Assembly: GCF_910592395.1 (NCBI RefSeq)
Contig: NC_088309.1
Coordinates: 15,628,599 to 15,692,598 of the forward strand
DNA: 64,000 bases
Direction of reading: 5' to 3'
Source: Lineus longissimus
Lineage: Eukaryota > Nemertea > Pilidiophora > Heteronemertea > Lineidae
The notes below the pieces were generated by a model. The model made no database searches. It had not been told where the DNA came from and saw only the letters and a program-made list of their open reading frames with translations. The translations under genes were made by a program, and so were the position numbers. The stretch's first letter is position 1, and the number at the start of each line of letters is the position of its first letter. This document shows positions 1-64,000 of the stretch, piece by piece.

Positions 1-1474
1 TGTGGATGAAGATAGAGAGAAGTCTTGAATCGGGATAATGGCTTTTATTGCTGCACAAACCTTGCGAAGAATCAATCCGGGTTTCGCGCCGGGATCAGAG
101 AGAGTGTATCCCTCCGCACCATGCTCGGATCTATGGAGCGCCTGACCAACCATAATATGTCGCCGTCACACCAAGTTTAACTTTCTTAACTTGTGTGACA
201 AAGTTCATACCGAACAAATTGATAGCTCATTTTGTAAGTTCCTTTTGGGTGTCAACAAATATTCACCTAATCATGTTAGGTAGGTGAAGTTTCATGGTTG
301 ATTTTACTTGCCATGCAGTTACGGTAAATACTTGCTCAGACTATGCAAGCACGGCAAAAACTCTCTTGTACATAAAAAGTTATTTAGATTATTACCACTG
401 AAACAAACTGCAACGATCATAAAATATTTCATTAAAAAATTTTTTGAAACTATTTGTGTGGCGGTCTGGGAAAACCCTTCACATGGTCAACATTTTCAGA
501 TTTTACAAATTTTTACTGATTCTACAAATCCTACAGAGCTCAGAACTGTTTAATTTTTGTTTCTATCTTAATTAAAACTTGAGTTATGGCACTTTAAAGA
601 CCGGTAATTACCGGGATTTCTTAAACAAAAGAACTGATAAAATGGAGGGCAAAGGTGAAGCATAGGAAATTAAGCAACTCTGAGCACTGTTTTATTTCAT
701 TTGACAAAGACACACTTCAACAAAGTAATTTTAACTAAATAAAAACATTTATTGCATAATTTTCATAATAATATTTTCCTCATTTCTTTGTGTTCATTAC
801 ATGCTGAAATCACTTTTACCCTTCTCGGACCAGTCCAATGGATATATCTGCACAACAGGATTTGCCCTCACAGGGCCGAAACTATTTCACCGGCTGAAAA
901 ACCCACCAATTTCACTTAAATTTACACCAAAACTTTATTTGACATGATATCTTCATGAAATTTGGATATGCTAGAGAAGGCATAATACTGCTTCTTTCAC
1001 AATAATTATGCACCCACTTGACCTTTTGACCTTGAAAAATCGAAGGTCAAGGTAAAAAATAACCAAAATCGATGGTTTTAATGGTAACTGAAAGCTAATA
1101 TTTAATAATAATTTTGTGCAGTTTTGATTTAAAAAATGATGGAGTTTGGAGGTGGGCAAATATATTCTACCAACTTTTAGGGATGGGGGGCGGCACAAAT
1201 TTTTTTTTTTTTAAATCCCAAATTTTTCAGCCAGTATTAACGTGAAAAAGTGGAATATAATTAGCTTTACCATGTTAACATTCACAATGGGTCCATTTTG
1301 AGAAACTTGTGAAAAAAGATATCAATTTCTTTTTTCCCATACGTACTACATTAGGCACAAGTCACTATTTTGAGTGACCTTCCCCAAAACAAAATCGCAT
1401 TGAGTGGAGCTCTGCAATTTTATTTTGGGGGGTCACTGTAACCGAGGTCAGGTGAGAATACACACAGCACACTC
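1..1474. other. non-genic stretch
   Basis: No ORF with a recognisable domain is seen on either strand. The stretch is AT-rich, has a T-run near 1200-1212, and contains a small hairpin near 1026-1050 with TTGACCTT arms. It probably holds old repeats that I cannot classify. Confidence 0.5.
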
Positions 1475-1629
1475 ATGATGTGTGGATACGAGACAGTCAG
1501 TCCTTTACTCATTACTTATTGCGCCCCTTTTGGGGTTTTCCCCGGCCACCGCCACGTCCACGACCAGTCACCGTTGGTGTTTTTTGCACTGGAATGTCAA
1601 GATCAATATCGCTTTCATCCTCACTGTCA

Positions 1630-3418
1630 TCACCCGGCCTTGCCTGAAGGTTTGGGAATAGATGGCAATGGTGCTGTGATGTCCTTGCAGTCTTCTATCA
1701 TTACAAAAGGCCTGATTTCATTATACAAGTACCACTGCCTCTTTGGGTCAAGTCCCTTGGGTGAGACAATAGATGGCGGCACTGCTGCAGGGGGCATATC
1801 CTTCTTCAGAAGACGCTGCTCGATCAGCTCGGTATCGGAGAATTCCTGAACCTTCAGCAAAGGAGAACCTTCCAAAAAGTGAAAATGATGGAACTTCTTG
1901 ATTGATTTCACTTTGGAGAAGTACTGCCCCAGAAACTTGGTCCAATCATAGGTGGGCACTATGACTGTACCATCTTCAGAACCACACTTTTGCGCAAGAT
2001 TTACATGAGATGATTCTTTCACAACATCTGCAATATCATCTAAACAGTCAACAGGTGTTTTTCGGTACAATCGCTTGATCAGACCAAAACACCAATCGGG
2101 ACTAAATTTGGTATGACCAGTGAGGAGGAATGAAATGGTTATTGATTTGTGCCTGCCAGTTAGCACACGCCACATCAAGTAGTTCATCATACATGAATTC
2201 TTATTTTGCCCACTGCAGTTGTCAGCATGTAGATGGAGATGAGTTTCCCCAAGACCAAAATTTTCCAGGAAATAATGCAACAATGACACAACACAGTTTG
2301 CTCCCTTACCCACAGCGCAACTTTCTTCTAACAGAAAATTAACTTGTTTTGGTAATGCTTCACAGGCCACCCCAAATAGGCCACATTTTCTCGGGCACTT
2401 GAAATAGATTGGCCCAGGCTGCAGTGGATTGCAAGGGAACTGCACCTGCTGCGCAAAATCAAAACTATAGTGCATTTTACCATCATAAGAACATGGGGGA
2501 TGGTCACCAAGATCAAGATCAGGTGGCTTTTCAGTTTTTGTTCATTTACAAACATCCTGATATAAAGACCGTTCCATGAGAGCCCGCTGGAGATGATCTT
2601 CAATCTTACGGACAGTCTCACTTTTCCTTTCATCAGGAAGGTTTGCGGAACGAGCTAATTTACATACATTCTCCTGACAAAACCAACACAAGTCAGAAGC
2701 AGGTCTCATGGTTGCCACAAATGGGACAAGTTGCTGCCACAATCTCCTGAATGTCCTTTGGCTGACTTTCCTGGTGCCAGCAACAGTTGCTGCGTCACAA
2801 TACTTTTCAAAAACCTTCCTTTTGCTACAATTTGTTGGCAGCAGTTTTACATCTGCTTTCCAATGTCCAGGGGTACGACCTGGCAGGACAATGGCATTGA
2901 CCTCAGCAAAGTTAAGGATAAAGTCAACGACGGCCCGAGTGTCCTCGAGTCTCAGAGCATTCTTAGGCAACCTTTTGCTTTTTTTATGAGTGCGAGCTTC
3001 AACCCCAGCAGCCTTGTAATGTTTGACCAGGGCATTTAGCTTGTCTTGACCTACGCCATGGATGTACTTGAAAATATCACGGCATATTCTGAAACCATGA
3101 TGGAAGTAGTCCGTTCGTTGGGATTTCCTCTCCACCTGCTGTTTTCTCCTTGACTTTGTTGTATTGGAAGAAAGGTGCATTCCACAACACAACTTGGAAA
3201 GAATCGAAATGTCCAGCTCCTCTCGCGACAATGCAAGGTACTGTAATCGGAGTTCACTCAACTCATCAGGTGGGAATCGTGTGTGACAGGGTTCGCCGTT
3301 GTTGAGCTTGCATTTGCATTTGCAGATAACATCATCCGGTGCTGTGTTCTCTGCTCCTCGGCCTGGGAGAACTATTATATCGGCCAAGTTGACCACAACT
3401 GGCTCGTGTGGGATTCCT
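1630..3418 (-). pseudogene. Large exon of DUF7869-like (DNC-GQNKN) protein, one in-frame stop
   Basis: Two open stretches (3418-2545 and 2541-1630) lie in the same frame and are separated only by a TGA at 2542-2544, so they were one coding exon of about 595 codons. The N-terminal half has a Cys-rich patch (CKCKCKLNNGEPCHTRF) and a WCFQENV segment. The second half carries LHLHADNCSGQNKN followed by a MWRVLTGRH segment. That combination resembles the uncharacterised DUF7869 family of invertebrate proteins; the name is from memory. The Asp in the DNC motif could be catalytic in an RNase-H-like fold, which is inference. The exon starts after a strong acceptor (TTTTCTTTTTTCCAG) in phase 1, so the start codon lies in an upstream exon. 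The stop may be a C-to-T change of CGA. Function is not established; a transposase-derived gene is plausible. Confidence 0.6.
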
Positions 3419-3478
3419 GGAAAAAAGAAAAGATACTTAGAAGTCAAATAAAAAAATACTCGCTATAAAAACTACAAT

Positions 3479-3706
3479 CTTACCCACAATCTTGTCCTAA
3501 ATTTGAACCCATTTCCCTCAGGTTCTGCTGACCTAAGTGGATTGGCTCACTCAGCCTACATTAGGAGTCGACAGAACCCACCCAATTACTTCGGGCGGGT
3601 TCATTCAGCTCTTAGTGATTCTAACATAGGTTGAGTGAGCCAATCCACGTGGGTCAGCAGAACCTGTGGGAAACAGGTTCAAACAGAGGACAAGCTTTTG
3701 GGTAAG
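3479..3706. repeat. Foldback element with ~90-bp inverted arms
   Basis: The arm at about 3479-3565 pairs imperfectly with the arm at about 3619-3706. Both contain GGTTCTGCTGACC and GGATTGGCTCACTCA. The central loop is itself partly inverted (GAACCCACCC against GGGCGGGTTC), so the whole 228 bp can fold into one long hairpin. It lies 60 bp upstream of the 3418 acceptor, inside the presumed intron. Confidence 0.8.
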
Positions 3707-6000
3707 GTTAACCCATTAGTTTTTATTGTGCTGTCTTTCCGTGGTTTTATAATTCATGATGCCAACAATAATTAGGGTTCCACGTTTTGTTAGTAGAAAC
3801 CCTACTTATTGTCGGTGTCATAAATTAGGCCAGACTTTTTTTATTGGTTGTTTCTCGGACTTTTCCTTCTTAAGGGTCAACTGAGGAGGGCGGAATAAAA
3901 AAATATAATAACATTTTATTTTTTAGCACTTTTTGTTAGCTCAGCTGACAAAGTCAGCGGAGCTAGTAGTATAGCTGTTCAAATGGTGTCCGTCCTGCAA
4001 TCCATCCATCTAGGGACCCATCTGTGGACAAAATTGGACATTTCTGACCGGGAAGGCCTAGCCACTTCGTTGACGGTGCTAAATTAGGAGTTGCCCAAGG
4101 TGAACTCAAAAAACGAAAAATCGGCGCGATCCGACCTGTATTAAGAGAATGAGGTCATTTCGCGTTTAGATTTCTTTCCCTTTTTACCTCGGTCCACAGA
4201 GCAAATATTGTTTTCAAATGTGGCTGAATATTTTAAAATATTTTTTCATTTTTTACTTTTAATGGAATTAATATAGTTTTCACCGCCAGTTGGCGCTGCA
4301 GGCACATTGCCTGAATTTTGGCGATTTCAAATTTGGCGGTGGCTTAACTTTTTTGCAAGCAGTGCCGCTGATTGGCCGATCGATAGAAGAGATGCCACCA
4401 TTTAAAAATGGCGGTAGTCGCTGCTTCAATGAAGGTGAGTGAACTTCAATCGGTTGATACTCTTTAAATCAACATGACCATGTACCTGAAATTTGTTTAG
4501 GTACTGAAAAGAGTCTATATAATTCAGATTTATCAATAGTTTTTTATAATATTCCGGAAATTTTGTGCACAAATTAGCGGAAGTTGGTGCTCGTCTCATG
4601 TCATTTTAGAGCGAGAAATTTGTTTCCGTCGATCTCTACCACTGAAAAATCGCTTGCATAGCTTCGAATTTTTGTGAAAGTAAGTATCTGAACTTGGTTT
4701 CAAATAGTCTAGAGAGTTACCTTTGTGGTGATACATATGGTATGTGATAAATATTTGTGGAATTTGTGAAATTCGGTTTTCAAACGTGCCGATGATGCAA
4801 GCGATCTCGCGTGAATTTTGCAAGTCCTGATATGTCGACCGGGTGTCAAAAATCACTCGCCTAAATTCAATTCAAAGATCGAAAATGATATCTGAACTTA
4901 GTTTCAAATAGCCTACGCAATTATCATTTCGGTGATATATAATGCATGCATGTAATAATTGATTGATCTACCTAAAACGCGCAATTAAAACGGCGAAAGA
5001 CCGTGATAAACACTCTGGTGGCGGTCGCACTAAATAACAACCGGTAGGGCCCGGCGTGTGGCGGAGAAAAAAAGGTAGCGCCCGGAGGTTGAAACGGGAT
5101 TTTTATGCACTTTTAACTGTATATATATGTTGTTTAGATGTATTTCTAACAGTTCTGTAACTTTTATGACCAAGCTTGCACCCAAAGTTGGTAAAATTGA
5201 TGCTTGTTTATGGACTGCGCTAGCGACCGGAGAATTCGCCGTCGGCCATTTTGGGACGGTCCCTGAGTTGTTGTGGTTGGCAATTTTGCAACAAATCTCG
5301 CCATTTACGTTTTTTTACAATTATTTTGAAAGTCACATTATGACATCGTAGTATGAATTCCACTGCAGTTTCGTTACGCAGCAATGCTCATGTTTTTGGT
5401 TGGCAATCCTGTACTGTCTGTACACTGCGCTGTGCAGGCTTAGAGTATAACTCAACAGGCCCTCATGATTCATTTGATGGACACCTTATTTGATAGTACC
5501 TCATCATTAAGTCCACTAGATCCTGTTCTGTCACACGTCGTAGACGAAAGACGATTTTCAAAATGTAGTACACCACTCGCTCACGGCTCACATCATGTGG
5601 GCACGGTTGGCTGTTAAGTGTTATGGTTCAGTCTGTGAGACTAATTTAAAGAGGTTACACTTTTATTTTGAATTGGAAAACAACCCCCAGGACTGACTTT
5701 TCACTGAGTGATAAGTGTGCCCTTCGAAGGTTAATTCTCTTTCTGGATTTGCTTCCATAGATGCCTTGTTCAGAATATCATCTGACCGATGCCTGATCAA
5801 GCACAGACTGTATCCGGTGGTGTACATTTCCCCGTCTATGTCACCCTTTTTTATTCAGTCAGTGTAATAATTTCTCTTCTCTTTTTTTTACAGATTAACT
5901 GTTGTTGGTTATTGCAAGAGGAGTCGTTGGCATATTTCAAGTCCAGGAAAGCACTTGCTGTTCCTACATTCAGAGTAAGGTGTGCTTACTCGTTTTACTG
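3707..6000. other. non-genic stretch with old repeat fragments
   Basis: No convincing coding region. A hairpin near 3930-3956 (AGCTCAGCTGAC...GTCAGCGGAGCT) followed by GTGTCCGTCC resembles the left end of the (GTC)n family found at 30, 34 and 57 kb. A diverged ~55-bp direct repeat (ATCTGAACTTGGTTTCAAATAG) occurs at about 4686-4735 and 4891-4942. Confidence 0.45.
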
Positions 6001-6024
6001 CTTTCCATTCCTGGAGAGCGTTAT

Positions 6025-6107
6025 CAAATATCTGCCGCAAGGCAACAAATATCTGCCGCAAGGCGCTTCAAATATCTGCCGAAAGGCATCAAATATCTGC
6101 CGCACCA
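6025..6107 (+). repeat. Four-copy ~22-bp tandem repeat
   Basis: The unit CAAATATCTGCCGCAAGGC occurs four times with small length changes. Short ORFs across it are repeat translations and not genes. Confidence 0.85.
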
Positions 6108-6201
6108 ATAAAGTTCATTTTGTTAACCAACTCTTTATCTTCTTCGTTGCCTCATAATAACGGTACCGACACACACTTGACCCTTGCCTTCACCTATCCA
6201 T

Positions 6202-6239
6202 TTCAGCTGAGCGCCAGGGCCTTGGGCCTCTTGTTTTCT
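6202..6239 (-). repeat. Copy of AACAAGAGGCCC...GCGCTCAGCTGA repeat end
   Basis: Read on the minus strand this is nearly the same as 49936-49970 on the plus strand: AACAAGAGGCCC, then a GGGCC palindrome, then GCGCTCAGCTGA. Two dispersed copies suggest the terminus of an interspersed family. Confidence 0.6.
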
Positions 6240-7130
6240 GGAAAAAATCACCTGCTGCCTCAAATCGGAGGTAGAAATAAAAATAATGAAATTTTATTTC
6301 TGAATAATATTTTGTTAATTTATATTAATAAGAAAGTCAGCAATATTGGTCGTCGCGAGAGCAGACCCTTATTGTCAGGTTCTGTCATTATGTTTGTGGC
6401 AGCATGTGCCTAGCAACCATGCCTAGCAACGGGCATTTTACACTAAAAAATATCTTTAAAATCATTTTTTTTTAAATTTGGTTCCGAGGAATTGTTTGCA
6501 GTACATTCAGCCTCTTTGTCACCAATTTTGAGACAAATCGGAGTAAAAGTGTAGACGCTGAATCGATTTGTTTCAGGTCCGTTTAGCTAAATGGCGAGAT
6601 TGACTATGAATGAAGATAGTTTTAGCCCTAGATGCTCGGCAGTTGTTGAATTGAAATGCAAATTGCGTTGCCAGTATTTGTCCTATTGTAATAAAACTTA
6701 AGTTTTCAATAAAGTTCGTTATCTTGTTCATTAAGTCCTTCGTCTCATGTAAAATGCGAAATGAATAAAACTATTAATTGGGAGCTCAAAATTGATGAGC
6801 GTGTATACGTAGCATGCAGGAATGTTGTGCTGGCCAGCGAGCAGTATGGTGAGTTTCTTCACAAAGCTACGTGTCTTTATCGATGATGTATGAAGAAACT
6901 ACGAAGACCCAATGTAAGCAGTAATCTAATCTGTAATACTCTCAAATTTCAACGAAATCAATCAAGTATTTGCCGAGAAATTAGAAATTACGCACAACTT
7001 TACAGGATCGCGTCAGCCATAATAATGACATTAATGTACATGCAAATGAGGACTGTCACTTGCTCGTCAATACCGAGCAGCTAATCACGTGGGCATAATT
7101 ATGATAATAAGGTACAGCGGTGGAAAAATT

Positions 7131-7149
7131 CAAATTCAAATTCAAATTC
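7131..7149 (+). repeat. CAAATT hexamer microsatellite
   Basis: Three perfect CAAATT units. On the minus strand this reads AATTTG repeats after AATAAAG, a pattern often seen at LINE 3' ends. It may be the tail of the LINE whose coding end is at 7934, but continuity across 7150-7900 is not shown. Confidence 0.5.
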
Positions 7150-7933
7150 TTTATTACTCTAAAACGCTAAATAGTCTGGTTCTCTGACCTCGATCTCCGG
7201 GCTTTTGGTAGGGTTTAGGAACGGGTCAGGTAACAACAACCGTCTACAAATAACACGGCAGAAAAGAGGAGTGTTATTTTTAGATTCAGCCATTGTTGTA
7301 ATTTCCCGAGCCAATTATCGTTTTACGGTCGAATTGAGCGCTGTATCTGTCCTAGGATTATGCCTATTATTGAACACATCATTCTACACTGTAGAAATAC
7401 CGGAATTACTCTTAAAATGCGCGATTACGGTTATTTTATGTTTCAGACAAAGGGGTTTCCCCATATAATGACGTCACTTTTAGCGATATTGTCATTTTCG
7501 CAAAAGTACGATTTGGGACGCTAAACCTTGACCGATTGCGTTGGTTTTTGCAGGATAGGTTGTTTATAATATTTAAAAAAAATAGGCATAAGAATTTTTG
7601 TGGAAATGGTGGTTTAAGCTATTGTTCTATTTATAGATTTTTGTTATTGCCTGACCTACGACAGCGAGAGTGAGGTCAGGAGCCCAGACTATAAAACGCC
7701 CACTAGGGGCCAATGGTTACATAAAATAATTACAAAATATACAATATAAAGTTACAGGGTATACAAAATAAGATCACAAATATTTAAAGACAAAAACATA
7801 ATAATGGAAATCAGGACAATATAGAGTTACGCAGTTTAAAGAACTCGTTGATAATCGCAGCAGAGGGAGGTGAAGGATTTTTCAGAAAAATTGTAGTCAG
7901 ATCCGACAGAGACAGAAAATGGAGATCACTTTA

Positions 7934-8370
7934 TTACAACTGCAATGAGTTTTGCTGTTTTGACGCATATTTAGGGCACACCGCAAGGAAGTGAAAATCA
8001 TCCTCAACCTCCCCTGACTTGCAAACCTCACACTTTCTTAGACTACAGTGTCTCCCAGTTTTGATTCTTAGACAATGGGCTTCCAGCATTAATTTTGTGA
8101 TACAAGCCCTGTGTTTCACTGATTTAATATCATTTAAATATGTTTGAAGTTCAAATGAAAACATAAGATTACTATACATCAAGTTTTTTATTTGTTGCGA
8201 TTTCACCAAAAATTTCATGTTGACAAATATCTCTAATCGTTTACTGGGCATTAGAGTATAATATTTTCCAGTTATCCACATTAATATTCATTTGATCAAG
8301 CCATAGGTACCCCAACCCGGAGGAATTAAGAACAACATTTCCAAACTTTGGGGACGTTCTGGCATCAACG
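7934..8370 (-). pseudogene. LINE reverse transcriptase C-terminal fragment
   Basis: The minus strand encodes the C-terminal end of a non-LTR retrotransposon ORF2. It has the pattern L-x-IKTGRH followed by a Cys/His knuckle (CEVCKSGEVEDDFHFLAVCPKY), typical of jockey/CR1-like elements. A second piece in another frame (8281-8370, with LNSSGLGYLWLDQ) is the expected upstream part, so at least one frameshift separates them. The catalytic RT domain is absent. The copy is 5'-truncated, as most LINE insertions are. Confidence 0.75.
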
Positions 8371-8577
8371 CGACGACCCATATTCGCCTATAGGCTTGTT
8401 ACTAGGTATTTATTACAAACTGTCTCATATCTGTTGGCGTTGTTGATCGAAAATGTTTGTCCGAAAATGGGAACATGATTCCACTATAATTTCCTATTGT
8501 TTCAATTGTCGGACGCACACTCTCAGCTTGGCTCCTGCATGAATGAAGTCTTTCAAGGTTGATATTTACAAAACGTA

Positions 8578-8765
8578 GTTCCGCTGTCAGCACCTAGGCG
8601 GCGCCACCATTCAAACAAGCACGGTGATTGTTGGCAAAGGTGTGAATAATCACGAATAATTTACGAATAATTCATTTTATTTCCAAATCACTACGGTAAT
8701 ACAGAAACATCATTAAAACATGCGAGTTTGAACGGTGGTGCCGCCTACGCGCATACAGCGGAACT
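8578..8765. mobile_element. 188-bp MITE with TA target duplication
   Basis: Terminal inverted repeats of about 40 bp (GTTCCGCTGT... with GGCGGC and CCACC blocks) face each other, and TA flanks both ends. There is no coding capacity. TA duplication fits the Tc1/mariner class. Confidence 0.7.
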
Positions 8766-8847
8766 AGTTACACGTACGGTGACAGATAAACAATCAACAT
8801 CGGCTATTTCGCAGTGCAGCTTTAATTTACCTCTGTAATCACCTTAC

Positions 8848-10286
8848 CTTCTACAGCCTCAAGAACACATCCATCACCACCATTGACTCTGGCAAGCCCA
8901 TCAATTTCTTCTTTTGTGGCTGAAAAATAATTTACCTGATTAAAATAACATACCTTTAGACACTGCTAAAACTACAGCCCTTTTTTCGTTTTAAAAGTGG
9001 GATGCAAAGTGAAATTGTTTGTAAACAAAGTACAACACATGACCCAGTTGTGGGCCTCTCACGGCTTTTTATGTTCATGACCCAGATTCGTAAACACATG
9101 AAGCAACTTGACTTGAGCTTTAAAGTGTCACTATGTGATCCATAGTGTGGCGCTTTGACAAGAATGTCAAACTTACCAAATTCTTCACCGATACCGGTAG
9201 CATGTTTAGCAGTCACGTTATTATTATTCAGGTCAACAGGCAAACCATCTCCACTGCCAACGTTAGTGAACTGTGCTTGACTTGACACCCCTGAAAAGAG
9301 AAACAATATCAGTTTCATGTACAGTAAAGTAGGGGGCATTGGAGTGGCGTAGCGGTAAGGTGCTTGCCTTCCACCAATGCGTTTCCGGGTTCAATTCCCC
9401 GCTCGGGCGTATGTGGATTGGGTTTTCAGTCCCTCTCGACGTCGTCGGTTGTTTTCCCTGGGTACTCCGGTTTCCTCCGCCATTGAACACTGACCAACGC
9501 CTCCATCTGAGCCAACAAGAAGACTTTATATAAAGCGTGCAGCTTTCTTTTCAAATGTTGTAAAATAAATACAGATTATTATTACAGTAGAGTTGGCCTA
9601 TGGCACACCGAGACCCATCTAATAGTACCCGGCGGTACTGTACTGGGGGCCGGGGGGGGGATTTTGAGATGAAGCATCCCAGATCCAGTCCAGTGGGAGG
9701 CCCCAGTGTCAGCAGTAGTAAATTTAGGCCTTGCCCTCAGCCAGCATTGTAAGAAGATGTGACTGCTACGTATTCGAGGTGGTACTAGGCCCAGCCCCAG
9801 GCCAACGAAATCCAAGCATGCAAGAGAGCCAAGAGAAGAAGAGGGTTGTGCCCGAAGTTGTGGGTCATGTGGGCAGGTGGGTGGAAAACTAAAAAGTTAA
9901 AAGCCTCGGCTTACCTTCACCTTGTTCAGGTGCAGTGTTTCCATCGTTCTCACCAACTGGCAGCACACCATCATGACCATCGCCATGAAGATCAACACAA
10001 TCAGAAGATGTCTCAAAACGGGACCAGTCATCATCAGAATCGTCTGATTCTCCCTCACTTTCAGAACGTGAAACAAAATAATCGTTGATTATCCCCTCCA
10101 GTTCGTCTGAAGATCCTATGGCTCCCATTCCAATGGCCCGTAGTTCATTTAAACAATGGGCAACCGCTTTTTCTTGCCCAGCTGATTTGTTTTGAGACAA
10201 GACCACAATTGATTTTTTGAGCCTTTCAGCAGTTGAATTGTCAATGTTTGACCGCGACGCATCAAAGAATGCGTCAAGTAGTGAAA
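8848..10286 (-). CDS. Three phase-1 exons of an acidic/Ser-rich protein
   Basis: Three exons read on the minus strand: 10286-9915 (372 nt), 9290-9177 (114 nt) and 8919-8848 (72 nt). Each has an AG acceptor and a GTAAG-type donor, and all junctions are phase 1, so the frame stays open for 186 codons. The first exon encodes LDAFFDASRSNIDNS, a helical Gln/Lys segment and an acidic Ser-rich stretch (SESEGESDDSDDDW). The other exons encode polar, domain-free sequence. The last donor is phase 1 and so matches the phase-1 acceptor at 3418, suggesting these are upstream exons of the DNC-GQNKN gene across a 5.4-kb intron (inference). No family is recognised and the start exon was not found. Confidence 0.55.
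9338..9587 (+). mobile_element. tRNA-derived SINE
   Basis: The head looks like a tRNA: a GGCGTAGCGGTAAGG A-box region and a GGGTTCAATTCCC B-box at 9387-9399. It is followed by the conserved body motif GGGTACTCCGGTTTCCTCC and an A-rich AAATAAATACAG tail. It lies in the intron between the exons at 9290 and 9915. Confidence 0.8.
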
Positions 10287-10418
10287 CTGAAATTCGGATA
10301 TGATATACGGGTTAGTCTTGCGAGTAACTGGTGCGATTTAAATTGGTGATTCACCACGGAAATTTTTTTTTAAATTGACAAGTTTGACACAAGTGGACAT
10401 TTTTACCCATTTCGGCCA
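10195..10418. repeat. Exon/intron segment, copy 1 of a direct duplication
   Basis: About 224 bp nearly identical to 11165-11389. It contains the first 92 nt of the exon starting at 10286, its splice acceptor and 130 bp of upstream intron. Confidence 0.9.
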
Positions 10419-11164
10419 TTTTCACTCCAAATTTGAACCACCCCCCCCCAATGGCCAGGTTGTCAAAATTCTAAATTATTTTTTTTACCAAACAATTTAT
10501 TTATATCTGTAGACTTGCCACAGCAAATATTTTTTTCAATACCTCTCCAAATATGTACTTGAGAGTAAAAAACATGCACTCGTCGAATAGATAGGCCTGG
10601 ACCCTCCAACCTATGAATATTCATTAGTGGTCTTGTCTCAATGAAGGTACATTTCAGGGGTTAACATTTTGAGAATGACATGACATCCCACAACTCTCAA
10701 ACAAAGGAAAGTCATATCTGGACATTTTTGGAGAAATGAGAGACATTTCAAAGAGTGGTACACTGTGCCAAAAGCGACGAAAGAGGACAAAATCGACAAA
10801 AAGTCATGATTTTGTTGCAAAATCATAAGACCAGCCCTGGCCAGAATAAGCAAGCTATGGAGCTGAAACTTTAGGATGTGATTTAGGAATATCTTTGCTG
10901 CCTAGGGCACAACTTTCAGAATCAAGGCCTAAGTAGTTTCAAAGAAATTACAAAATGAATGGCAACACAACAAGACTTGTAAAAATGAAACCGAACTTAG
11001 ACCGGGGGTAGGTTGACTCATATTTGGGTCAAATTAAGTTTTTTTCTCATTATCTTAGCTTGTTTTGACCTTAAATCATCAGCAATACAATATTCTAAAT
11101 GAATTAGAGTGATTTGAGCACATTCAAATTTTTCATTAAATAGACCCAAAATGTAGTGTAAATG
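10419..11164. other. non-genic stretch between duplicated segments
   Basis: Presumed intron or intergenic sequence with a C-run at about 10441-10449. No coding potential was recognised. Confidence 0.5.
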
Positions 11165-11389
11165 GAGACAAGACCACAATTGATTTTTTAAGCCTTTCAG
11201 CAGTTAAATTGTCAATGTTTGACCGCGACGCATCAAAGAATGCGTCAAGTGGTGAAACTGAAATTCGGATATGATATACGGGTTAGTCTTGCGAGTAACT
11301 GGTGTGATTTAAATTGGTGATTGACCACGGATTTTTTTTTTTAAATTGACAAGTTTGACACAAGTGGACATTTTTACCCATTTCAGCCA
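11165..11389. repeat. Exon/intron segment, copy 2 of a direct duplication
   Basis: Matches 10195-10418 at more than 95% by eye. The partial exon stays open in the same frame with a few substitutions, but it ends abruptly at 11165 without a donor site, so it is a truncated exon copy. Confidence 0.85.
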
Positions 11390-11690
11390 AATGCTTTGCG
11401 TTCTCATTAGGCAGGCTGGGAACCAATATCATTCACTTTCTTTCTTTTTTTCAATGCTACACCGCCTTGAATTATAGACCATAAACTCGTCCTGGCACGT
11501 CAACTTTCTCAACACTGGACAGCTTATTTTTTAAAGATGAGCATTTTTGACAGTTTTATTACATCATTAGCAATATGAAACTTCATTATCGACAACTTAT
11601 AGACAGGCCGGAGAGTGCATCATGCATCGCAATCACCCTCATCGCCATCACATCATTGCACGTACATTTTCCATGCCATTCGATACAATA

Positions 11691-12543
11691 GGTGATTTCA
11701 AAGTTGGTTTTGGTTTTAGTGTTGGGTGTTAGTGTCAGTTTTATTCCTAATTTCTACCCCTAAAAACCTATGTCTGGATAAGACCAATTCGAGGTTTTAG
11801 TTTAACACCAACACCTGGTTCTATCTAAACACCTAAAACCTGGGCTGAAACTAAGAAGATGTTTTATTCTGTAGGTAAAACTAACACCAAGATGGACAGA
11901 GATAAAACCTTGGAAAAACCAAACATGCATGTTGTTGTCGTTGTTACTGTTGTTTCACTATTGTAACCGCTTCCATTGCTGGTCGTCGAACGAAATTTGG
12001 TCGTCTTCTTTCACGTCCATCATCATTCCCATCAGCGTTCAAAATACCAGCAACTACTCCTTGAAATGGTACGAACAACATGATTTTTTTCCCTTCTTAA
12101 CACCAACACCAACTTTGAAATCCACTCGGTGTTAATGCCTAAGGTGTTAGTTTTATTGGTAATACAAAATGCACTACAAAACTTCCAAATATAACACCGA
12201 GCTGGGATTAAGATCAGACCTTGGTGTTCCAATTGGTTTCAGTGTGAAACCAAAACCTATTTTGAAATAGGATAATGCTAAATCTGTGTGTCAAAACTAA
12301 CACCAGAACTGATTTCATTTCTGGTGTTTTGGAGAGTTTTAGTTTAAGTCCCGGTGTTAGTTTTTGACACTAAAACCATCCCTTAGTTTTAAGCTAAAAC
12401 CGGACATAATGCTAAAACCAACAAACACCGACTTTGAAATAGGATGAAACTAAAACCCACTTCATTTCAATGCTGGTTTAATCAAGGTTTTAGTGTCCCA
12501 TTTAGTTTTAAAACTAAATCTAAAAACTGACTTTGAAATCACC
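11691..12543. mobile_element. ~850-bp element with GGTGATTTCAAAG termini
   Basis: The left end starts GGTGATTTCAAAGT and the right end is its inverse (ACTTTGAAATCACC). The interior is built from ACACCAACACC, CTAAAACC and TTTTAGTGT motifs in both orientations. The flanks read CAATA (left) and CAATG (right), a possible 4-5 bp target duplication. Non-coding. Confidence 0.6.
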
Positions 12544-12855
12544 CAATGTACATGGCTTGTATCTCAAAGCACAGCTGCTCGCAATACTACAATGTATCTT
12601 TCCGTCGGTCGTCGCATCACGACGCTCTCCAAAGCGCGGTCTGTGGAAATACAATGAAATGCGTCTCTGCGTAGTGGAGAGTAGTTTAACATCATGAGCC
12701 GAGCCCAGCTTCGAGTTGCGGAGCGTACTTCGGAGCGTAGCTTGGCAACGTTTTGTAGCGTCATTGATTGCGCTGCAGTGAGAAAGTGGTGAACCTCGGA
12801 ACTACGGTCTGTGCAAATGCAACTGATCCTTTGCCCGCTGTGATTGTATCCTTAA

Positions 12856-13212
12856 AGGGGATGTTCGGCTAAGGGACCTGATTACCAAAATTTTTTTAGG
12901 GTATTTATAGTAGGAATTAAAAGATGAAATTTGCATGGATGGTACAAAAGACCGAACTCTAGATGATGAAAAAAGAAAATCTCGGCATATCTGTAATTAA
13001 GGATGGAAAACAATGAGGTTTCTAAAAAGTGGCAAAAAAGGTAGAAAACAGTAAGAAATTAAAAATATTAATATGAATATCTTTAGAATTCATTATAATC
13101 TGTACCCTGACAAAAAATTATTTTGATCCGAGATTGCCTTCATGCAGAAAATCGAGAAAAATCAAGAAAAAACGTCATATTGCTGGGTGTGTGTATTGCA
13201 TGGAATAGCCAT
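12856..13212 (+). repeat. Left terminal inverted repeat (357 bp)
   Basis: Perfect inverse of 22921-23277 as far as a base-by-base reading shows. Starts AGGGGATGTTCGGCTAAGG directly after TTAA. Confidence 0.95.
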
Positions 13213-14500
13213 ATTGAACTTAACTAACAATAGAAAACCACAACACCGTGAGGCATTATTTGCCAGACATGAATCTATTTCAATAAGCTTTATAAATGCT
13301 GTAATTGAGTAGTTCAATTGTTAAGTGACTGTCAACTTTACCAACTGGAAGAAGTTAACCCATTCTGTCCCAGCAAGATAATAATATTAGACATTTGTTA
13401 AAATCATTTGATTTTTACGATCTACATGTAATTTGTAATTGAAGTACAGAGAAATTCCTTAATAAATGGTGATATTTTGATCCTGCTCCCAATCTTTATC
13501 TTCTTTGTAATGAAATAACATACTATAATATAACATGTTAATCTCACCTTTCTTTGCCCCAACAATGAATAATTGGGCATTTTAAACCCATTCTAACCAT
13601 GAGTATGTTTTTGTGTTAAAAGAATGCCTTTTTTTGTCCCATATACAAGGGGTCATAAATATGATGGCCTTGGCCGCTGTGGAAATATTTCTTAAAGCTT
13701 ATAAAGAAGTTGAAATCGTATTTAACCCTGTGACCGCCATACACGATATACTATTTTCCTTTAAAATATTTCCTATGATTTTCCATGAGAATCGGTTGGA
13801 TGTAAAATATATATCAATATTTTTTTAGGAAATATTTTGAACAATCAAGTAATGTATCGTGTATGGTGGGGTCATAATTTTTTTTAGTATTGTTAACCCT
13901 TTACAAATCAGATACCGGGTACCTATAAAGCATTGTAGTCGATGATCGCCGGCCCGAAAGGTCAATTTGACATAAAAATGTAGCCCCAGCTTAAACGGTC
14001 AAATTAATTATTTCGCATAGCATTTTTTGAACGAAATGAATAGGACAGAACCTATTTGTGGAGTTTTTTTTCCTTTACGATAAAAATTGAACAATGTTTC
14101 CTGACAGACACGTTGCCAGTTTTTCCTATCCAATTCCTATACGATGAAAATGTACCGTGTGTGGCAGGCATTAGGCATGATTTTTTAGGTAGAAGACTGT
14201 GTTTAAGGATGAGGTCTGTCCTCAACTGTTCTAAGACCTAACAGAATAAATGCTGTTTCCGGTTACCCGACCCCCCCCTCCAAAAAGAAGTAAACGACCC
14301 AGGTTGAGGCAGACTTCTGTGAAATCTGAGTAGGCCTACCATACATCAATTTCTTCCATCTCCAAGTGTCCTTGACGCTCATCTTCTGTGCGACATGCAC
14401 ATGGTGGATCATATCTTATTCTGTTAGGCCTGATGAATAATATCCAATGCAACAGTTGAACACTTCAATTAAATGTGTTCTTAAGGCTGGGTTTTCATCC
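13213..14500. other. non-coding interior of the TTAA element, left part
   Basis: No ORF with family resemblance. AT-rich, with no clear internal repeats. Confidence 0.5.
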
Positions 14501-14509
14501 CGCATACAT

Positions 14510-14680
14510 ACAGCGACATGGTATACAGGGCCGGATTTACATACATCAACATGGGGCTTACATGCAACACAGTATACAGGGCCGGGTTTACATTCAGCGA
14601 CATGGTATACAGGGCTTGGTTTACATTCGGGGACACGGTATACGGGGCCGGGTGTACGTACATACAGCAACACAGTATTA
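14510..14680 (+). repeat. Minisatellite with GGTATACAGGGCCGG units
   Basis: Imperfect units of roughly 30-45 bp centred on GTATACAGGGCCGGGTTTACAT occur about five times. The overlapping open frames on both strands are a by-product of the repeat. Confidence 0.75.
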
Positions 14681-15326
14681 CAGACATGCTGGTGAACAGT
14701 GGATTCATGGTGATGGTCATGTGAAGTCATTGTTCAGTGGCTTGTCCGTAAACCGTGTAGCTCTATGTAAACCCGGCCAGTTGGGTCTTCAGAACCATGC
14801 AGACTGCGATCACAATAAAATCAGGAAATACTCTATCCGCAGACTTCAAAGGCCAGTTTCGCATTCATAAATTTTCGCATTCATAATTTCCTGGTTGCCC
14901 GTGTGGGGCCTCATATTTAGAGGGACATTAATTTGAAGTGCATTTTGTATTGGATCTAGATATACAATTGTAAAGATTTACTACCGGGATTTACATTGTG
15001 TCATAATTACAGTATTTCAATACAGAAAGCCATACATGCAGATGCATGTAAATAGTACATAGCTAGTTCATGTACTATGTACCCATGAACTCATCTGTCA
15101 TGAGATTGTAAAAAAATGCCAGAATTCAAAATAAATTATTAAAGTCTGCGGATACAATATGTAAACCTAACAATCATTTCGGAATTATTACTTGCCTTTT
15201 AATATGCAATATTTTCTTGAAATCTACAGAAGCATTTATGTTCATTGATAAAGTCACAGTGGGAACATTTGCTGTTGTAAAGATTGCAGCCAATACCAGT
15301 GCTTATCCCCCCCCCCCCCCATCAGG

Positions 15327-15846
15327 GACCATTTGAAAAGTATTTTGAAACTAAAAAGACTTAAGTCAGTTAGTCAGGGGATGGTGTTTTTAATGTTTGA
15401 CATCGCCACTTAGTATTTTTTATTACTTTTGGCTTCACTTGTTTTGAACTTGAAAATCATAAAAGAAACACAACCCAAATCTTCCAAACACTGGCGACGA
15501 ATTCATAAACTGTGTGCAACAGGTAGTGGTATTAAATCTGAGCAATGGCTGTATAAGAGTAGACTACATGGGCATTTATCTTTGGCTTCATCCAAACGAT
15601 GTTGGGAAAAATCAGGCTTGGACCCCAAGGGAAGACATTAGTTTCACAGATACATACCGTAGTCCTTATTCACGAAAGAAAAAGTAAGTTTTTTAATAGC
15701 GATTCACCTTGTATGACCCATGGATAGTTGGTTGACATGGTTGATATTATGTTTTTTAAATAGTGTTTGAGGGAGGGAGGGGGTCAGACCAAACACTAAG
15801 TAACTTAATAGTCATTTTGGCTTCAAAATACTTTTGAGATGGTCCG
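15327..15846. mobile_element. Putative ~520-bp MITE nested in the TTAA element
   Basis: Inverted ends of about 45 bp: GGACCATTTGAAAAGTATTT at the left against its imperfect inverse near 15823-15846. The interior is non-coding. No target duplication is clear. Confidence 0.5.
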
Positions 15847-16029
15847 TAAGCTCAACTTCTTACCACGCACTCAGATTCATTTCTGATAGTTAATTTGGTG
15901 GTGGATTGAATACAGTTTGTGCATCATTTCCATACAATCTAAAACACAGTGCTATAGAATTACTTAAATACACCTTACCTCAGTTTTCATGAGTGTAGCT
16001 CCTATCCTGGGGAACGAAATCGTTGAACT

Positions 16030-16850
16030 ACCCACTAACACAGAGTATTATCCATTTAAATATTCCTCAGGTTTGTTCTAAAGCTAACACAGAACATTAT
16101 CTATTTGATATTCCCAAAGGTTGTTGTCAAGGTAACAGAGTATTATCCATTTGATATATCCCAACTAGTTGTTGTCAAGGTAACAGAGTATTATCCATTT
16201 GATATATCCCAACTAGTTGTTGTCAAGGTAACAGAGTATTATCCATTTGAAAATCCCAAAGGTTGTTGTCAAGGTACATAGGATTATCCATTCCATATTC
16301 CAACTAGTTGTTGTCAAAGTAACAGAGGATTATCCATTTGATATTTTAACTAGTTGTTGTCAAGGACACAGAGCATTATCCATTTGATATATCCCAACTA
16401 GGTGCGTTGTCAAGGTAACAGAGCATTATACATTCCGTATTCTAACTATTTGTTGGGAAGGTAACAGAGGATTATCCATTCGATATTCCAACTAGTTGTT
16501 TTCAAGGCAACAGAGCATTATCCATTTGATATTCCAACTAGTCATTGTCAAGGTAACAGTGCATTATCCATTCCATATTCAAACTAGTTGTTGTCCAGGC
16601 AACAGAGCATTATCCATTTGATATTTCAACTAGTTGTTGTCAAGCTAAAAGAGGATTATCCATTCAATATTCCAACTGGTTGTTGTCAAGGTAACAGAGG
16701 ATTATCCATTCTATATTCCAACTAGCTGTTGTCAAGGTAACAGAGGATTATCCATTCAATATTCCAACTAGTCGTTGTAAAGGTAACAGAGCATTATCCA
16801 TTTGATATTCCAACTAGTTGTTGGGAGGGTAACACATATTATCTAGTAGC
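16030..16850 (+). repeat. Minisatellite, ~17 units of 46-48 bp
   Basis: The unit contains TTGTTGTCAAGGTAACAGAG followed by ATTATCCATTTGATATTCCAACTAG. Units differ by point changes and 1-3 bp indels and form a contiguous head-to-tail array with no unique spacers. Confidence 0.9.
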
Positions 16851-16953
16851 ATGTTCTAACTGTGTTGGCAACACAACACAGCTGTTTCTATCCTTAGCCA
16901 AGTCACTTCACCTCGTCATCTGCTCCCCCATTTGATAAGCTCAATGACCAAGT

Positions 16954-17290
16954 GAACAATATTAGTACTGTCCTTCAAATGTCTCTCTTCAACTCTTTCT
17001 CTTCTCGGGTAATCTCGTCAACTGGATGATACCAGCAATTGCCATTTCACGACAAACTCTTTCCCGCTGGCCGCTCGATGACTCAAGTGAACAATACATA
17101 TTACGATTGTCCTTCAACTCTTTTTCTTCTCCGGTAATCTCGTCAACTTGTTGATACCAGCAATCGCCATTTCACGACTAACTCGTTCATGACACAGGTG
17201 AACAATACATATTACGATTGTCCTTCAACTCTTTCCCTTCTCGGGTAATCTCGTCAACTGGTTGATACCGGCGTTTGCCATTTCATGACA
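16954..17290 (+). repeat. Three ~110-135-bp tandem units
   Basis: Blocks with GAACAATACATATTACGATT, TCGGGTAATCTCGTCAACTG and GCCATTTCACGAC recur three times just beyond the 3' end of the transposase-USP gene. Confidence 0.75.
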
Positions 17291-17458
17291 TCCATGCTTT
17301 AACTGTTTCTCTTCACGGGGAAGTCACTTCATCTCTGAGCATTTACGTATTTACAAAATGTTAGCCTATTGTCCTGAGACCAGAGTTGTTCTAGGCTAAA
17401 TTGTTTGAAACATTTCAAAGTATGTACAAATTTAAGCTTGGTTCTAATGCTGCCTATT

Positions 17459-19723
17459 CTAGCGAAAGAATATCGCATTTATTGTAAGTAGATTGCCCTG
17501 GGTCTCCCAGGGTGAAACTTTAACTGGCCGCTGGCTATCATCTAGCTTCCACCAATCCTGTCTCGTGTCTTTTAGGAAACATAACCAGTGACCGATGTCA
17601 CAGGACTTTCCTGAATGGCATAGCACTGCCATTGCTGTTTGGTTAGTGAAAACTTCTGAAGTTGGAGCAGAGATACTAGTAGTACACTTTGTGTTGGATA
17701 ACAGATCGAGGCGTCTGTTTAGTTCTATAATTGACACCTGTCCTTGCCTGCATACTTGTAATCCGATGCCACTTTGAGCGCATAATCTATTTCTAACTGG
17801 TGTCTCACATATCAGTGGAACTGGTGCTGCCTCTTCAAAATAATGTTCATACATATGTTGCAGCGAAGCACGATTTCCTTGTGGAACATTAAGTCGGATG
17901 CTGAAATTATCTGCACCGACCATTTTCTGTGACACATGCCCGGAAGGACACACCAGTTCTGCAGGCCAAGAGGTGAGGAAACCCTCGTTTATGTGCAGTT
18001 TCTGCAGAAGTTCCATTAGAAATTCTCCGGCGTCATTATACAGTGGGATTCTGAATCCTGCTCCTTGCATTGTTGCATTGACTGCACGGATTAGAGGAAT
18101 GAGCGAGAACTCCTCACCCCCAATTCTCTGGCAGGTGTTCATAAAAATATTATCAAGTGCACTTGTTCCTCGAATGTTGTCATGTAAGCCCACATGCTTT
18201 AAACATTGACTAACAGCAATGCTGTAGCATATGTTACCGTCATTTGTTAGGCCAAGAAATCCAGAAGTAGATGCAGCTGAGGAAGTACCAGGTGACACTG
18301 TTGGTATCCTGGTTGTGATTGGTGGTGATTGGGTCTGTGCACTGCAAGATCGACTGGCTGAGGAAGTACCAGGTGACACTGTTGGTATCCTGGTTGTGAT
18401 TGGTGGTGATTGGGTCTGTGCACTGCAAGATCGACTGGCTGAGGAAGTACCAGGTGACACTGTTGGTATCCTGGTTGTGATTGGTGGTGATTGGGTCTGT
18501 GCACTGCAAGATCGACTGTCTGCTACTGAAGTGCTCGCCCCAAGTTGCACTGTGGACTGATGTTGACTATTTGCAGAATTTACGCTCACTTGTCTACAAA
18601 TCTGTGGCCCAGCATAACTTGGCTGTAGTGAGAGAGGCAACTTCGGATCACTCATGTGACATAGTCTGATCACTGGCCTGTGTGGTAGATTTCCACATAT
18701 TATGATCAGTAAGGCTAGTACATGGGCGTCAGATACAAGGATGCGTGATCCTAGATCGCTTCCAGCTGCCGAGCTGCAATTCCAGCCCACAAGTTTCATT
18801 AGAGGTCCTGTGAAACCCAGGTAATTGTTTGGAACATCAGCGAAGACCAACAGTGGGCGTTTGAGATTTGTAGTGTTACGGTTTGATCGATTTGCTGATG
18901 GCATCTTTGCTGTAATGATTTTAATTCCACCAGAGACTGGCCATTGGAAATAGCGCTGTTCATCCCATCCCTGGGGTTCATTTGCCAGTGTTCTGTAGTA
19001 AACAACAGTTGTAGAAGGAGGCTCGCGCATTGCATCCCAGAGGTCACTGATGTCTTCAAAACTGTCAAGAATCGGAGGGATGTCTAGCTCCAGCTGCCGC
19101 AGGTGTGTGATATAGGACAGAGCTCTTTTGAACAGGAATGGACCCAATGGCAATTCATAAAAGCTATCCCGTTCCTGCGCATCGACTGTGGGGAGATTCA
19201 GCTGATTTCTGAGAGTCCCAGTTCCACTCATTGTTATCGTACTCCAGCCGCTGGAAGCAGCATTTGACCTCGGAATGTCAGTGATATTTACTGGCCACTG
19301 AATGTCAAGATCGTGCAAGAAACTTGTTTGATTCAGCCGAAGTTTCACCAATTGCGCTAGTCGTATCTGTTCCTGGTTGCTGACGAATTTCAAGCTGAAT
19401 TTCCTATGGAATTGGTTGTACACGTTCACACTGGCTAGCCATATTAAAGACAAGCGAGGGCTGTTCGCATAAGCCAAGGGAATGTGATACTTCTGGCAAA
19501 ATGATTCTCCAAGGGGTAGCAGAAACTGATATGGCACTGTGGTAAAGATCTTCTCCTGCCTCATGGCCCCATGAAATTGCTCAACACCTGCACGCAGCTT
19601 TCCAACAATGGCTCGACTATTCTTTGTCAGAATGGGATCCCCAGGACAGTCCACGAATTGAATGTTATTATTTCGTACTTGCAGGATTTGTTCATCTCCA
19701 TCACTGGGCCATATTACAAAGCA
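17459..19723 (-). CDS. Transposase C-terminus fused to ubiquitin-specific protease (USP/C19) domain
   Basis: This 754-codon open frame continues the transposase frame after a TGA at 19724-19726. Near its start KLRAGVEQFHG supplies the likely third catalytic residue (E) of the DDE domain. A ~330-residue region without a recognised fold follows, then three copies of a 27-residue Ser/Thr/Pro-rich repeat. The last 250 residues match a USP: Cys box GLTNDGNICYS (Cys codon 18227-18229), a DAGEFLMELLQKLH block, a C-x-SGH segment, and the His box IGHWLCFLKD (His codon 17588-17590) with a following W-KLDD. All expected USP catalytic positions are present, so an active deubiquitinase is plausible. It ends at a stop next to non-coding repeats inside the element, so this is not a flanking host gene. 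Confidence 0.8.
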   Translation of the reverse strand, partial: CFVIWPSDGDEQILQVRNNNIQFVDCPGDPILTKNSRAIVGKLRAGVEQFHGAMRQEKIFTTVPYQFLLPLGESFCQKYHIPLAYANSPRLSLIWLASVNVYNQFHRKFSLKFVSNQEQIRLAQLVKLRLNQTSFLHDLDIQWPVNITDIPRSNAASSGWSTITMSGTGTLRNQLNLPTVDAQERDSFYELPLGPFLFKRALSYITHLRQLELDIPPILDSFEDISDLWDAMREPPSTTVVYYRTLANEPQGWDEQRYFQWPVSGGIKIITAKMPSANRSNRNTTNLKRPLLVFADVPNNYLGFTGPLMKLVGWNCSSAAGSDLGSRILVSDAHVLALLIIICGNLPHRPVIRLCHMSDPKLPLSLQPSYAGPQICRQVSVNSANSQHQSTVQLGASTSVADSRSCSAQTQSPPITTRIPTVSPGTSSASRSCSAQTQSPPITTRIPTVSPGTSSASRSCSAQTQSPPITTRIPTVSPGTSSAASTSGFLGLTNDGNICYSIAVSQCLKHVGLHDNIRGTSALDNIFMNTCQRIGGEEFSLIPLIRAVNATMQGAGFRIPLYNDAGEFLMELLQKLHINEGFLTSWPAELVCPSGHVSQKMVGADNFSIRLNVPQGNRASLQHMYEHYFEEAAPVPLICETPVRNRLCAQSGIGLQVCRQGQVSIIELNRRLDLLSNTKCTTSISAPTSEVFTNQTAMAVLCHSGKSCDIGHWLCFLKDTRQDWWKLDDSQRPVKVSPWETQGNLLTINAIFFR
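18280..18522 (-). repeat. Three 81-bp tandem copies inside the USP-fusion ORF
   Basis: Near-identical 81-bp units start at 18280, 18361 and 18442 and encode 27 residues each (starting RSCSAQTQSPPITT). They form a Ser/Thr/Pro-rich linker before the USP domain. Because 81 is a multiple of 3, the frame is kept. Confidence 0.95.
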
Positions 19724-20793
19724 TCAATTTGTCTTACACCACTCTTGGAAGTTCTGAATGTTGTTCAGGTTGACATTATGAGGAACGAAGATGTACCCTT
19801 TATCTACAGCAAGGACAACAAAGTAACGATCTGTGCCTTTCAAGAGGGACGTCATCCCATGATCCCCTGTATTCTGGTGTGACTCACGGGCAATTTCGAG
19901 GCCTGCCAATTGGCTGTCACCACATCTTGGAGTTGCTGCTGCAGCTATTGGCGTTGTCAACAAAACATGCCCTGTTGTGCTGACTAATGAGGTAAATGTG
20001 ACACAATGACCACCCTTCTTTGGGTAATAAGAAGCTTTCTGATTATCGTAATCCATGGAATTTGGCACCCGCACCTTCTTGGAATCAAGGGAAATTCCTA
20101 CTGGGCTACGGTGTCGTCCTGTTGGGTCATCCATATACGATAGCAACTCCCTGTGGTATGGCGACTCTGCTTGTTGAACACTTTGAAAAAACTTATCTTT
20201 TTCGGTTGTTGTGGTTGATGGAGACCAGAAGAGATTTGGTATATGACTATTTTGGAAAAGATGATAGGTCAATTGTGACCAGAAGATGTCGTGCGCAGTT
20301 GATGCAGCGACTTGGAAGGTGGCCGAAATGTCAATGAAGTCAACGTTTGACCTCATTCTATACCTATACAGCAACACACGTGCAGAAATATCTAATCCCG
20401 AGTCTCTGTGAACGGTATCTCTCTGTAGCCATACAAGATTCCAGAAATCTCTGACCCTTAGTCCTGAACAGTTCTGAAGTTGGCCTTCCTGCAACATCCA
20501 TGGATGACGGAACGGTTTTTACTTTCCCGTCTTTCTTTTGGCCACTGATGCCTCTCATACACTTCATCATAATGACTATCAGTTTGTTTATATGTATATC
20601 CACTCTGTCCATTTTGTCCTGCACTGCTCTGAACATTCGATTCAGAACACCCCTGAATATCATCTTCTTCATCTGAAAAATCCAGATAACCGTATTCCTC
20701 ATCGCTTGAGTCTCCATGTGAACTTGTACTATCCTCAGCTGAAATATCCTGGCTATGCTGTGATGCTCCAAGATGTCCGGGTTGTGAGTGTGG
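19724..20793 (-). CDS. DDE transposase with acidic N-terminal segment (one frameshift, ends at TGA)
   Basis: An exon begins at 20793 after an acceptor (AACAAGATACAG). It first encodes an acidic Ser-rich segment (DSSDEEYGYLDFSDEEDD), then changes frame near 20460-20530. From 20497 the frame reads a helix-turn-helix-like region and a DDE core: GISLDSKKVR (D138), QKASYYPKK, CGDSQ (D194) and LAVDKGYIF (D232), the order expected of DDE_Tnp_4-like enzymes. A TGA at 19724-19726 interrupts the frame before the catalytic Glu, which lies 74 codons after D232 in the same frame. The TGA could be a CpG-type CGA-to-TGA change. The reason for the frameshift is unknown: mutation, assembly error or an unusual intron. 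Confidence 0.75.
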
Positions 20794-21103
20794 CTGTATC
20801 TTGTTTAAAATAGAAAGAAGCATACTACAGGGTGGGTAAATAAAAGGTTAATACATCCAGGATAATTATTTTTGGCTAAATAATTGTATAATGAGTTATT
20901 GTCTTCAAACAATATCAGTTCGGCAAAAGTGAATATTCAACAGCGCTGTCAAATATGACAACCCTTGGTCTCATAGTAATGGAAATGCTATAGACAGGGT
21001 TGTCATATTCAACAACTCTAGGGGTAAATATTTCCAATCATTATTGGGGGGACGTGTGAAGGATTAGTGATTTCTCTTTCTGTTCATGGTAGACAGTGCT
21101 GAA

Positions 21104-21261
21104 TTTACTAAAAATCTGCCCTGGGACATTTGCTCTTTCCCTTGCATTCCCGCCAAAATCAGATGTTTACCCTCCTTCAATACAAGAAATTGGCCAAGAA
21201 ATCGACCTTATTTCCAAACGCAGTGAAAGGTTCAAATGTCACAGGGCAGATTTTTAGTAAA
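21104..21261. repeat. Small foldback with 29-bp arms
   Basis: TTTACTAAAAATCTGCCCTG at 21104 pairs with its inverse ending at 21261. It lies in the intron between the zinc-finger exon and the transposase exon. Confidence 0.75.
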
Positions 21262-21637
21262 AATGGCCAATTAACGCTATTTGACCTCTGTGACCTTGTA
21301 AAGTAGGTCAAATGAAATAGAAATGGTATTTCTCATTCAAATTGCAAATCACTTCGTCTATATCCAAAAGCCAAAAGTACATTTTTCACAAAGCGCCACC
21401 TATCCGGCTGAGCATGTCAAAAATGACTGAAACCGCCAAAAGGCACAATGCAACATCATCCCAGGTGGTGAGAACCATGATGACGCGAACCTGGTCCTAT
21501 AGGCTATGGGTTTAAGTATCTACCCAGTAAACATCACACAATGTCGGAGTGAAGACTAGGATGAGTATTTGTAATAGATCATGCAGTAAAACTGCTGTGG
21601 CAAAGTAACCTAGTTTTCGCAAAACCTGCATACTCAC

Positions 21638-22120
21638 CGAGCTTTGCACAATTGTTACCATATTTCCACTAATACTAGACGAATATTGACATCCTCCTGG
21701 CGGTAGAGTCCATGGCGGACATATAGTATAATCAGTATTAGAGGAAATGTCATGAATTTTCAGGTATGCATTATAAGTTATGGTGCCATTGTTTTTGAGA
21801 ATTGTGTGCAACTCCTGATGGGGATTGATAGCTGCTAGCTCCTTTAGCTTCAGATAAGCTGTTGCATTTATTCTGCCGGGTATAAACACAAATGGCCACA
21901 CTCCTGGTACGGCAAGTTTGCCGGCCTGACAAATAATAAGTCGCTCACAAATTGAATTGGCTCCCAAAGCATCCTTAACACTATTTACGTTGCTTGGTCT
22001 TTCAAGAGTTTGAAAGGTAGCTGCATCCACTGCACTCACTCTAAATGGACACGAATGTGTCAACAAATGACTCCATCGGGTGAATACATGGGTACAGTGT
22101 TCACATTGGTTTTCAGGCAT
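21638..22120 (-). CDS. First coding exon of the TTAA-element protein (short zinc finger)
   Basis: ATG at 22118-22120 opens MPENQCEHCTHVFTRW. The segment has C-x2-C and H-x3-H pairs at shorter spacing than a classical C2H2 finger, so it may be a divergent zinc knuckle. The 161 codons end in phase 0 at a strong donor (CTCG then GTGAGT at 21632-21637). The acceptor at 20793 is also phase 0, so splicing joins this exon to the acidic segment and transposase. The open frame extends to 22198 upstream of this ATG, so an earlier start is possible. The rest of the exon has no recognised domain. Confidence 0.65.
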
Positions 22121-22920
22121 CTTTGAAGAACAACTGTGCACTACTGAAATACACAGGTAAAATTCCCCAACACTATTACAAGGACTATTACATAACAAGA
22201 AATGAACCCACTGCCTAAAAACGGCATTTAGTCATGGACAGCCAATGTCATTAGAGTGGAAAACAACTATAGAAATTGCTTATGAACCATGACCAACACA
22301 AAAGGGGTGGGTGGGGGGAGGTATTGTGATGACATCATGATCAAGTTGAGGGATTTATATAATTTGGTTTTGCCACTGGGCATCATGTTCAGAGTATGGC
22401 TTGATGATGTAATTACTTTGATCTTGTCACACACATAAAAATCACATTGTAGATGGCCTATTCTATACTCAATAATAAGACAATACCACTAAAAAAGCAA
22501 GAACACCAACATAAAAAAGAACCAAATATTGAGTACTGATAACTGATGTACATTTTGACATGTTTAAAAAAAACACAAGTTAATAATATAAGTACCAATT
22601 GCCTGCACATAAAGTCGATATGAATGGGAAACACCCTTGCCAATCCAATTCTTGCACAAACGCTATATGCATGTAGTTTTTCTTCGCTGAACATACAGTA
22701 TATACTCAAATTGGGGTGAATAAATTCTGACCAGCGCTGGAGACACACATGAGCAAAAAGGGTTAACCGCCTGGTCATCAAGAGGTTATGGAATGCATGC
22801 ATACAGAGCCAAATCAATCTTCAACCAAACTAGTCAATTAATGAAACAGACACAGGGCCACAGGACTGTGTTATCAAAGTTATTACTGGTTCATTTATTC
22901 TTTTGTGCTGGTCATTTTAA

Positions 22921-23277
22921 ATGGCTATTCCATGCAATACACACACCCAGCAATATGACGTTTTTTCTTGATTTTTCTCGATTTTCTGCATGAAGGCAAT
23001 CTCGGATCAAAATAATTTTTTGTCAGGGTACAGATTATAATGAATTCTAAAGATATTCATATTAATATTTTTAATTTCTTACTGTTTTCTACCTTTTTTG
23101 CCACTTTTTAGAAACCTCATTGTTTTCCATCCTTAATTACAGATATGCCGAGATTTTCTTTTTTCATCATCTAGAGTTCGGTCTTTTGTACCATCCATGC
23201 AAATTTCATCTTTTAATTCCTACTATAAATACCCTAAAAAAATTTTGGTAATCAGGTCCCTTAGCCGAACATCCCCT
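22921..23277 (-). repeat. Right terminal inverted repeat (357 bp)
   Basis: Inverse of 12856-13212, followed directly by TTAA at 23278-23281. Confidence 0.95.
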
Positions 23278-23689
23278 TTAAAGAAATTTTCTAACTCTTG
23301 AAATAACATCCAATAATTGATCGGCCTACTTCAATTACAAACAAACAAGGAAATGCCCAGTGATTGGAGAAATTCACAGCATTGTCACGAAATATTCCTC
23401 ATAAGGCATTGGTTGCATCTCTAGATAAATTGCCACTTTACTGCACTGATATGTCTCACAGTATGGAGAGTATGGCTTGATAAGATGACGTGCCTGTTTG
23501 CATAAAATGCAGCCTGGTCTATTTTGTGGTCGCCTCTCACAGAGACAAAATTGAACAGGAATCACCATACATGTATGTTAACACAAATAACATCAAAATC
23601 CTTACAATCACATTAACACATACAAAAACTCACTTTGTGAAGATTCTCCTTTTAATATGGAAAGGTGCAGAGTGAAATTTGAAGTGTAC

Positions 23690-24660
23690 TCCACAACTTT
23701 GTCTACAAAATATCAAGATAGGAACAGCCCAGCACAACCATATAAAATGTGAAAGAGTTCATTAACTCTACCATGGAACTTCCTACACTAGGCTGTATAT
23801 CTAAATGGAAAACTGAAGGGCGAGTTATGGAGTGCCCCCCCCCCCCACAATTTTGTTTACGTTATATCCAAAAATTGAACAGCCCTTTCGTACAAAATGA
23901 CCTAAATCAAGACAATATCCCCAAAACAGCTGAAGACTATGAGTTCATCAGCTCTTTCGTGTCAGTGTCTACCCCAGGACATCTTCCAGAAATTGAAAAA
24001 TTATGGCAAATTTTATGGGGTGCACCCCACATATGATAATACCCGGTCAGAGGTGAAAAAGCCAACGAGACGATGCGGGGTGCAGCTCACAACTTTAGTG
24101 AGGTCAGGTTCAAGGGGGTGCACCCCAAACATAGTTCAGAGTTGGAAACAAAAAGCCACAGAAATGACATGGGGTGCATCCCACAACTTAAGATACGGAT
24201 ATGAAAATAGGAATAGCCAAGGACAAATGAGAGCTTAGAGCTTAGAGCCAAAGGGGGTTACCCCACATTTGGCTAATGTTGAGTTATGCTCATGACGCAA
24301 CAGATGTGGCAACCTTTATACATGACAGGGCGGTCTTACTAAAATTAGGGCTTTGGTAAAAATCCATATATCCAACAGAAAGGAACAGTCCTTTTGTATT
24401 CTAGAACTAGCTAACACCAGTGATAGAGTTGGTCTGAATGAATAGTTCATCAGCTCTTTTGTGTCAGTGTCTACCACAGGAAGTCTTCCAGAAGTTGACA
24501 AATGATGGCACGTTTTACGAGGTGCATCCCACATGTTATAATTCACTATCAGAAGTGAAAAAGCAACTGAGACAACGTGGGGTGCAACCCACAACTTTAG
24601 TTACAGAATATTGAAATAGAAGCAGACCAGCACAACTGTATAAAATGAACTCAAAATATT
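23690..24660 (+). repeat. Degenerate array with GGGGTGCACCCCAC motifs
   Basis: A ~165-bp block at 23937-24100 recurs at 24441-24603 (GTTCATCAGCTCTTT, GTGTCAGTGTCTACC, CTTCCAGAA). Six or more variants of GGGGTGCACCCCAC are scattered through the region. Short ORFs across it are unlikely to be genes. Confidence 0.7.
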
Positions 24661-24923
24661 TCAAATGGTCTTTCCGAAGGCGACAGCAGAAACTGGATTC
24701 AATATACATGATCCCCTGTACATTTGTATGCAGATACACCAGGTTTGTGAATTCCAAATATTTCTCTTGACCACAACTTGGGTTTTGTTCATGTAGTTCA
24801 GCTTAAAATTGAGGTACAGAAAGATTCGTAAAGTTACTGGTACTCCGTAAGAAGGCTCAGGCCTTATAAATGTAACCAACAAAATTGTACTCGCATGCCG
24901 CAAAAGTCTTCTAGTGGGACTGA

Positions 24924-25352
24924 TTATCTATCATTCTGAATACCTTCTTCTAAAAGCACCGATTTGCTTCGGTGCTGAAGTAGTCCATTTTTCTTCTTAC
25001 TAATTCTAATGACTTGGGTAACTCTGCTTGGCTTTGGACGTTCTTTCGCCTCAAATTCTCTCTTAAAGAGCTTCAGAATTTCATCCTCTTCCTCCATTAG
25101 TCCACTTAACTCTAGTACTGCAGCTATTCTTTACCTTCTTACTTTTCCCTTTTTTGGAAGGATTATCTTCATCTGTGACAGCATCCAATTCAGGATGTTC
25201 AAAGAGGTCTTCTGCCTCTTCAAGAACTTCTGGATCTAGACGGTCTTCGGCAAGAGGAACATTTAGCAGATGAAGAAGGGGGTCGTTCTCCTGCACTTCA
25301 TCATTTTCATCATTTGGTTCTACCGGTTCGTATTCCCCAGATATCGATATTT
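24924..25352 (-). pseudogene. Acidic coding exon of unknown protein, one frameshift
   Basis: The exon opens after an acceptor (CTTCTACATTTTCAG) at 25352. It encodes an acidic segment (EYEPVEPNDENDE), LLHLLNVPLAED and a Lys-rich SKKGKSKK run. A frame change near 25125 is needed to continue into LMEEEDEILKLFKREFEAK and VIRISKKK up to a stop at 24924. Composition suggests a nuclear accessory protein. No family is recognised; it may belong to the adjacent Harbinger element or to a host gene. Confidence 0.45.
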
Positions 25353-25976
25353 CTGAAAATGTAGAAGACTAACTACATGATACTGGCACAGAGTTTTTAC
25401 TGATGTCTGATGATAACATACAGGTAACAAATGCAAGTGTCGGACAAACAAAAATCAGTTGCAAATATCTGACGAAAAACACGACCCATAAAGTTCAGAA
25501 ACCCTCGCATAAACCGGCCGCGCCAATATCAGAGAATCACTTACACCGGACTTGTTGTAACGTCCCGATTTTCTGTAACGTTATTCCATTAGAAATTCAT
25601 AGTAACTAACAGATTTTGTATATCAGATTTTCACTCACATCGGACAGAATTTCCTGTCCCGTTCTAAGGCATTTCCATTGAAATAACACCCTATATATTG
25701 GACAAAATCGGCACTGATGTCACCAAACCAAACCAATGCATGTGCTAGAAGGGAAACTAGTATGATTGAGCTCCGAATTGGATTTCGGAAATGAGTGCGG
25801 TTTTGTAGAATTGCACATACAGTGTGCTTCATAAAAAATCATGATTTATGATTTTATGTAGTTTGAAATAAAACATCCAAGCCTGCATTCACTTGGGCTG
25901 AAACAAGGTTTTGTAAACAGCTGACTGACCATGATCATCCCCCTATAGGAGGACTAAAATCTGGTCTTTTTTTCAG

Positions 25977-26455
25977 GGAAACTAATTAACGTTGTAGCAA
26001 GATGGCCAGGAGCAACTCATGATTCCCACATATTTAAAGAAAGCCAAATTGGGCAGCACCTGTCAGAAAACAACCAAGGCATGAGAGAAGGATATTTGTT
26101 AGGCGACTCCGGCTACCCGTGTAAGCCATTTCTGCTCACACCATACCTCAGACCGACGACACAGGCGGAAAAGCGATACAACACAGCTCAGAAGAAGACG
26201 CGAAACTCCATAGAACGTTGTTTTGGGACATTGAAGCGAAGGTTCCACTGTCTTCATGGTGAAATCCGCATGCGCCCTGAACGCACTTGCAAGATTATCA
26301 TTGCTTGCTGTGTATTACACAACATTGCAATAGACAGGAGAGAGCCCCTGCTAGGGCGTCCACGGCGGGAACCACACGAAAGACATGTCTACCAGGGCCC
26401 CCACGATGGACTTGCTGTGCGCAGATTTGTGACAGAACGATTCTTTCAGCAGTAG
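25977..26455 (+). pseudogene. PIF/Harbinger transposase, C-terminal exon
   Basis: The exon follows a TTTTTTTCAG acceptor in phase 1 and encodes 159 residues. It has NVVARWPGATHDS, GDSGYPC (second catalytic Asp) and SIERCFGTLKRRF (catalytic Glu), then RTCKIIIACCVLHNIAI, the standard HARBI1/DDE_Tnp_4 C-terminal order. The exon carrying the helix-turn-helix and the first catalytic Asp is not found upstream to 25350, so this copy looks 5'-truncated. It converges on the Myb-like gene at 27070-28772, the usual two-gene Harbinger layout. Confidence 0.85.
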
Positions 26456-27069
26456 GCACAACCTCAGCAATGACCCCTGCATTTATTTTGCAACATTTTG
26501 CCAGTCGGTAAACAGCCTTTAAAGTACACTGAATATTAAAATAACAAAATCAGGGGGAGCCACTTGAATTCATTATATAAACTGTTGAGGAGGAGGAGCA
26601 ACTTGTATATTCTTTAGATACTGTAAAATCAGTCAGGAGCCACTTGACAGCACACTGAGGCCTCCACTAGCTAAGGACAGATCCCTGACTGATATTGAAA
26701 CTTATTCTAGCAGTGGAATTCTCTCACAATCATACCGGTAACTAGGTACTTGTGTATGTATAGGCAAACTTATCACTCAATTCGATGGCACTGATGACCA
26801 TTTTGGAAATGAAACCTGCAACAGAATAACGAGAGAAGGTGAAATGTACTTGTAATAATTATTTATGTACAACTTAAACTGGCCACTTATGCTTTGTTAT
26901 AAAGCAACATTTTAATGTTTGTAAATATGAATTGAAAATATATTGAAAATAAGGAATTACAGTATTCCAAAGGCTGAATAAATATTTGACTAATTTGTAC
27001 TTGTATTCACAATGTCTGACATTGAATGATAAGAGCATGAGACTGGGTCCTTTGAAGCTGTCAAATGAT

Positions 27070-28772
27070 TTATTGGTTTAAGTCCTTTTCCAACTTCAAA
27101 ATTTCCAATTTCATCTTCTTTTCATTCAATGCAGCACATGCAAGTTCCTGTTTTAGCAGGGCATGCTGCAAAGGGCAGATGCAGCGGCAGGTCTTCACTA
27201 CATCAAACTCCAGTTCTGGGACACGATCGGTGGTGACTGCCTTGGTTGCCTTCCCCTTTCCCTTGTCTTTTCCTCGGCCTTTAGATTTGCCCTTTCCACT
27301 TGAATGGCGGCTCTCAATGGCAATGGCCATATTGCGTCTTTCTGCAAGAGCTTCTTGTTCTTCGTCCGAGTTGTCCGAAAATGTCGTCCCACATGCCTCT
27401 GCAATGATCTGCTGCAGTTCATCGTCTTCGTATTCATCTGAAATTAACAAATACAGATAAGAAATGGACTAAGAAATTTTTTTTAAAATCCACAAGTACT
27501 GGTAATTAGAAGAAAATACTGGTTATAAAATGCTTTGATTCAATATGCACTAAATGTGAATTATTTTACAATCGGCATCCCATAATTGACTGTGCCAATG
27601 ACTAGATGGCAGCACCTTACGGACAAGCTATTTTAGTGTCATGTCAACATGGTCAAGGCCAAGGTCATATTACTTCAGACTTGAAAGTTTTGCATGTGAA
27701 TGCAATGTTTTGGACAAACAAATGCTGATATTGACGGAGTCCATGGTTCACAACTGGTAAGAGGTTGTTTAATTTGTTTATAACTGTGCATAGTGCAGGT
27801 TGGATGAGGTTTTGTTGTGTTATTTTGCACAGTAAATGAACCGTAGGTGATTCAATTTCGATTTACATGGACACATGGCGCAGCACTGCAAGTTGCCATT
27901 TTCTTTCTGGGATCTGCTGGCACTGTGCCAACAATGGCCGAAAGTTGGAAAGTTTTAGCAGACGCCCCAAAAAGTGAGCAACCAATAACAAAAGCAATTG
28001 AATGAGTGATTTTTATCACCAATTCTTTTCGGGTCGGGGCCAATTGAAAAAGCACACTTTATAGTTAGACTATTCAATCATAACATTGGGTATTAATATT
28101 GAAAATCTTTCATTATCCTATACTTTTGAAGTGAAGTGAAGTTGAACTCAATGGATAAATGGAAAAATACAGCAGCAACACCTTGGCTCACCTACCTTCA
28201 AACTGGGTTTTGATCATGACTGCTGGTTCGGGGGGATCACCGCCTCTGGCTAAAGAAGCCAAGAGCTCTGTGGCACTGGCTGTTGGAGGAGAACTTGAGG
28301 AATTCATGGCTGTTGTGGCTGTGGTGGATGGTCCAGCTGCTGCTGTTTCCATGCCCCCATGGATGCCCGTCCAGGTTGGGCAGGCACCATAGATGTTCGC
28401 AATTCTCTCTGTCACCGCATCGAGTGGTTTGGGGGCTGGTCCTCCACCTGTTTTCCTGCACTCTCTTTTGTGCAGTGACACCACACTCTTTGCGTTTGAT
28501 GTCATCTTCTGCCACTTATTCTTACAGGCCTTGACAGTACGGATTTTCTTGGCAAACCCCTGGGCATTTATTGTTTTGGCGATCCTGGCCCACATCTCAT
28601 CCTTCTTCTGTTGTGTCACTGTATTCGAATGCTTTCCGGACAGCATCTGAATGTGTGGCTCACACAGTTGTGTCAACAGAGCCACTTCATTTGGTGTGAA
28701 ATTAGAGTTTCTGGGCTTTTTACTTGAAATTTCCTGGCTTTGACCACCTGAAGAACTGTCACTGTCGGCCAT
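27070..28772 (-). CDS. Harbinger Myb/SANT-like DNA-binding protein, two exons
   Basis: Exon 1 is 28772-28196 (577 nt) and exon 2 is 27437-27070 (368 nt including stop). The donor (GAAG then GTAGGT) and acceptor (TTGTTAATTTCAG) are both phase 1 and give a 314-residue protein. Residues ~20-95 (RNSNFTPNEVALLTQLCEPH to CKNKWQKMTSNAK) match the Myb/SANT-like domain of NAIF1/MSANTD-type Harbinger partners. A Ser/Thr/Ala-rich middle, an acidic stretch, a GKGKSKGRGK basic run (probable nuclear signal) and a C-terminal coiled coil follow. In Harbinger elements this partner imports the transposase into the nucleus and binds the ends (family knowledge). The frame is intact. Confidence 0.85.
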
Positions 28773-28878
28773 CTTTACTACTACAGGAAATGGTGATTAG
28801 GGTGCATTGTGGAGAACTGTACCGCCAAATGCACTGCCAGCTAGCAGCACTCAAAATCAGCTTTGTACAACCTAACTT

Positions 28879-28985
28879 AGCGGTAGTTTAGCGGTACGCT
28901 AAGAAGCGGCCGCTAAGAGATTCTTAGCAGCCGCTAAGACTTAGCGGCCGCTAAACTAACCAGGCTTTGAACAACCGGGCCCTGG
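28879..28985. repeat. Harbinger right terminus with TTAGCGG subterminal motifs
   Basis: Five or more TTAGCGG/CCGCTAA motifs in both orientations, including the palindrome TTAGCGGCCGCTAA at 28941-28954, lie just inside the terminal GGGCCCGG sequence. They are candidate Myb-protein or transposase binding sites. Confidence 0.7.
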
Positions 28986-29222
28986 TAATTATGATAGGGT
29001 ACTATTTGTTAGTTTTTGGCGGTGCAAAGTGAAACTTGTTTTGATGTTGTTGAATTATGATCAGGCTTGTAGTATTTGTTTTCAGACAGGCAGTTTACTT
29101 TGAACTGTACTTTGTGTCAAAGTTTAAAACCTATGAAATTAAGGTTGTGGTGGAGACCGGTTACTGGAACTCTGTACTAGTATCTAATTTGGGTGTGGTG
29201 TGAAGATAGCAGCATTAATTAC

Positions 29223-30108
29223 CTTTCTTTTTTCTGTGGATGGAATAGTCTTGATGAAGTCTGTGACGGTTGTATCTAGTGCATGTTGCACATCCAATTT
29301 CAGTGGTTTCTTGTATTTGTAGGTTGGTACAATGTTTGATGTTTCCATGGTTGTGTAGGGTGTTATCTTTATATCTTCTTTACTGGAATCGTGCCAATTT
29401 TGTGATGTTTGAACTTTGTTGATCTTCACAGGGCCTCTGAAAAAGTGAATGGTTTACTATATATATTATGTGACAAAAATCAAGACATGTAAGTTTCAAT
29501 CCTTTATAGATAACCTGGTGCTGTCATAGAGACAAGTTTGGGGGGCTAGAAAATTCCACTAGACTGACATCTGAGATTTAATGGTAAAAGAACTGGATTT
29601 GACAAACGAGGTTGTTGTGGACTGTTAAGAGTTATCCTTTACAAAATTGTTATTATATGGGACTACCAAAATTAAGAGTAGAATAACCAATGACAACAGT
29701 GAGACCAGAAAACCAAGGAAGATTGCCATTGCCAAATTGCGAGTGTGTGGCGGTCTTAATATTTTGAGATAAGAGATGAAATCGTCTGATTGGAGTAATT
29801 TCTTTGACTACTGCCATACTGGTATATTGTTTGAAGGGGAAATGAATTTTTTAATCAGGGTAGACTTACTTCTTTTCTTCAAATGTTTTGAAAGTTTGAT
29901 GCATCCTCTTGCTGAAGCAAACCATCCTTTGATACTCTTTACCACTTGTTTGCAATGTGGCTTCGAAGTAGTCATTGTTGTTCCTCGCTCTCTTTACAGG
30001 GGATGTGTTGTGAATATATCCAGTGAATGTTTTATTGTTGATTTCGCTGTTTGGCCTCTTCAGAGTCTTTGGTTGTGGGGTATTTGGAGTGGCCTTGATG
30101 TGATGAAT
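29223..30108 (-). pseudogene. Two exons of an RPA-like Helentron gene (copy A, partial)
   Basis: Exon 30108-29870 (239 nt) encodes YIHNTSPVKRARNNNDYFEA and VCFSKRMHQTF. Exon 29436-29223 (214 nt) encodes NWHDSSKEDIKIT and DTTVTDFIKTIPSTEKRK. Both align with exons 2 and 3 of the complete gene at 52688-55223, with the same donor phases. No equivalent of exon 1 or of the OB-fold/zinc exon 4 is found. The downstream side meets the Harbinger element at 28985 and the upstream side meets the (GTC)n repeat at 30143. It is therefore a 3'- and 5'-truncated copy, lying downstream of the Helentron fragment at 35.4-37.9 kb on the same strand. Confidence 0.7.
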
Positions 30109-30142
30109 CTGTAAATTAATGAAAATTGTTAGGCCAAGTTTT

Positions 30143-30197
30143 TGGCTCACCGTAGGGGAGTCTATACAATACCGCAGTGTCCGTCGTCCGTCGTCGT

Positions 30198-30235
<38 letters not shown>

Positions 30236-31799
30236 CGTCGTATCCTAGTTCAAAAACAGTGGCACGTTTCTTAACCGCTAGGCCTATGAACTTAAAACTT
30301 TGTACACATGACCCCCTAGGTCAGATGACCCGTGACACTAAATTTCTGTCCGATCTGATTCTCTACTTGGCCACCAGGTGGCCAAATGTGGATATCTAAA
30401 AAGTGTGATATCTCGCTTATTAGTGACTTGTTTTCGATGAAACTTTTGTTGTAGGTACTCATAGCAAATATACATCTTATATCATACGGGTTTTTAATTT
30501 GACCTACTTTTCAAGGTCACAGAGGTCATATGGCGTAAATTGGCCGTTAGAGTGTAAACTATGGCACGTTTCTTAACCACTAAAGCTATGAACTTGAAAC
30601 TTGGTACATATAACCCCCTATATCACATAGCCTCTGGTGCTGAATTTCAGTTTGATCTGATTCTCAACTTTGCCACCAGGGGGCCAAAAGTGGAAATATA
30701 AAGTGTGATATCTCGCTTATAAGTGACTTGTTTTCGATAAATTTTTTATGGTAGGTACCCTTAGGAAGAATACATCACATATCTTACGGGTTTTCAATTT
30801 GACCTACTATTCAAGGTCACAGAGGTCATATGGCGTAAATTGGCCGTTAGAGTGTAAACTATGGCACGTTTCTTAACCACTAAAGCTATGAACTTGAAAC
30901 TTGGTACATACAACCCCCTATATCACATAGCCTCTGGTGCTGAATTTCAGTTTGATCCGATTCTCAACTTTGCCACCAGGGGGCCAAAAGTAGAAATCTA
31001 AAAAGTGTGATATCTCGCTTATAAGTGACTTGTTTTCGATAAAAGTTTTATGGTAGGTACCCTTAGGAAGAATACATCACATATCTTACGGGTTTTCAAT
31101 TTGACCTACTTTTCAAGGTCACAGAGGTCATATGGCGTAAATTGGCCGTTAGAGTGTAAACTATGGCACGTTTCTTAACCAGTAAAGCTATGAACTTGAA
31201 ACTTGGTGCATATATAACCCCCTACATCAGATAACCTCCGATGCCAAATTTTGGCTCGATCTGATTCTTTATTCGGCCACCAGGGGGCCATAATGGAAAA
31301 AGTAAGAAGTGCAATATCTTGCTTATTTTTAGTGATTCGTTTTCAATAACACTTTTATGGTAGGTTCTCCTAGCAAGGATACATCACATATCATATGAGT
31401 TTTTGATCTGACCTGCTTTTCAAGGTCACAGAGGTCAAATGGCGTAAATTTGACGTTGATTGTAACTATGGCACGTTTCTTAACCACTAAAGCTTTGAAC
31501 TTGAAATTTGATACACATGACTCCCTACGTCATGTAACCTCGGACACCGAATTTCGATCTGATCTGGTACTCAACTCCGCCACCAGGAGGCCAAAACTAA
31601 AATAGGTAAAAAGTGCAATAAATTGACTTGTTTTTGATGATATTCTTATGGTACTTACTCCAAGCAACGATACATCACATGTCATACCGACTTTGGTTTG
31701 ACCTATATACTGTACATGTACAATGTTTCTTAATCTGGATGAATTACAAAGCACCAAATATCTATACGGTGAGCACAATGGCCCCTGGCCGTTTCATTT
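30143..31799 (+). repeat. (GTC)n tandem-unit interspersed repeat, copy 1
   Basis: Starts TGGCTCACC, then a (CGT)n tract at 30176-30240, then five ~300-bp units beginning ATGGCACGTTTCTTAACC at about 30259, 30561, 30861, 31163 and 31468. Ends with GGTGAGCACAATGGCCCC and GTTTC. More diverged than the copies at 34 and 57 kb. Poly-Arg ORFs across the CGT tract are artefacts. Confidence 0.85.
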
Positions 31800-33131
31800 G
31801 GCAAAGGAAGGAACCAGAAAGAACAAAAGTATTCTGTACTTCATGGTCAGCTAGTTATGTTTTGTGCTTCTGATGGTAGATGCGCTTTGTACTTTGTTGT
31901 CATGAAAGTAATTGCAGAATGATTATAAATTATTTGGAGACATTGTTGATGAGAAACAGATGCTGAAAAGTAGCCTGAAATAGTAGTAATAATAAGAAAT
32001 CAATTTGAAATTCAAAGAGGAGCAATTCATTAAGTCTGTATGCACCAAGGGGGAAAGGGGTTTGAGGGCAATGGAGAAGTATACATATTGTACATGGCTA
32101 CATTTTACCTGAAATTTTGCATGTCGGAGTCAGGGATCATCAGAAATTCACCACTTTAATGCATACATGCTTATTTGACTGAACCTGCACCTTAGCAGTA
32201 TGGATTGGATACCTTTGAATTTTCTTTATAGTAAAACAATGGAACAAGTCTTGCATCCTTCAGAAATTTTTTTATTTTTATGTCCTTGTAGCACTATTCA
32301 TTTCCGAAGTAGCAAGAATAAGGAATGTCACATCTGTCCAAACGTCACTTCATACACACAGCACCGAACGATATTGTTCCTAGTTATGAAAGAATTAGTT
32401 GTTGAAGAATATAACCGCACATGTACTTTTTATCCATAGATGAACACAGTTAACACTGTTATAATTGAACTTTTGTCAGAAGACTAGAGTCAATGTTCCG
32501 AGTAGCAAATAATAATTAGCAGTATTATAAGAGTCCTACACTTCCCAGAAATTCAAAACTATTTTCTTCATTAACACAGAAAACATTTTAGAACCCACCC
32601 CTCTCTCTGCTATAGTTGCAGCTCCAGTACAATATCTTGATTAACTACAAGCAAAGAGTATTATTTTGTAAACATTTGGTACTGGATGTTCTTATTTTGA
32701 ATAAAATAAAACTGGATGAATGTTATTATAACATGTATCATTAAAGAATACTTTAAAGCGCAAGGGAGAGAAGGGTCCCCCCCTCTAAATTATTGCATTT
32801 TTGAACCTCCAACTTTCTGCAACAACTCCAAGTGCTGAAGTGATCAAAATTTGAGTTGTTCTGTTTTTATTTGTCGGAAGGTTTGTCACAGCCAAAAAGC
32901 CCCCGACTTAGGACATTAGTCATGTTAGTCAAGAGCTTCATTCATAGCTATTTTTATTTATTTGCGGAGTTTGCCATCAACCCCAAATGCTACATTTCTG
33001 TCCTAGAGCACATGTATCCTTTACCTGCTCCCATCCCCCCCCCCCCCCCCCTCCCCCCCATCCAGATCATGTCTTATTTTTCCTTTGCCCTCTCTCCTGC
33101 TGCTTGATTTCAACTGTGAATATTTTACATG
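31800..33131. other. non-genic stretch
   Basis: AT-rich sequence with no recognised coding region; a C-run lies at 33036-33058. Confidence 0.5.
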
Positions 33132-33133
33132 TA

Positions 33134-34188
33134 CAGTGGAACCCCGGTCGGCGACCACCTCAGTAACGCGACCACCCCGCGAACACGACCAAAATTCTCC
33201 GGTCCCGAATGGTTTTCTCTCTAATTCCCATTAACTGGCCCTCGCTAACACGACCACCCCGGTACCCAGACCGCGACCACCAGCTTGGTCGGTCCCAAAC
33301 TGCAAATTAACCCCGCTAACGCGACCATGAGGCCTAATTGCCGTAATCAACCATGACTGCATGGTATCAATTGGCACCTTCTCGCAAATCCGTGTTGATA
33401 ATTAGCACCTCGAACACAATGACCATGGGAATCCATATGAAAATAAATGATGTGTAAGTGAGTTTGATCTTGGAGGAACTATACTTCAAGTATAATTCCT
33501 CCAAGGTTTGATCAAATGTAAGCGCAAATAAAATGAAGAATAAACTTTCTTTTCGACTCACGGTTTGTTTTTTCATCATTTAGTATTAAATGATGTCAAG
33601 AGGCATGCACACGTAGTTTTTAGGACAAATAAATTATGTTGATTAGTAAGAGTACCGATACTCAAAGTAAAGAATGCTTACTACGTCGTAATGTTGATAA
33701 AATACGTTATTAAAAAGATGATTTAATCAGTACCAGTTCAAATTGGCTAATGTTAAAGCAGGAAGACATCAGGAAGAATTCTCAACATCTTCTCACATCA
33801 CCTCTCTCAATGTTAGCGGGAATATTAGCTTGACATCAAGAAGGGCAGCTGCCGATGGTGTGAATTACATGCTTGTTCTAATTAGCATGCTCAAGTTTTA
33901 ATGTAATGTTTGGTCTAATTAGCTCTCGTCAGTTTATTTACTCATTTACATAAGTTGCAAATTAAACGCAAAACACTCAAGAAAATGATTTTTTATTCGT
34001 AATATACACACAAAATTATCGAATCACCCGGTGGCGTAGTCATTAATGCATGTCAATGTACACACAGCAGGACGATGTTTTGGCGGGAAAACCTACTTAT
34101 GATTCTTAAATTCACTAACGCGACCACCCCGGTAACACGACCACTTCGGCTTAGTCCCTTGGGTGGTCGTGTTACCGGGGTTCCACTG
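33134..34188. mobile_element. 1055-bp pogo/Tigger-like non-autonomous element
   Basis: TIRs begin CAGTGGAACCCCGGT and end with the inverse ACCGGGGTTCCACTG. TA lies directly outside each end (33132-33133 and 34189-34190). ACGCGACCACC-like subterminal motifs recur near both ends. No transposase frame remains. The CAGTGGAACC start is typical of the pogo/Tigger branch of Tc1/mariner. Confidence 0.8.
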
Positions 34189-34255
34189 TATATGTTCTTC
34201 AAGGATACCTTATAAAATTCATTGAATTAGTCAATATATTACGCAAATTCGTTTT

Positions 34256-34307
34256 TAGCTCACCTCTTAGCAGAGGTGAGCTTATCCCATACCGTGGCGT
34301 CCGTCGT

Positions 34308-34357
<50 letters not shown>

Positions 34358-35353
34358 CGTCGTCCGTTAGCAGGGCACGTTTCGTAACTGTTAGAGCTAT
34401 TGAGTTGAAACTTGGTACACATGTACCCTTATGTAATGACACCTTGGAGACCAAGTTTGGCCACCAGGGGGCCAAACGTTAAAAGTGAAAATATGCAATA
34501 TCTCCCTTAATAGTAGTCGGGAAATTTTGAAAAAAATATGGTAGGTACTTCTAGCAAAGGTGCATCATATATCCTCCGGGTTTTTGATTTGACCTCCTTT
34601 TCAAGGTCACAGAGGTCAAATGGTGTAAATTGGCCGTTAGGATGTAACGATGGCACGTTTCTAAACTGCAATGACTATTGCTACCAAATTTGGTACACAT
34701 TTACCCCTTAGTCAGGTGATCTCAGGGACCGAAGTTTGGTCCAATATGATTCACCACTTGACCACCAGGGGGCAAAATCCAAAAACCTTAAAAATGTGAT
34801 TATTCCTTAACTTCTTGCCCGATTGCCACCAATTTGATATCATGGGTACATCTAACCACCATACAGTATATGTCACACAGGTTTTTAATTTGACCTTCTT
34901 GTCAAGGTCACAGAGGTCAAATGGCCGTAACTATGGCACGTTTCTTAACTGCAATGACTATTGATCACAAATTAAGTACACATGTACCCCTTGGTCAGGT
35001 GATCTCAGGTACCGAAGTTTAGTGCGATCTGATTTGCCGTTTGGCCTCCAGGGAGGGGGCCAAATCCTAAATTCTTAAAAATGCCATCATTCCTAGTAAT
35101 GACTTGCCCGATTGGCACCAATTTTATATCATAGGTACATCTAATTCTAACAACCATTCAATGTGTCACCCGGGTCTTTTTTGATTTGACCTACTTTTCA
35201 AGGTCACAGAGGTCGAATGTACTGTAAATTGGCCATTTTGGGGAAATTGTAATTGCTTGGACCTACATCAAACCTAACACTACATGACACAATACCATGC
35301 TCTTTATCCATCTTTCCTCCACATGAGGTGAGCACAATGGCCCTGGCCATTTC
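34256..35353 (+). repeat. (GTC)n tandem-unit interspersed repeat, copy 2
   Basis: Starts TAGCTCACCTC with a perfect 9-bp hairpin (GCTCACCTC/GAGGTGAGC), then (CGT)n, then three ~280-bp units, and ends GGTGAGCACAATGGCC...CCATTTC. Nearly identical to copy 3 at 57745-58890 except for deletions of about 25 bp near 34460 and 17 bp near 34925. It abuts the 3' end of the Helentron fragment. Confidence 0.9.
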
Positions 35354-35377
35354 ATTTACTTTGGTCTATATTCCAAT

Positions 35378-37855
35378 TTATAATAAAGGTACAGCTACCG
35401 CAATCATTTTATGATCAGACCAAGTGGATTCTATTGTAGAAGTATGAAGATTGACCCTATTAGAAAATGCCATATCAATTAGTGAATTATAATCAGTAGT
35501 AATTTCGTTCACTAATTGTTGGCATCCTATTATATTGGAAATCATCTGCAAATGGTTATCATTTTTGCTATTCCAAATATCAACATTAAAGTCACCAACA
35601 ACAAGTAGAGGTTTAGTGAGGTCTATTTCTAATGCAATTTTACGAAGTTTTGAACATAGTTCTGTAAATGAACATGAAGGTGACTTGGACAGACAGATGA
35701 TTTGAAGGAAAAGTGTGGGTTTTGACAGCGAAATGCAGGAGGCTTCAAAGTTAGCAGTTGATACATGTTGAACAGTGCAGAACTCGGCAAGAGATGACAA
35801 TACATACATAGCTAAACCATGTGGTCTCCTTGCAGTACTATGACTAGTGTTTGTGCTATTAAGTTGATCATTTCTGAATAGTCTATAATTTGGGATGTCA
35901 AAGGTATCATTGTTGTCAGTGGCAATGAGGCGCGATTCTGCTACAAGAAGTATGTCTCCACTCATCATATGGTGATCAGCAAGTATATCATTCAAATGAA
36001 GATTCAAAGATCTTGTATTGTGAAAGATTACTTTCAGGTAGTTTTGTCCAAGTGATGAAGGAAGAGTATAATTCAGTTTTATGCACGATTTGTTTCGAAG
36101 CCGTTCCATTTCTTTAGTAACAATTGGATCAGTACCAATTTTGTCATCCTGCAAATTCAAAATGTACAAACCACTTATACTAGTGACTCTACTTAATGCA
36201 ACATAATGGACATGGTTTATTTTTCTCCTTGAACTCATGTCGACAACTACTTCTGAAAGAGAGTATCTTTGTGCTTTCCAGACTGTTTTGATGCACCAAT
36301 TGTAAATGGAAATTGAGTTTTAGTAACAGGTGTGTAACTTTTTCCACGATAAAATGTGCGCTTCACAGCAAAAATTGGAGTCCATTCTTTAGGAGTATCA
36401 GTTGAGAAAAATGGTTTGTATGTGGATCTGATAGATTTTCCTACATCTGGATCTTGGAATAACACCCACAGAATTGCAGGTTTGTCGAAATCATTCATGA
36501 ATTGTATTCTTTTCATTTCACACATTGTTCCATTTGCCAGCCCATCAGTAATATTTACATTGCATGTGACCATGTAAGGTAAGCCAATTGCATCTGATAG
36601 TTTATTTACTAAACCAGCGGTTACAGAAGGATCATCAGGTATTCGTTCCACAATAGTTTGCTTAACTTCATCACTGAAGTCTGCTAGCACTGTATCTACA
36701 GCTTTGACAATTACTTTATCTGTTAATGCATGATCAAAGACAAATTGGTTGTGCTTTGCAACTTCATGTTTTGTGCAATACAAGTGTAATGCATTTTGTG
36801 GATAATCAGGATCATTTTTGGAAACTACTCTCGATTTTAATATAGTTAGGTCATCTTCGGTGTTTTTGCCTTCTCTTAATCGATTGAGCAGTTGTGCATA
36901 ATTCATGTCATCTTTTGGCGCATAATTTCAGTGAGTTCAAACATTTCAAAATGACAGTCATTTTCAATGCCTTCATCATCACTACATGTATGATCGGATT
37001 CAGAATGTTCATTCTGATTTTCATTGTTGAAATCAAAGTGTTGACCACTCCATAAATTTGTTGCCAAGTCTTTATAATCAACAATTTCACCTTTGACCTG
37101 ATCTGAAAAAATCCACTTATCCATCACATGATGAAGTTGGTACAAATCTCCAAAAGCAATGATGTGAACTCCACCAAATGGATCTTTATTATCTTTCAAT
37201 TCTTGTAATCTAAGAGACAGGAATGGGAACATTTTTCGGCCAACCATACTTATTTCATCAATGATCAGAACAGATAAATGTCTGTAGTAGGTAATATATT
37301 TTTCACTTAAATTTTGTGGAAGTTTTGTGTATTTTAACCCTTGGTTTGGTAATATATGAAAAGCAGTGTGCAGTGTTGTACCATGAATATTGTATGCAGC
37401 TGTCCCAGTTGGAGCTGTTAAAAGAATGCGACAGTCTTCTGGATCATCACCAGCATCAGTACATAAGCACCGCAATAAACTTTGGTGAATAGCTTTGATA
37501 GTGACACTCTTGCCTACACCAGCACCACCTGTCAAAAACAAATGTAGATTTTTTGATGATGTTTTAATGTGCTTTAAAACATATTTGAAAATGGTACGCT
37601 GTTTTTCATTTAAATTTCTGACCAGCTGGTGAAAGTCTTCGTCATGGATTCTACCTGGTAGTTTATCGAAATTATGAGATTCCTTTTGAGGATGTAGTCC
37701 GATATCCACTCCAATATCATACGTTCTCATTTGTTCACTGTTAGCAGGATTAAAGAAAGCCATATCCTCAGAATCATGAATGGTTTGACTGGCATCTTCA
37801 GCTTCAGTGTGCATGTTATTTGGTGCAATATCACCATATGATTCAGTGTCATGCT
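35378..37855 (-). pseudogene. Helentron helicase-endonuclease fragment (copy 2), two frameshifts
   Basis: Minus strand. 37855-36903 encodes the N-terminal helicase half with Walker A GGAGVGKS, PTGTAAYNIH, Walker B LIIDEISMVG and GDLYQL. 36906-36290 and 36290-35378 encode the rest, ending in an AP-endonuclease-like domain (IFHNTRSLNL, AESRL, VVGDFNVDI, WSDHK). Compared with the copy at 57-64 kb, an A5 run reduced to A4 near 36915 and a second 1-nt loss near 36290 break the frame. Rep and all upstream parts are missing; the sequence stops at an LTR remnant near 37855. About 70% protein similarity to copy 1 by eye. Confidence 0.85.
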
Positions 37856-38131
37856 GGGATCGTACATCATAAATGGAGCTGACGAATCACATTCTTTTAT
37901 GTAGTTTATTCACCACAAGAATCCTAACAGCGGTGCACTTCACGGCAAAGGTTGGATGACCAGCAAGATAACACCGAAACTCAAGGGAAACTCAAGCGTG
38001 GCCGACGGAGGTCCGCGCACTTCTGATGGCTTGACCCAGTTATACCTTGACCAGCATCCTTCCACGTGGTCACGTGACAGAGGGTCCTAATGCTGAGGCT
38101 CCTCATGGAGGGGTCTAAACTATACATAACA
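37855..38131 (-). mobile_element. LTR remnant with polypurine tract
   Basis: On the minus strand the sequence starts TGTTATGTATAGTTTAG directly after CAAGGGGGA (38132-38140), the form of a polypurine tract before a 3' LTR. It has AATAAA at about 37906-37911 and ends near CAGCA at the Helentron junction. No gag-pol lies upstream. Confidence 0.5.
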
Positions 38132-38140
38132 TCCCCCTTG

Positions 38141-40858
38141 TTCAAATTACGGACTTGATTAAGACAATAATAGTTTAGACTTAAAGCAAGAACAAGTTGT
38201 TTTAAAATCTTTGGAAGTGTTTATACATTCCGACCACTGAGGCATTCAAACTTCCAAAGCGTTTATACAGATAATCGGAAACAGGGATACCGTGCTTGAT
38301 AGTTTAAGTAATAAAATTTAAGATGCTGAGCTAATGTCAACTAAGTTTAACAGAGTCAGAGAATGCAGTTCCACAGTGGAACATAATTAAACTGGTCATC
38401 CGAATACATCGAGATAGTAGACACAAAAGCACAAGAAAGCGAGCACAGCTAGCCTGAAATGAAATGGTTAGTTATGCAGGGCTTAGTATCACTACTATAA
38501 TCTTAAAAGGATTGGCCTTGTTCCAAAAAAATGTTGTAAAAAAAATTTGAAAGAAACAATTTGACAACAGACATTGCCGAAAGATGAGAAATTTCTACTA
38601 AAAACTTCTCAAAAGTTTGTACAAATTCACCAATAATTGCACAAAGTTTAATTTTAAACACAGTTCTGCGTGAGAACAACAACAATGATAATCAAAGAAT
38701 GCACTGTCATTCTAATGTCTATGCATCAGTGTAACCATAGTGACTGTGTACAAATGTATGGTGGCTATGGCTAATGTACACAATGTACTTTAAGGAATGT
38801 CAATATTGACATCACATGACTTTCCTGGAACTGAATCCTGGAAACAACATTGAGTGCATTGTTAGACAGAATTTTTGGCACTTGGCCCAAATAATGCAAT
38901 GAAAAAAATACCAAAACACTATGCTTCAAAAATATTACACACTAATACTCACAAATCCACAAACACGCTTTATAGTGAGGCGATATGATGCTACGTACTC
39001 AAATTACCATTAAAAATTGGCCATTTATTTTTAATGAAGTAATTATGATATTTTTATTCAGTAGTTGGAGCACACCTGTGTGTACTTTCGATCCTCATAT
39101 ATGACCGAGCAAAGCTTTGTATACGCACAGGTATCAAGGCATTGACTTGAAAAGTTATGACTCCATTGTTCACTAATAAAACTACTTTTTTGTACTGAAC
39201 TCTGAATAATGAGCACTCCTCGCACACAATTGTGGAAGAAGAACAACCATATAACCACAAAAGGCAAATTTAAAACTAACAAAAACCTGATGGTTTTCTC
39301 ACCGATATGAATACCTTGAAGATTATACACATGCATGGTTTCTCTACCATATGAATACTTGTATGCACCGTTGTAAATATTGTATCACTTACAAAGAATA
39401 CAGGTGCTTGATCAAGTTTTGAGGCGATCCAAGACATCTGACTCGATTGTCTGGATCCAGGATGGCTTCAACTACTTGTGGGCAGTTGATATCACACTGC
39501 GGATCCCACCAAAATCTGTATGTCTTGGGACAGACAATAAGAGATGTATGTTGGCTCCTTTGAACCCAGCTCTTTTAACAGTATACACAGCCTCAGAAGA
39601 TGGGGCATTTTCTAAGACCTTTAACAATGTTTGTTGTTGCTGATCAGAGAGTTTGCACGGTGCAGCAAAACCATTGTTGTGTTCCAAACATTCCGCATAA
39701 GACTCCAAATCCAAAGGATTTGCCTTAGCATAGAATATCATTTCACAATCCTGAGCGGAGGGAGCTGTTGACCAATCTCATCTATGAAGTTGTACTTAGT
39801 AGTACAGTTTGTCGACTTGCATGACCGCCAGACCCCGTTAGCGAAAGATGAGCAAAATAGGTGGAATGCCTCTCAGCTGGATGTTTATAATAGGTCAGAT
39901 AAGCTGATTGATTGCACTCCAAGGCCTTCCTCCTAGACATCTGCTATTGCACTACAGACACCACCTGCTGTGTTAGGTTTACCTGTCTTACTGGGTTCAT
40001 TACACTTGGTGCAATATGGGTATGTGGATTAGTGGATTAGATCAATGCACTCAATGTGTTGCTGAATTCGTGCCATGAATTGTTATATAATGTTATATAA
40101 TGATGAGTCATGGATTGGTCAAGGAACAGTTGCTTCAATGATTGTGATGCAGAGAAGCAGTGTATGCTTCTGCATTGGTTTCTATCTGATGTCCATGAAA
40201 TTTCGTTCAAAGTCACTCTACAAACCCTTGGCAGATTTGAAGCAATATTCCTGTTTGTCACTGTTACAATACACCTTGGGATTTCACCCCAGACTGACCA
40301 TAAAAGGCCAAGGTCTGCATGGTCTGTGTGTTAACAGAACAGGTAAAGATGAAACAGCATGCTTCATGCTAAACTGGACATTGCATGATAGGCAGTATAT
40401 CCACACCTGATGCATTGCAATTTTTTTAGCTTAAGTTGAAATTGGACGGATAGTTCTGACCTGGCTACAGGGAGTCTGTGTCAGTAAGTAGGCCACGCAA
40501 TAGCATACATTATATAGGCCGCAGGGATGTGTACTATTTTCAAGTTAGGTCGAGATAGAGGCAAGGCTCCTCTCCTAAGAGTAAGAGTGGGGGTGGTCAA
40601 ATTCGGATGGATGACAGTGAGCCCAGGGTAATCTAGTTGTACCCCATTCTGTCCCACCGCTTTGCACACGATCGCTCTTCGAACAATATTGTTTAAAGCC
40701 TTCAAGGCCCTTACGTCATTATTGTTTACAGGCCTAACTTGAAAAGCAAGGTACATGTTTTAACCAGTCTGATTAAAAACTATGAAAAAAAAGGAAGGTT
40801 TTTTTCACATAGGCCTACTATAAACAAACAGTCCAAAAAAGCAGTTACATCCTGCACC
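38141..40858. other. mostly non-genic stretch
   Basis: One minus-strand frame at 39472-39741 (AECLEHNNGFAAPC, LSDQQQQTLLKVLENA) has a protein-like composition but no recognised family and no clear splice sites. Otherwise nothing was seen. Confidence 0.4.
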
Positions 40859-40867
40859 ATGATCAAC

Positions 40868-41809
40868 CAAGGAGGATACCGCGGTGACGTCACATCACGT
40901 GATCCCGACCCATATTAGGGATCGCTATGGCCAATCAGATTCAGTCTACTGACAGCACCAGCACTGAACACATCTCCACGTCTCACTGTCCGGTGCGCTC
41001 CTGTACACAAAAACACCAATATACATGAAATATTGCAATACCTAGTATGGATTCTTCCTGTGTAGAATAAAATTTACAGAGCAGATTAACTTCCACGAAT
41101 AAAAAAGACGTTTGGCGTGGCCAAAGTGCGGAAATAATGGGAAATAATGTCTCCGCTAAAATACACTAGGCAATGCACTACGCGATACACGGTAGAGATG
41201 CAGTTGAGTTTGTTATTGTTTTGACTTAGAAGCCCGCCCATATCATAATATATTCATGTATTCATGAAGTATGAACTCATTTCTGTCCCATACAACTCTA
41301 AGAACAGTCAATTTCTCCTTAAATCATCACCGAAACCGCGATATCCGCAGGAAGATTTCGTTCTAGTGTCCGAAAATGCATGATCTTACAGGGGCGCTAA
41401 CTCGACAAATAGAGGGGATCTATGGGGATCTATGCGAGTTTTAGGTATTACAGGTCTCGAACTTGTAAAATCTGTAAACATGCCTCCAAATCCCATTATG
41501 ATAATGAAGAGATTGCCCCATATCTGGGAGACGGTTTTGAAACCATCGCTAATTTTGGAAGATCGGTGCCGGCTATTTGGTTTAAAAAACCCATATTTTT
41601 CCCCATCAAAACAGCACTTTTCATTATTCAAATGATAGCTTATTGTCTGAAGACTTATTTCATAGCAGAAAAGTACTAATAACTCTGATTTGATGCGAAA
41701 AATCTAACTTTTTTGATGACTTGATTTTCCCTTGGCCGTGGATTGAGTTTGTTTACAATATGCAGCGCCATCTTGGAAAAGCCGTGACGTCACCGCGGTA
41801 TCCTCCTTG
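40868..41809. mobile_element. 942-bp MULE-like MITE with 9-bp target duplication
   Basis: Perfect 26-bp TIRs start CAAGGAGGATACCGCGG and end in GTGACGTCAC. The 9-bp sequence ATGATCAAC flanks both sides (40859-40867 and 41810-41818). There is no significant ORF. The TIRs contain the TGACGTCA palindrome. Confidence 0.9.
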
Positions 41810-41990
41810 ATGATCAACTACAATATTGCAATATAGAAACAAGCATCAGACAGGACCAATCAGGTCTTCATCTGAAGCATTGCCATTAGGCCTACATTGA
41901 GTACACTCTGATTTTGTCAGATGATGTGCCACTTACAGGCAGGAGTAACGATAACAAATTCCGTAACACCTGCTGTGGTAGGTCAGCCAG

Positions 41991-43157
41991 GGGTAGTTGT
42001 AAAACAAGAAACACAGAAACGAAACAGAAACACAGAAACGCAGAAACGAAACGCAGAAACGAAAATCAAACGGGTTTTCATAAAAGTTGGAATCAAGCGG
42101 CACGCCGATACTTTCCTTGCCCAATCCGTTGTTATTGTCGTTTAAAAGTAAAATCTGAGGTTGGTGGGTTGCGGCCAGCCGGAATGCAATAGAGTTGTTG
42201 AGGGGATACATGGAGCAACTTGGGGGGGGGAGGGGAGGGGGCGGCACGATATGGGTGAAGTCTTTTGAGGTGGTGGTGTAGTACTTCGGTAGGTTCGATT
42301 CGATTCCTACAGCATGTTATTTTAAATGAAGGTGCAGTGCAACATCTTGCCTTGTGGTGTTCAATTTACATGAAGTACCAGGATCATCCTACAAATCCCG
42401 TCTGATGCAGCACTAAATACAAGGTACGGTACCAGTACATGGGTGAATCATTTCGACGTTATGTGAGACGTGAGAGACCAATTTTGGCGACTAGAATAGA
42501 GTAAAGTGGGGGGGGGGGGCGGGCACTAGACTTGGACTTGGAGTAACTCAATCTTGCCTGCCCAGCTGCTGCCTTTAAATAGTCCCTTTAAATATCTGTT
42601 TATGTTAATGAGGTTGCAGTAGGGAAGTTCAGCCCAGTGTCGTGCACAGGCCATGGAATGTACAAAAGAACAGGACTCGCTATTCGAAGGGCTATTTTCT
42701 ATTTACGCCGTGTAGTACATACATGTAGTGTATTGGGGAGGTCAGTGTAAATAGAAAATAGTCCTTCGAATAGAGAGTCATGTTCTATTGTACATTCCTA
42801 GCAGGCCTATGGTCGTGTTCTGGTCATTGGTCATGCCGACTTACTGGCGGCTCATATCGATCATAAAGTCCTCATGCCCTACAGATGGTGGATCGGCAAG
42901 GTCAGGGGCACGATCAAGGCCGGATGCTGCCAATCTGCGCACACGTTGATGAGGCTAAAAGGGGTATTGGGAAATGAGCATTCCTCCTTCCATTCCGACT
43001 GAATACCAGTTTTAGTTACACCCGCGTTCGCGGCCACAACCATGGCAACAAGATGGAGTCTGTAGACCAGAATTCGCCACAAGACTGGTTTCTGCGTTTC
43101 GTTTCTGTGTTTCTGTGTTTCTGTTTCGTTTCTGTGTTTCTTGTTTTACAACTACCC
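41991..43157. mobile_element. 1167-bp MULE-like MITE with 9-bp target duplication
   Basis: Ends start GGGTAGTTGTAAAACAAG and continue into GAAACACAGAAACG tandem runs, in inverted orientation, giving TIRs of about 65 bp. GTCAGCCAG flanks both sides (41982-41990 and 43158-43166). It is inserted in the C-terminal end of the Gypsy integrase frame. No transposase is encoded. Confidence 0.9.
42655..42798. repeat. Foldback hairpin nested in the MULE-like MITE
   Basis: Two 52-bp arms (42655-42706 and 42747-42798) with GGAATGTACA and TATTCGAAGG blocks are inverted, with about 5 mismatches and a 40-bp loop. Confidence 0.85.
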
Positions 43158-45067
43158 GTCAGCCAGACATGCCATAGGCTAGATTGCGCTAATCTCTGAT
43201 CACGCCTGATTACCCTAATAACAACATCATCGGGCAATTCAAAGAGAAACTCCAACCTCACGGCCTCAATGCATTTGCCTTTGCAACCTGAGGTTCGCTT
43301 TTTGACCTTCGTTAACGGGATCTGGCTGTAATGGACCTCAGTGTTCTCATTGGACCTCAAAGCCTGTCGCAATTTCTGCAAATTGCTGATGTTCTCATGA
43401 TCCGTAGCTTTCAAGAATGCTGGTTTTAACCGGTTGAAGTTAAAAACATCCTTCAAAATTCTACCTTCCAAGTCTGACAAGATGTAGTGGGTGCGATCAA
43501 GAACCTGATGAATAACGAAAGGACCTACCCAAGACGCAGTGAATTTCTTTGCGTTTGCAGTCAAGGAGGAGCTGGATGATTCATGCAGATAAACCAGTTG
43601 ACCTTGTTCATAAACCTGACACTTATGAAGCTTTTGAGCAACCTTCTGATTCTGAGTTTGTTGTTGATGCTCTTGCAGCTGTAACATTAGCTTAGAGACA
43701 TTCTGAAATTTGTCTTTCAGATGTTCAATATACTCAGATTGCGAGTGTGACAATCCCAAGACTGGTTTGAAATTTAGTCCGGTAATGTCTGTGGGTTCAC
43801 GCAAGAAGACACGGTAGAATGGGCAATGACCACCGAGGTAACTGGAGCAGAATGAGTTGAACGAATACTGAGCAACACTGTAATAGCGAACCCAATCTTG
43901 TCCATATTGGCTGAGATTCACCTTGATCAAATTGGCAATTGACTGAATTTGACGCTCAACATGAAGAGAACCATGATTCCCTACTGAAATGATTTTCTGA
44001 GAGATGTTAAGAGTTTCACACAACAAAGTAATGATCTTGCCGGTCAATGATGTCGCTGCATCACAGATAATGACTTCGGGAATACCAAAATCACACAGAA
44101 CACGCTGAATGAGAACTTCAGCTATTGTCGCTGCCTCTAAATTCTTTAGGGGCACACAGACAATAAAACGAGTTGCTGCACAACTTACTACCATCAAGTG
44201 ACGGTAACCTGATCTGGACGGAACCATTGTTATGAAATCAAGTGAGATTGTCTCAAATGGACAATATCTCGCAGGAATCCGCTCATGGTATGGTCTGTCC
44301 TTGTCGACTTTCCCTTTGAATTGCTGACAATTGCTACATGATTGAATATATGAAACAATCCTCTGGTAAGCTTACATTGACGGAAAGTAATATGACTTGC
44401 GCAGTGTCAGAAATGTGCGTACACAACCTTGGTGATTGGCGGTAACGGAGTCATGATATCGGCTGATGAGTGGATCAATAAACTTTTCAGGAACAGCGAG
44501 TTGAAAACAGTACTTACCATCACTATTTGCTGGGAAGAATAACCGAAACAAGATATTGTTGCACAACAAATACTGTTCAGACCTAAGCATGATGGACCTA
44601 GCAGATTTCTTGTCGGCTGGGAGAATGTTGTGAGCAAGATAGTCGAAGATAGGCTTGAAGAATGGTGACGTCTGTTGGGCAATGCGAAACTGTTGACCGT
44701 CAAATGGCAAATTGTAATCCCGAATGACCTTACGCTTGATGACTTTTAGCACTTTGTTCAGTTCAGCTTGATTAGGTATGTGGCTTGCAGTCATGCGATC
44801 AATCTGTGGTACTAATGGCTCAGGTGTTAGCAAAAATTCCGGTGGACACTGTTTGATGTGTTCTTCCTGAACTTGATCATTCTTGTTTATCACTCTGTCA
44901 ACCAATCTTGGCTCTGGTACTGTAATATCAGCTGGCTGGGCCTGTTGTTGGACTCCTGGTGGTGGCATCATTAGTCTCGGGGTCCTGGCAGGACTGGCTT
45001 GGCGTCTGGGTGGCCGGGGTGCAGGAACAGGTCTTGGTTGAGGGACGGGCCTGGGAGGCGGTGGCAC
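43158..45067 (-). pseudogene. Gypsy integrase
   Basis: A Pro-rich linker opens the frame, followed by the HHCC zinc-binding domain (RYHDSVTANHQGC and later C-x2-C). The core domain has D in LDFITM, D in IICDAATSLTG and E in SLHVERQIQ, then a C-terminal chromodomain-less tail (GPFVIHQVLDRTHYIL). One TAA at 44372-44374 breaks the frame between the zinc domain and the core. The tail is cut by the MULE-like MITE at 43157; its original stop would be at 41933. The catalytic triad is still readable. Confidence 0.8.
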
Positions 45068-45875
45068 AGGATGATCTACCCTTTGTTGCTGGACTTGGAT
45101 TCACAGCTGGACGTCCGTCTTTGAACAATGGTGCAACGGGTATTGCATTTTGTCGTGCAAAGGACCTGGTTACGGGTCTTGTAGGAGCACTTACAGTAGG
45201 ATAAGCACAATCTAGGCAACCAAAATGACAACTGTCTGAACTACAGAATTCAAGATGCTGAGACCTGGGCACATGACATTCTTGGGCTGGGAATGCAATG
45301 GGCATGATGCGATCAAATTGATCATCATCATCCAGTGGTGCTCTTGACAAGAAATCACTGACAACTAGATCTGTACCTTTCTTATAAGCCAACTCAAATG
45401 AATAATGAGACAATCTCTCAAGAAGCTTTTGTAAGCGCATTGTACATGGCTCACTCTTACTCTTCACAATCTGAACGAGACTACTGTGATCAACATATGC
45501 TAAGAAGGAATGTGACTGCAAAAGATAACGAAAAGCTGTAATATTGATGTACAGGCCGAATAACTCGAGTTCACTGACTGAATATGCTGCTGCGGCTGGA
45601 GGAAGACGCTTGGAATAGTACGCAATGATACGTTCTTTGCCTTGAACCCTTTATGCCAAATATGAGCCTGTGGCTATGCGCGATGTGTCTGAATACAGAA
45701 CAAACTGACCTTCTGGTGCTGGGGCACACAGAACTGGGGGTGAGGTAAGAAGTGTAACAGAAATGTAATTGAAATGTAATTGGGAGAGCCATGATAAGGA
45801 CAAATACCAGTTTAAGATTGAGATTTTTCCGAGAGGGGCAGACTGTGAAGCGCTTTTAAGATCAATTACTGACAA
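44928..45875 (-). pseudogene. Gypsy RNase H region
   Basis: GQFVLYSDTSRIATGSYL and YYSKRLPPAAAAYSVSELEL are the RNase H-like block after RT. LAYVDHSSLVQIV and LQKLLERLSHYSFELAYKKG continue it, with DFLSRAP at the end. A TAA at 45651-45653 interrupts the frame. A 1-nt frame change in the Pro-rich region near 45065 separates it from the integrase frame. Confidence 0.75.
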
Positions 45876-46334
45876 AACTTTACAGTTTGAACGACCTAAA
45901 CGAGCTGGAACACTTTATAGGCTGACAAAATTTTGATTGACAGTTTTGCAACGACTATTCAAATACCTGAAATCACTGACTATCCTCTTGTCAGTTGTAC
46001 CCTTTTTGCCAATCAGCATGACCGGGCTGCTGTAGGCAGAACAGCCTTTCTTCAAGATACCAAGATTTACCAGCTTATTGAACTCGTTGTCAATTTGCTT
46101 GCGATTTTTCTCTGGGATAGGATACGGGCGGACGAAAAATGGACTGTCATCCTTCAATTGGATGTCCACTTCAAAATTGGGGCACGTGCCAATTTCGCTG
46201 TATAGGCTGAATGCCTCTTTGTTCCGTAGAAGTAGCTCATACAAGTGCTGCTTCTCATCCGCACTAAGAGTGCTACCTTGCAGGGAGATTTGCTGCTCAA
46301 TTATATCCTGGGGTGACAACTTGGAGATGGGATC
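45830..46334 (-). pseudogene. Gypsy reverse transcriptase with catalytic core deleted
   Basis: The N-terminal RT fingers are clear: VRPYPIPEKNRKQIDNEF, LGILKKGCSAYSSPVMLIGK and RIVSDFRYLNSR. After a stop at 45915-45917, VLSVIDLKSA (RT motif with the first catalytic Asp) is present. The next recognisable sequence is already near RNase H. The YxDD box and the rest of the palm are missing, implying an internal deletion of roughly 0.5 kb. This copy could not encode an active RT. Confidence 0.8.
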
Positions 46335-46337
46335 ATC

Positions 46338-47058
46338 AATAGCCAGGATTAGCAGCCGCCCGACTCCGACTCCGAGTACGAGTACGAGTCAGAGTCGGAT
46401 CCGCGCGCGAATGTTCAGTTTGATCGATTAGCAACGTCACGACTCCCGGTCAGAGTTGATCTCAGTTCCAGGTGTTTTACGTTAGATGGCGCTGCAAAAC
46501 GTAAACATAGCAGACGACGGAAACAATCAGCTGATCGGCAGTGATTTTCCTTTGATCGTGAATTAAACCAGTTATAGAGAAATGGCAGATAGGCCTACAT
46601 CTTGGACTTGGGAGCAAAAAATAACCCAAGGGCAATTGCATGCTTCCTCACTTGTAATAACCATTGATAACTACTACCATGCACATGATGCATGGCATGT
46701 ACACATGATGTAAACGCATCGCATGTGCATCGATGTGCAAAAAAATCGCGAGAATGCCACCCAACAAAGATGCCCATACAGAGCACCCTTTTTCCACCAG
46801 AACTACATTGCTGGGCATTGACATATCCTTGAAAGCATTTACATTTAAAAACGATCAGGAAATACTCCGAATCTACGATGATAACAGAGAAATTTGCACT
46901 GGGAGCGCACTTACGAATAGAGGACGTCCAACTCGGAGTTTACGAGCGAGTACGAGTGACCACTTGGGAAACCCCCGCACTGTTGATGACGTAAAGCGCA
47001 AAAAGGGAATCACCTCGTACTCGGAGTCGGAGTCGGGCGTCTGCTAATCCTGTCTATT
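46338..47058. mobile_element. 721-bp TIR element inserted in Gypsy pol
   Basis: TIRs of about 45 bp (AATAGCCAGGATTAGCAG, then GCCCGACTCCGACTCCGAG) differ at two positions. ATC flanks both ends (46335-46337 and 47059-47061). Removing the element and one ATC joins the protease-side and RT-side pol sequence in frame. A 3-bp TSD fits a Harbinger-type or similar MITE. The short ORF at 46733-47047 is not a convincing gene. Confidence 0.9.
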
Positions 47059-47061
47059 ATC

Positions 47062-47826
47062 CAGGTGAGGGTACCTAAGCAGATTTTTATAATGAAGGTC
47101 AGATACGCACTGTTCGCGTGTGACCCTATTATTCAAAGAGCCACAAGGGACTAAGTGGGTGGCATGAATATGATCTGACAAATCAGTAAACGCAACAGGA
47201 CGATTATCACGGAAAGTGACATTTTTCTTGAAATTGTTCTTAACCCGAAGAATGGCTGCACTTTTCCTGAGCTTTACCAACATGTATGATGGACAATATT
47301 TGCTGAACTGCTCGGTAGGCTGCAGCAAAACCTCAGTATGTTTGAGCAACTTAGGAACTTTGCCTTTGACTACAATACTCCTAGTCTGACCTGGTCTCAA
47401 AGTGACTGTCTGTACAGGTGTGAACTGGATACGCCTGGGTCTGACAGTTAAGGTACTGGTCGAAAAGTCACGTGTACCATTCAATTCCGACAGGGTCCGA
47501 GCACCCAAAAGCAAATCTGGTCCAGTAAGGTTGTCTTCAATAACAGCATGAATGCTGAGCTTATGACCTTGTATAAGAAGCTCAATGTTTATAGCCTTTG
47601 TGGTTTGCAAAAATTCACCATTTCCTATGCAAAAATGTATCGGATCGATGTCAATCTGGGGCAACTTGGAAAGATGAGAAGACTTGTTGACAGATGAATG
47701 TGCGTGTGGCACCTGAATCAACAACTATTACTAATCCCTGCCTATCTGGGAGGTAACTTTTTACATAATTTTGTGTAGTGAGTTTAAGATCAATTGGCTC
47801 TGAGCCCGACTCATGTGTTGCCACGA
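47062..47826 (-). pseudogene. Gypsy protease region, frameshifted
   Basis: VIVVDSGATRTFI holds the aspartic protease active-site triad DSG and lies in the frame open from about 47826 to 47655. The continuation (DPIHFCIGNGEF, LLIQGHKLSIHAVI, DLLLGARTL) is in the next frame from about 47690, so one indel separates them. The rest is the spacer to RT. Confidence 0.75.
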
Positions 47827-47859
47827 TTTACTTCTGACAATGGGTGGACTGTATACTAG

Positions 47860-48716
47860 TTAAACGAGCCAATGAAATATGATAAACACTAACCTGTCTC
47901 TTTCTAGCTTTCTGTTTTTCCTGCTTCACGTAGAGTCTCAACAATTTCGATGTCGGGCCTCGTCCCTGTATCCTAGCATTCCCTATGCCGAGCCGTATCC
48001 AGGCCAGTTTATCCAGTTTAATATGGCATATATATATATATATAGAGCTCCTCAGAATATCTCGAATCACGACCTTGTATTCGCAAGTACACAAGGATTC
48101 AATAAATCGGAAAGTCGAAGTGCAAAACGATTGATACACAGCGACGCGAGTTAAGATAAAGGTATATCAAGTTCGAAAAGGTAAACTATGCGTCTACCAT
48201 GCGGCCACAATAAAATAAATCAATAAAAGGATTCGCATTCGAATCATCTGGGTCGGTCGGCGGGGACGCACAGTCACAACGGACGCAAATAAACAGACGC
48301 AAATATTTACAAAGTTAGTATAGACGCCAAACAGTTACCAAACTACGATCATATTAATGACGAAATGTTTTCTGGCGCACGCTGTATAGTGTATAGACCA
48401 ACGCACGAGGTGCACTCTCGCGTATACTAATTCGCGGTACCTGACTCGCAGCGGCCGGATGAGTCCACAAAGCGATCCAAAAACTGCGGTTTCAGCTCTA
48501 ATCCACTTCAGCTACAGAATCTTTAGTCACAACACATATTATATGCCTTTGATATCCAAAACTGTCTAAAATTAAACAAGCTTCCCGAACATCCGTTGTT
48601 ACACAAGATACCAATTCCGCGCTCGCCGTTCTTCATGTCGCTGCGGTCTTCGGCGGTGGATGCGCCTGAACATCATGGGATGAAGAGTGTACAGGAGTAC
48701 TATTAACATTGTTACA
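47860..48716 (-). mobile_element. 857-bp LTR-like insertion between gag and pol
   Basis: A non-coding block starts TGTAACAATGTTAAT on the minus strand and is flanked by CTAGT on both sides (47855-47859 and 48717-48721), a 5-bp target-duplication length used by LTR elements. Its 3' end reads GTTTAA and not CA, so solo-LTR status is tentative. It contains (TA)n at about 48028-48044. Confidence 0.5.
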
Positions 48717-48757
48717 ACTAGGGGGCGACACAATATGGCCTGTTGACCGTCCACTAT

Positions 48758-49846
48758 CTAAAAATGTGACTGGTAACTAGTATAGTTGGTGTGTTGTTGT
48801 CCTTGATTGTTGTTAGCAGAAGGGTCCCAGTAGTTTTGCTGGTGATATGGCTGCTGCTCAGACGGGCTATATGTAGGCTGGTGCTGATAGTTGTAGCTTG
48901 GTTGACGTGGTCGTTGAAATATGGTATTCGCTGCTCGGGCTGCTGGTGGGATGAAGTCGGAGGGGAGCTCTCCTCGGGCGACTTGAACTTGGAATCGGTG
49001 GCAATAACGCCAGAAATGACCAGTGCGGCCGCAAAAATGACAGGGGTGGCTTTCACGGGATCGTGGACGGCTTGGGGATTGAGACCGTTTTCTCTGCCTG
49101 TGGGTGTAGTCATCGCTTCGAGACGGGCGGCTGGATAGTGGATATGGCGATGAGGGTCTTGGGCTGCATGGTGCATCTGTGTCTTGGCTTTGAAAAGCTG
49201 CCTGGGCCTGCGGTGGCGAAGCCTTATCCATTTTCAGGTCTTCCAACTTGGACAGGATCGCATGGAGGACGTGGTCCGTGGCACTGGCGGTGTGAACTTC
49301 GTCCGCTGCTGTGGAGAAATGTACGCGCTGTGGCGTGATGTCAAGGAACATCTGCGCACATTCGGCGATGGCGTTTGAATCATTGTCAGCATCAATTGCC
49401 ATGATAACAGCTTTCTGACAATCAGGAGGCAAGGTTTGTAGAAGTTTGTTCTTAATCTGGTTGTCGTCATAGCCAATGCGGAGTGCAGCCAGCCTAATTT
49501 TACTTAGGTGCTGTTGCCCGGTCTGGTTTGCGGTGTAAGTAATGGATTCAAACTGCTGTACATTGGCAAAGTGGGAGTGCGTAGGGGAAAACCTACTCAG
49601 AAATTGTGCCTTGAGGTCAGGCAAGTCCTCAAATTCTTGGTCTTCGGCCCAAAGGCGAGCATGTTTAGAGAGGCGACACTTGAGAAGGCGCACAACATTG
49701 TTCAGAGCATCGTCATCACCCGGTTCGTGCAGGTTATGCGCCTGAAGATAGTCATGGAATGACAGCCACCAAGATGTGGCGAGTTCATGGCTTAATACTT
49801 CACCATCAAAGTATGGAGGCAATAAATCAGTGGGGCGCAACGCCAT
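48758..49846 (-). CDS. Gypsy gag-like protein
   Basis: Intact 362-residue frame starting MALRPTDLLPPYFDG. The N-terminal ~200 residues are a retrotransposon gag capsid-like region (WWLSFHDYL, LWAEDQEF, LKAQFLSRF, LLQTLPPDCQ). A Ser/Arg/Pro-rich stretch and one CCHC zinc knuckle (CHFCGRTGHFWRYC) follow, then a Gln/Tyr/Asn-rich tail. Gag packages the element RNA in cytoplasmic particles (family knowledge). It is the only complete coding unit left in this Gypsy copy. Confidence 0.85.
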   Translation of the reverse strand: MALRPTDLLPPYFDGEVLSHELATSWWLSFHDYLQAHNLHEPGDDDALNNVVRLLKCRLSKHARLWAEDQEFEDLPDLKAQFLSRFSPTHSHFANVQQFESITYTANQTGQQHLSKIRLAALRIGYDDNQIKNKLLQTLPPDCQKAVIMAIDADNDSNAIAECAQMFLDITPQRVHFSTAADEVHTASATDHVLHAILSKLEDLKMDKASPPQAQAAFQSQDTDAPCSPRPSSPYPLSSRPSRSDDYTHRQRKRSQSPSRPRSRESHPCHFCGRTGHFWRYCHRFQVQVARGELPSDFIPPAARAANTIFQRPRQPSYNYQHQPTYSPSEQQPYHQQNYWDPSANNNQGQQHTNYTSYQSHF

Positions 49847-49935
49847 TTTGGTCTATGTTGATAAGCTATGGTCATGGGAAAAAAGAAAATTCTCTATTGA
49901 AGGATGGGGGTGATGATACTGTTCAGTTGGCTTGA

Positions 49936-49970
49936 AGAACAAGAGGCCCATGGGCCTTGCGCTCAGCTGA
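49936..49970 (+). repeat. Copy of AACAAGAGGCCC...GCGCTCAGCTGA repeat end
   Basis: Same motif as 6202-6239 in the opposite orientation, just upstream of the Gypsy gag start. The sequence beyond it is non-coding. Confidence 0.6.
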
Positions 49971-49979
49971 CAGAAGATA

Positions 49980-51490
49980 GTTTGAAGTATTCTGGGTTTT
50001 CTCAAGGATGAAGATTATTTAAAGGGGATTATAGAGGCATCTATATTGTAAAGGTTTTGTTGGTATTTGAAAGGGTGCATTCATACTGAAGACGTGGAGA
50101 CATAGGTTTGTTATTAGACGTCCTAATCAGCTAATGGTAGGTGTTGTTGGTAATTTTGATGGTACATGTAGACAAGAGATGGTTTTAGAGTCTTTTCATG
50201 ATGGTACACATAGTTGTTCCAGCATTTCTTGTACACTCTTGGGTTTAGTGGACACTGCGTTAAGAGATGGATGAGATGAAATCAGCATTGTCTATACATA
50301 AGTGCTGATTTGAGAATGATAACATTAACTAAAAGTTTATAAAAATGTAAAGTTTTTTATTGATATAAAATTATTGTCCTGTCCAGCAGGTGATTAGAAT
50401 TACAATGTATACATAATAGGTGTTTAAAAAAACATTTCCATATTTGATTTCTTTATTACCCCTAAACTACAACTTCGATATGGATCAAATATTAATAGCA
50501 TGTAACAGACATTTGACCTATTCATTTTATAAGTTGCAATGATGTTAACCAGTAAAATCTGAGGACTCCATGTCGAGAGTGCATGGTTTTATGAGGGTTG
50601 ATCAAAAAATGACAATCTATGTGATCTTTTATGACTCATTATTATAGCCTATTATGTAACTAAACTTTACCATAAAAACTTACGGACATCAGTCGCATTC
50701 TTTAAAAATCGGGTCCGTATTGGAGATGCAGTTTAGGTTTAATAACCATATCAAAAGTGGAAATGTTTTTTAAACGCCTAGTAATTTTGATTTTTATCAA
50801 TCATATTTCAATCACATATAAAATCACTCATTAAGAAACAAAAGTAAAATGATTACCGTATTCTTGCACATTTAATTGCACCACTGTCGTCATACCTGAA
50901 CTGTTGGTAAAAGTGGAGTGCTGGTATGAATGAACAGGAAGACCAATTTTGAATACATGTTGGTTGAGATGAACTACAAAACTACTGTATGGCATTTGAA
51001 AGGAAATAAAACTATTGTTGATGTTGCTTTGTTTCATGCCACACGGGTGTTTCAGTTAGTGATTTTGCTTTGGTAGCAATCAGAATGCTGAATGGACAAA
51101 ATGATGCAGAGAGAAGATCAGTTACTGGAAGGCAAATGTATGAAATTCAGTGCATCATAGGGTCTACATTATTCAACTGAATCTATTCATATCAACATGG
51201 CGGTAAAAGTGATCTAATAAGTAGTGGGAAAAAAATTGTCAATTTCACACCTAATGTCATGCCGTTAAAAGTGCGAGAATACGGTAACTTTGCAACTGCC
51301 AGTGATGATTTCATCAAAAGTACCAAAAAATGGAAAAACCATGAAAATAAGTGGAATTTTCCCTCATTGCTATTATTTGTAAGTGCTTGATGTGAGCTTT
51401 CAGCAATTTTCTATGATTTTGTTTATTTTGTAATTCTTATGAAATCGGGACTGGTAGTAACAGGGTAAAAATGATAAATGCAAGTTTTAT
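49980..51490. other. non-genic stretch
   Basis: AT-rich; no ORF with family resemblance and no clear repeat structure was found. Confidence 0.5.
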
Positions 51491-51492
51491 TA

Positions 51493-52194
51493 CAGAGGGT
51501 GTTCCAAAAAAGGAAACTGAGTCACACCTTAAATTCCTCGGTTACTGGGAAAAATGAAAAACCACTATTTGTTACATAATTTTCTCCTCTGACATCATAT
51601 CTGATTTATCGTAATGGATGACCCAGCACTGACTACCAAAACTGACCATGTCAGAAATGATTTTACATCAACATCAGTTAATTGTCAATGAAAACGTCGA
51701 AGTTTCATTGGGTTGAAATGGAAGATTTAAAGGTAAATTAAATTTGTTAGCAAAGCTTTGAATAGGACATTGGTACTGGTCCATTCAGTGTTGCAAAATT
51801 GACTCCGCCAAAAATGGAGCAAGGTCAGTTTCGACATGGTGCGTCTCAGTAGACAGTGCTTGGTCATCCATGGAGATAAAATTGAATGTCAGGATGTCCC
51901 GCAAAAGAGGAAATAATTATGTGACAGATGGTGGTCTTAGTGGTCTCTGATTTCTGCTTTAGTCGTTCATTGTCACAAATTCAGCAGGTGAATTTAGGTG
52001 TCAGTGGTGTATGAGCATTTTTGACGAGGTTGGTTTTGGTATTCAGTGCTAGACGATCGATGAAGACAAATCAGATATCATGCGAAAGAGGAGAGAATCA
52101 TGCAACAGATGGTGGTTTCCGATTTCTCCAATATTTAGCAATAACCAAGGAATACACTGATGTATCTTGGTTTACTTTTTTCTGGGACACCCTG
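51493..52194. mobile_element. ~700-bp mariner-like MITE
   Basis: Ends CAGAGGGTGTTCC and GGGACACCCTG are imperfect inverses extending about 60 bp, with TA outside both (51491-51492 and 52195-52196). CAGGGTGTCCC ends are typical of mariner-type elements. Non-coding. Confidence 0.7.
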
Positions 52195-52687
52195 TAAAGG
52201 CCTATGGCAAATTTGGATGGATTTTCTCAAGCAGGTTATCAGAATTTCAATGTAGCAAATCACATATAGAAATATTGATTAAGAAACAAAAATACTAGTA
52301 AAATTATTAACAGAAATAATGTAGGAAGTGGTGTCTTTTTACTAACACACAAGACTTTACAAAGTTTGAACAATACAGGGTAAACGAACATGAATGATTG
52401 ACATAACTTAATACTCATGAATCAAGTATAGAAGTTAACTTGGTTAAACTTGTAATGATACTACATAAGTACAGGGTGACCAGACAAGACCGTTGAACTG
52501 ATGGAATTGAAACTTTCAGGAGAGTATTGTCATCGCGGCTCAATATAGATGAAATATGAAGCATATGTACCTTTTCAGGAGTGGATGTGACAAGTACCTT
52601 TATGGGTTGCAATTGTTTCTGGTCACCGTGTATTCAAGTTGGCAGTGGGAGACTTGTTTTTAGCAAGTGATTAAAGTTTCAAGTGAT

Positions 52688-55223
52688 TTAAGACTCTGTG
52701 CTGAATGATACTGCCATGAGATTGGTGTTGAATTTTACCCCGAAGGGCTCAGCTCGGAGGAAGAATCCGTCAATTTCTTCTGTTGTGTCCATTGGGGCCT
52801 GGTGAAATTTCATGAAATCAGACAATGCTGGGTTGCGGGCATTGATACGGTATTTTACACCATGGTCAGATAAATTGAGTTTAACTTTTACTTGTTTGAT
52901 TACTGAATTGGATAACTGACGCATCCCACAGCTGTTACATTTGTACATATCATCATACAGGTCATCAATATCAATACTGGCTTGGCAGCTGTTGCAGGAA
53001 ATTACGATTTCGGACTGTACTGTTTCACACTTTGCTTGAGTGAGTTCTGTCAATTCTTCGGTAGTTGGCAAGTCCAAACATGGGTTATCCATGCTGTTGG
53101 TCTTCGTAACGATAGTGGAGAAGGTGGTTTGCAAGTGTTTGATGTTAAAGTTAGACACCGACAGGTTTTCGAACTTGTAAGTATTGTGTACTTGGATGCT
53201 GTCGATAATCGTTGCCCATGCAGTAAGTTTCGTGGAAGTGTTCTCGTCCGCAATAGCGTACACTTTATTCTTTGTGGGTTCTGAGCGGTAGCTCAATGTT
53301 ATTTCACATTCCTCTTCGACGACACCGCTGACATAAGCTGTGAGATTGATCTGAAATTGTGAAAAGTTTATAGGTTGCAGTTGGTGTTAAAATATACATT
53401 GTCTGGAATTATACAGCTAACATTGAAGAAAAGTGAAAGACAAAATGAAGAGAATTTTGCAGTCGCAGATTTAAGGGTTACAAGTTAGTTAGATAATCCT
53501 AAGGGATATCACTTCCAACATAATGGTAAAGTATTTCAGTACCGGTAAAGAGTTTTCTCTTTCAAAAGTAATGTCAATCAGGATGAAGGCTTGGACTCAG
53601 TTCTTCACATATCACAGAATACCTTCCTTGTTGTTTGTTTATCATAGAACAGTCTCATCAATGAAGTATCAGAGTAGTTTGATTTAAATGATTTAATTAC
53701 TTTAATTTCCGTGTCTGACACAACTTGTGTTTCTTGTGGGCTAAGGTAAGAGTCAGTATAGGGTGCATGCGAACTTCATACTTCAAGATGATTGCAGATG
53801 GGTTTTACAGCATACAGTATTTTGAGCATTCACATGGTGAATCTGAATTTTACAACATCAACTTCAATATGTTGTATATTTGAGTTGGTTTGGAAATTAC
53901 TAAATATATTATCACTGTGTAGGACTGTTGAAATTGTTTCATTAAGTTACCTTTTTTTTTTCTGTTGATGGGATATTTCGGACAAATTCTGTAACTGTAG
54001 TTGTTATCGGTTGTATCACTGGTGGCTGCTGTGGTTTAAAAGCGAGAGTTTTCTTGTTTGCTTCTAGGGTTGTATCTTTCGTAACCTTGATATCAGTTTT
54101 ACTTTTATCCTGCCAGTTTGGTGCAGTGACAATATCCATGAGCTTGATTGGGCTTCTGAAAAGTATGAAAATACATAATTGGAATCCAATGGCTAATGAA
54201 TTTGATATCTTGTATGGGGGTATAACTTTAAGGAAGTAATCGATAAGAATGAAGGTGGCAGGTTAACTCTTTTTTATGTGTGCCCTCTCTTCTCGTATTG
54301 TGTGCATCCTCTCCCCATACTGTGTGGGCACTCTTTCTGAGGACTGTGTAGACTTACTGCACGCATGCTTTCCCTAGATGTTGTGCATGCAGTTCTCTAC
54401 ATTGCACAGTACATGATATCGGAGATAACTATTCTGACCAGTACTGTAAGCTGTGTTGCAGAGAGAGCCATTGAACGGAGTTGCACAATGGGGTCGGGGG
54501 GGGGGGGTCAGTAGAGGTGAGGAGAGGTTGTGGCTGGTTCTTCACGGTGTTAGCATGATACAAACGTCGTTATTTGATCATTATAATTCAAGGAGAATAG
54601 GGACTCTTACCGTTTTTCTTCAGACTCCTTGAAGAATTGGTGGTGGTGTTTGTTAAAGCACACAACACGTGAGTATTGGGAAGGTCCAGTCTGGAGTTCA
54701 GCATCGAAGTAAGGGTTATTTGCTTTCGAACGTTTCACCGGCGAGGTATTATGTAGATAGCCAAGAACCGACTTGTCATCGAATGGCCTTTTTTGTGTGT
54801 CAGTTTTCCATTTGGTACTGGAAGAGAAGAAATTAGGATTACATACTACAGATTGTACAGGGTGAATTTCATGGGTAGTGTTGTAAAGAGTAATTTCTGA
54901 AAATATTTTCTTGCTGTGATAGTTGGTGGTGTATCAGTTATAGTTTTTAGAGATGAAGGTGCCAAGGGGAAAGGGGATGGTATTGTGAATCGGGAGTCTG
55001 CTTTGTTGCGATGATACCTTAGAAGACTAAGAGTAATCAATTTAGGTCCAAATTTATGGTAATAATTATCATTTCGCAGATTAGCTGGGATTGGGAGAGG
55101 TGGTCAGATGTCTACAGCCAGCTCTTACCTGCAGTGTGCTGATGGCTCATCTTTTTTCTTCTTCAATGTGTCTGATGTATCACTTCTCTCTTTGTTTTTA
55201 TCCTTTGGCTTAGTGGCGTCCAT
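52688..55223 (-). CDS. RPA-like ssDNA-binding protein of the Helentron, four exons, intact
   Basis: Exons (minus strand) are 55223-55129 (ATG, 95 nt), 54817-54611 (207), 54155-53951 (205) and 53350-52688 (663 with stop). All introns are GT-AG, phases 2, 2 and 0 agree, and the total is 1170 nt, or 389 residues. Exon 1 is Lys/Asp-rich. Exon 2 has a VLGYLHNTSPVKRSKANNPYF motif region. Exon 4 starts INLTAYVSGVVEEECEITL and reads like an OB fold (VYAIADENTSTKLTAWATI). A C4 zinc ribbon follows (CNSC...CNSCG), as in the DNA-binding core of RPA70-like proteins. Helitrons are known to encode RPA-like proteins. The gene follows the Rep-helicase-endonuclease gene on the same strand, so it is most likely the element's own factor for rolling-circle replication. 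Confidence 0.8.
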
Positions 55224-55239
55224 CTTACAATAGTTAGAG

Positions 55240-56985
55240 CTGGAATGATGAAAATACAACATGGCTTGAGTACTGTCAGGAGTTGGAAGTTGCTATAAAT
55301 CTTTGATGGAGAGAAGGGAAGAAATACAGTACAGCCAGAATCAGTCATAAATGGAGTTGTAGACAATTAATTTGAGTCTGAAATGTAAGTAAGTAATAAT
55401 AGTACAATAGATTAAAGGGAAGTGCACTTGAAAATGAACTCCTTGTGTTGGACTTACAGGATCCTGCAACTAGTATTTATTGTATTTTTCAGCATTGCGG
55501 ATCTTCCTTGCAGTGGTGTTGAATTCATCCATGAATAACAATCCGTATTCCATATAGTTTCCAACTCCTGCATTTTTAGTATTGACAGTTCTTTGTTGTC
55601 CTTATGTGTACACAGTGAGCAGAAGTTCTGTACAGCATGATATGATGACTTTCCAGTTTTTTTATCATTCATCAAGTGTATCAATATACAATGTCAATAT
55701 GTTCCTCCTGCCATCCTAAAATACCCCCCCCCCCCCCCCCCGATCTCTCCACCACTTCCTGTCCTAACCAGAGCTGATGACTGCAAGTTATACAAACTAG
55801 CATACCCATGGAGCGGGCAAAGTTGAAATGTAATATACATTAGTTAAATGGGCACGATGATTGAGCTACATTAAATTTCTAACGTTACTGAAGTTTTATT
55901 AAAGGTTAAACACGAAATTAACTGCATTTAGGGACTTATTGCTGCTATCTACAAGCAACCCCCAATAGATTGATTGGAGTACGCTATTTTGCACAATGCA
56001 TTGAGACCAGTGACAGCAGGTCCTGTTCCAAATAAGGCCCTCACATATTAGGCATATCACCTACCCACTCCCGTACCCAATGCCACTGTCGGACCAAAGC
56101 CAGGCGCATGGAGAGATACAGAACGCAATTCAAACTGACAACATCAGTCAGTAAAGAATAAATCAAAGAGCAAGCGCTCGCCACTGTACATATTTTGTCC
56201 ATCCTGGCATAACTGTTTATCGATACCCTGACTGCATGTTCCGGTAGGCCACTCTGCAGAATTTGCCTTCTCACTCAGGTCAGTGTTTCTCGAATAGAAC
56301 TAAAATAGAACACAGGCTAATCATTAATCTCCCTGCTAATACCCTGCACCATGGACCAGGTTGTATAGCACTACATACGTGCTGGAAGCTAATACTGATG
56401 TGGCAGGGAGAATATGCGTGAAGTTTGTTTATACAAATAGATACATACAACTCAAAAGCAGACCTGTGTTTCTATTTTTTTCATGCATTAGATTCCGATA
56501 CATAAATTGATTTTCTGAAGGTTTTTAAATTTCGTGCGGAAACACTAGAGGTCGGTCAAATAGCTGGTATTAGGAGCATGGCCATTGTGAAAGTCAGGCA
56601 GCAGTCTATTTTAACCCTCTGATGCACATACTAGAACTCGTGCTGTATACCGCACCCATTTTGGGATTTTTCACTGGTATTAGATCAAGTGGGTTTACAC
56701 TGTTTATTTTCCCGTTTATTTTTACGGGATGGGGAAATCTTAGTGGACTGTGTAGGGGACATGTCAGGCATCTTCAAAATTTATCAAACTGATGCACTTT
56801 TTTGAGGGGCCCTGAGGTATCATTTTGCATAGAATTGCCCTTTAGTGAATGAAAAATGTCTTCAGATGGCAGGGCTAATATCGTTACAAAGTTGGAATCA
56901 ATGATTTCCGACGAAGGGTATGTGGTGGCAGAAATTGATTATCGGGTATGGGAGATGCAATTGGAGATTAAAGGAAGGGTTGTGA
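55240..56985. other. non-genic stretch between RPA-like gene and endonuclease
   Basis: Contains a C-run at 55725-55741 and AT-rich sequence; no coding region was recognised. It is probably non-coding interior of the Helentron. Confidence 0.5.
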
Positions 56986-57744
56986 TTAAGTTGAATGAGA
57001 TGGAGTTGGTACAGCCACAAACAGAATCTTATGATCAGACCACATACTCTCAATAGTTGATGTAATGACAGATGGAATGTTGCTGAAGACTAGGTCAATG
57101 GTAGTGCCATAATCGGTGGTGACTTCTTTCACTAACTGTTTACAGTTCAGGATTCTTGAAATCATATTTAAGCCTGCAACATTTTGATCATTGGTAATAT
57201 CAAAGTTAAAATCACCAAGGAAAATAGTCGGTGCGGTTAAATCTATTTCTGAAGCTATGGAATGAAGTTTACTGAGTATATATGCAAAGGAGCAATTTGG
57301 TGCTTTGTAAATAGAAATGATTTGCAAGTGTTGCTGGTCTTGTTTTATACTGATGAGTGTTGCTTCAAATTCTTTTGCTGAGAAATGATTCAAAGTAGCA
57401 TTAGTAGCCAATTTGTCAGAAAGATATGATGCCAAACCATGAGGAGGGCGTCTCCCTGATGATTCTTGGTCATTTCTGAAAAGGTGAAAATTCTGGACAT
57501 GAAAATCTTCATCAATATCTGATTGAATCAATCTAGATTCTGCAAAGAGAAAAATGTCTCCCATCATTAGATGTTTATCAGCCAAAATGTCTTGAAAATG
57601 AAGATGAAGCGATCTGGTATTATGAAAAAATATCTTGATAAAAGTGTTAGGAACTGAACAGGGATGAATGAAGTTTAATTTCAGTAGAGATTGATGCTTC
57701 AATCTATTCATTTCTCTATCGACTTGTTGGTTAACGGCAATTTT
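56986..57744 (-). pseudogene. Helentron AP-endonuclease-like domain
   Basis: Encodes about 250 residues with IFFHNTRSLHLHFQDIL, LFAESRL (catalytic Glu), YKAPNCSFAYILSKL, FLGDFNFDI (Asp/Asn) and WSDHKILFVAV (Asp/His), the exonuclease-endonuclease-phosphatase motif order. It is the natural C-terminus of the helicase ORF that stops at 58896. The repeat at 57745-58890 separates the two. The homologous join is seen uninterrupted in copy 2 at about 36.1 kb. Confidence 0.85.
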
Positions 57745-57796
57745 TAGCTCACCTCTTAGCAGAGGTGAGCTTATCCCATACCGTGGCGTCCGTCGT

Positions 57797-57852
<56 letters not shown>

Positions 57853-58890
57853 CGTCGTCCGTTAGCAGGGCACGTTTCGTAACTGTTAGAGCTATTGAGT
57901 TGAAACTTGGTACACATGTACCCTTATGTAATGACACCTGGGAGACCAAGTTTCGGTCCGATTCGTTTCATGGTTTGGCCACCAGGGGGCCAAACGTTAA
58001 AAGTAAAAATATGCAATATCTCCCTTAATAGTAGTCGGGAAATTTTGAAAAAAATATGGTAGGTACTTCTAGCAAAGGTGCATCATATATCCTCCGGGTT
58101 TTTGATTTGACCTCCTTTTCAAGGTCACAGAGGTCAAATGGTGTAAATTGGCCGTTAGGATGTAACGATGGCACGTTTCTAAACTGCAATGACTATTGAT
58201 ACCAAATTTGGTACACATTTACCCCTTAGTCAGGTGATCTCAGGGACCGAAGTTTGGTCCAATATGATTCACCACTTGACCACCAGGGGGCAAAATCCAA
58301 AAACCTTAAAAATGTGATTATTCCTTAACTTCCTGCCCGATTGCCACCAATTTGATATCATGGGTACATCTAACCACCATACAGTATATGTCACACAGGT
58401 TTTTAATTTGACCTTCTTGTCAAGGTCACAGAGGTCAAATGGCCTAAATTCGCCGTCAGGCCGTAACTATGGCACGTTTCTTAACTGCAATTACTATTGA
58501 TCACAAATTAAGTACACATGTACCCCTTGGTCAGGTGATCTCAGGTACCGAAGTTTGGTGCGATCTGATTTGCCGTTTGGCCTCCAGGGAGGGGGCCAAA
58601 TCCTAAATTCTTCAAAATGCCATTATTCCTAGTTAATGACTTGCCCGATTGGCACCAATTTTATATCATAGGTACATCTAATTCTAACAACCATTCAATG
58701 TGTCACCCGGGTCTTTTTTGATTTGACCTACTTTTCAAGGTCACAGAGGTCGAATGTACTGTAAATTGGCCATTTTGGGGAAATTGTAATTGCTTGGACC
58801 TACATCAAACCTAACACTACATGACACAAGACCATGCTCTTTATCCATCTTTCCTCCACATGAGGTGAGCACAATGGCCCTGGCCATTTC
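57745..58890 (+). repeat. (GTC)n tandem-unit interspersed repeat, copy 3, with 5-bp TSD
   Basis: Inserted in the Helentron ORF. Starts TAGCTCACCTC with the GCTCACCTC/GAGGTGAGC hairpin, has (CGT)n at about 57799-57850 and three ~290-bp units starting near 57873, 58168 and 58469, and ends CACAATGGCCCTGGCCATTTC. ATTTT is present on both sides (57740-57744 and 58891-58895). Removing the repeat and one ATTTT restores the helicase-endonuclease frame. Confidence 0.95.
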
Positions 58891-58895
58891 ATTTT

Positions 58896-61800
58896 ATCAT
58901 TTAAGTTTAAAATATACAAGCCTTCCAAGCTCGTAACTCTGCTTAATGCCACATAATGTATATGATTAATAGTCTTGCTTGATGTGAGATCAACTACAAC
59001 AGTGCTCAGTGTGTTTCCTTGAGCTTTCCACACAGTTTTGCCAGCACCAAGCGTAAGAGGAAATTGTTTTCTTCTGATTGGGATATAGCTTTTAGACCTG
59101 TAAAAAGTTCGTTCAACTGCAAAAATTGGTGTCCATTCAGTCAAAATATCGGGTGAACTTTTCTGCAGAGACTTATATTTAGAGCGGACGGCTTGTCCAA
59201 CATCAGCATTGTCAAACTGGACCCACAAAATAGCTGGGTAACGGAAGTTTTCCATATACTGAATCTTTTTCATAGTGCAGATTGTACCATTGGTCAACCC
59301 ATCTTGAGTGTTCACATTGCAAGTGATTATGTATTTAAGACCGACACCGACATTCAGTTTGTCTACAAGACCAGCTGTTACAGAAACATTATCTGGTACT
59401 TTGTCAATTATTTTCTGTTTCACTTCTTTAGACAAATCAGCAATAACAGTGTCAATAGCACCAACAGTAGTTTTTTCACAATGTGCCTTATCAAATGTTA
59501 ATTGATTATGTTTTTGAACTGCGTAATTGGTGCAAAATAGATGAACAGCATTACGTGGGTATTCTGGGTCAGAAGTTGATATCAATCGACTATTAAGAAT
59601 CGCTATGTCCTCTTCTGTGTGTTGTCCAACCCTTAGACGACTTAGTAACATAGCAAAAGCCATGTCATCTTTTTGTCGCATTATTTCTGCGAGTTCGAAC
59701 AGCTTAAAATCTTTGTTTGAGTTGGTAGCATACTCAGCGTTGCATGAGCAATCAGCCTCACCAGGAGCAGAGTCAGTTGTATGGCCAACACATTTTTGTT
59801 TGTCATCAGTCCAGAGGTTTGTTGCTAGAGCATCATAATCCACTACATGCGTTTTGTTAGAACTAGTTGAACTTATACATGTAGAGGAATCAGATTTTTT
59901 TTCGTCGTCAGTCGAGAGGTTAGTTGAAAGGGCACTGTCATCTAAAGCACTAGTTTTTTTCTTTTTCTTTTTTTCTTCTTCATCTTCAGCACTCCAGAAA
60001 ATCCATTTATCCATAACAGGAGCTAATTGATAGAAATCACCAAATGCAATTATGTGGATACCACCGAAGGGTTCAGATCTGCCTGTAATTTCTTGCAATC
60101 TAAGTGAGATCAATTGAAACATTTTTTTTCCAACCATACTAATTTCATCAATTATGAGAACTGTCAAATTTCTGTAACGCTGGACAAATTTGTCACGGAT
60201 GTTTGTGGGCAATTTCTTGAACTTAAACCCCTGATTAGGTAGTATGTGCAGAGCTGAGTGAATTGTTGAAGCATGAATATTGAATGCAGCAGTACCAGTT
60301 GGTGCCAACAAGAGCACTCTACAATCTTCAGGATCATCTCCTGCCTTCCCTGACAGAATACGAAGTAAACTTTGATAAACAGCGTTGATGGTCACACTTT
60401 TACCTGTGCCAGCACCTGACAGGACTGTGAGCCTAAGCTTTTCATGACTAGTTTTTATATGTTTTGAAATGTGCTTCAAAACTGTTTGTTGTCTTTCATT
60501 TAATTTTCTGATTAATGAGTAATACTCAGTGTCAGACAGCATACCAGGTATATTTTCCAAGGAATAGGATTCTTGTTGAGGTGGAAGGCCAAGGTCTATC
60601 CCTATGTCATAGGTACTTACGGGATGGTCTATGTTAGCAGGATTAAAAAAGGCTAGATTATCATCATCATTTGGTGTTTGTGAAGCATCTGTTTCTTCAG
60701 TATGCATGGCATTTGGTGCGATGTTACCAAAGGAGTCCGATTCTGCCATTCGTTGTGCTTCATCTATGATATCTGCATTATGCTCATACTGTTTCCTTTT
60801 AGCATCAATGACAGACTTGTGTGCATTGTGATTTTCAAAGTATGTTTCATGTCCCCCAAGCAAATCTTTGCTTTCATTTCTCCACGGTAAAAATAGAAGA
60901 ATGCGCTCTCGGCTGCAATTTTCTAGGTCAATTGCTTTGTTATATCGAATGTAACGAATGACACGAGGATTTTTTTTCAATTTGTAAGTAACGCCCTTCG
61001 AAGTGAAATTCAGTAATTCATCTGCTTTATAATCCACATGGTCGTTTTCTTCTGTCAAGTAACCATCGTCAAAATTATCTTCAAAAGGATCTTCAAATGA
61101 CTTTTTAGGGTAAATAATCACAATTTTTGAAGCAAAATCAGCCAGGCACCAATTTTCAAGTTGTTTCGGTCTCCTTGAGTATCTGGTTATCAAATTGCCA
61201 GTTTGAATATCAGTTGAATTTGCTGGTAATTTCTCTAATTCAGCCATACTTTTCATTAAGAATGTGCGTTCTTCTGGCGGTGCAGTTGGAATGAAAATTA
61301 CTTCTCGGGTTGCTTTAGTAAGAGGGAGCTGAAGTACGAGATAAGCAGACTCTTGAGCAGATATTTCGCAAGCATTGACAAACTTATTTCCAATATATCG
61401 CACTTGTTGTCTCAAATTTGTGTTGCCTTCTTTAGCTTCTTTGCAAGCATTATGAAGAAGGTTACTCATTCCTCTGGCAGATTTACTGATGTACGAGACA
61501 ACATATACAGCACAGGCAAATGCATCTAAGACAAATTGCATGTCATGATTTGCTTTCCAACAGTTAATGAGCGATTTTATGTAACCATTGACTCTACACT
61601 CTGCAGGTCTACGTTTCAGAAAGATTTTTGGACCACGAAGGGAGCTCCTTACTGCTAGGTCATATTCCTCTTCAGATATTTCTAATTTAGTTAGGAATTC
61701 TAAGTATGTCATGTTTGAATCTTCTTGTATCAGATCTAGTTCATCACAAATTCTCTTGTAGTTCAACTTATACTTTTCAAAGTCTTCAGGCTCAGTGTCA

Positions 61801-62312
61801 AATGGCAGCAATATCTTGGTGCAAGGCATGGGTGGTAATGGAAAGCCAAAGCGACATACACTGCCCTTTCCAAGACATGTTCGAGTATGCCTATGTAACT
61901 GTAAATCAATGAAACTTCCTTCACACAAATCTTCGAGTGAGCATGAAACATATTGGTCAATAAAGCTTGTAATTTCTTCAGGGGTATTTTTCTCAAATAC
62001 TGGTGCATTTTCCACCCAAATTACCATATGAATGTGTGGCGATCCCCGTTGCTGAAACTCAACCCTGTAAAAATAATCTGTGATTTTACCAACAGGATTA
62101 TGAGGACTAAGCAAGACTGTGTGGATGAATGTATTAACACGGTGATCGAAATATCGCACGCAAGTTACAGGATCAGCCTTGATCAATTCATTTTTCTTAA
62201 ACCAATCAAAGTGACTAATTTCTTCATCATTATAAACTTTATTGTCCAGTAATCGACCTAAAATGCGTAAGAGATCAGGCCATCTTGTTTCTGCAGCGGA
62301 CAAGGACATGAA
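58896..62312 (-). pseudogene. Helentron Rep-helicase
   Basis: From MSLSAAETRW at 62309. Rep HUH motif QRGSPHIHMVIW (His 92 and 94) and the tyrosine motif YVVSYISKS (Tyr 269 and 273) are present. The helicase is SF1/Pif1-like: Walker A SGAGTGKS (631-638), PTGTAAFNIH, Walker B LIIDEIS (718-724), GDFYQLAPV, then the C-terminal HYVALSRVTSLEGLYIL. All catalytic residues are intact. The frame is cut at its C-terminus by the repeat at 57745-58890. A Lys/Glu-rich insertion with a duplicated STNLSTDDEKK-like block (about 59820-60000) is absent from copy 2. Confidence 0.9.
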
Positions 62313-64000
62313 CTATGTGGGCAATCCTAACTGTCTTATCAAAGCGAATAAATCCTTTTTTCTTGCTTCAAAATAAGTTGGTGAACTTCGAACTGTTCTA
62401 AAAATACGATATCCTTCATCAAGCCTAGTAATTTTTTCTAAAACAACAGGATTTAGAAGATCTCCAGCATGATAAGTTTTTCCCTTAGTTTTACACCGAC
62501 GCACAGCCAGATGAATTTTGTCTTTCAACTGTTTTATTTGCAGTTTTTTCATCTTAAAAAACAAATTTGGAACTGAAGTAGCAACTCGTCTATCAACAGC
62601 TCGAAGTTCCCATTTGCAAATATCACTGTAATGAACAGGTACTTTTCTTTCCTTATTATCTGGCCTTCTTTGTCCAATATATATTGTTGGAAATGACAAG
62701 TACTCGGAATTTTGATCTTGGAATAGACTTAGTGGTCTTTGGTTCTCACCAGGTGCAAAAGAATATGCCTCAACATTCGATATTTCTGGCTCATCCAGCA
62801 AGGTGTCCAGATTTCCGCTACTGTCATCTTCAATACGGTTGTCAATCGTGTCATTACTTGAGCAATTTGCTTTGATTTCAGGTGAATTTATCTCTTCAAT
62901 CATCTTATTATCATCATCATCTTGAAACGTTGTATCGGAGTGGTTGTTTTCTGAAGAGGAAGCTTTTTCCAAATATTCTGCATTCTCAATTTCTTCATAA
63001 CTTTGAAGCCAATGACTGTTGACAGATATATTAGCATTTTGATATAAACAGCTATTTTTCAATAAATAATCAAGTGCAGTCATAATGGCAGCAGGTCTCA
63101 CATTTTGAGTAGCAACAGCATGCTTATATGACAGTTTTCTTTTTAATTTGATTGGTATGGTGCATGTTTTATCCATAGTTCTTGGGAGAGAATTAACAGT
63201 TGTTTCAACATCTGTAGGTACATTTACAACTGATCCTTTAATAGATAACTGTGAACCTCTCGGCAACTGTCTAATTTGCATGAAAGGTATCCTTAAGGCA
63301 ATTAGTCTTTCCTCTAGCTGGTATAACTCTAACTCAGGGGGTCGTTCAGGGAATTTCATGCCATTAACAACCGCTAATTTTGGTACTTTGCCAGAAAGAA
63401 GGCAGTCAAAACATGTATTGCACAACCACCTTTCATCTTCGATGGATCTTAAATCTGTGAGGCAACTTTGAATAAAATCAGATTGTAATCTTTTAGGCCA
63501 TTTTTCTGAAGGCTTTACGGAATGTTTAAACCAAGTTTGGTGACAGCATGTACACACATAAACAGGACCTGATGAAATTATCTGGTTGAATATATCTGAA
63601 TTCTCTTTAAGATTAATTCCATATTTCTTAGTTTGCAATGAAGTCAAATTTGAGTTATGATGTATACCATCAGCATCTTTTGAATGTCCATTACTCTTTC
63701 TTATTGATTTTTTACTTTGACTTTCATGCTGTCTGTCATTTTTGCGTTTTGTTTCATTTTGCCTTGTTTTTTTCCTTCGTTCTTTGTCAACAATTCTTTC
63801 ACTTTTTCTGAAGGTTTCATTTTGTCTAGTTTTTCTCCTTCGTTCTTTGTCAACAATTCTTTCACCTTTTCTGAAGGTTTCATTTTGCCTGTAGCTTTTA
63901 ATTGCCATTTGGTTTTGTTTTCTTTTAATTTCATCCTGCTGAACTCTTTTCTGGTAGTCTTTCTGTGCCAATCTTTCCTTTATTTTGATGGTTCCTTTTT
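62313..64000 (-). pseudogene. Helentron N-terminal ORF (DUF6570-like and Helitron-N), open at window edge
   Basis: Frame open from the right edge to a TAG at 62313-62315; the Rep frame continues in the same frame, so the TAG is a premature stop. It begins with a Lys/Arg-rich coiled-coil region with a 21-residue repeat (RQNETFRK-ERIVDKERR, two and a half copies). VYVCTCCHQTWF and CNTCFDCLLSGKVPKLAVVNGM (Cys-rich, DUF6570-like) follow, then an acidic middle. It ends with the Helitron-like N-terminal region near YFEARKKDLFALIRQLGLP. The true start is outside the window. Confidence 0.8.

Follow-up and report, generated by a model that had tools for sequence, protein, structure and literature searches.

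A USP-type peptidase domain fused to the transposase of an apparently Spy-like transposon in Lineus longissimus

The 64,000-nucleotide stretch of Lineus longissimus DNA analysed here (the window) raises the question of whether a USP domain found next to a DDE transposase is part of a mobile element, and, if so, what it might do there. The transposase motifs LDSKKVR, AVDKGYIF and GVEQFHG share a reading frame with the USP downstream of them, whose Cys box reads NDGNICY and whose His box reads GHWLCF, and the ORF at 17459-19654 (minus strand) matches the Pfam UCH profile (PF00443) with an E-value of 5.8e-8 and 33.1 bits (cut-off 23.9); the association, proposed in a preliminary description of the locus, is therefore real and above chance. 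The further proposal of a single continuous gene holds for intact copies of the element and fails in the window, where an in-frame TGA (19724-19726) falls after the first two D motifs and cuts off GVEQFHG together with the USP, and where a frameshift near 20.51 kb, ahead of the HTH, forms a second lesion. Eleven family A copies, the window copy included, were compared, and in six of these all 1102 codons are open; an intron spanning the in-frame stop (judged by eye) was rejected, as the intact copies read straight through. Across the organism's own genome (391 Mb in 30 contigs), DDE and USP occupy a single uninterrupted frame at no fewer than 17 loci, namely six of family A, eight of family B (1095 aa), two of family C (1078 aa) and one of family D (959 aa), and the database protein P0001 likewise fuses a transposase to a USP. 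Transposase and USP are encoded as one protein; the USP falls within the element and has spread with it as a single unit.

The whole transposon covers 10,420 bp (12857-23276, unstranded) and is flanked by AAA (12854-12856) and TTT (23277-23279). Its terminal inverted repeats (TIRs) are 356-357 bp long in the window copy: the left TIR (12857-13212, plus strand) begins GGGGATGTTCGG, and the right TIR (22921-23276, minus strand) is 100% complementary to it. The gene had been placed inside 357-bp TIRs, with a protease that travels with the element; repeats of that length, at 12856-13212 and 22921-23277, are identical, and other copies and lineages retain the USP. The gene order on the minus strand of the window copy is HTH, DDE core, Ser/Thr/Pro-rich linker and USP. 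The acidic N-terminal part of the transposase gene (20458-20823, minus strand) loses its frame in this copy at the lesion near 20.51 kb; the HTH and the beginning of the DDE core, placed by alignment, occupy 19724-20497 (minus strand), with the two D codons at 20084-20086 and 19802-19804, and stop at the TGA. The remainder of the core and a conserved C-terminal transposase region follow at 18614-19723 (minus strand), where the E of GVEQFHG is encoded at 19580-19582; this region is 54% identical to P0001 and 52% identical to P0002. The acidic residues of the core are spaced by 88-96 (D-D) and 73-75 (D-E) residues. Next comes the linker (18276-18522, minus strand), probably flexible and built of 27-aa units encoded by three 81-bp repeats that are mutually 99-100% alike, and finally the USP (peptidase C19) domain (17462-18262, minus strand), with its Cys, His and Asp codons at 18227-18229, 17588-17590 and 17540-17542, respectively. 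Within the non-coding part of the element, 46-bp tandem repeats (16040-16860, unstranded) make up a stretch that is wholly or mostly absent from several copies.

Family A seems to have jumped recently: its 11 copies have differing flanks, and their main aligned stretches are 97.9-100% identical. Besides the window copy, both termini were found for eight copies and one terminus for two, all in unrelated flanks. Among the nine two-ended copies there is no recurrent target-site duplication (lengths of 2-9, four boundary choices): at no setting does more than one of the nine show a repeat on both sides, the cases being TTAA, in the window copy, and a single 2-mer. AAA stands before GGGG at 19 of 20 family A ends; in family B, whose element is about 6.6 kb long, AAA stands before GGGC at four of five ends and is missing at the fifth. 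These observations bear directly on the initial filing of the element as a Kolobok transposon of the TTAA type that had captured a USP. The window copy does carry TTAA at both ends, and its AGGGG termini fit the AGGRR termini given for Xenopus T2 elements, which are of the Kolobok type (PMC6004289); however, it is the only one of the nine two-ended copies to be flanked by TTAA on both sides (5 of the 20 ends have it), the AAA-GGGG boundary is almost invariant, and a Pfam scan of coding regions gave no THAP match at E-values up to 1. The TTAA of the window is not a duplication made by the family; as the ends of the other family A copies disagree with it, the filing was rejected, and we regard a Kolobok identity as very doubtful.

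Insertion between AAA and TTT without target-site duplication is the described signature of Spy (PMC4482050, PMC11304231), and by this signature the element would be Spy-like, within the PHIS superfamily. Its long TIRs also lie within the 5-691 bp reported for Spy. The resemblance of the transposase to PHIS profiles is weak: HTH_Tnp_4 reaches an E-value of 0.0014 in the window copy, under the cut-off, and HTH_Tnp_4 and DDE_Tnp_4 are each matched in three of four lineages at E-values up to 1 (best 0.00033 and 0.0041, respectively), all scores shown being below cut-off. Of the profiles to which the preliminary description had pointed, UCH was thus matched above its cut-off and DDE_Tnp_4 below its own. 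A transposase profile found no match among PDB sequences up to an E-value of 5. Intact Spy elements are reported to measure 1165-5910 bp and to hold one ORF, a reported range rather than a strict criterion (PMC11304231); because our element, at 10.4 kb in the window and ~6.6 kb in family B, and with a second coding region, exceeds that range, we label it Spy-like, not Spy. The C-terminal USP domain and the extra zinc-finger coding region likewise set it apart from Spy.

PF00443 is matched in all five lineages, A to E, at E-values up to 1 (first 2.3e-9, best 1.5e-13), with A, B and D copies exceeding the UCH cut-off in the genome scan, and a USP profile retrieves USP36, USP14, USP12, USP46 and others from the PDB (best E-value 2.7e-8). 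Josephin and SidE_DUB match the USP region weakly, in two of five lineages each; NCBIfam gave no match, PHROGs gave a single one (E-value 0.11), and structure models were too poor for fold comparison (pLDDT 34 and 39). With positions assigned from what we take to be the USP pattern, the catalytic triad of P0004 is C847, H1060 and D1076, and its order is the same in lineages A to E and in P0001, which, L009 aside, are the only rows of the alignment to cover all three residues. We infer that the USP works as a deubiquitinase while joined to the transposase. It could instead be a non-catalytic module for ubiquitin binding or scaffolding, since the finger-region cysteines look reduced by eye against the pattern that we presume typical of USPs. 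Insects, moreover, have inactive relatives of transposon deubiquitinases according to PMC9741609. Retention of Cys, His and Asp/Asn in A to E, in P0001 and in L009, another family A copy, nevertheless makes such a module rather improbable. Nor does it seem likely that an active enzyme would act on SUMO, ISG15 or NEDD8, or process the transposase, in place of removing ubiquitin: ULP-type proteases are described on other transposons (PMC2836005), and the domain is divergent and the linker long, but the profile matches are to ubiquitin USPs.

A host USP gene that merely adjoins the transposon, or was recently captured by it, is exceedingly improbable. The genome is rich in USP sequence (94 stretches match, among them the transposon copies), and capture of host genes by transposons is known. 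A host USP with a transposase inserted nearby was an alternative raised at the outset; all 11 family A copies carry the USP, which rules out a mere neighbour, and divergent lineages and P0001 have it in common. Recent capture was rejected because none of the host-like loci of the USP scan recurs among the 90 matches that the 731-aa ORF gave in a search that scored 61 of 70 candidates; an ancient capture is likely. Co-occurrence extends well beyond family A: of 40 transposase loci, grouped by hand, 36 have USP sequence alongside. The other four, without a clear USP, are fragmentary, left over from a deletion or ambiguous: C14:9115024 (L038) retains ~20 residues near the USP end, C4:15526033 (L048) is decayed, C9:6922915 is a match of only 63 aa, and at C12:7300677 a further partial copy with a USP starts 0.8 kb on. 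Loci with the C-terminal side only (C4:17228460, C7:14720497, C15:5017659 and C20:9947461) were left out of the 40.

Among the five lineages, the USP is 39-54% identical and keeps its Cys-His-Asp/Asn triad, and separate trees of the USP and transposase domains agree in the groupings (B,C) and (D,E). Synonymous sites between lineages A to E are saturated (pS 0.77-0.86), with pN of 0.28-0.40 for the USP versus 0.22-0.35 for the transposase; where saturation is lower, in eight USP pairs with dS 1.40-1.59, comparison gives dN/dS of 0.16-0.48, and near-identical copy pairs range over 0.09-1.26 for the USP and 0.43-1.26 for the transposase. Relatives sought in viral and prokaryote contigs were not confirmed. 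These comparisons indicate that the fusion is old and constrained, and no chance neighbour; that the union is kept in distantly related transposons suggests that the protease helps the element.

It is very probable, in our judgement, that the locus is a cut-and-paste, Spy-like transposon that inserts between AAA and TTT without duplication, its transposase bearing a C-terminal, presumably active USP on a linker. The USP would most likely strip ubiquitin from the transposase itself, or else from proteins of the donor or target DNA, such as chromatin or break-repair factors; the outcome might be a longer-lived transposase complex, or break handling that favours the element. More tentatively, and with somewhat less than even confidence, we suggest that the lineage may depend on its cis-tethered USP for transposition, the eraser being brought to the ends for stability or to act on chromatin or repair proteins at duplication-free breaks, and that P0005 may be a far relative, which would make the union very old.

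The preliminary description knew of no USP fused to a TTAA-type transposase; the novelty of the fusion proves smaller than it supposed. The 2009 paper of Gladyshev and Arkhipova reportedly concerns IS5-like transposons. Trichomonas vaginalis XP_001314237.1, mentioned in PMC2836005 with a citation of Gladyshev and Arkhipova 2009, combines transposase_11 with peptidase C19, and so resembles our element in having a USP-type peptidase and a transposase domain in one protein; it is a single protein. Transposons with deubiquitinases are also described among Ginger (PMC2836005) and Helitrons (PMC9741609). In Ginger1, too, the DDE transposase ends in a cysteine protease that belongs to the ubiquitin/SUMO pathway, whereas its transposase is described as Gypsy-integrase-like and its protease as OTU or ULP (ULP1) rather than USP (PMC2836005). 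Helitrons (Helentrons) carry a VTD or OTU deubiquitinase proposed to protect transposition proteins, and differ, as described, in being rolling-circle elements without a DDE transposase and in their deubiquitinase folds (PMC9741609). Deubiquitinases on transposons are not new as such; what is new is a lineage of Spy-like elements with a conserved USP. Unrelated proteases (OTU, ULP and VTD) in different transposon groups hint that ubiquitin control bears on transposition, to which our element adds a USP-class case with a conserved USP, duplication-free insertion and seemingly recent movement, in a one-protein system that allows a direct test.

Two parts of the element vary between copies or stand outside the fusion. 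Most other copies have one linker unit fewer than the window copy and L027 has two fewer, L009 being as long as the window copy. The second coding region (21512-22198, minus strand; MPENQCEHC...), either an upstream exon or a second gene of the element, holds a weak C2H2 zinc finger (Pfam E-value 0.019, under cut-off). Among the 11 family A copies, its 228 aa are matched at 100% in nine, including the window copy, and at 98% in L023, with no match in L019; relatives occur in L041 (E-value 3e-27) and L038 (2.5e-24).

The minus-strand gene of the element can be read, through the window ORFs, as an acidic N-terminal segment (20823–20458) followed by a helix-turn-helix (HTH) with the first two aspartates of the DDE core (20497–19724). 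Next in order is GVEQFHG, which holds the glutamate of the core, and after it a long stretch of conserved transposase C-terminus. A linker rich in Ser, Thr and Pro follows, made of 81-bp units that each encode 27 residues (18276–18522, minus strand); the last part is a USP domain (18262–17462), which the Pfam UCH profile matches with an E-value of 5.8e-8 and a score above the Pfam cut-off. As the preliminary description had it, the DDE motifs and the USP share a frame and the gene lies inside terminal inverted repeats, although in the window copy a TGA at 19724–19726 breaks the transposase–USP frame and there is a frameshift near 20.51 kb. Because of these two lesions, this copy is a disabled gene, and an intact full-length product is not expected from it.

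The mobile unit is 10,420 bp long, lies between AAA and TTT, and is bounded by two identical inverted repeats. Besides the window copy, the genome (391 Mb in 30 contigs) contains at least 10 near-identical copies of this family (family A), all ten of which were examined: both ends were seen in eight, and a single end in L011 and L019 within the stretch examined. Their flanks differ from one another, and they are 97.9–100% identical to the window element in the main aligned stretches; we read the 77–85% matches as tandem repeats aligned out of register. Most copies lack 0.6–3.4 kb of the non-coding part, and the number of linker repeats varies between them. All 1102 codons are open in 6 of the 11 copies (window copy counted); a single in-frame stop interrupts each of L019, L025 and L027, and L023 and the window copy carry more damage.

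The fusion of transposase and USP is old and maintained. The genome was searched with the USP-side ORF (at least 90 matches) and with the HTH–DDE part (at least 52 matches), and because only the best candidates were scored, copy numbers are lower bounds. Grouping by hand gave at least 40 transposase loci, with USP sequence downstream at 36 of the 40; the co-occurrence that the preliminary description had proposed to check in other copies is supported. Of the four loci without a clear USP, one is a match of just 63 aa, L048 is a fragment in decay, L038 retains no more of the USP than its tail, and the arrangement at the last is ambiguous; another four loci, where the C-terminal side alone is present, are outside the 40. 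DDE core and USP occupy one uninterrupted frame at no fewer than 17 loci (six in family A, eight in B, two in C and one in D).

Constraint shows among lineages A–E (represented by L011, L040, L041, L042 and L044): identity is 39–54% in the USP and 49–66% in the transposase; synonymous sites are saturated, and non-synonymous differences are 0.28–0.40 and 0.22–0.35, respectively. For pairs with dS of 0.02–1.6, dN/dS is reported: eight USP pairs (dS 1.40–1.59) give 0.16–0.48, with the minimum at L030 versus L041 and versus L045, and near-identical pairs give 0.09–1.26 in the USP (n=5) and 0.43–1.26 in the transposase (n=5); the transposase range is what decay of copies once inserted would give. 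The alignment places the triad Cys, His and Asp/Asn in all five lineages and in the database protein P0001; L029 and L045 are truncated before the His. A single union of the two parts, putatively inherited together, fits these sequences, because the trees of transposase and USP agree, each with strong support, on the groupings (B,C) and (D,E), and pairwise identities in the two parts correlate at 0.89 (ten non-independent pairs).

The transposase had been described as TTAA-type, which the insertion ends do not support. Family A ends read AAA–GGGG at 19 of 20 and TAA–GGGG at the other; TTAA precedes AGGGG at 5 of the 20, on both sides in the window copy only, and no recurring target-site duplication was found in nine two-ended copies, window included (four boundaries, repeat lengths 2–9). 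With AAA–GGGG predominating and no such duplication, a TTAA element is rejected. Family B ends, read from L029 (an element of ~6.6 kb), L031 and L040, are AAA–GGGC(C/A)TGTTC at four of five, and by eye neither L029 nor L031 has a target-site duplication. Families A and B thereby resemble Spy elements, for which passages of PMC4482050 and PMC11304231 describe insertion between AAA and TTT with no duplication. The Pfam profiles HTH_Tnp_4 and DDE_Tnp_4 each match three of four lineages at E ≤ 1, but the scores shown are below the Pfam cut-offs; on these grounds we call the element probably Spy-like, in preference to Spy.

Among the matches listed from 5.8 billion database proteins (best ~8000 candidates, or 975 scored, per search), there are at least three relatives. 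P0001 (955 aa) has HTH–DDE and USP in one frame, with 54% identity in the transposase and 46% in the USP; P0002 (822 aa) stops before the USP; and P0005 (839 aa, 27% identity) begins inside the DDE core. In the tail of P0005 there are paired cysteines and a Cys box, GLQNDGNVC; a two-sequence comparison aligns this tail with the USP across 218 columns at E 1e-4 and 23% identity. Pfam UCH does not match the tail, however, and inspection by eye shows no His box up to its end; its kinship with the USP is suggestive only. Within the same element, a putative zinc-finger coding region (21512–22198) has relatives in lineage C (L041) and L038; the Cys-rich N-terminus of P0002 matches L029 and L031 of family B, not this region.

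Passages of PMC9741609 and PMC2836005 describe OTU or ULP1 domains at the end of Ginger1 transposases, ULP in Mutator elements, and OTU and VTD in Helitrons. The pairing of a USP-type peptidase and a transposase is not without precedent: PMC2836005, citing another paper, names a protein of T. vaginalis in which transposase_11 and peptidase C19 domains occur; titles and abstract openings yielded no further USP in DNA transposons, subscription papers and Repbase Reports being outside this coverage.

As to origin, a recent local capture of a host USP is unlikely to judge from the loci compared, because none of the host-like USP loci appears in the list of matches to the transposon ORF (61 of 70 candidates scored in that search); USP36, USP14 and USP12/46, the closest solved relatives by profile, are too distant for one to be named as the source. 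Tied to a DNA-bound transposase, the putative protease would act on nearby substrates: candidates are the transposase and its partners, or chromatin and repair proteins that carry ubiquitin where the DNA is broken. We infer local protection as the first-ranked role, with the transposase and the chromatin or repair proteins about equally probable as targets. Protection from the proteasome has been proposed for Helitron DUBs (PMC9741609), and a link to repair in PMC2836005.

Elsewhere in the genome, C9:3982378–3983148 (L050) and C4:2611993–2612721 (L051) carry the same USP domain, identical at both loci and with paired cysteines; the open frames around it, on two different chromosomes, measure 1957 and 1882 aa. 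More matches lie on C1 (83–85%), C5 (71–96%) and C2 (40 aa, 83%), and all this may reflect another multi-copy element that carries a USP and is unrelated to the first. Three USP matches on C3 (11242865, 11412375 and 11417675) have similar scores and 616-aa frames, two of them ~5 kb apart. In the window itself, large ORFs at 58800–62309 and 35378–37814 are Helitron-type helicase-like by eye, ORFs at 43016–49846 resemble, also by eye, a Gypsy-type retrotransposon, and 70-bp inverted repeats (41991–42060 and 43088–43157; 99% complementary) lie 1 kb apart.
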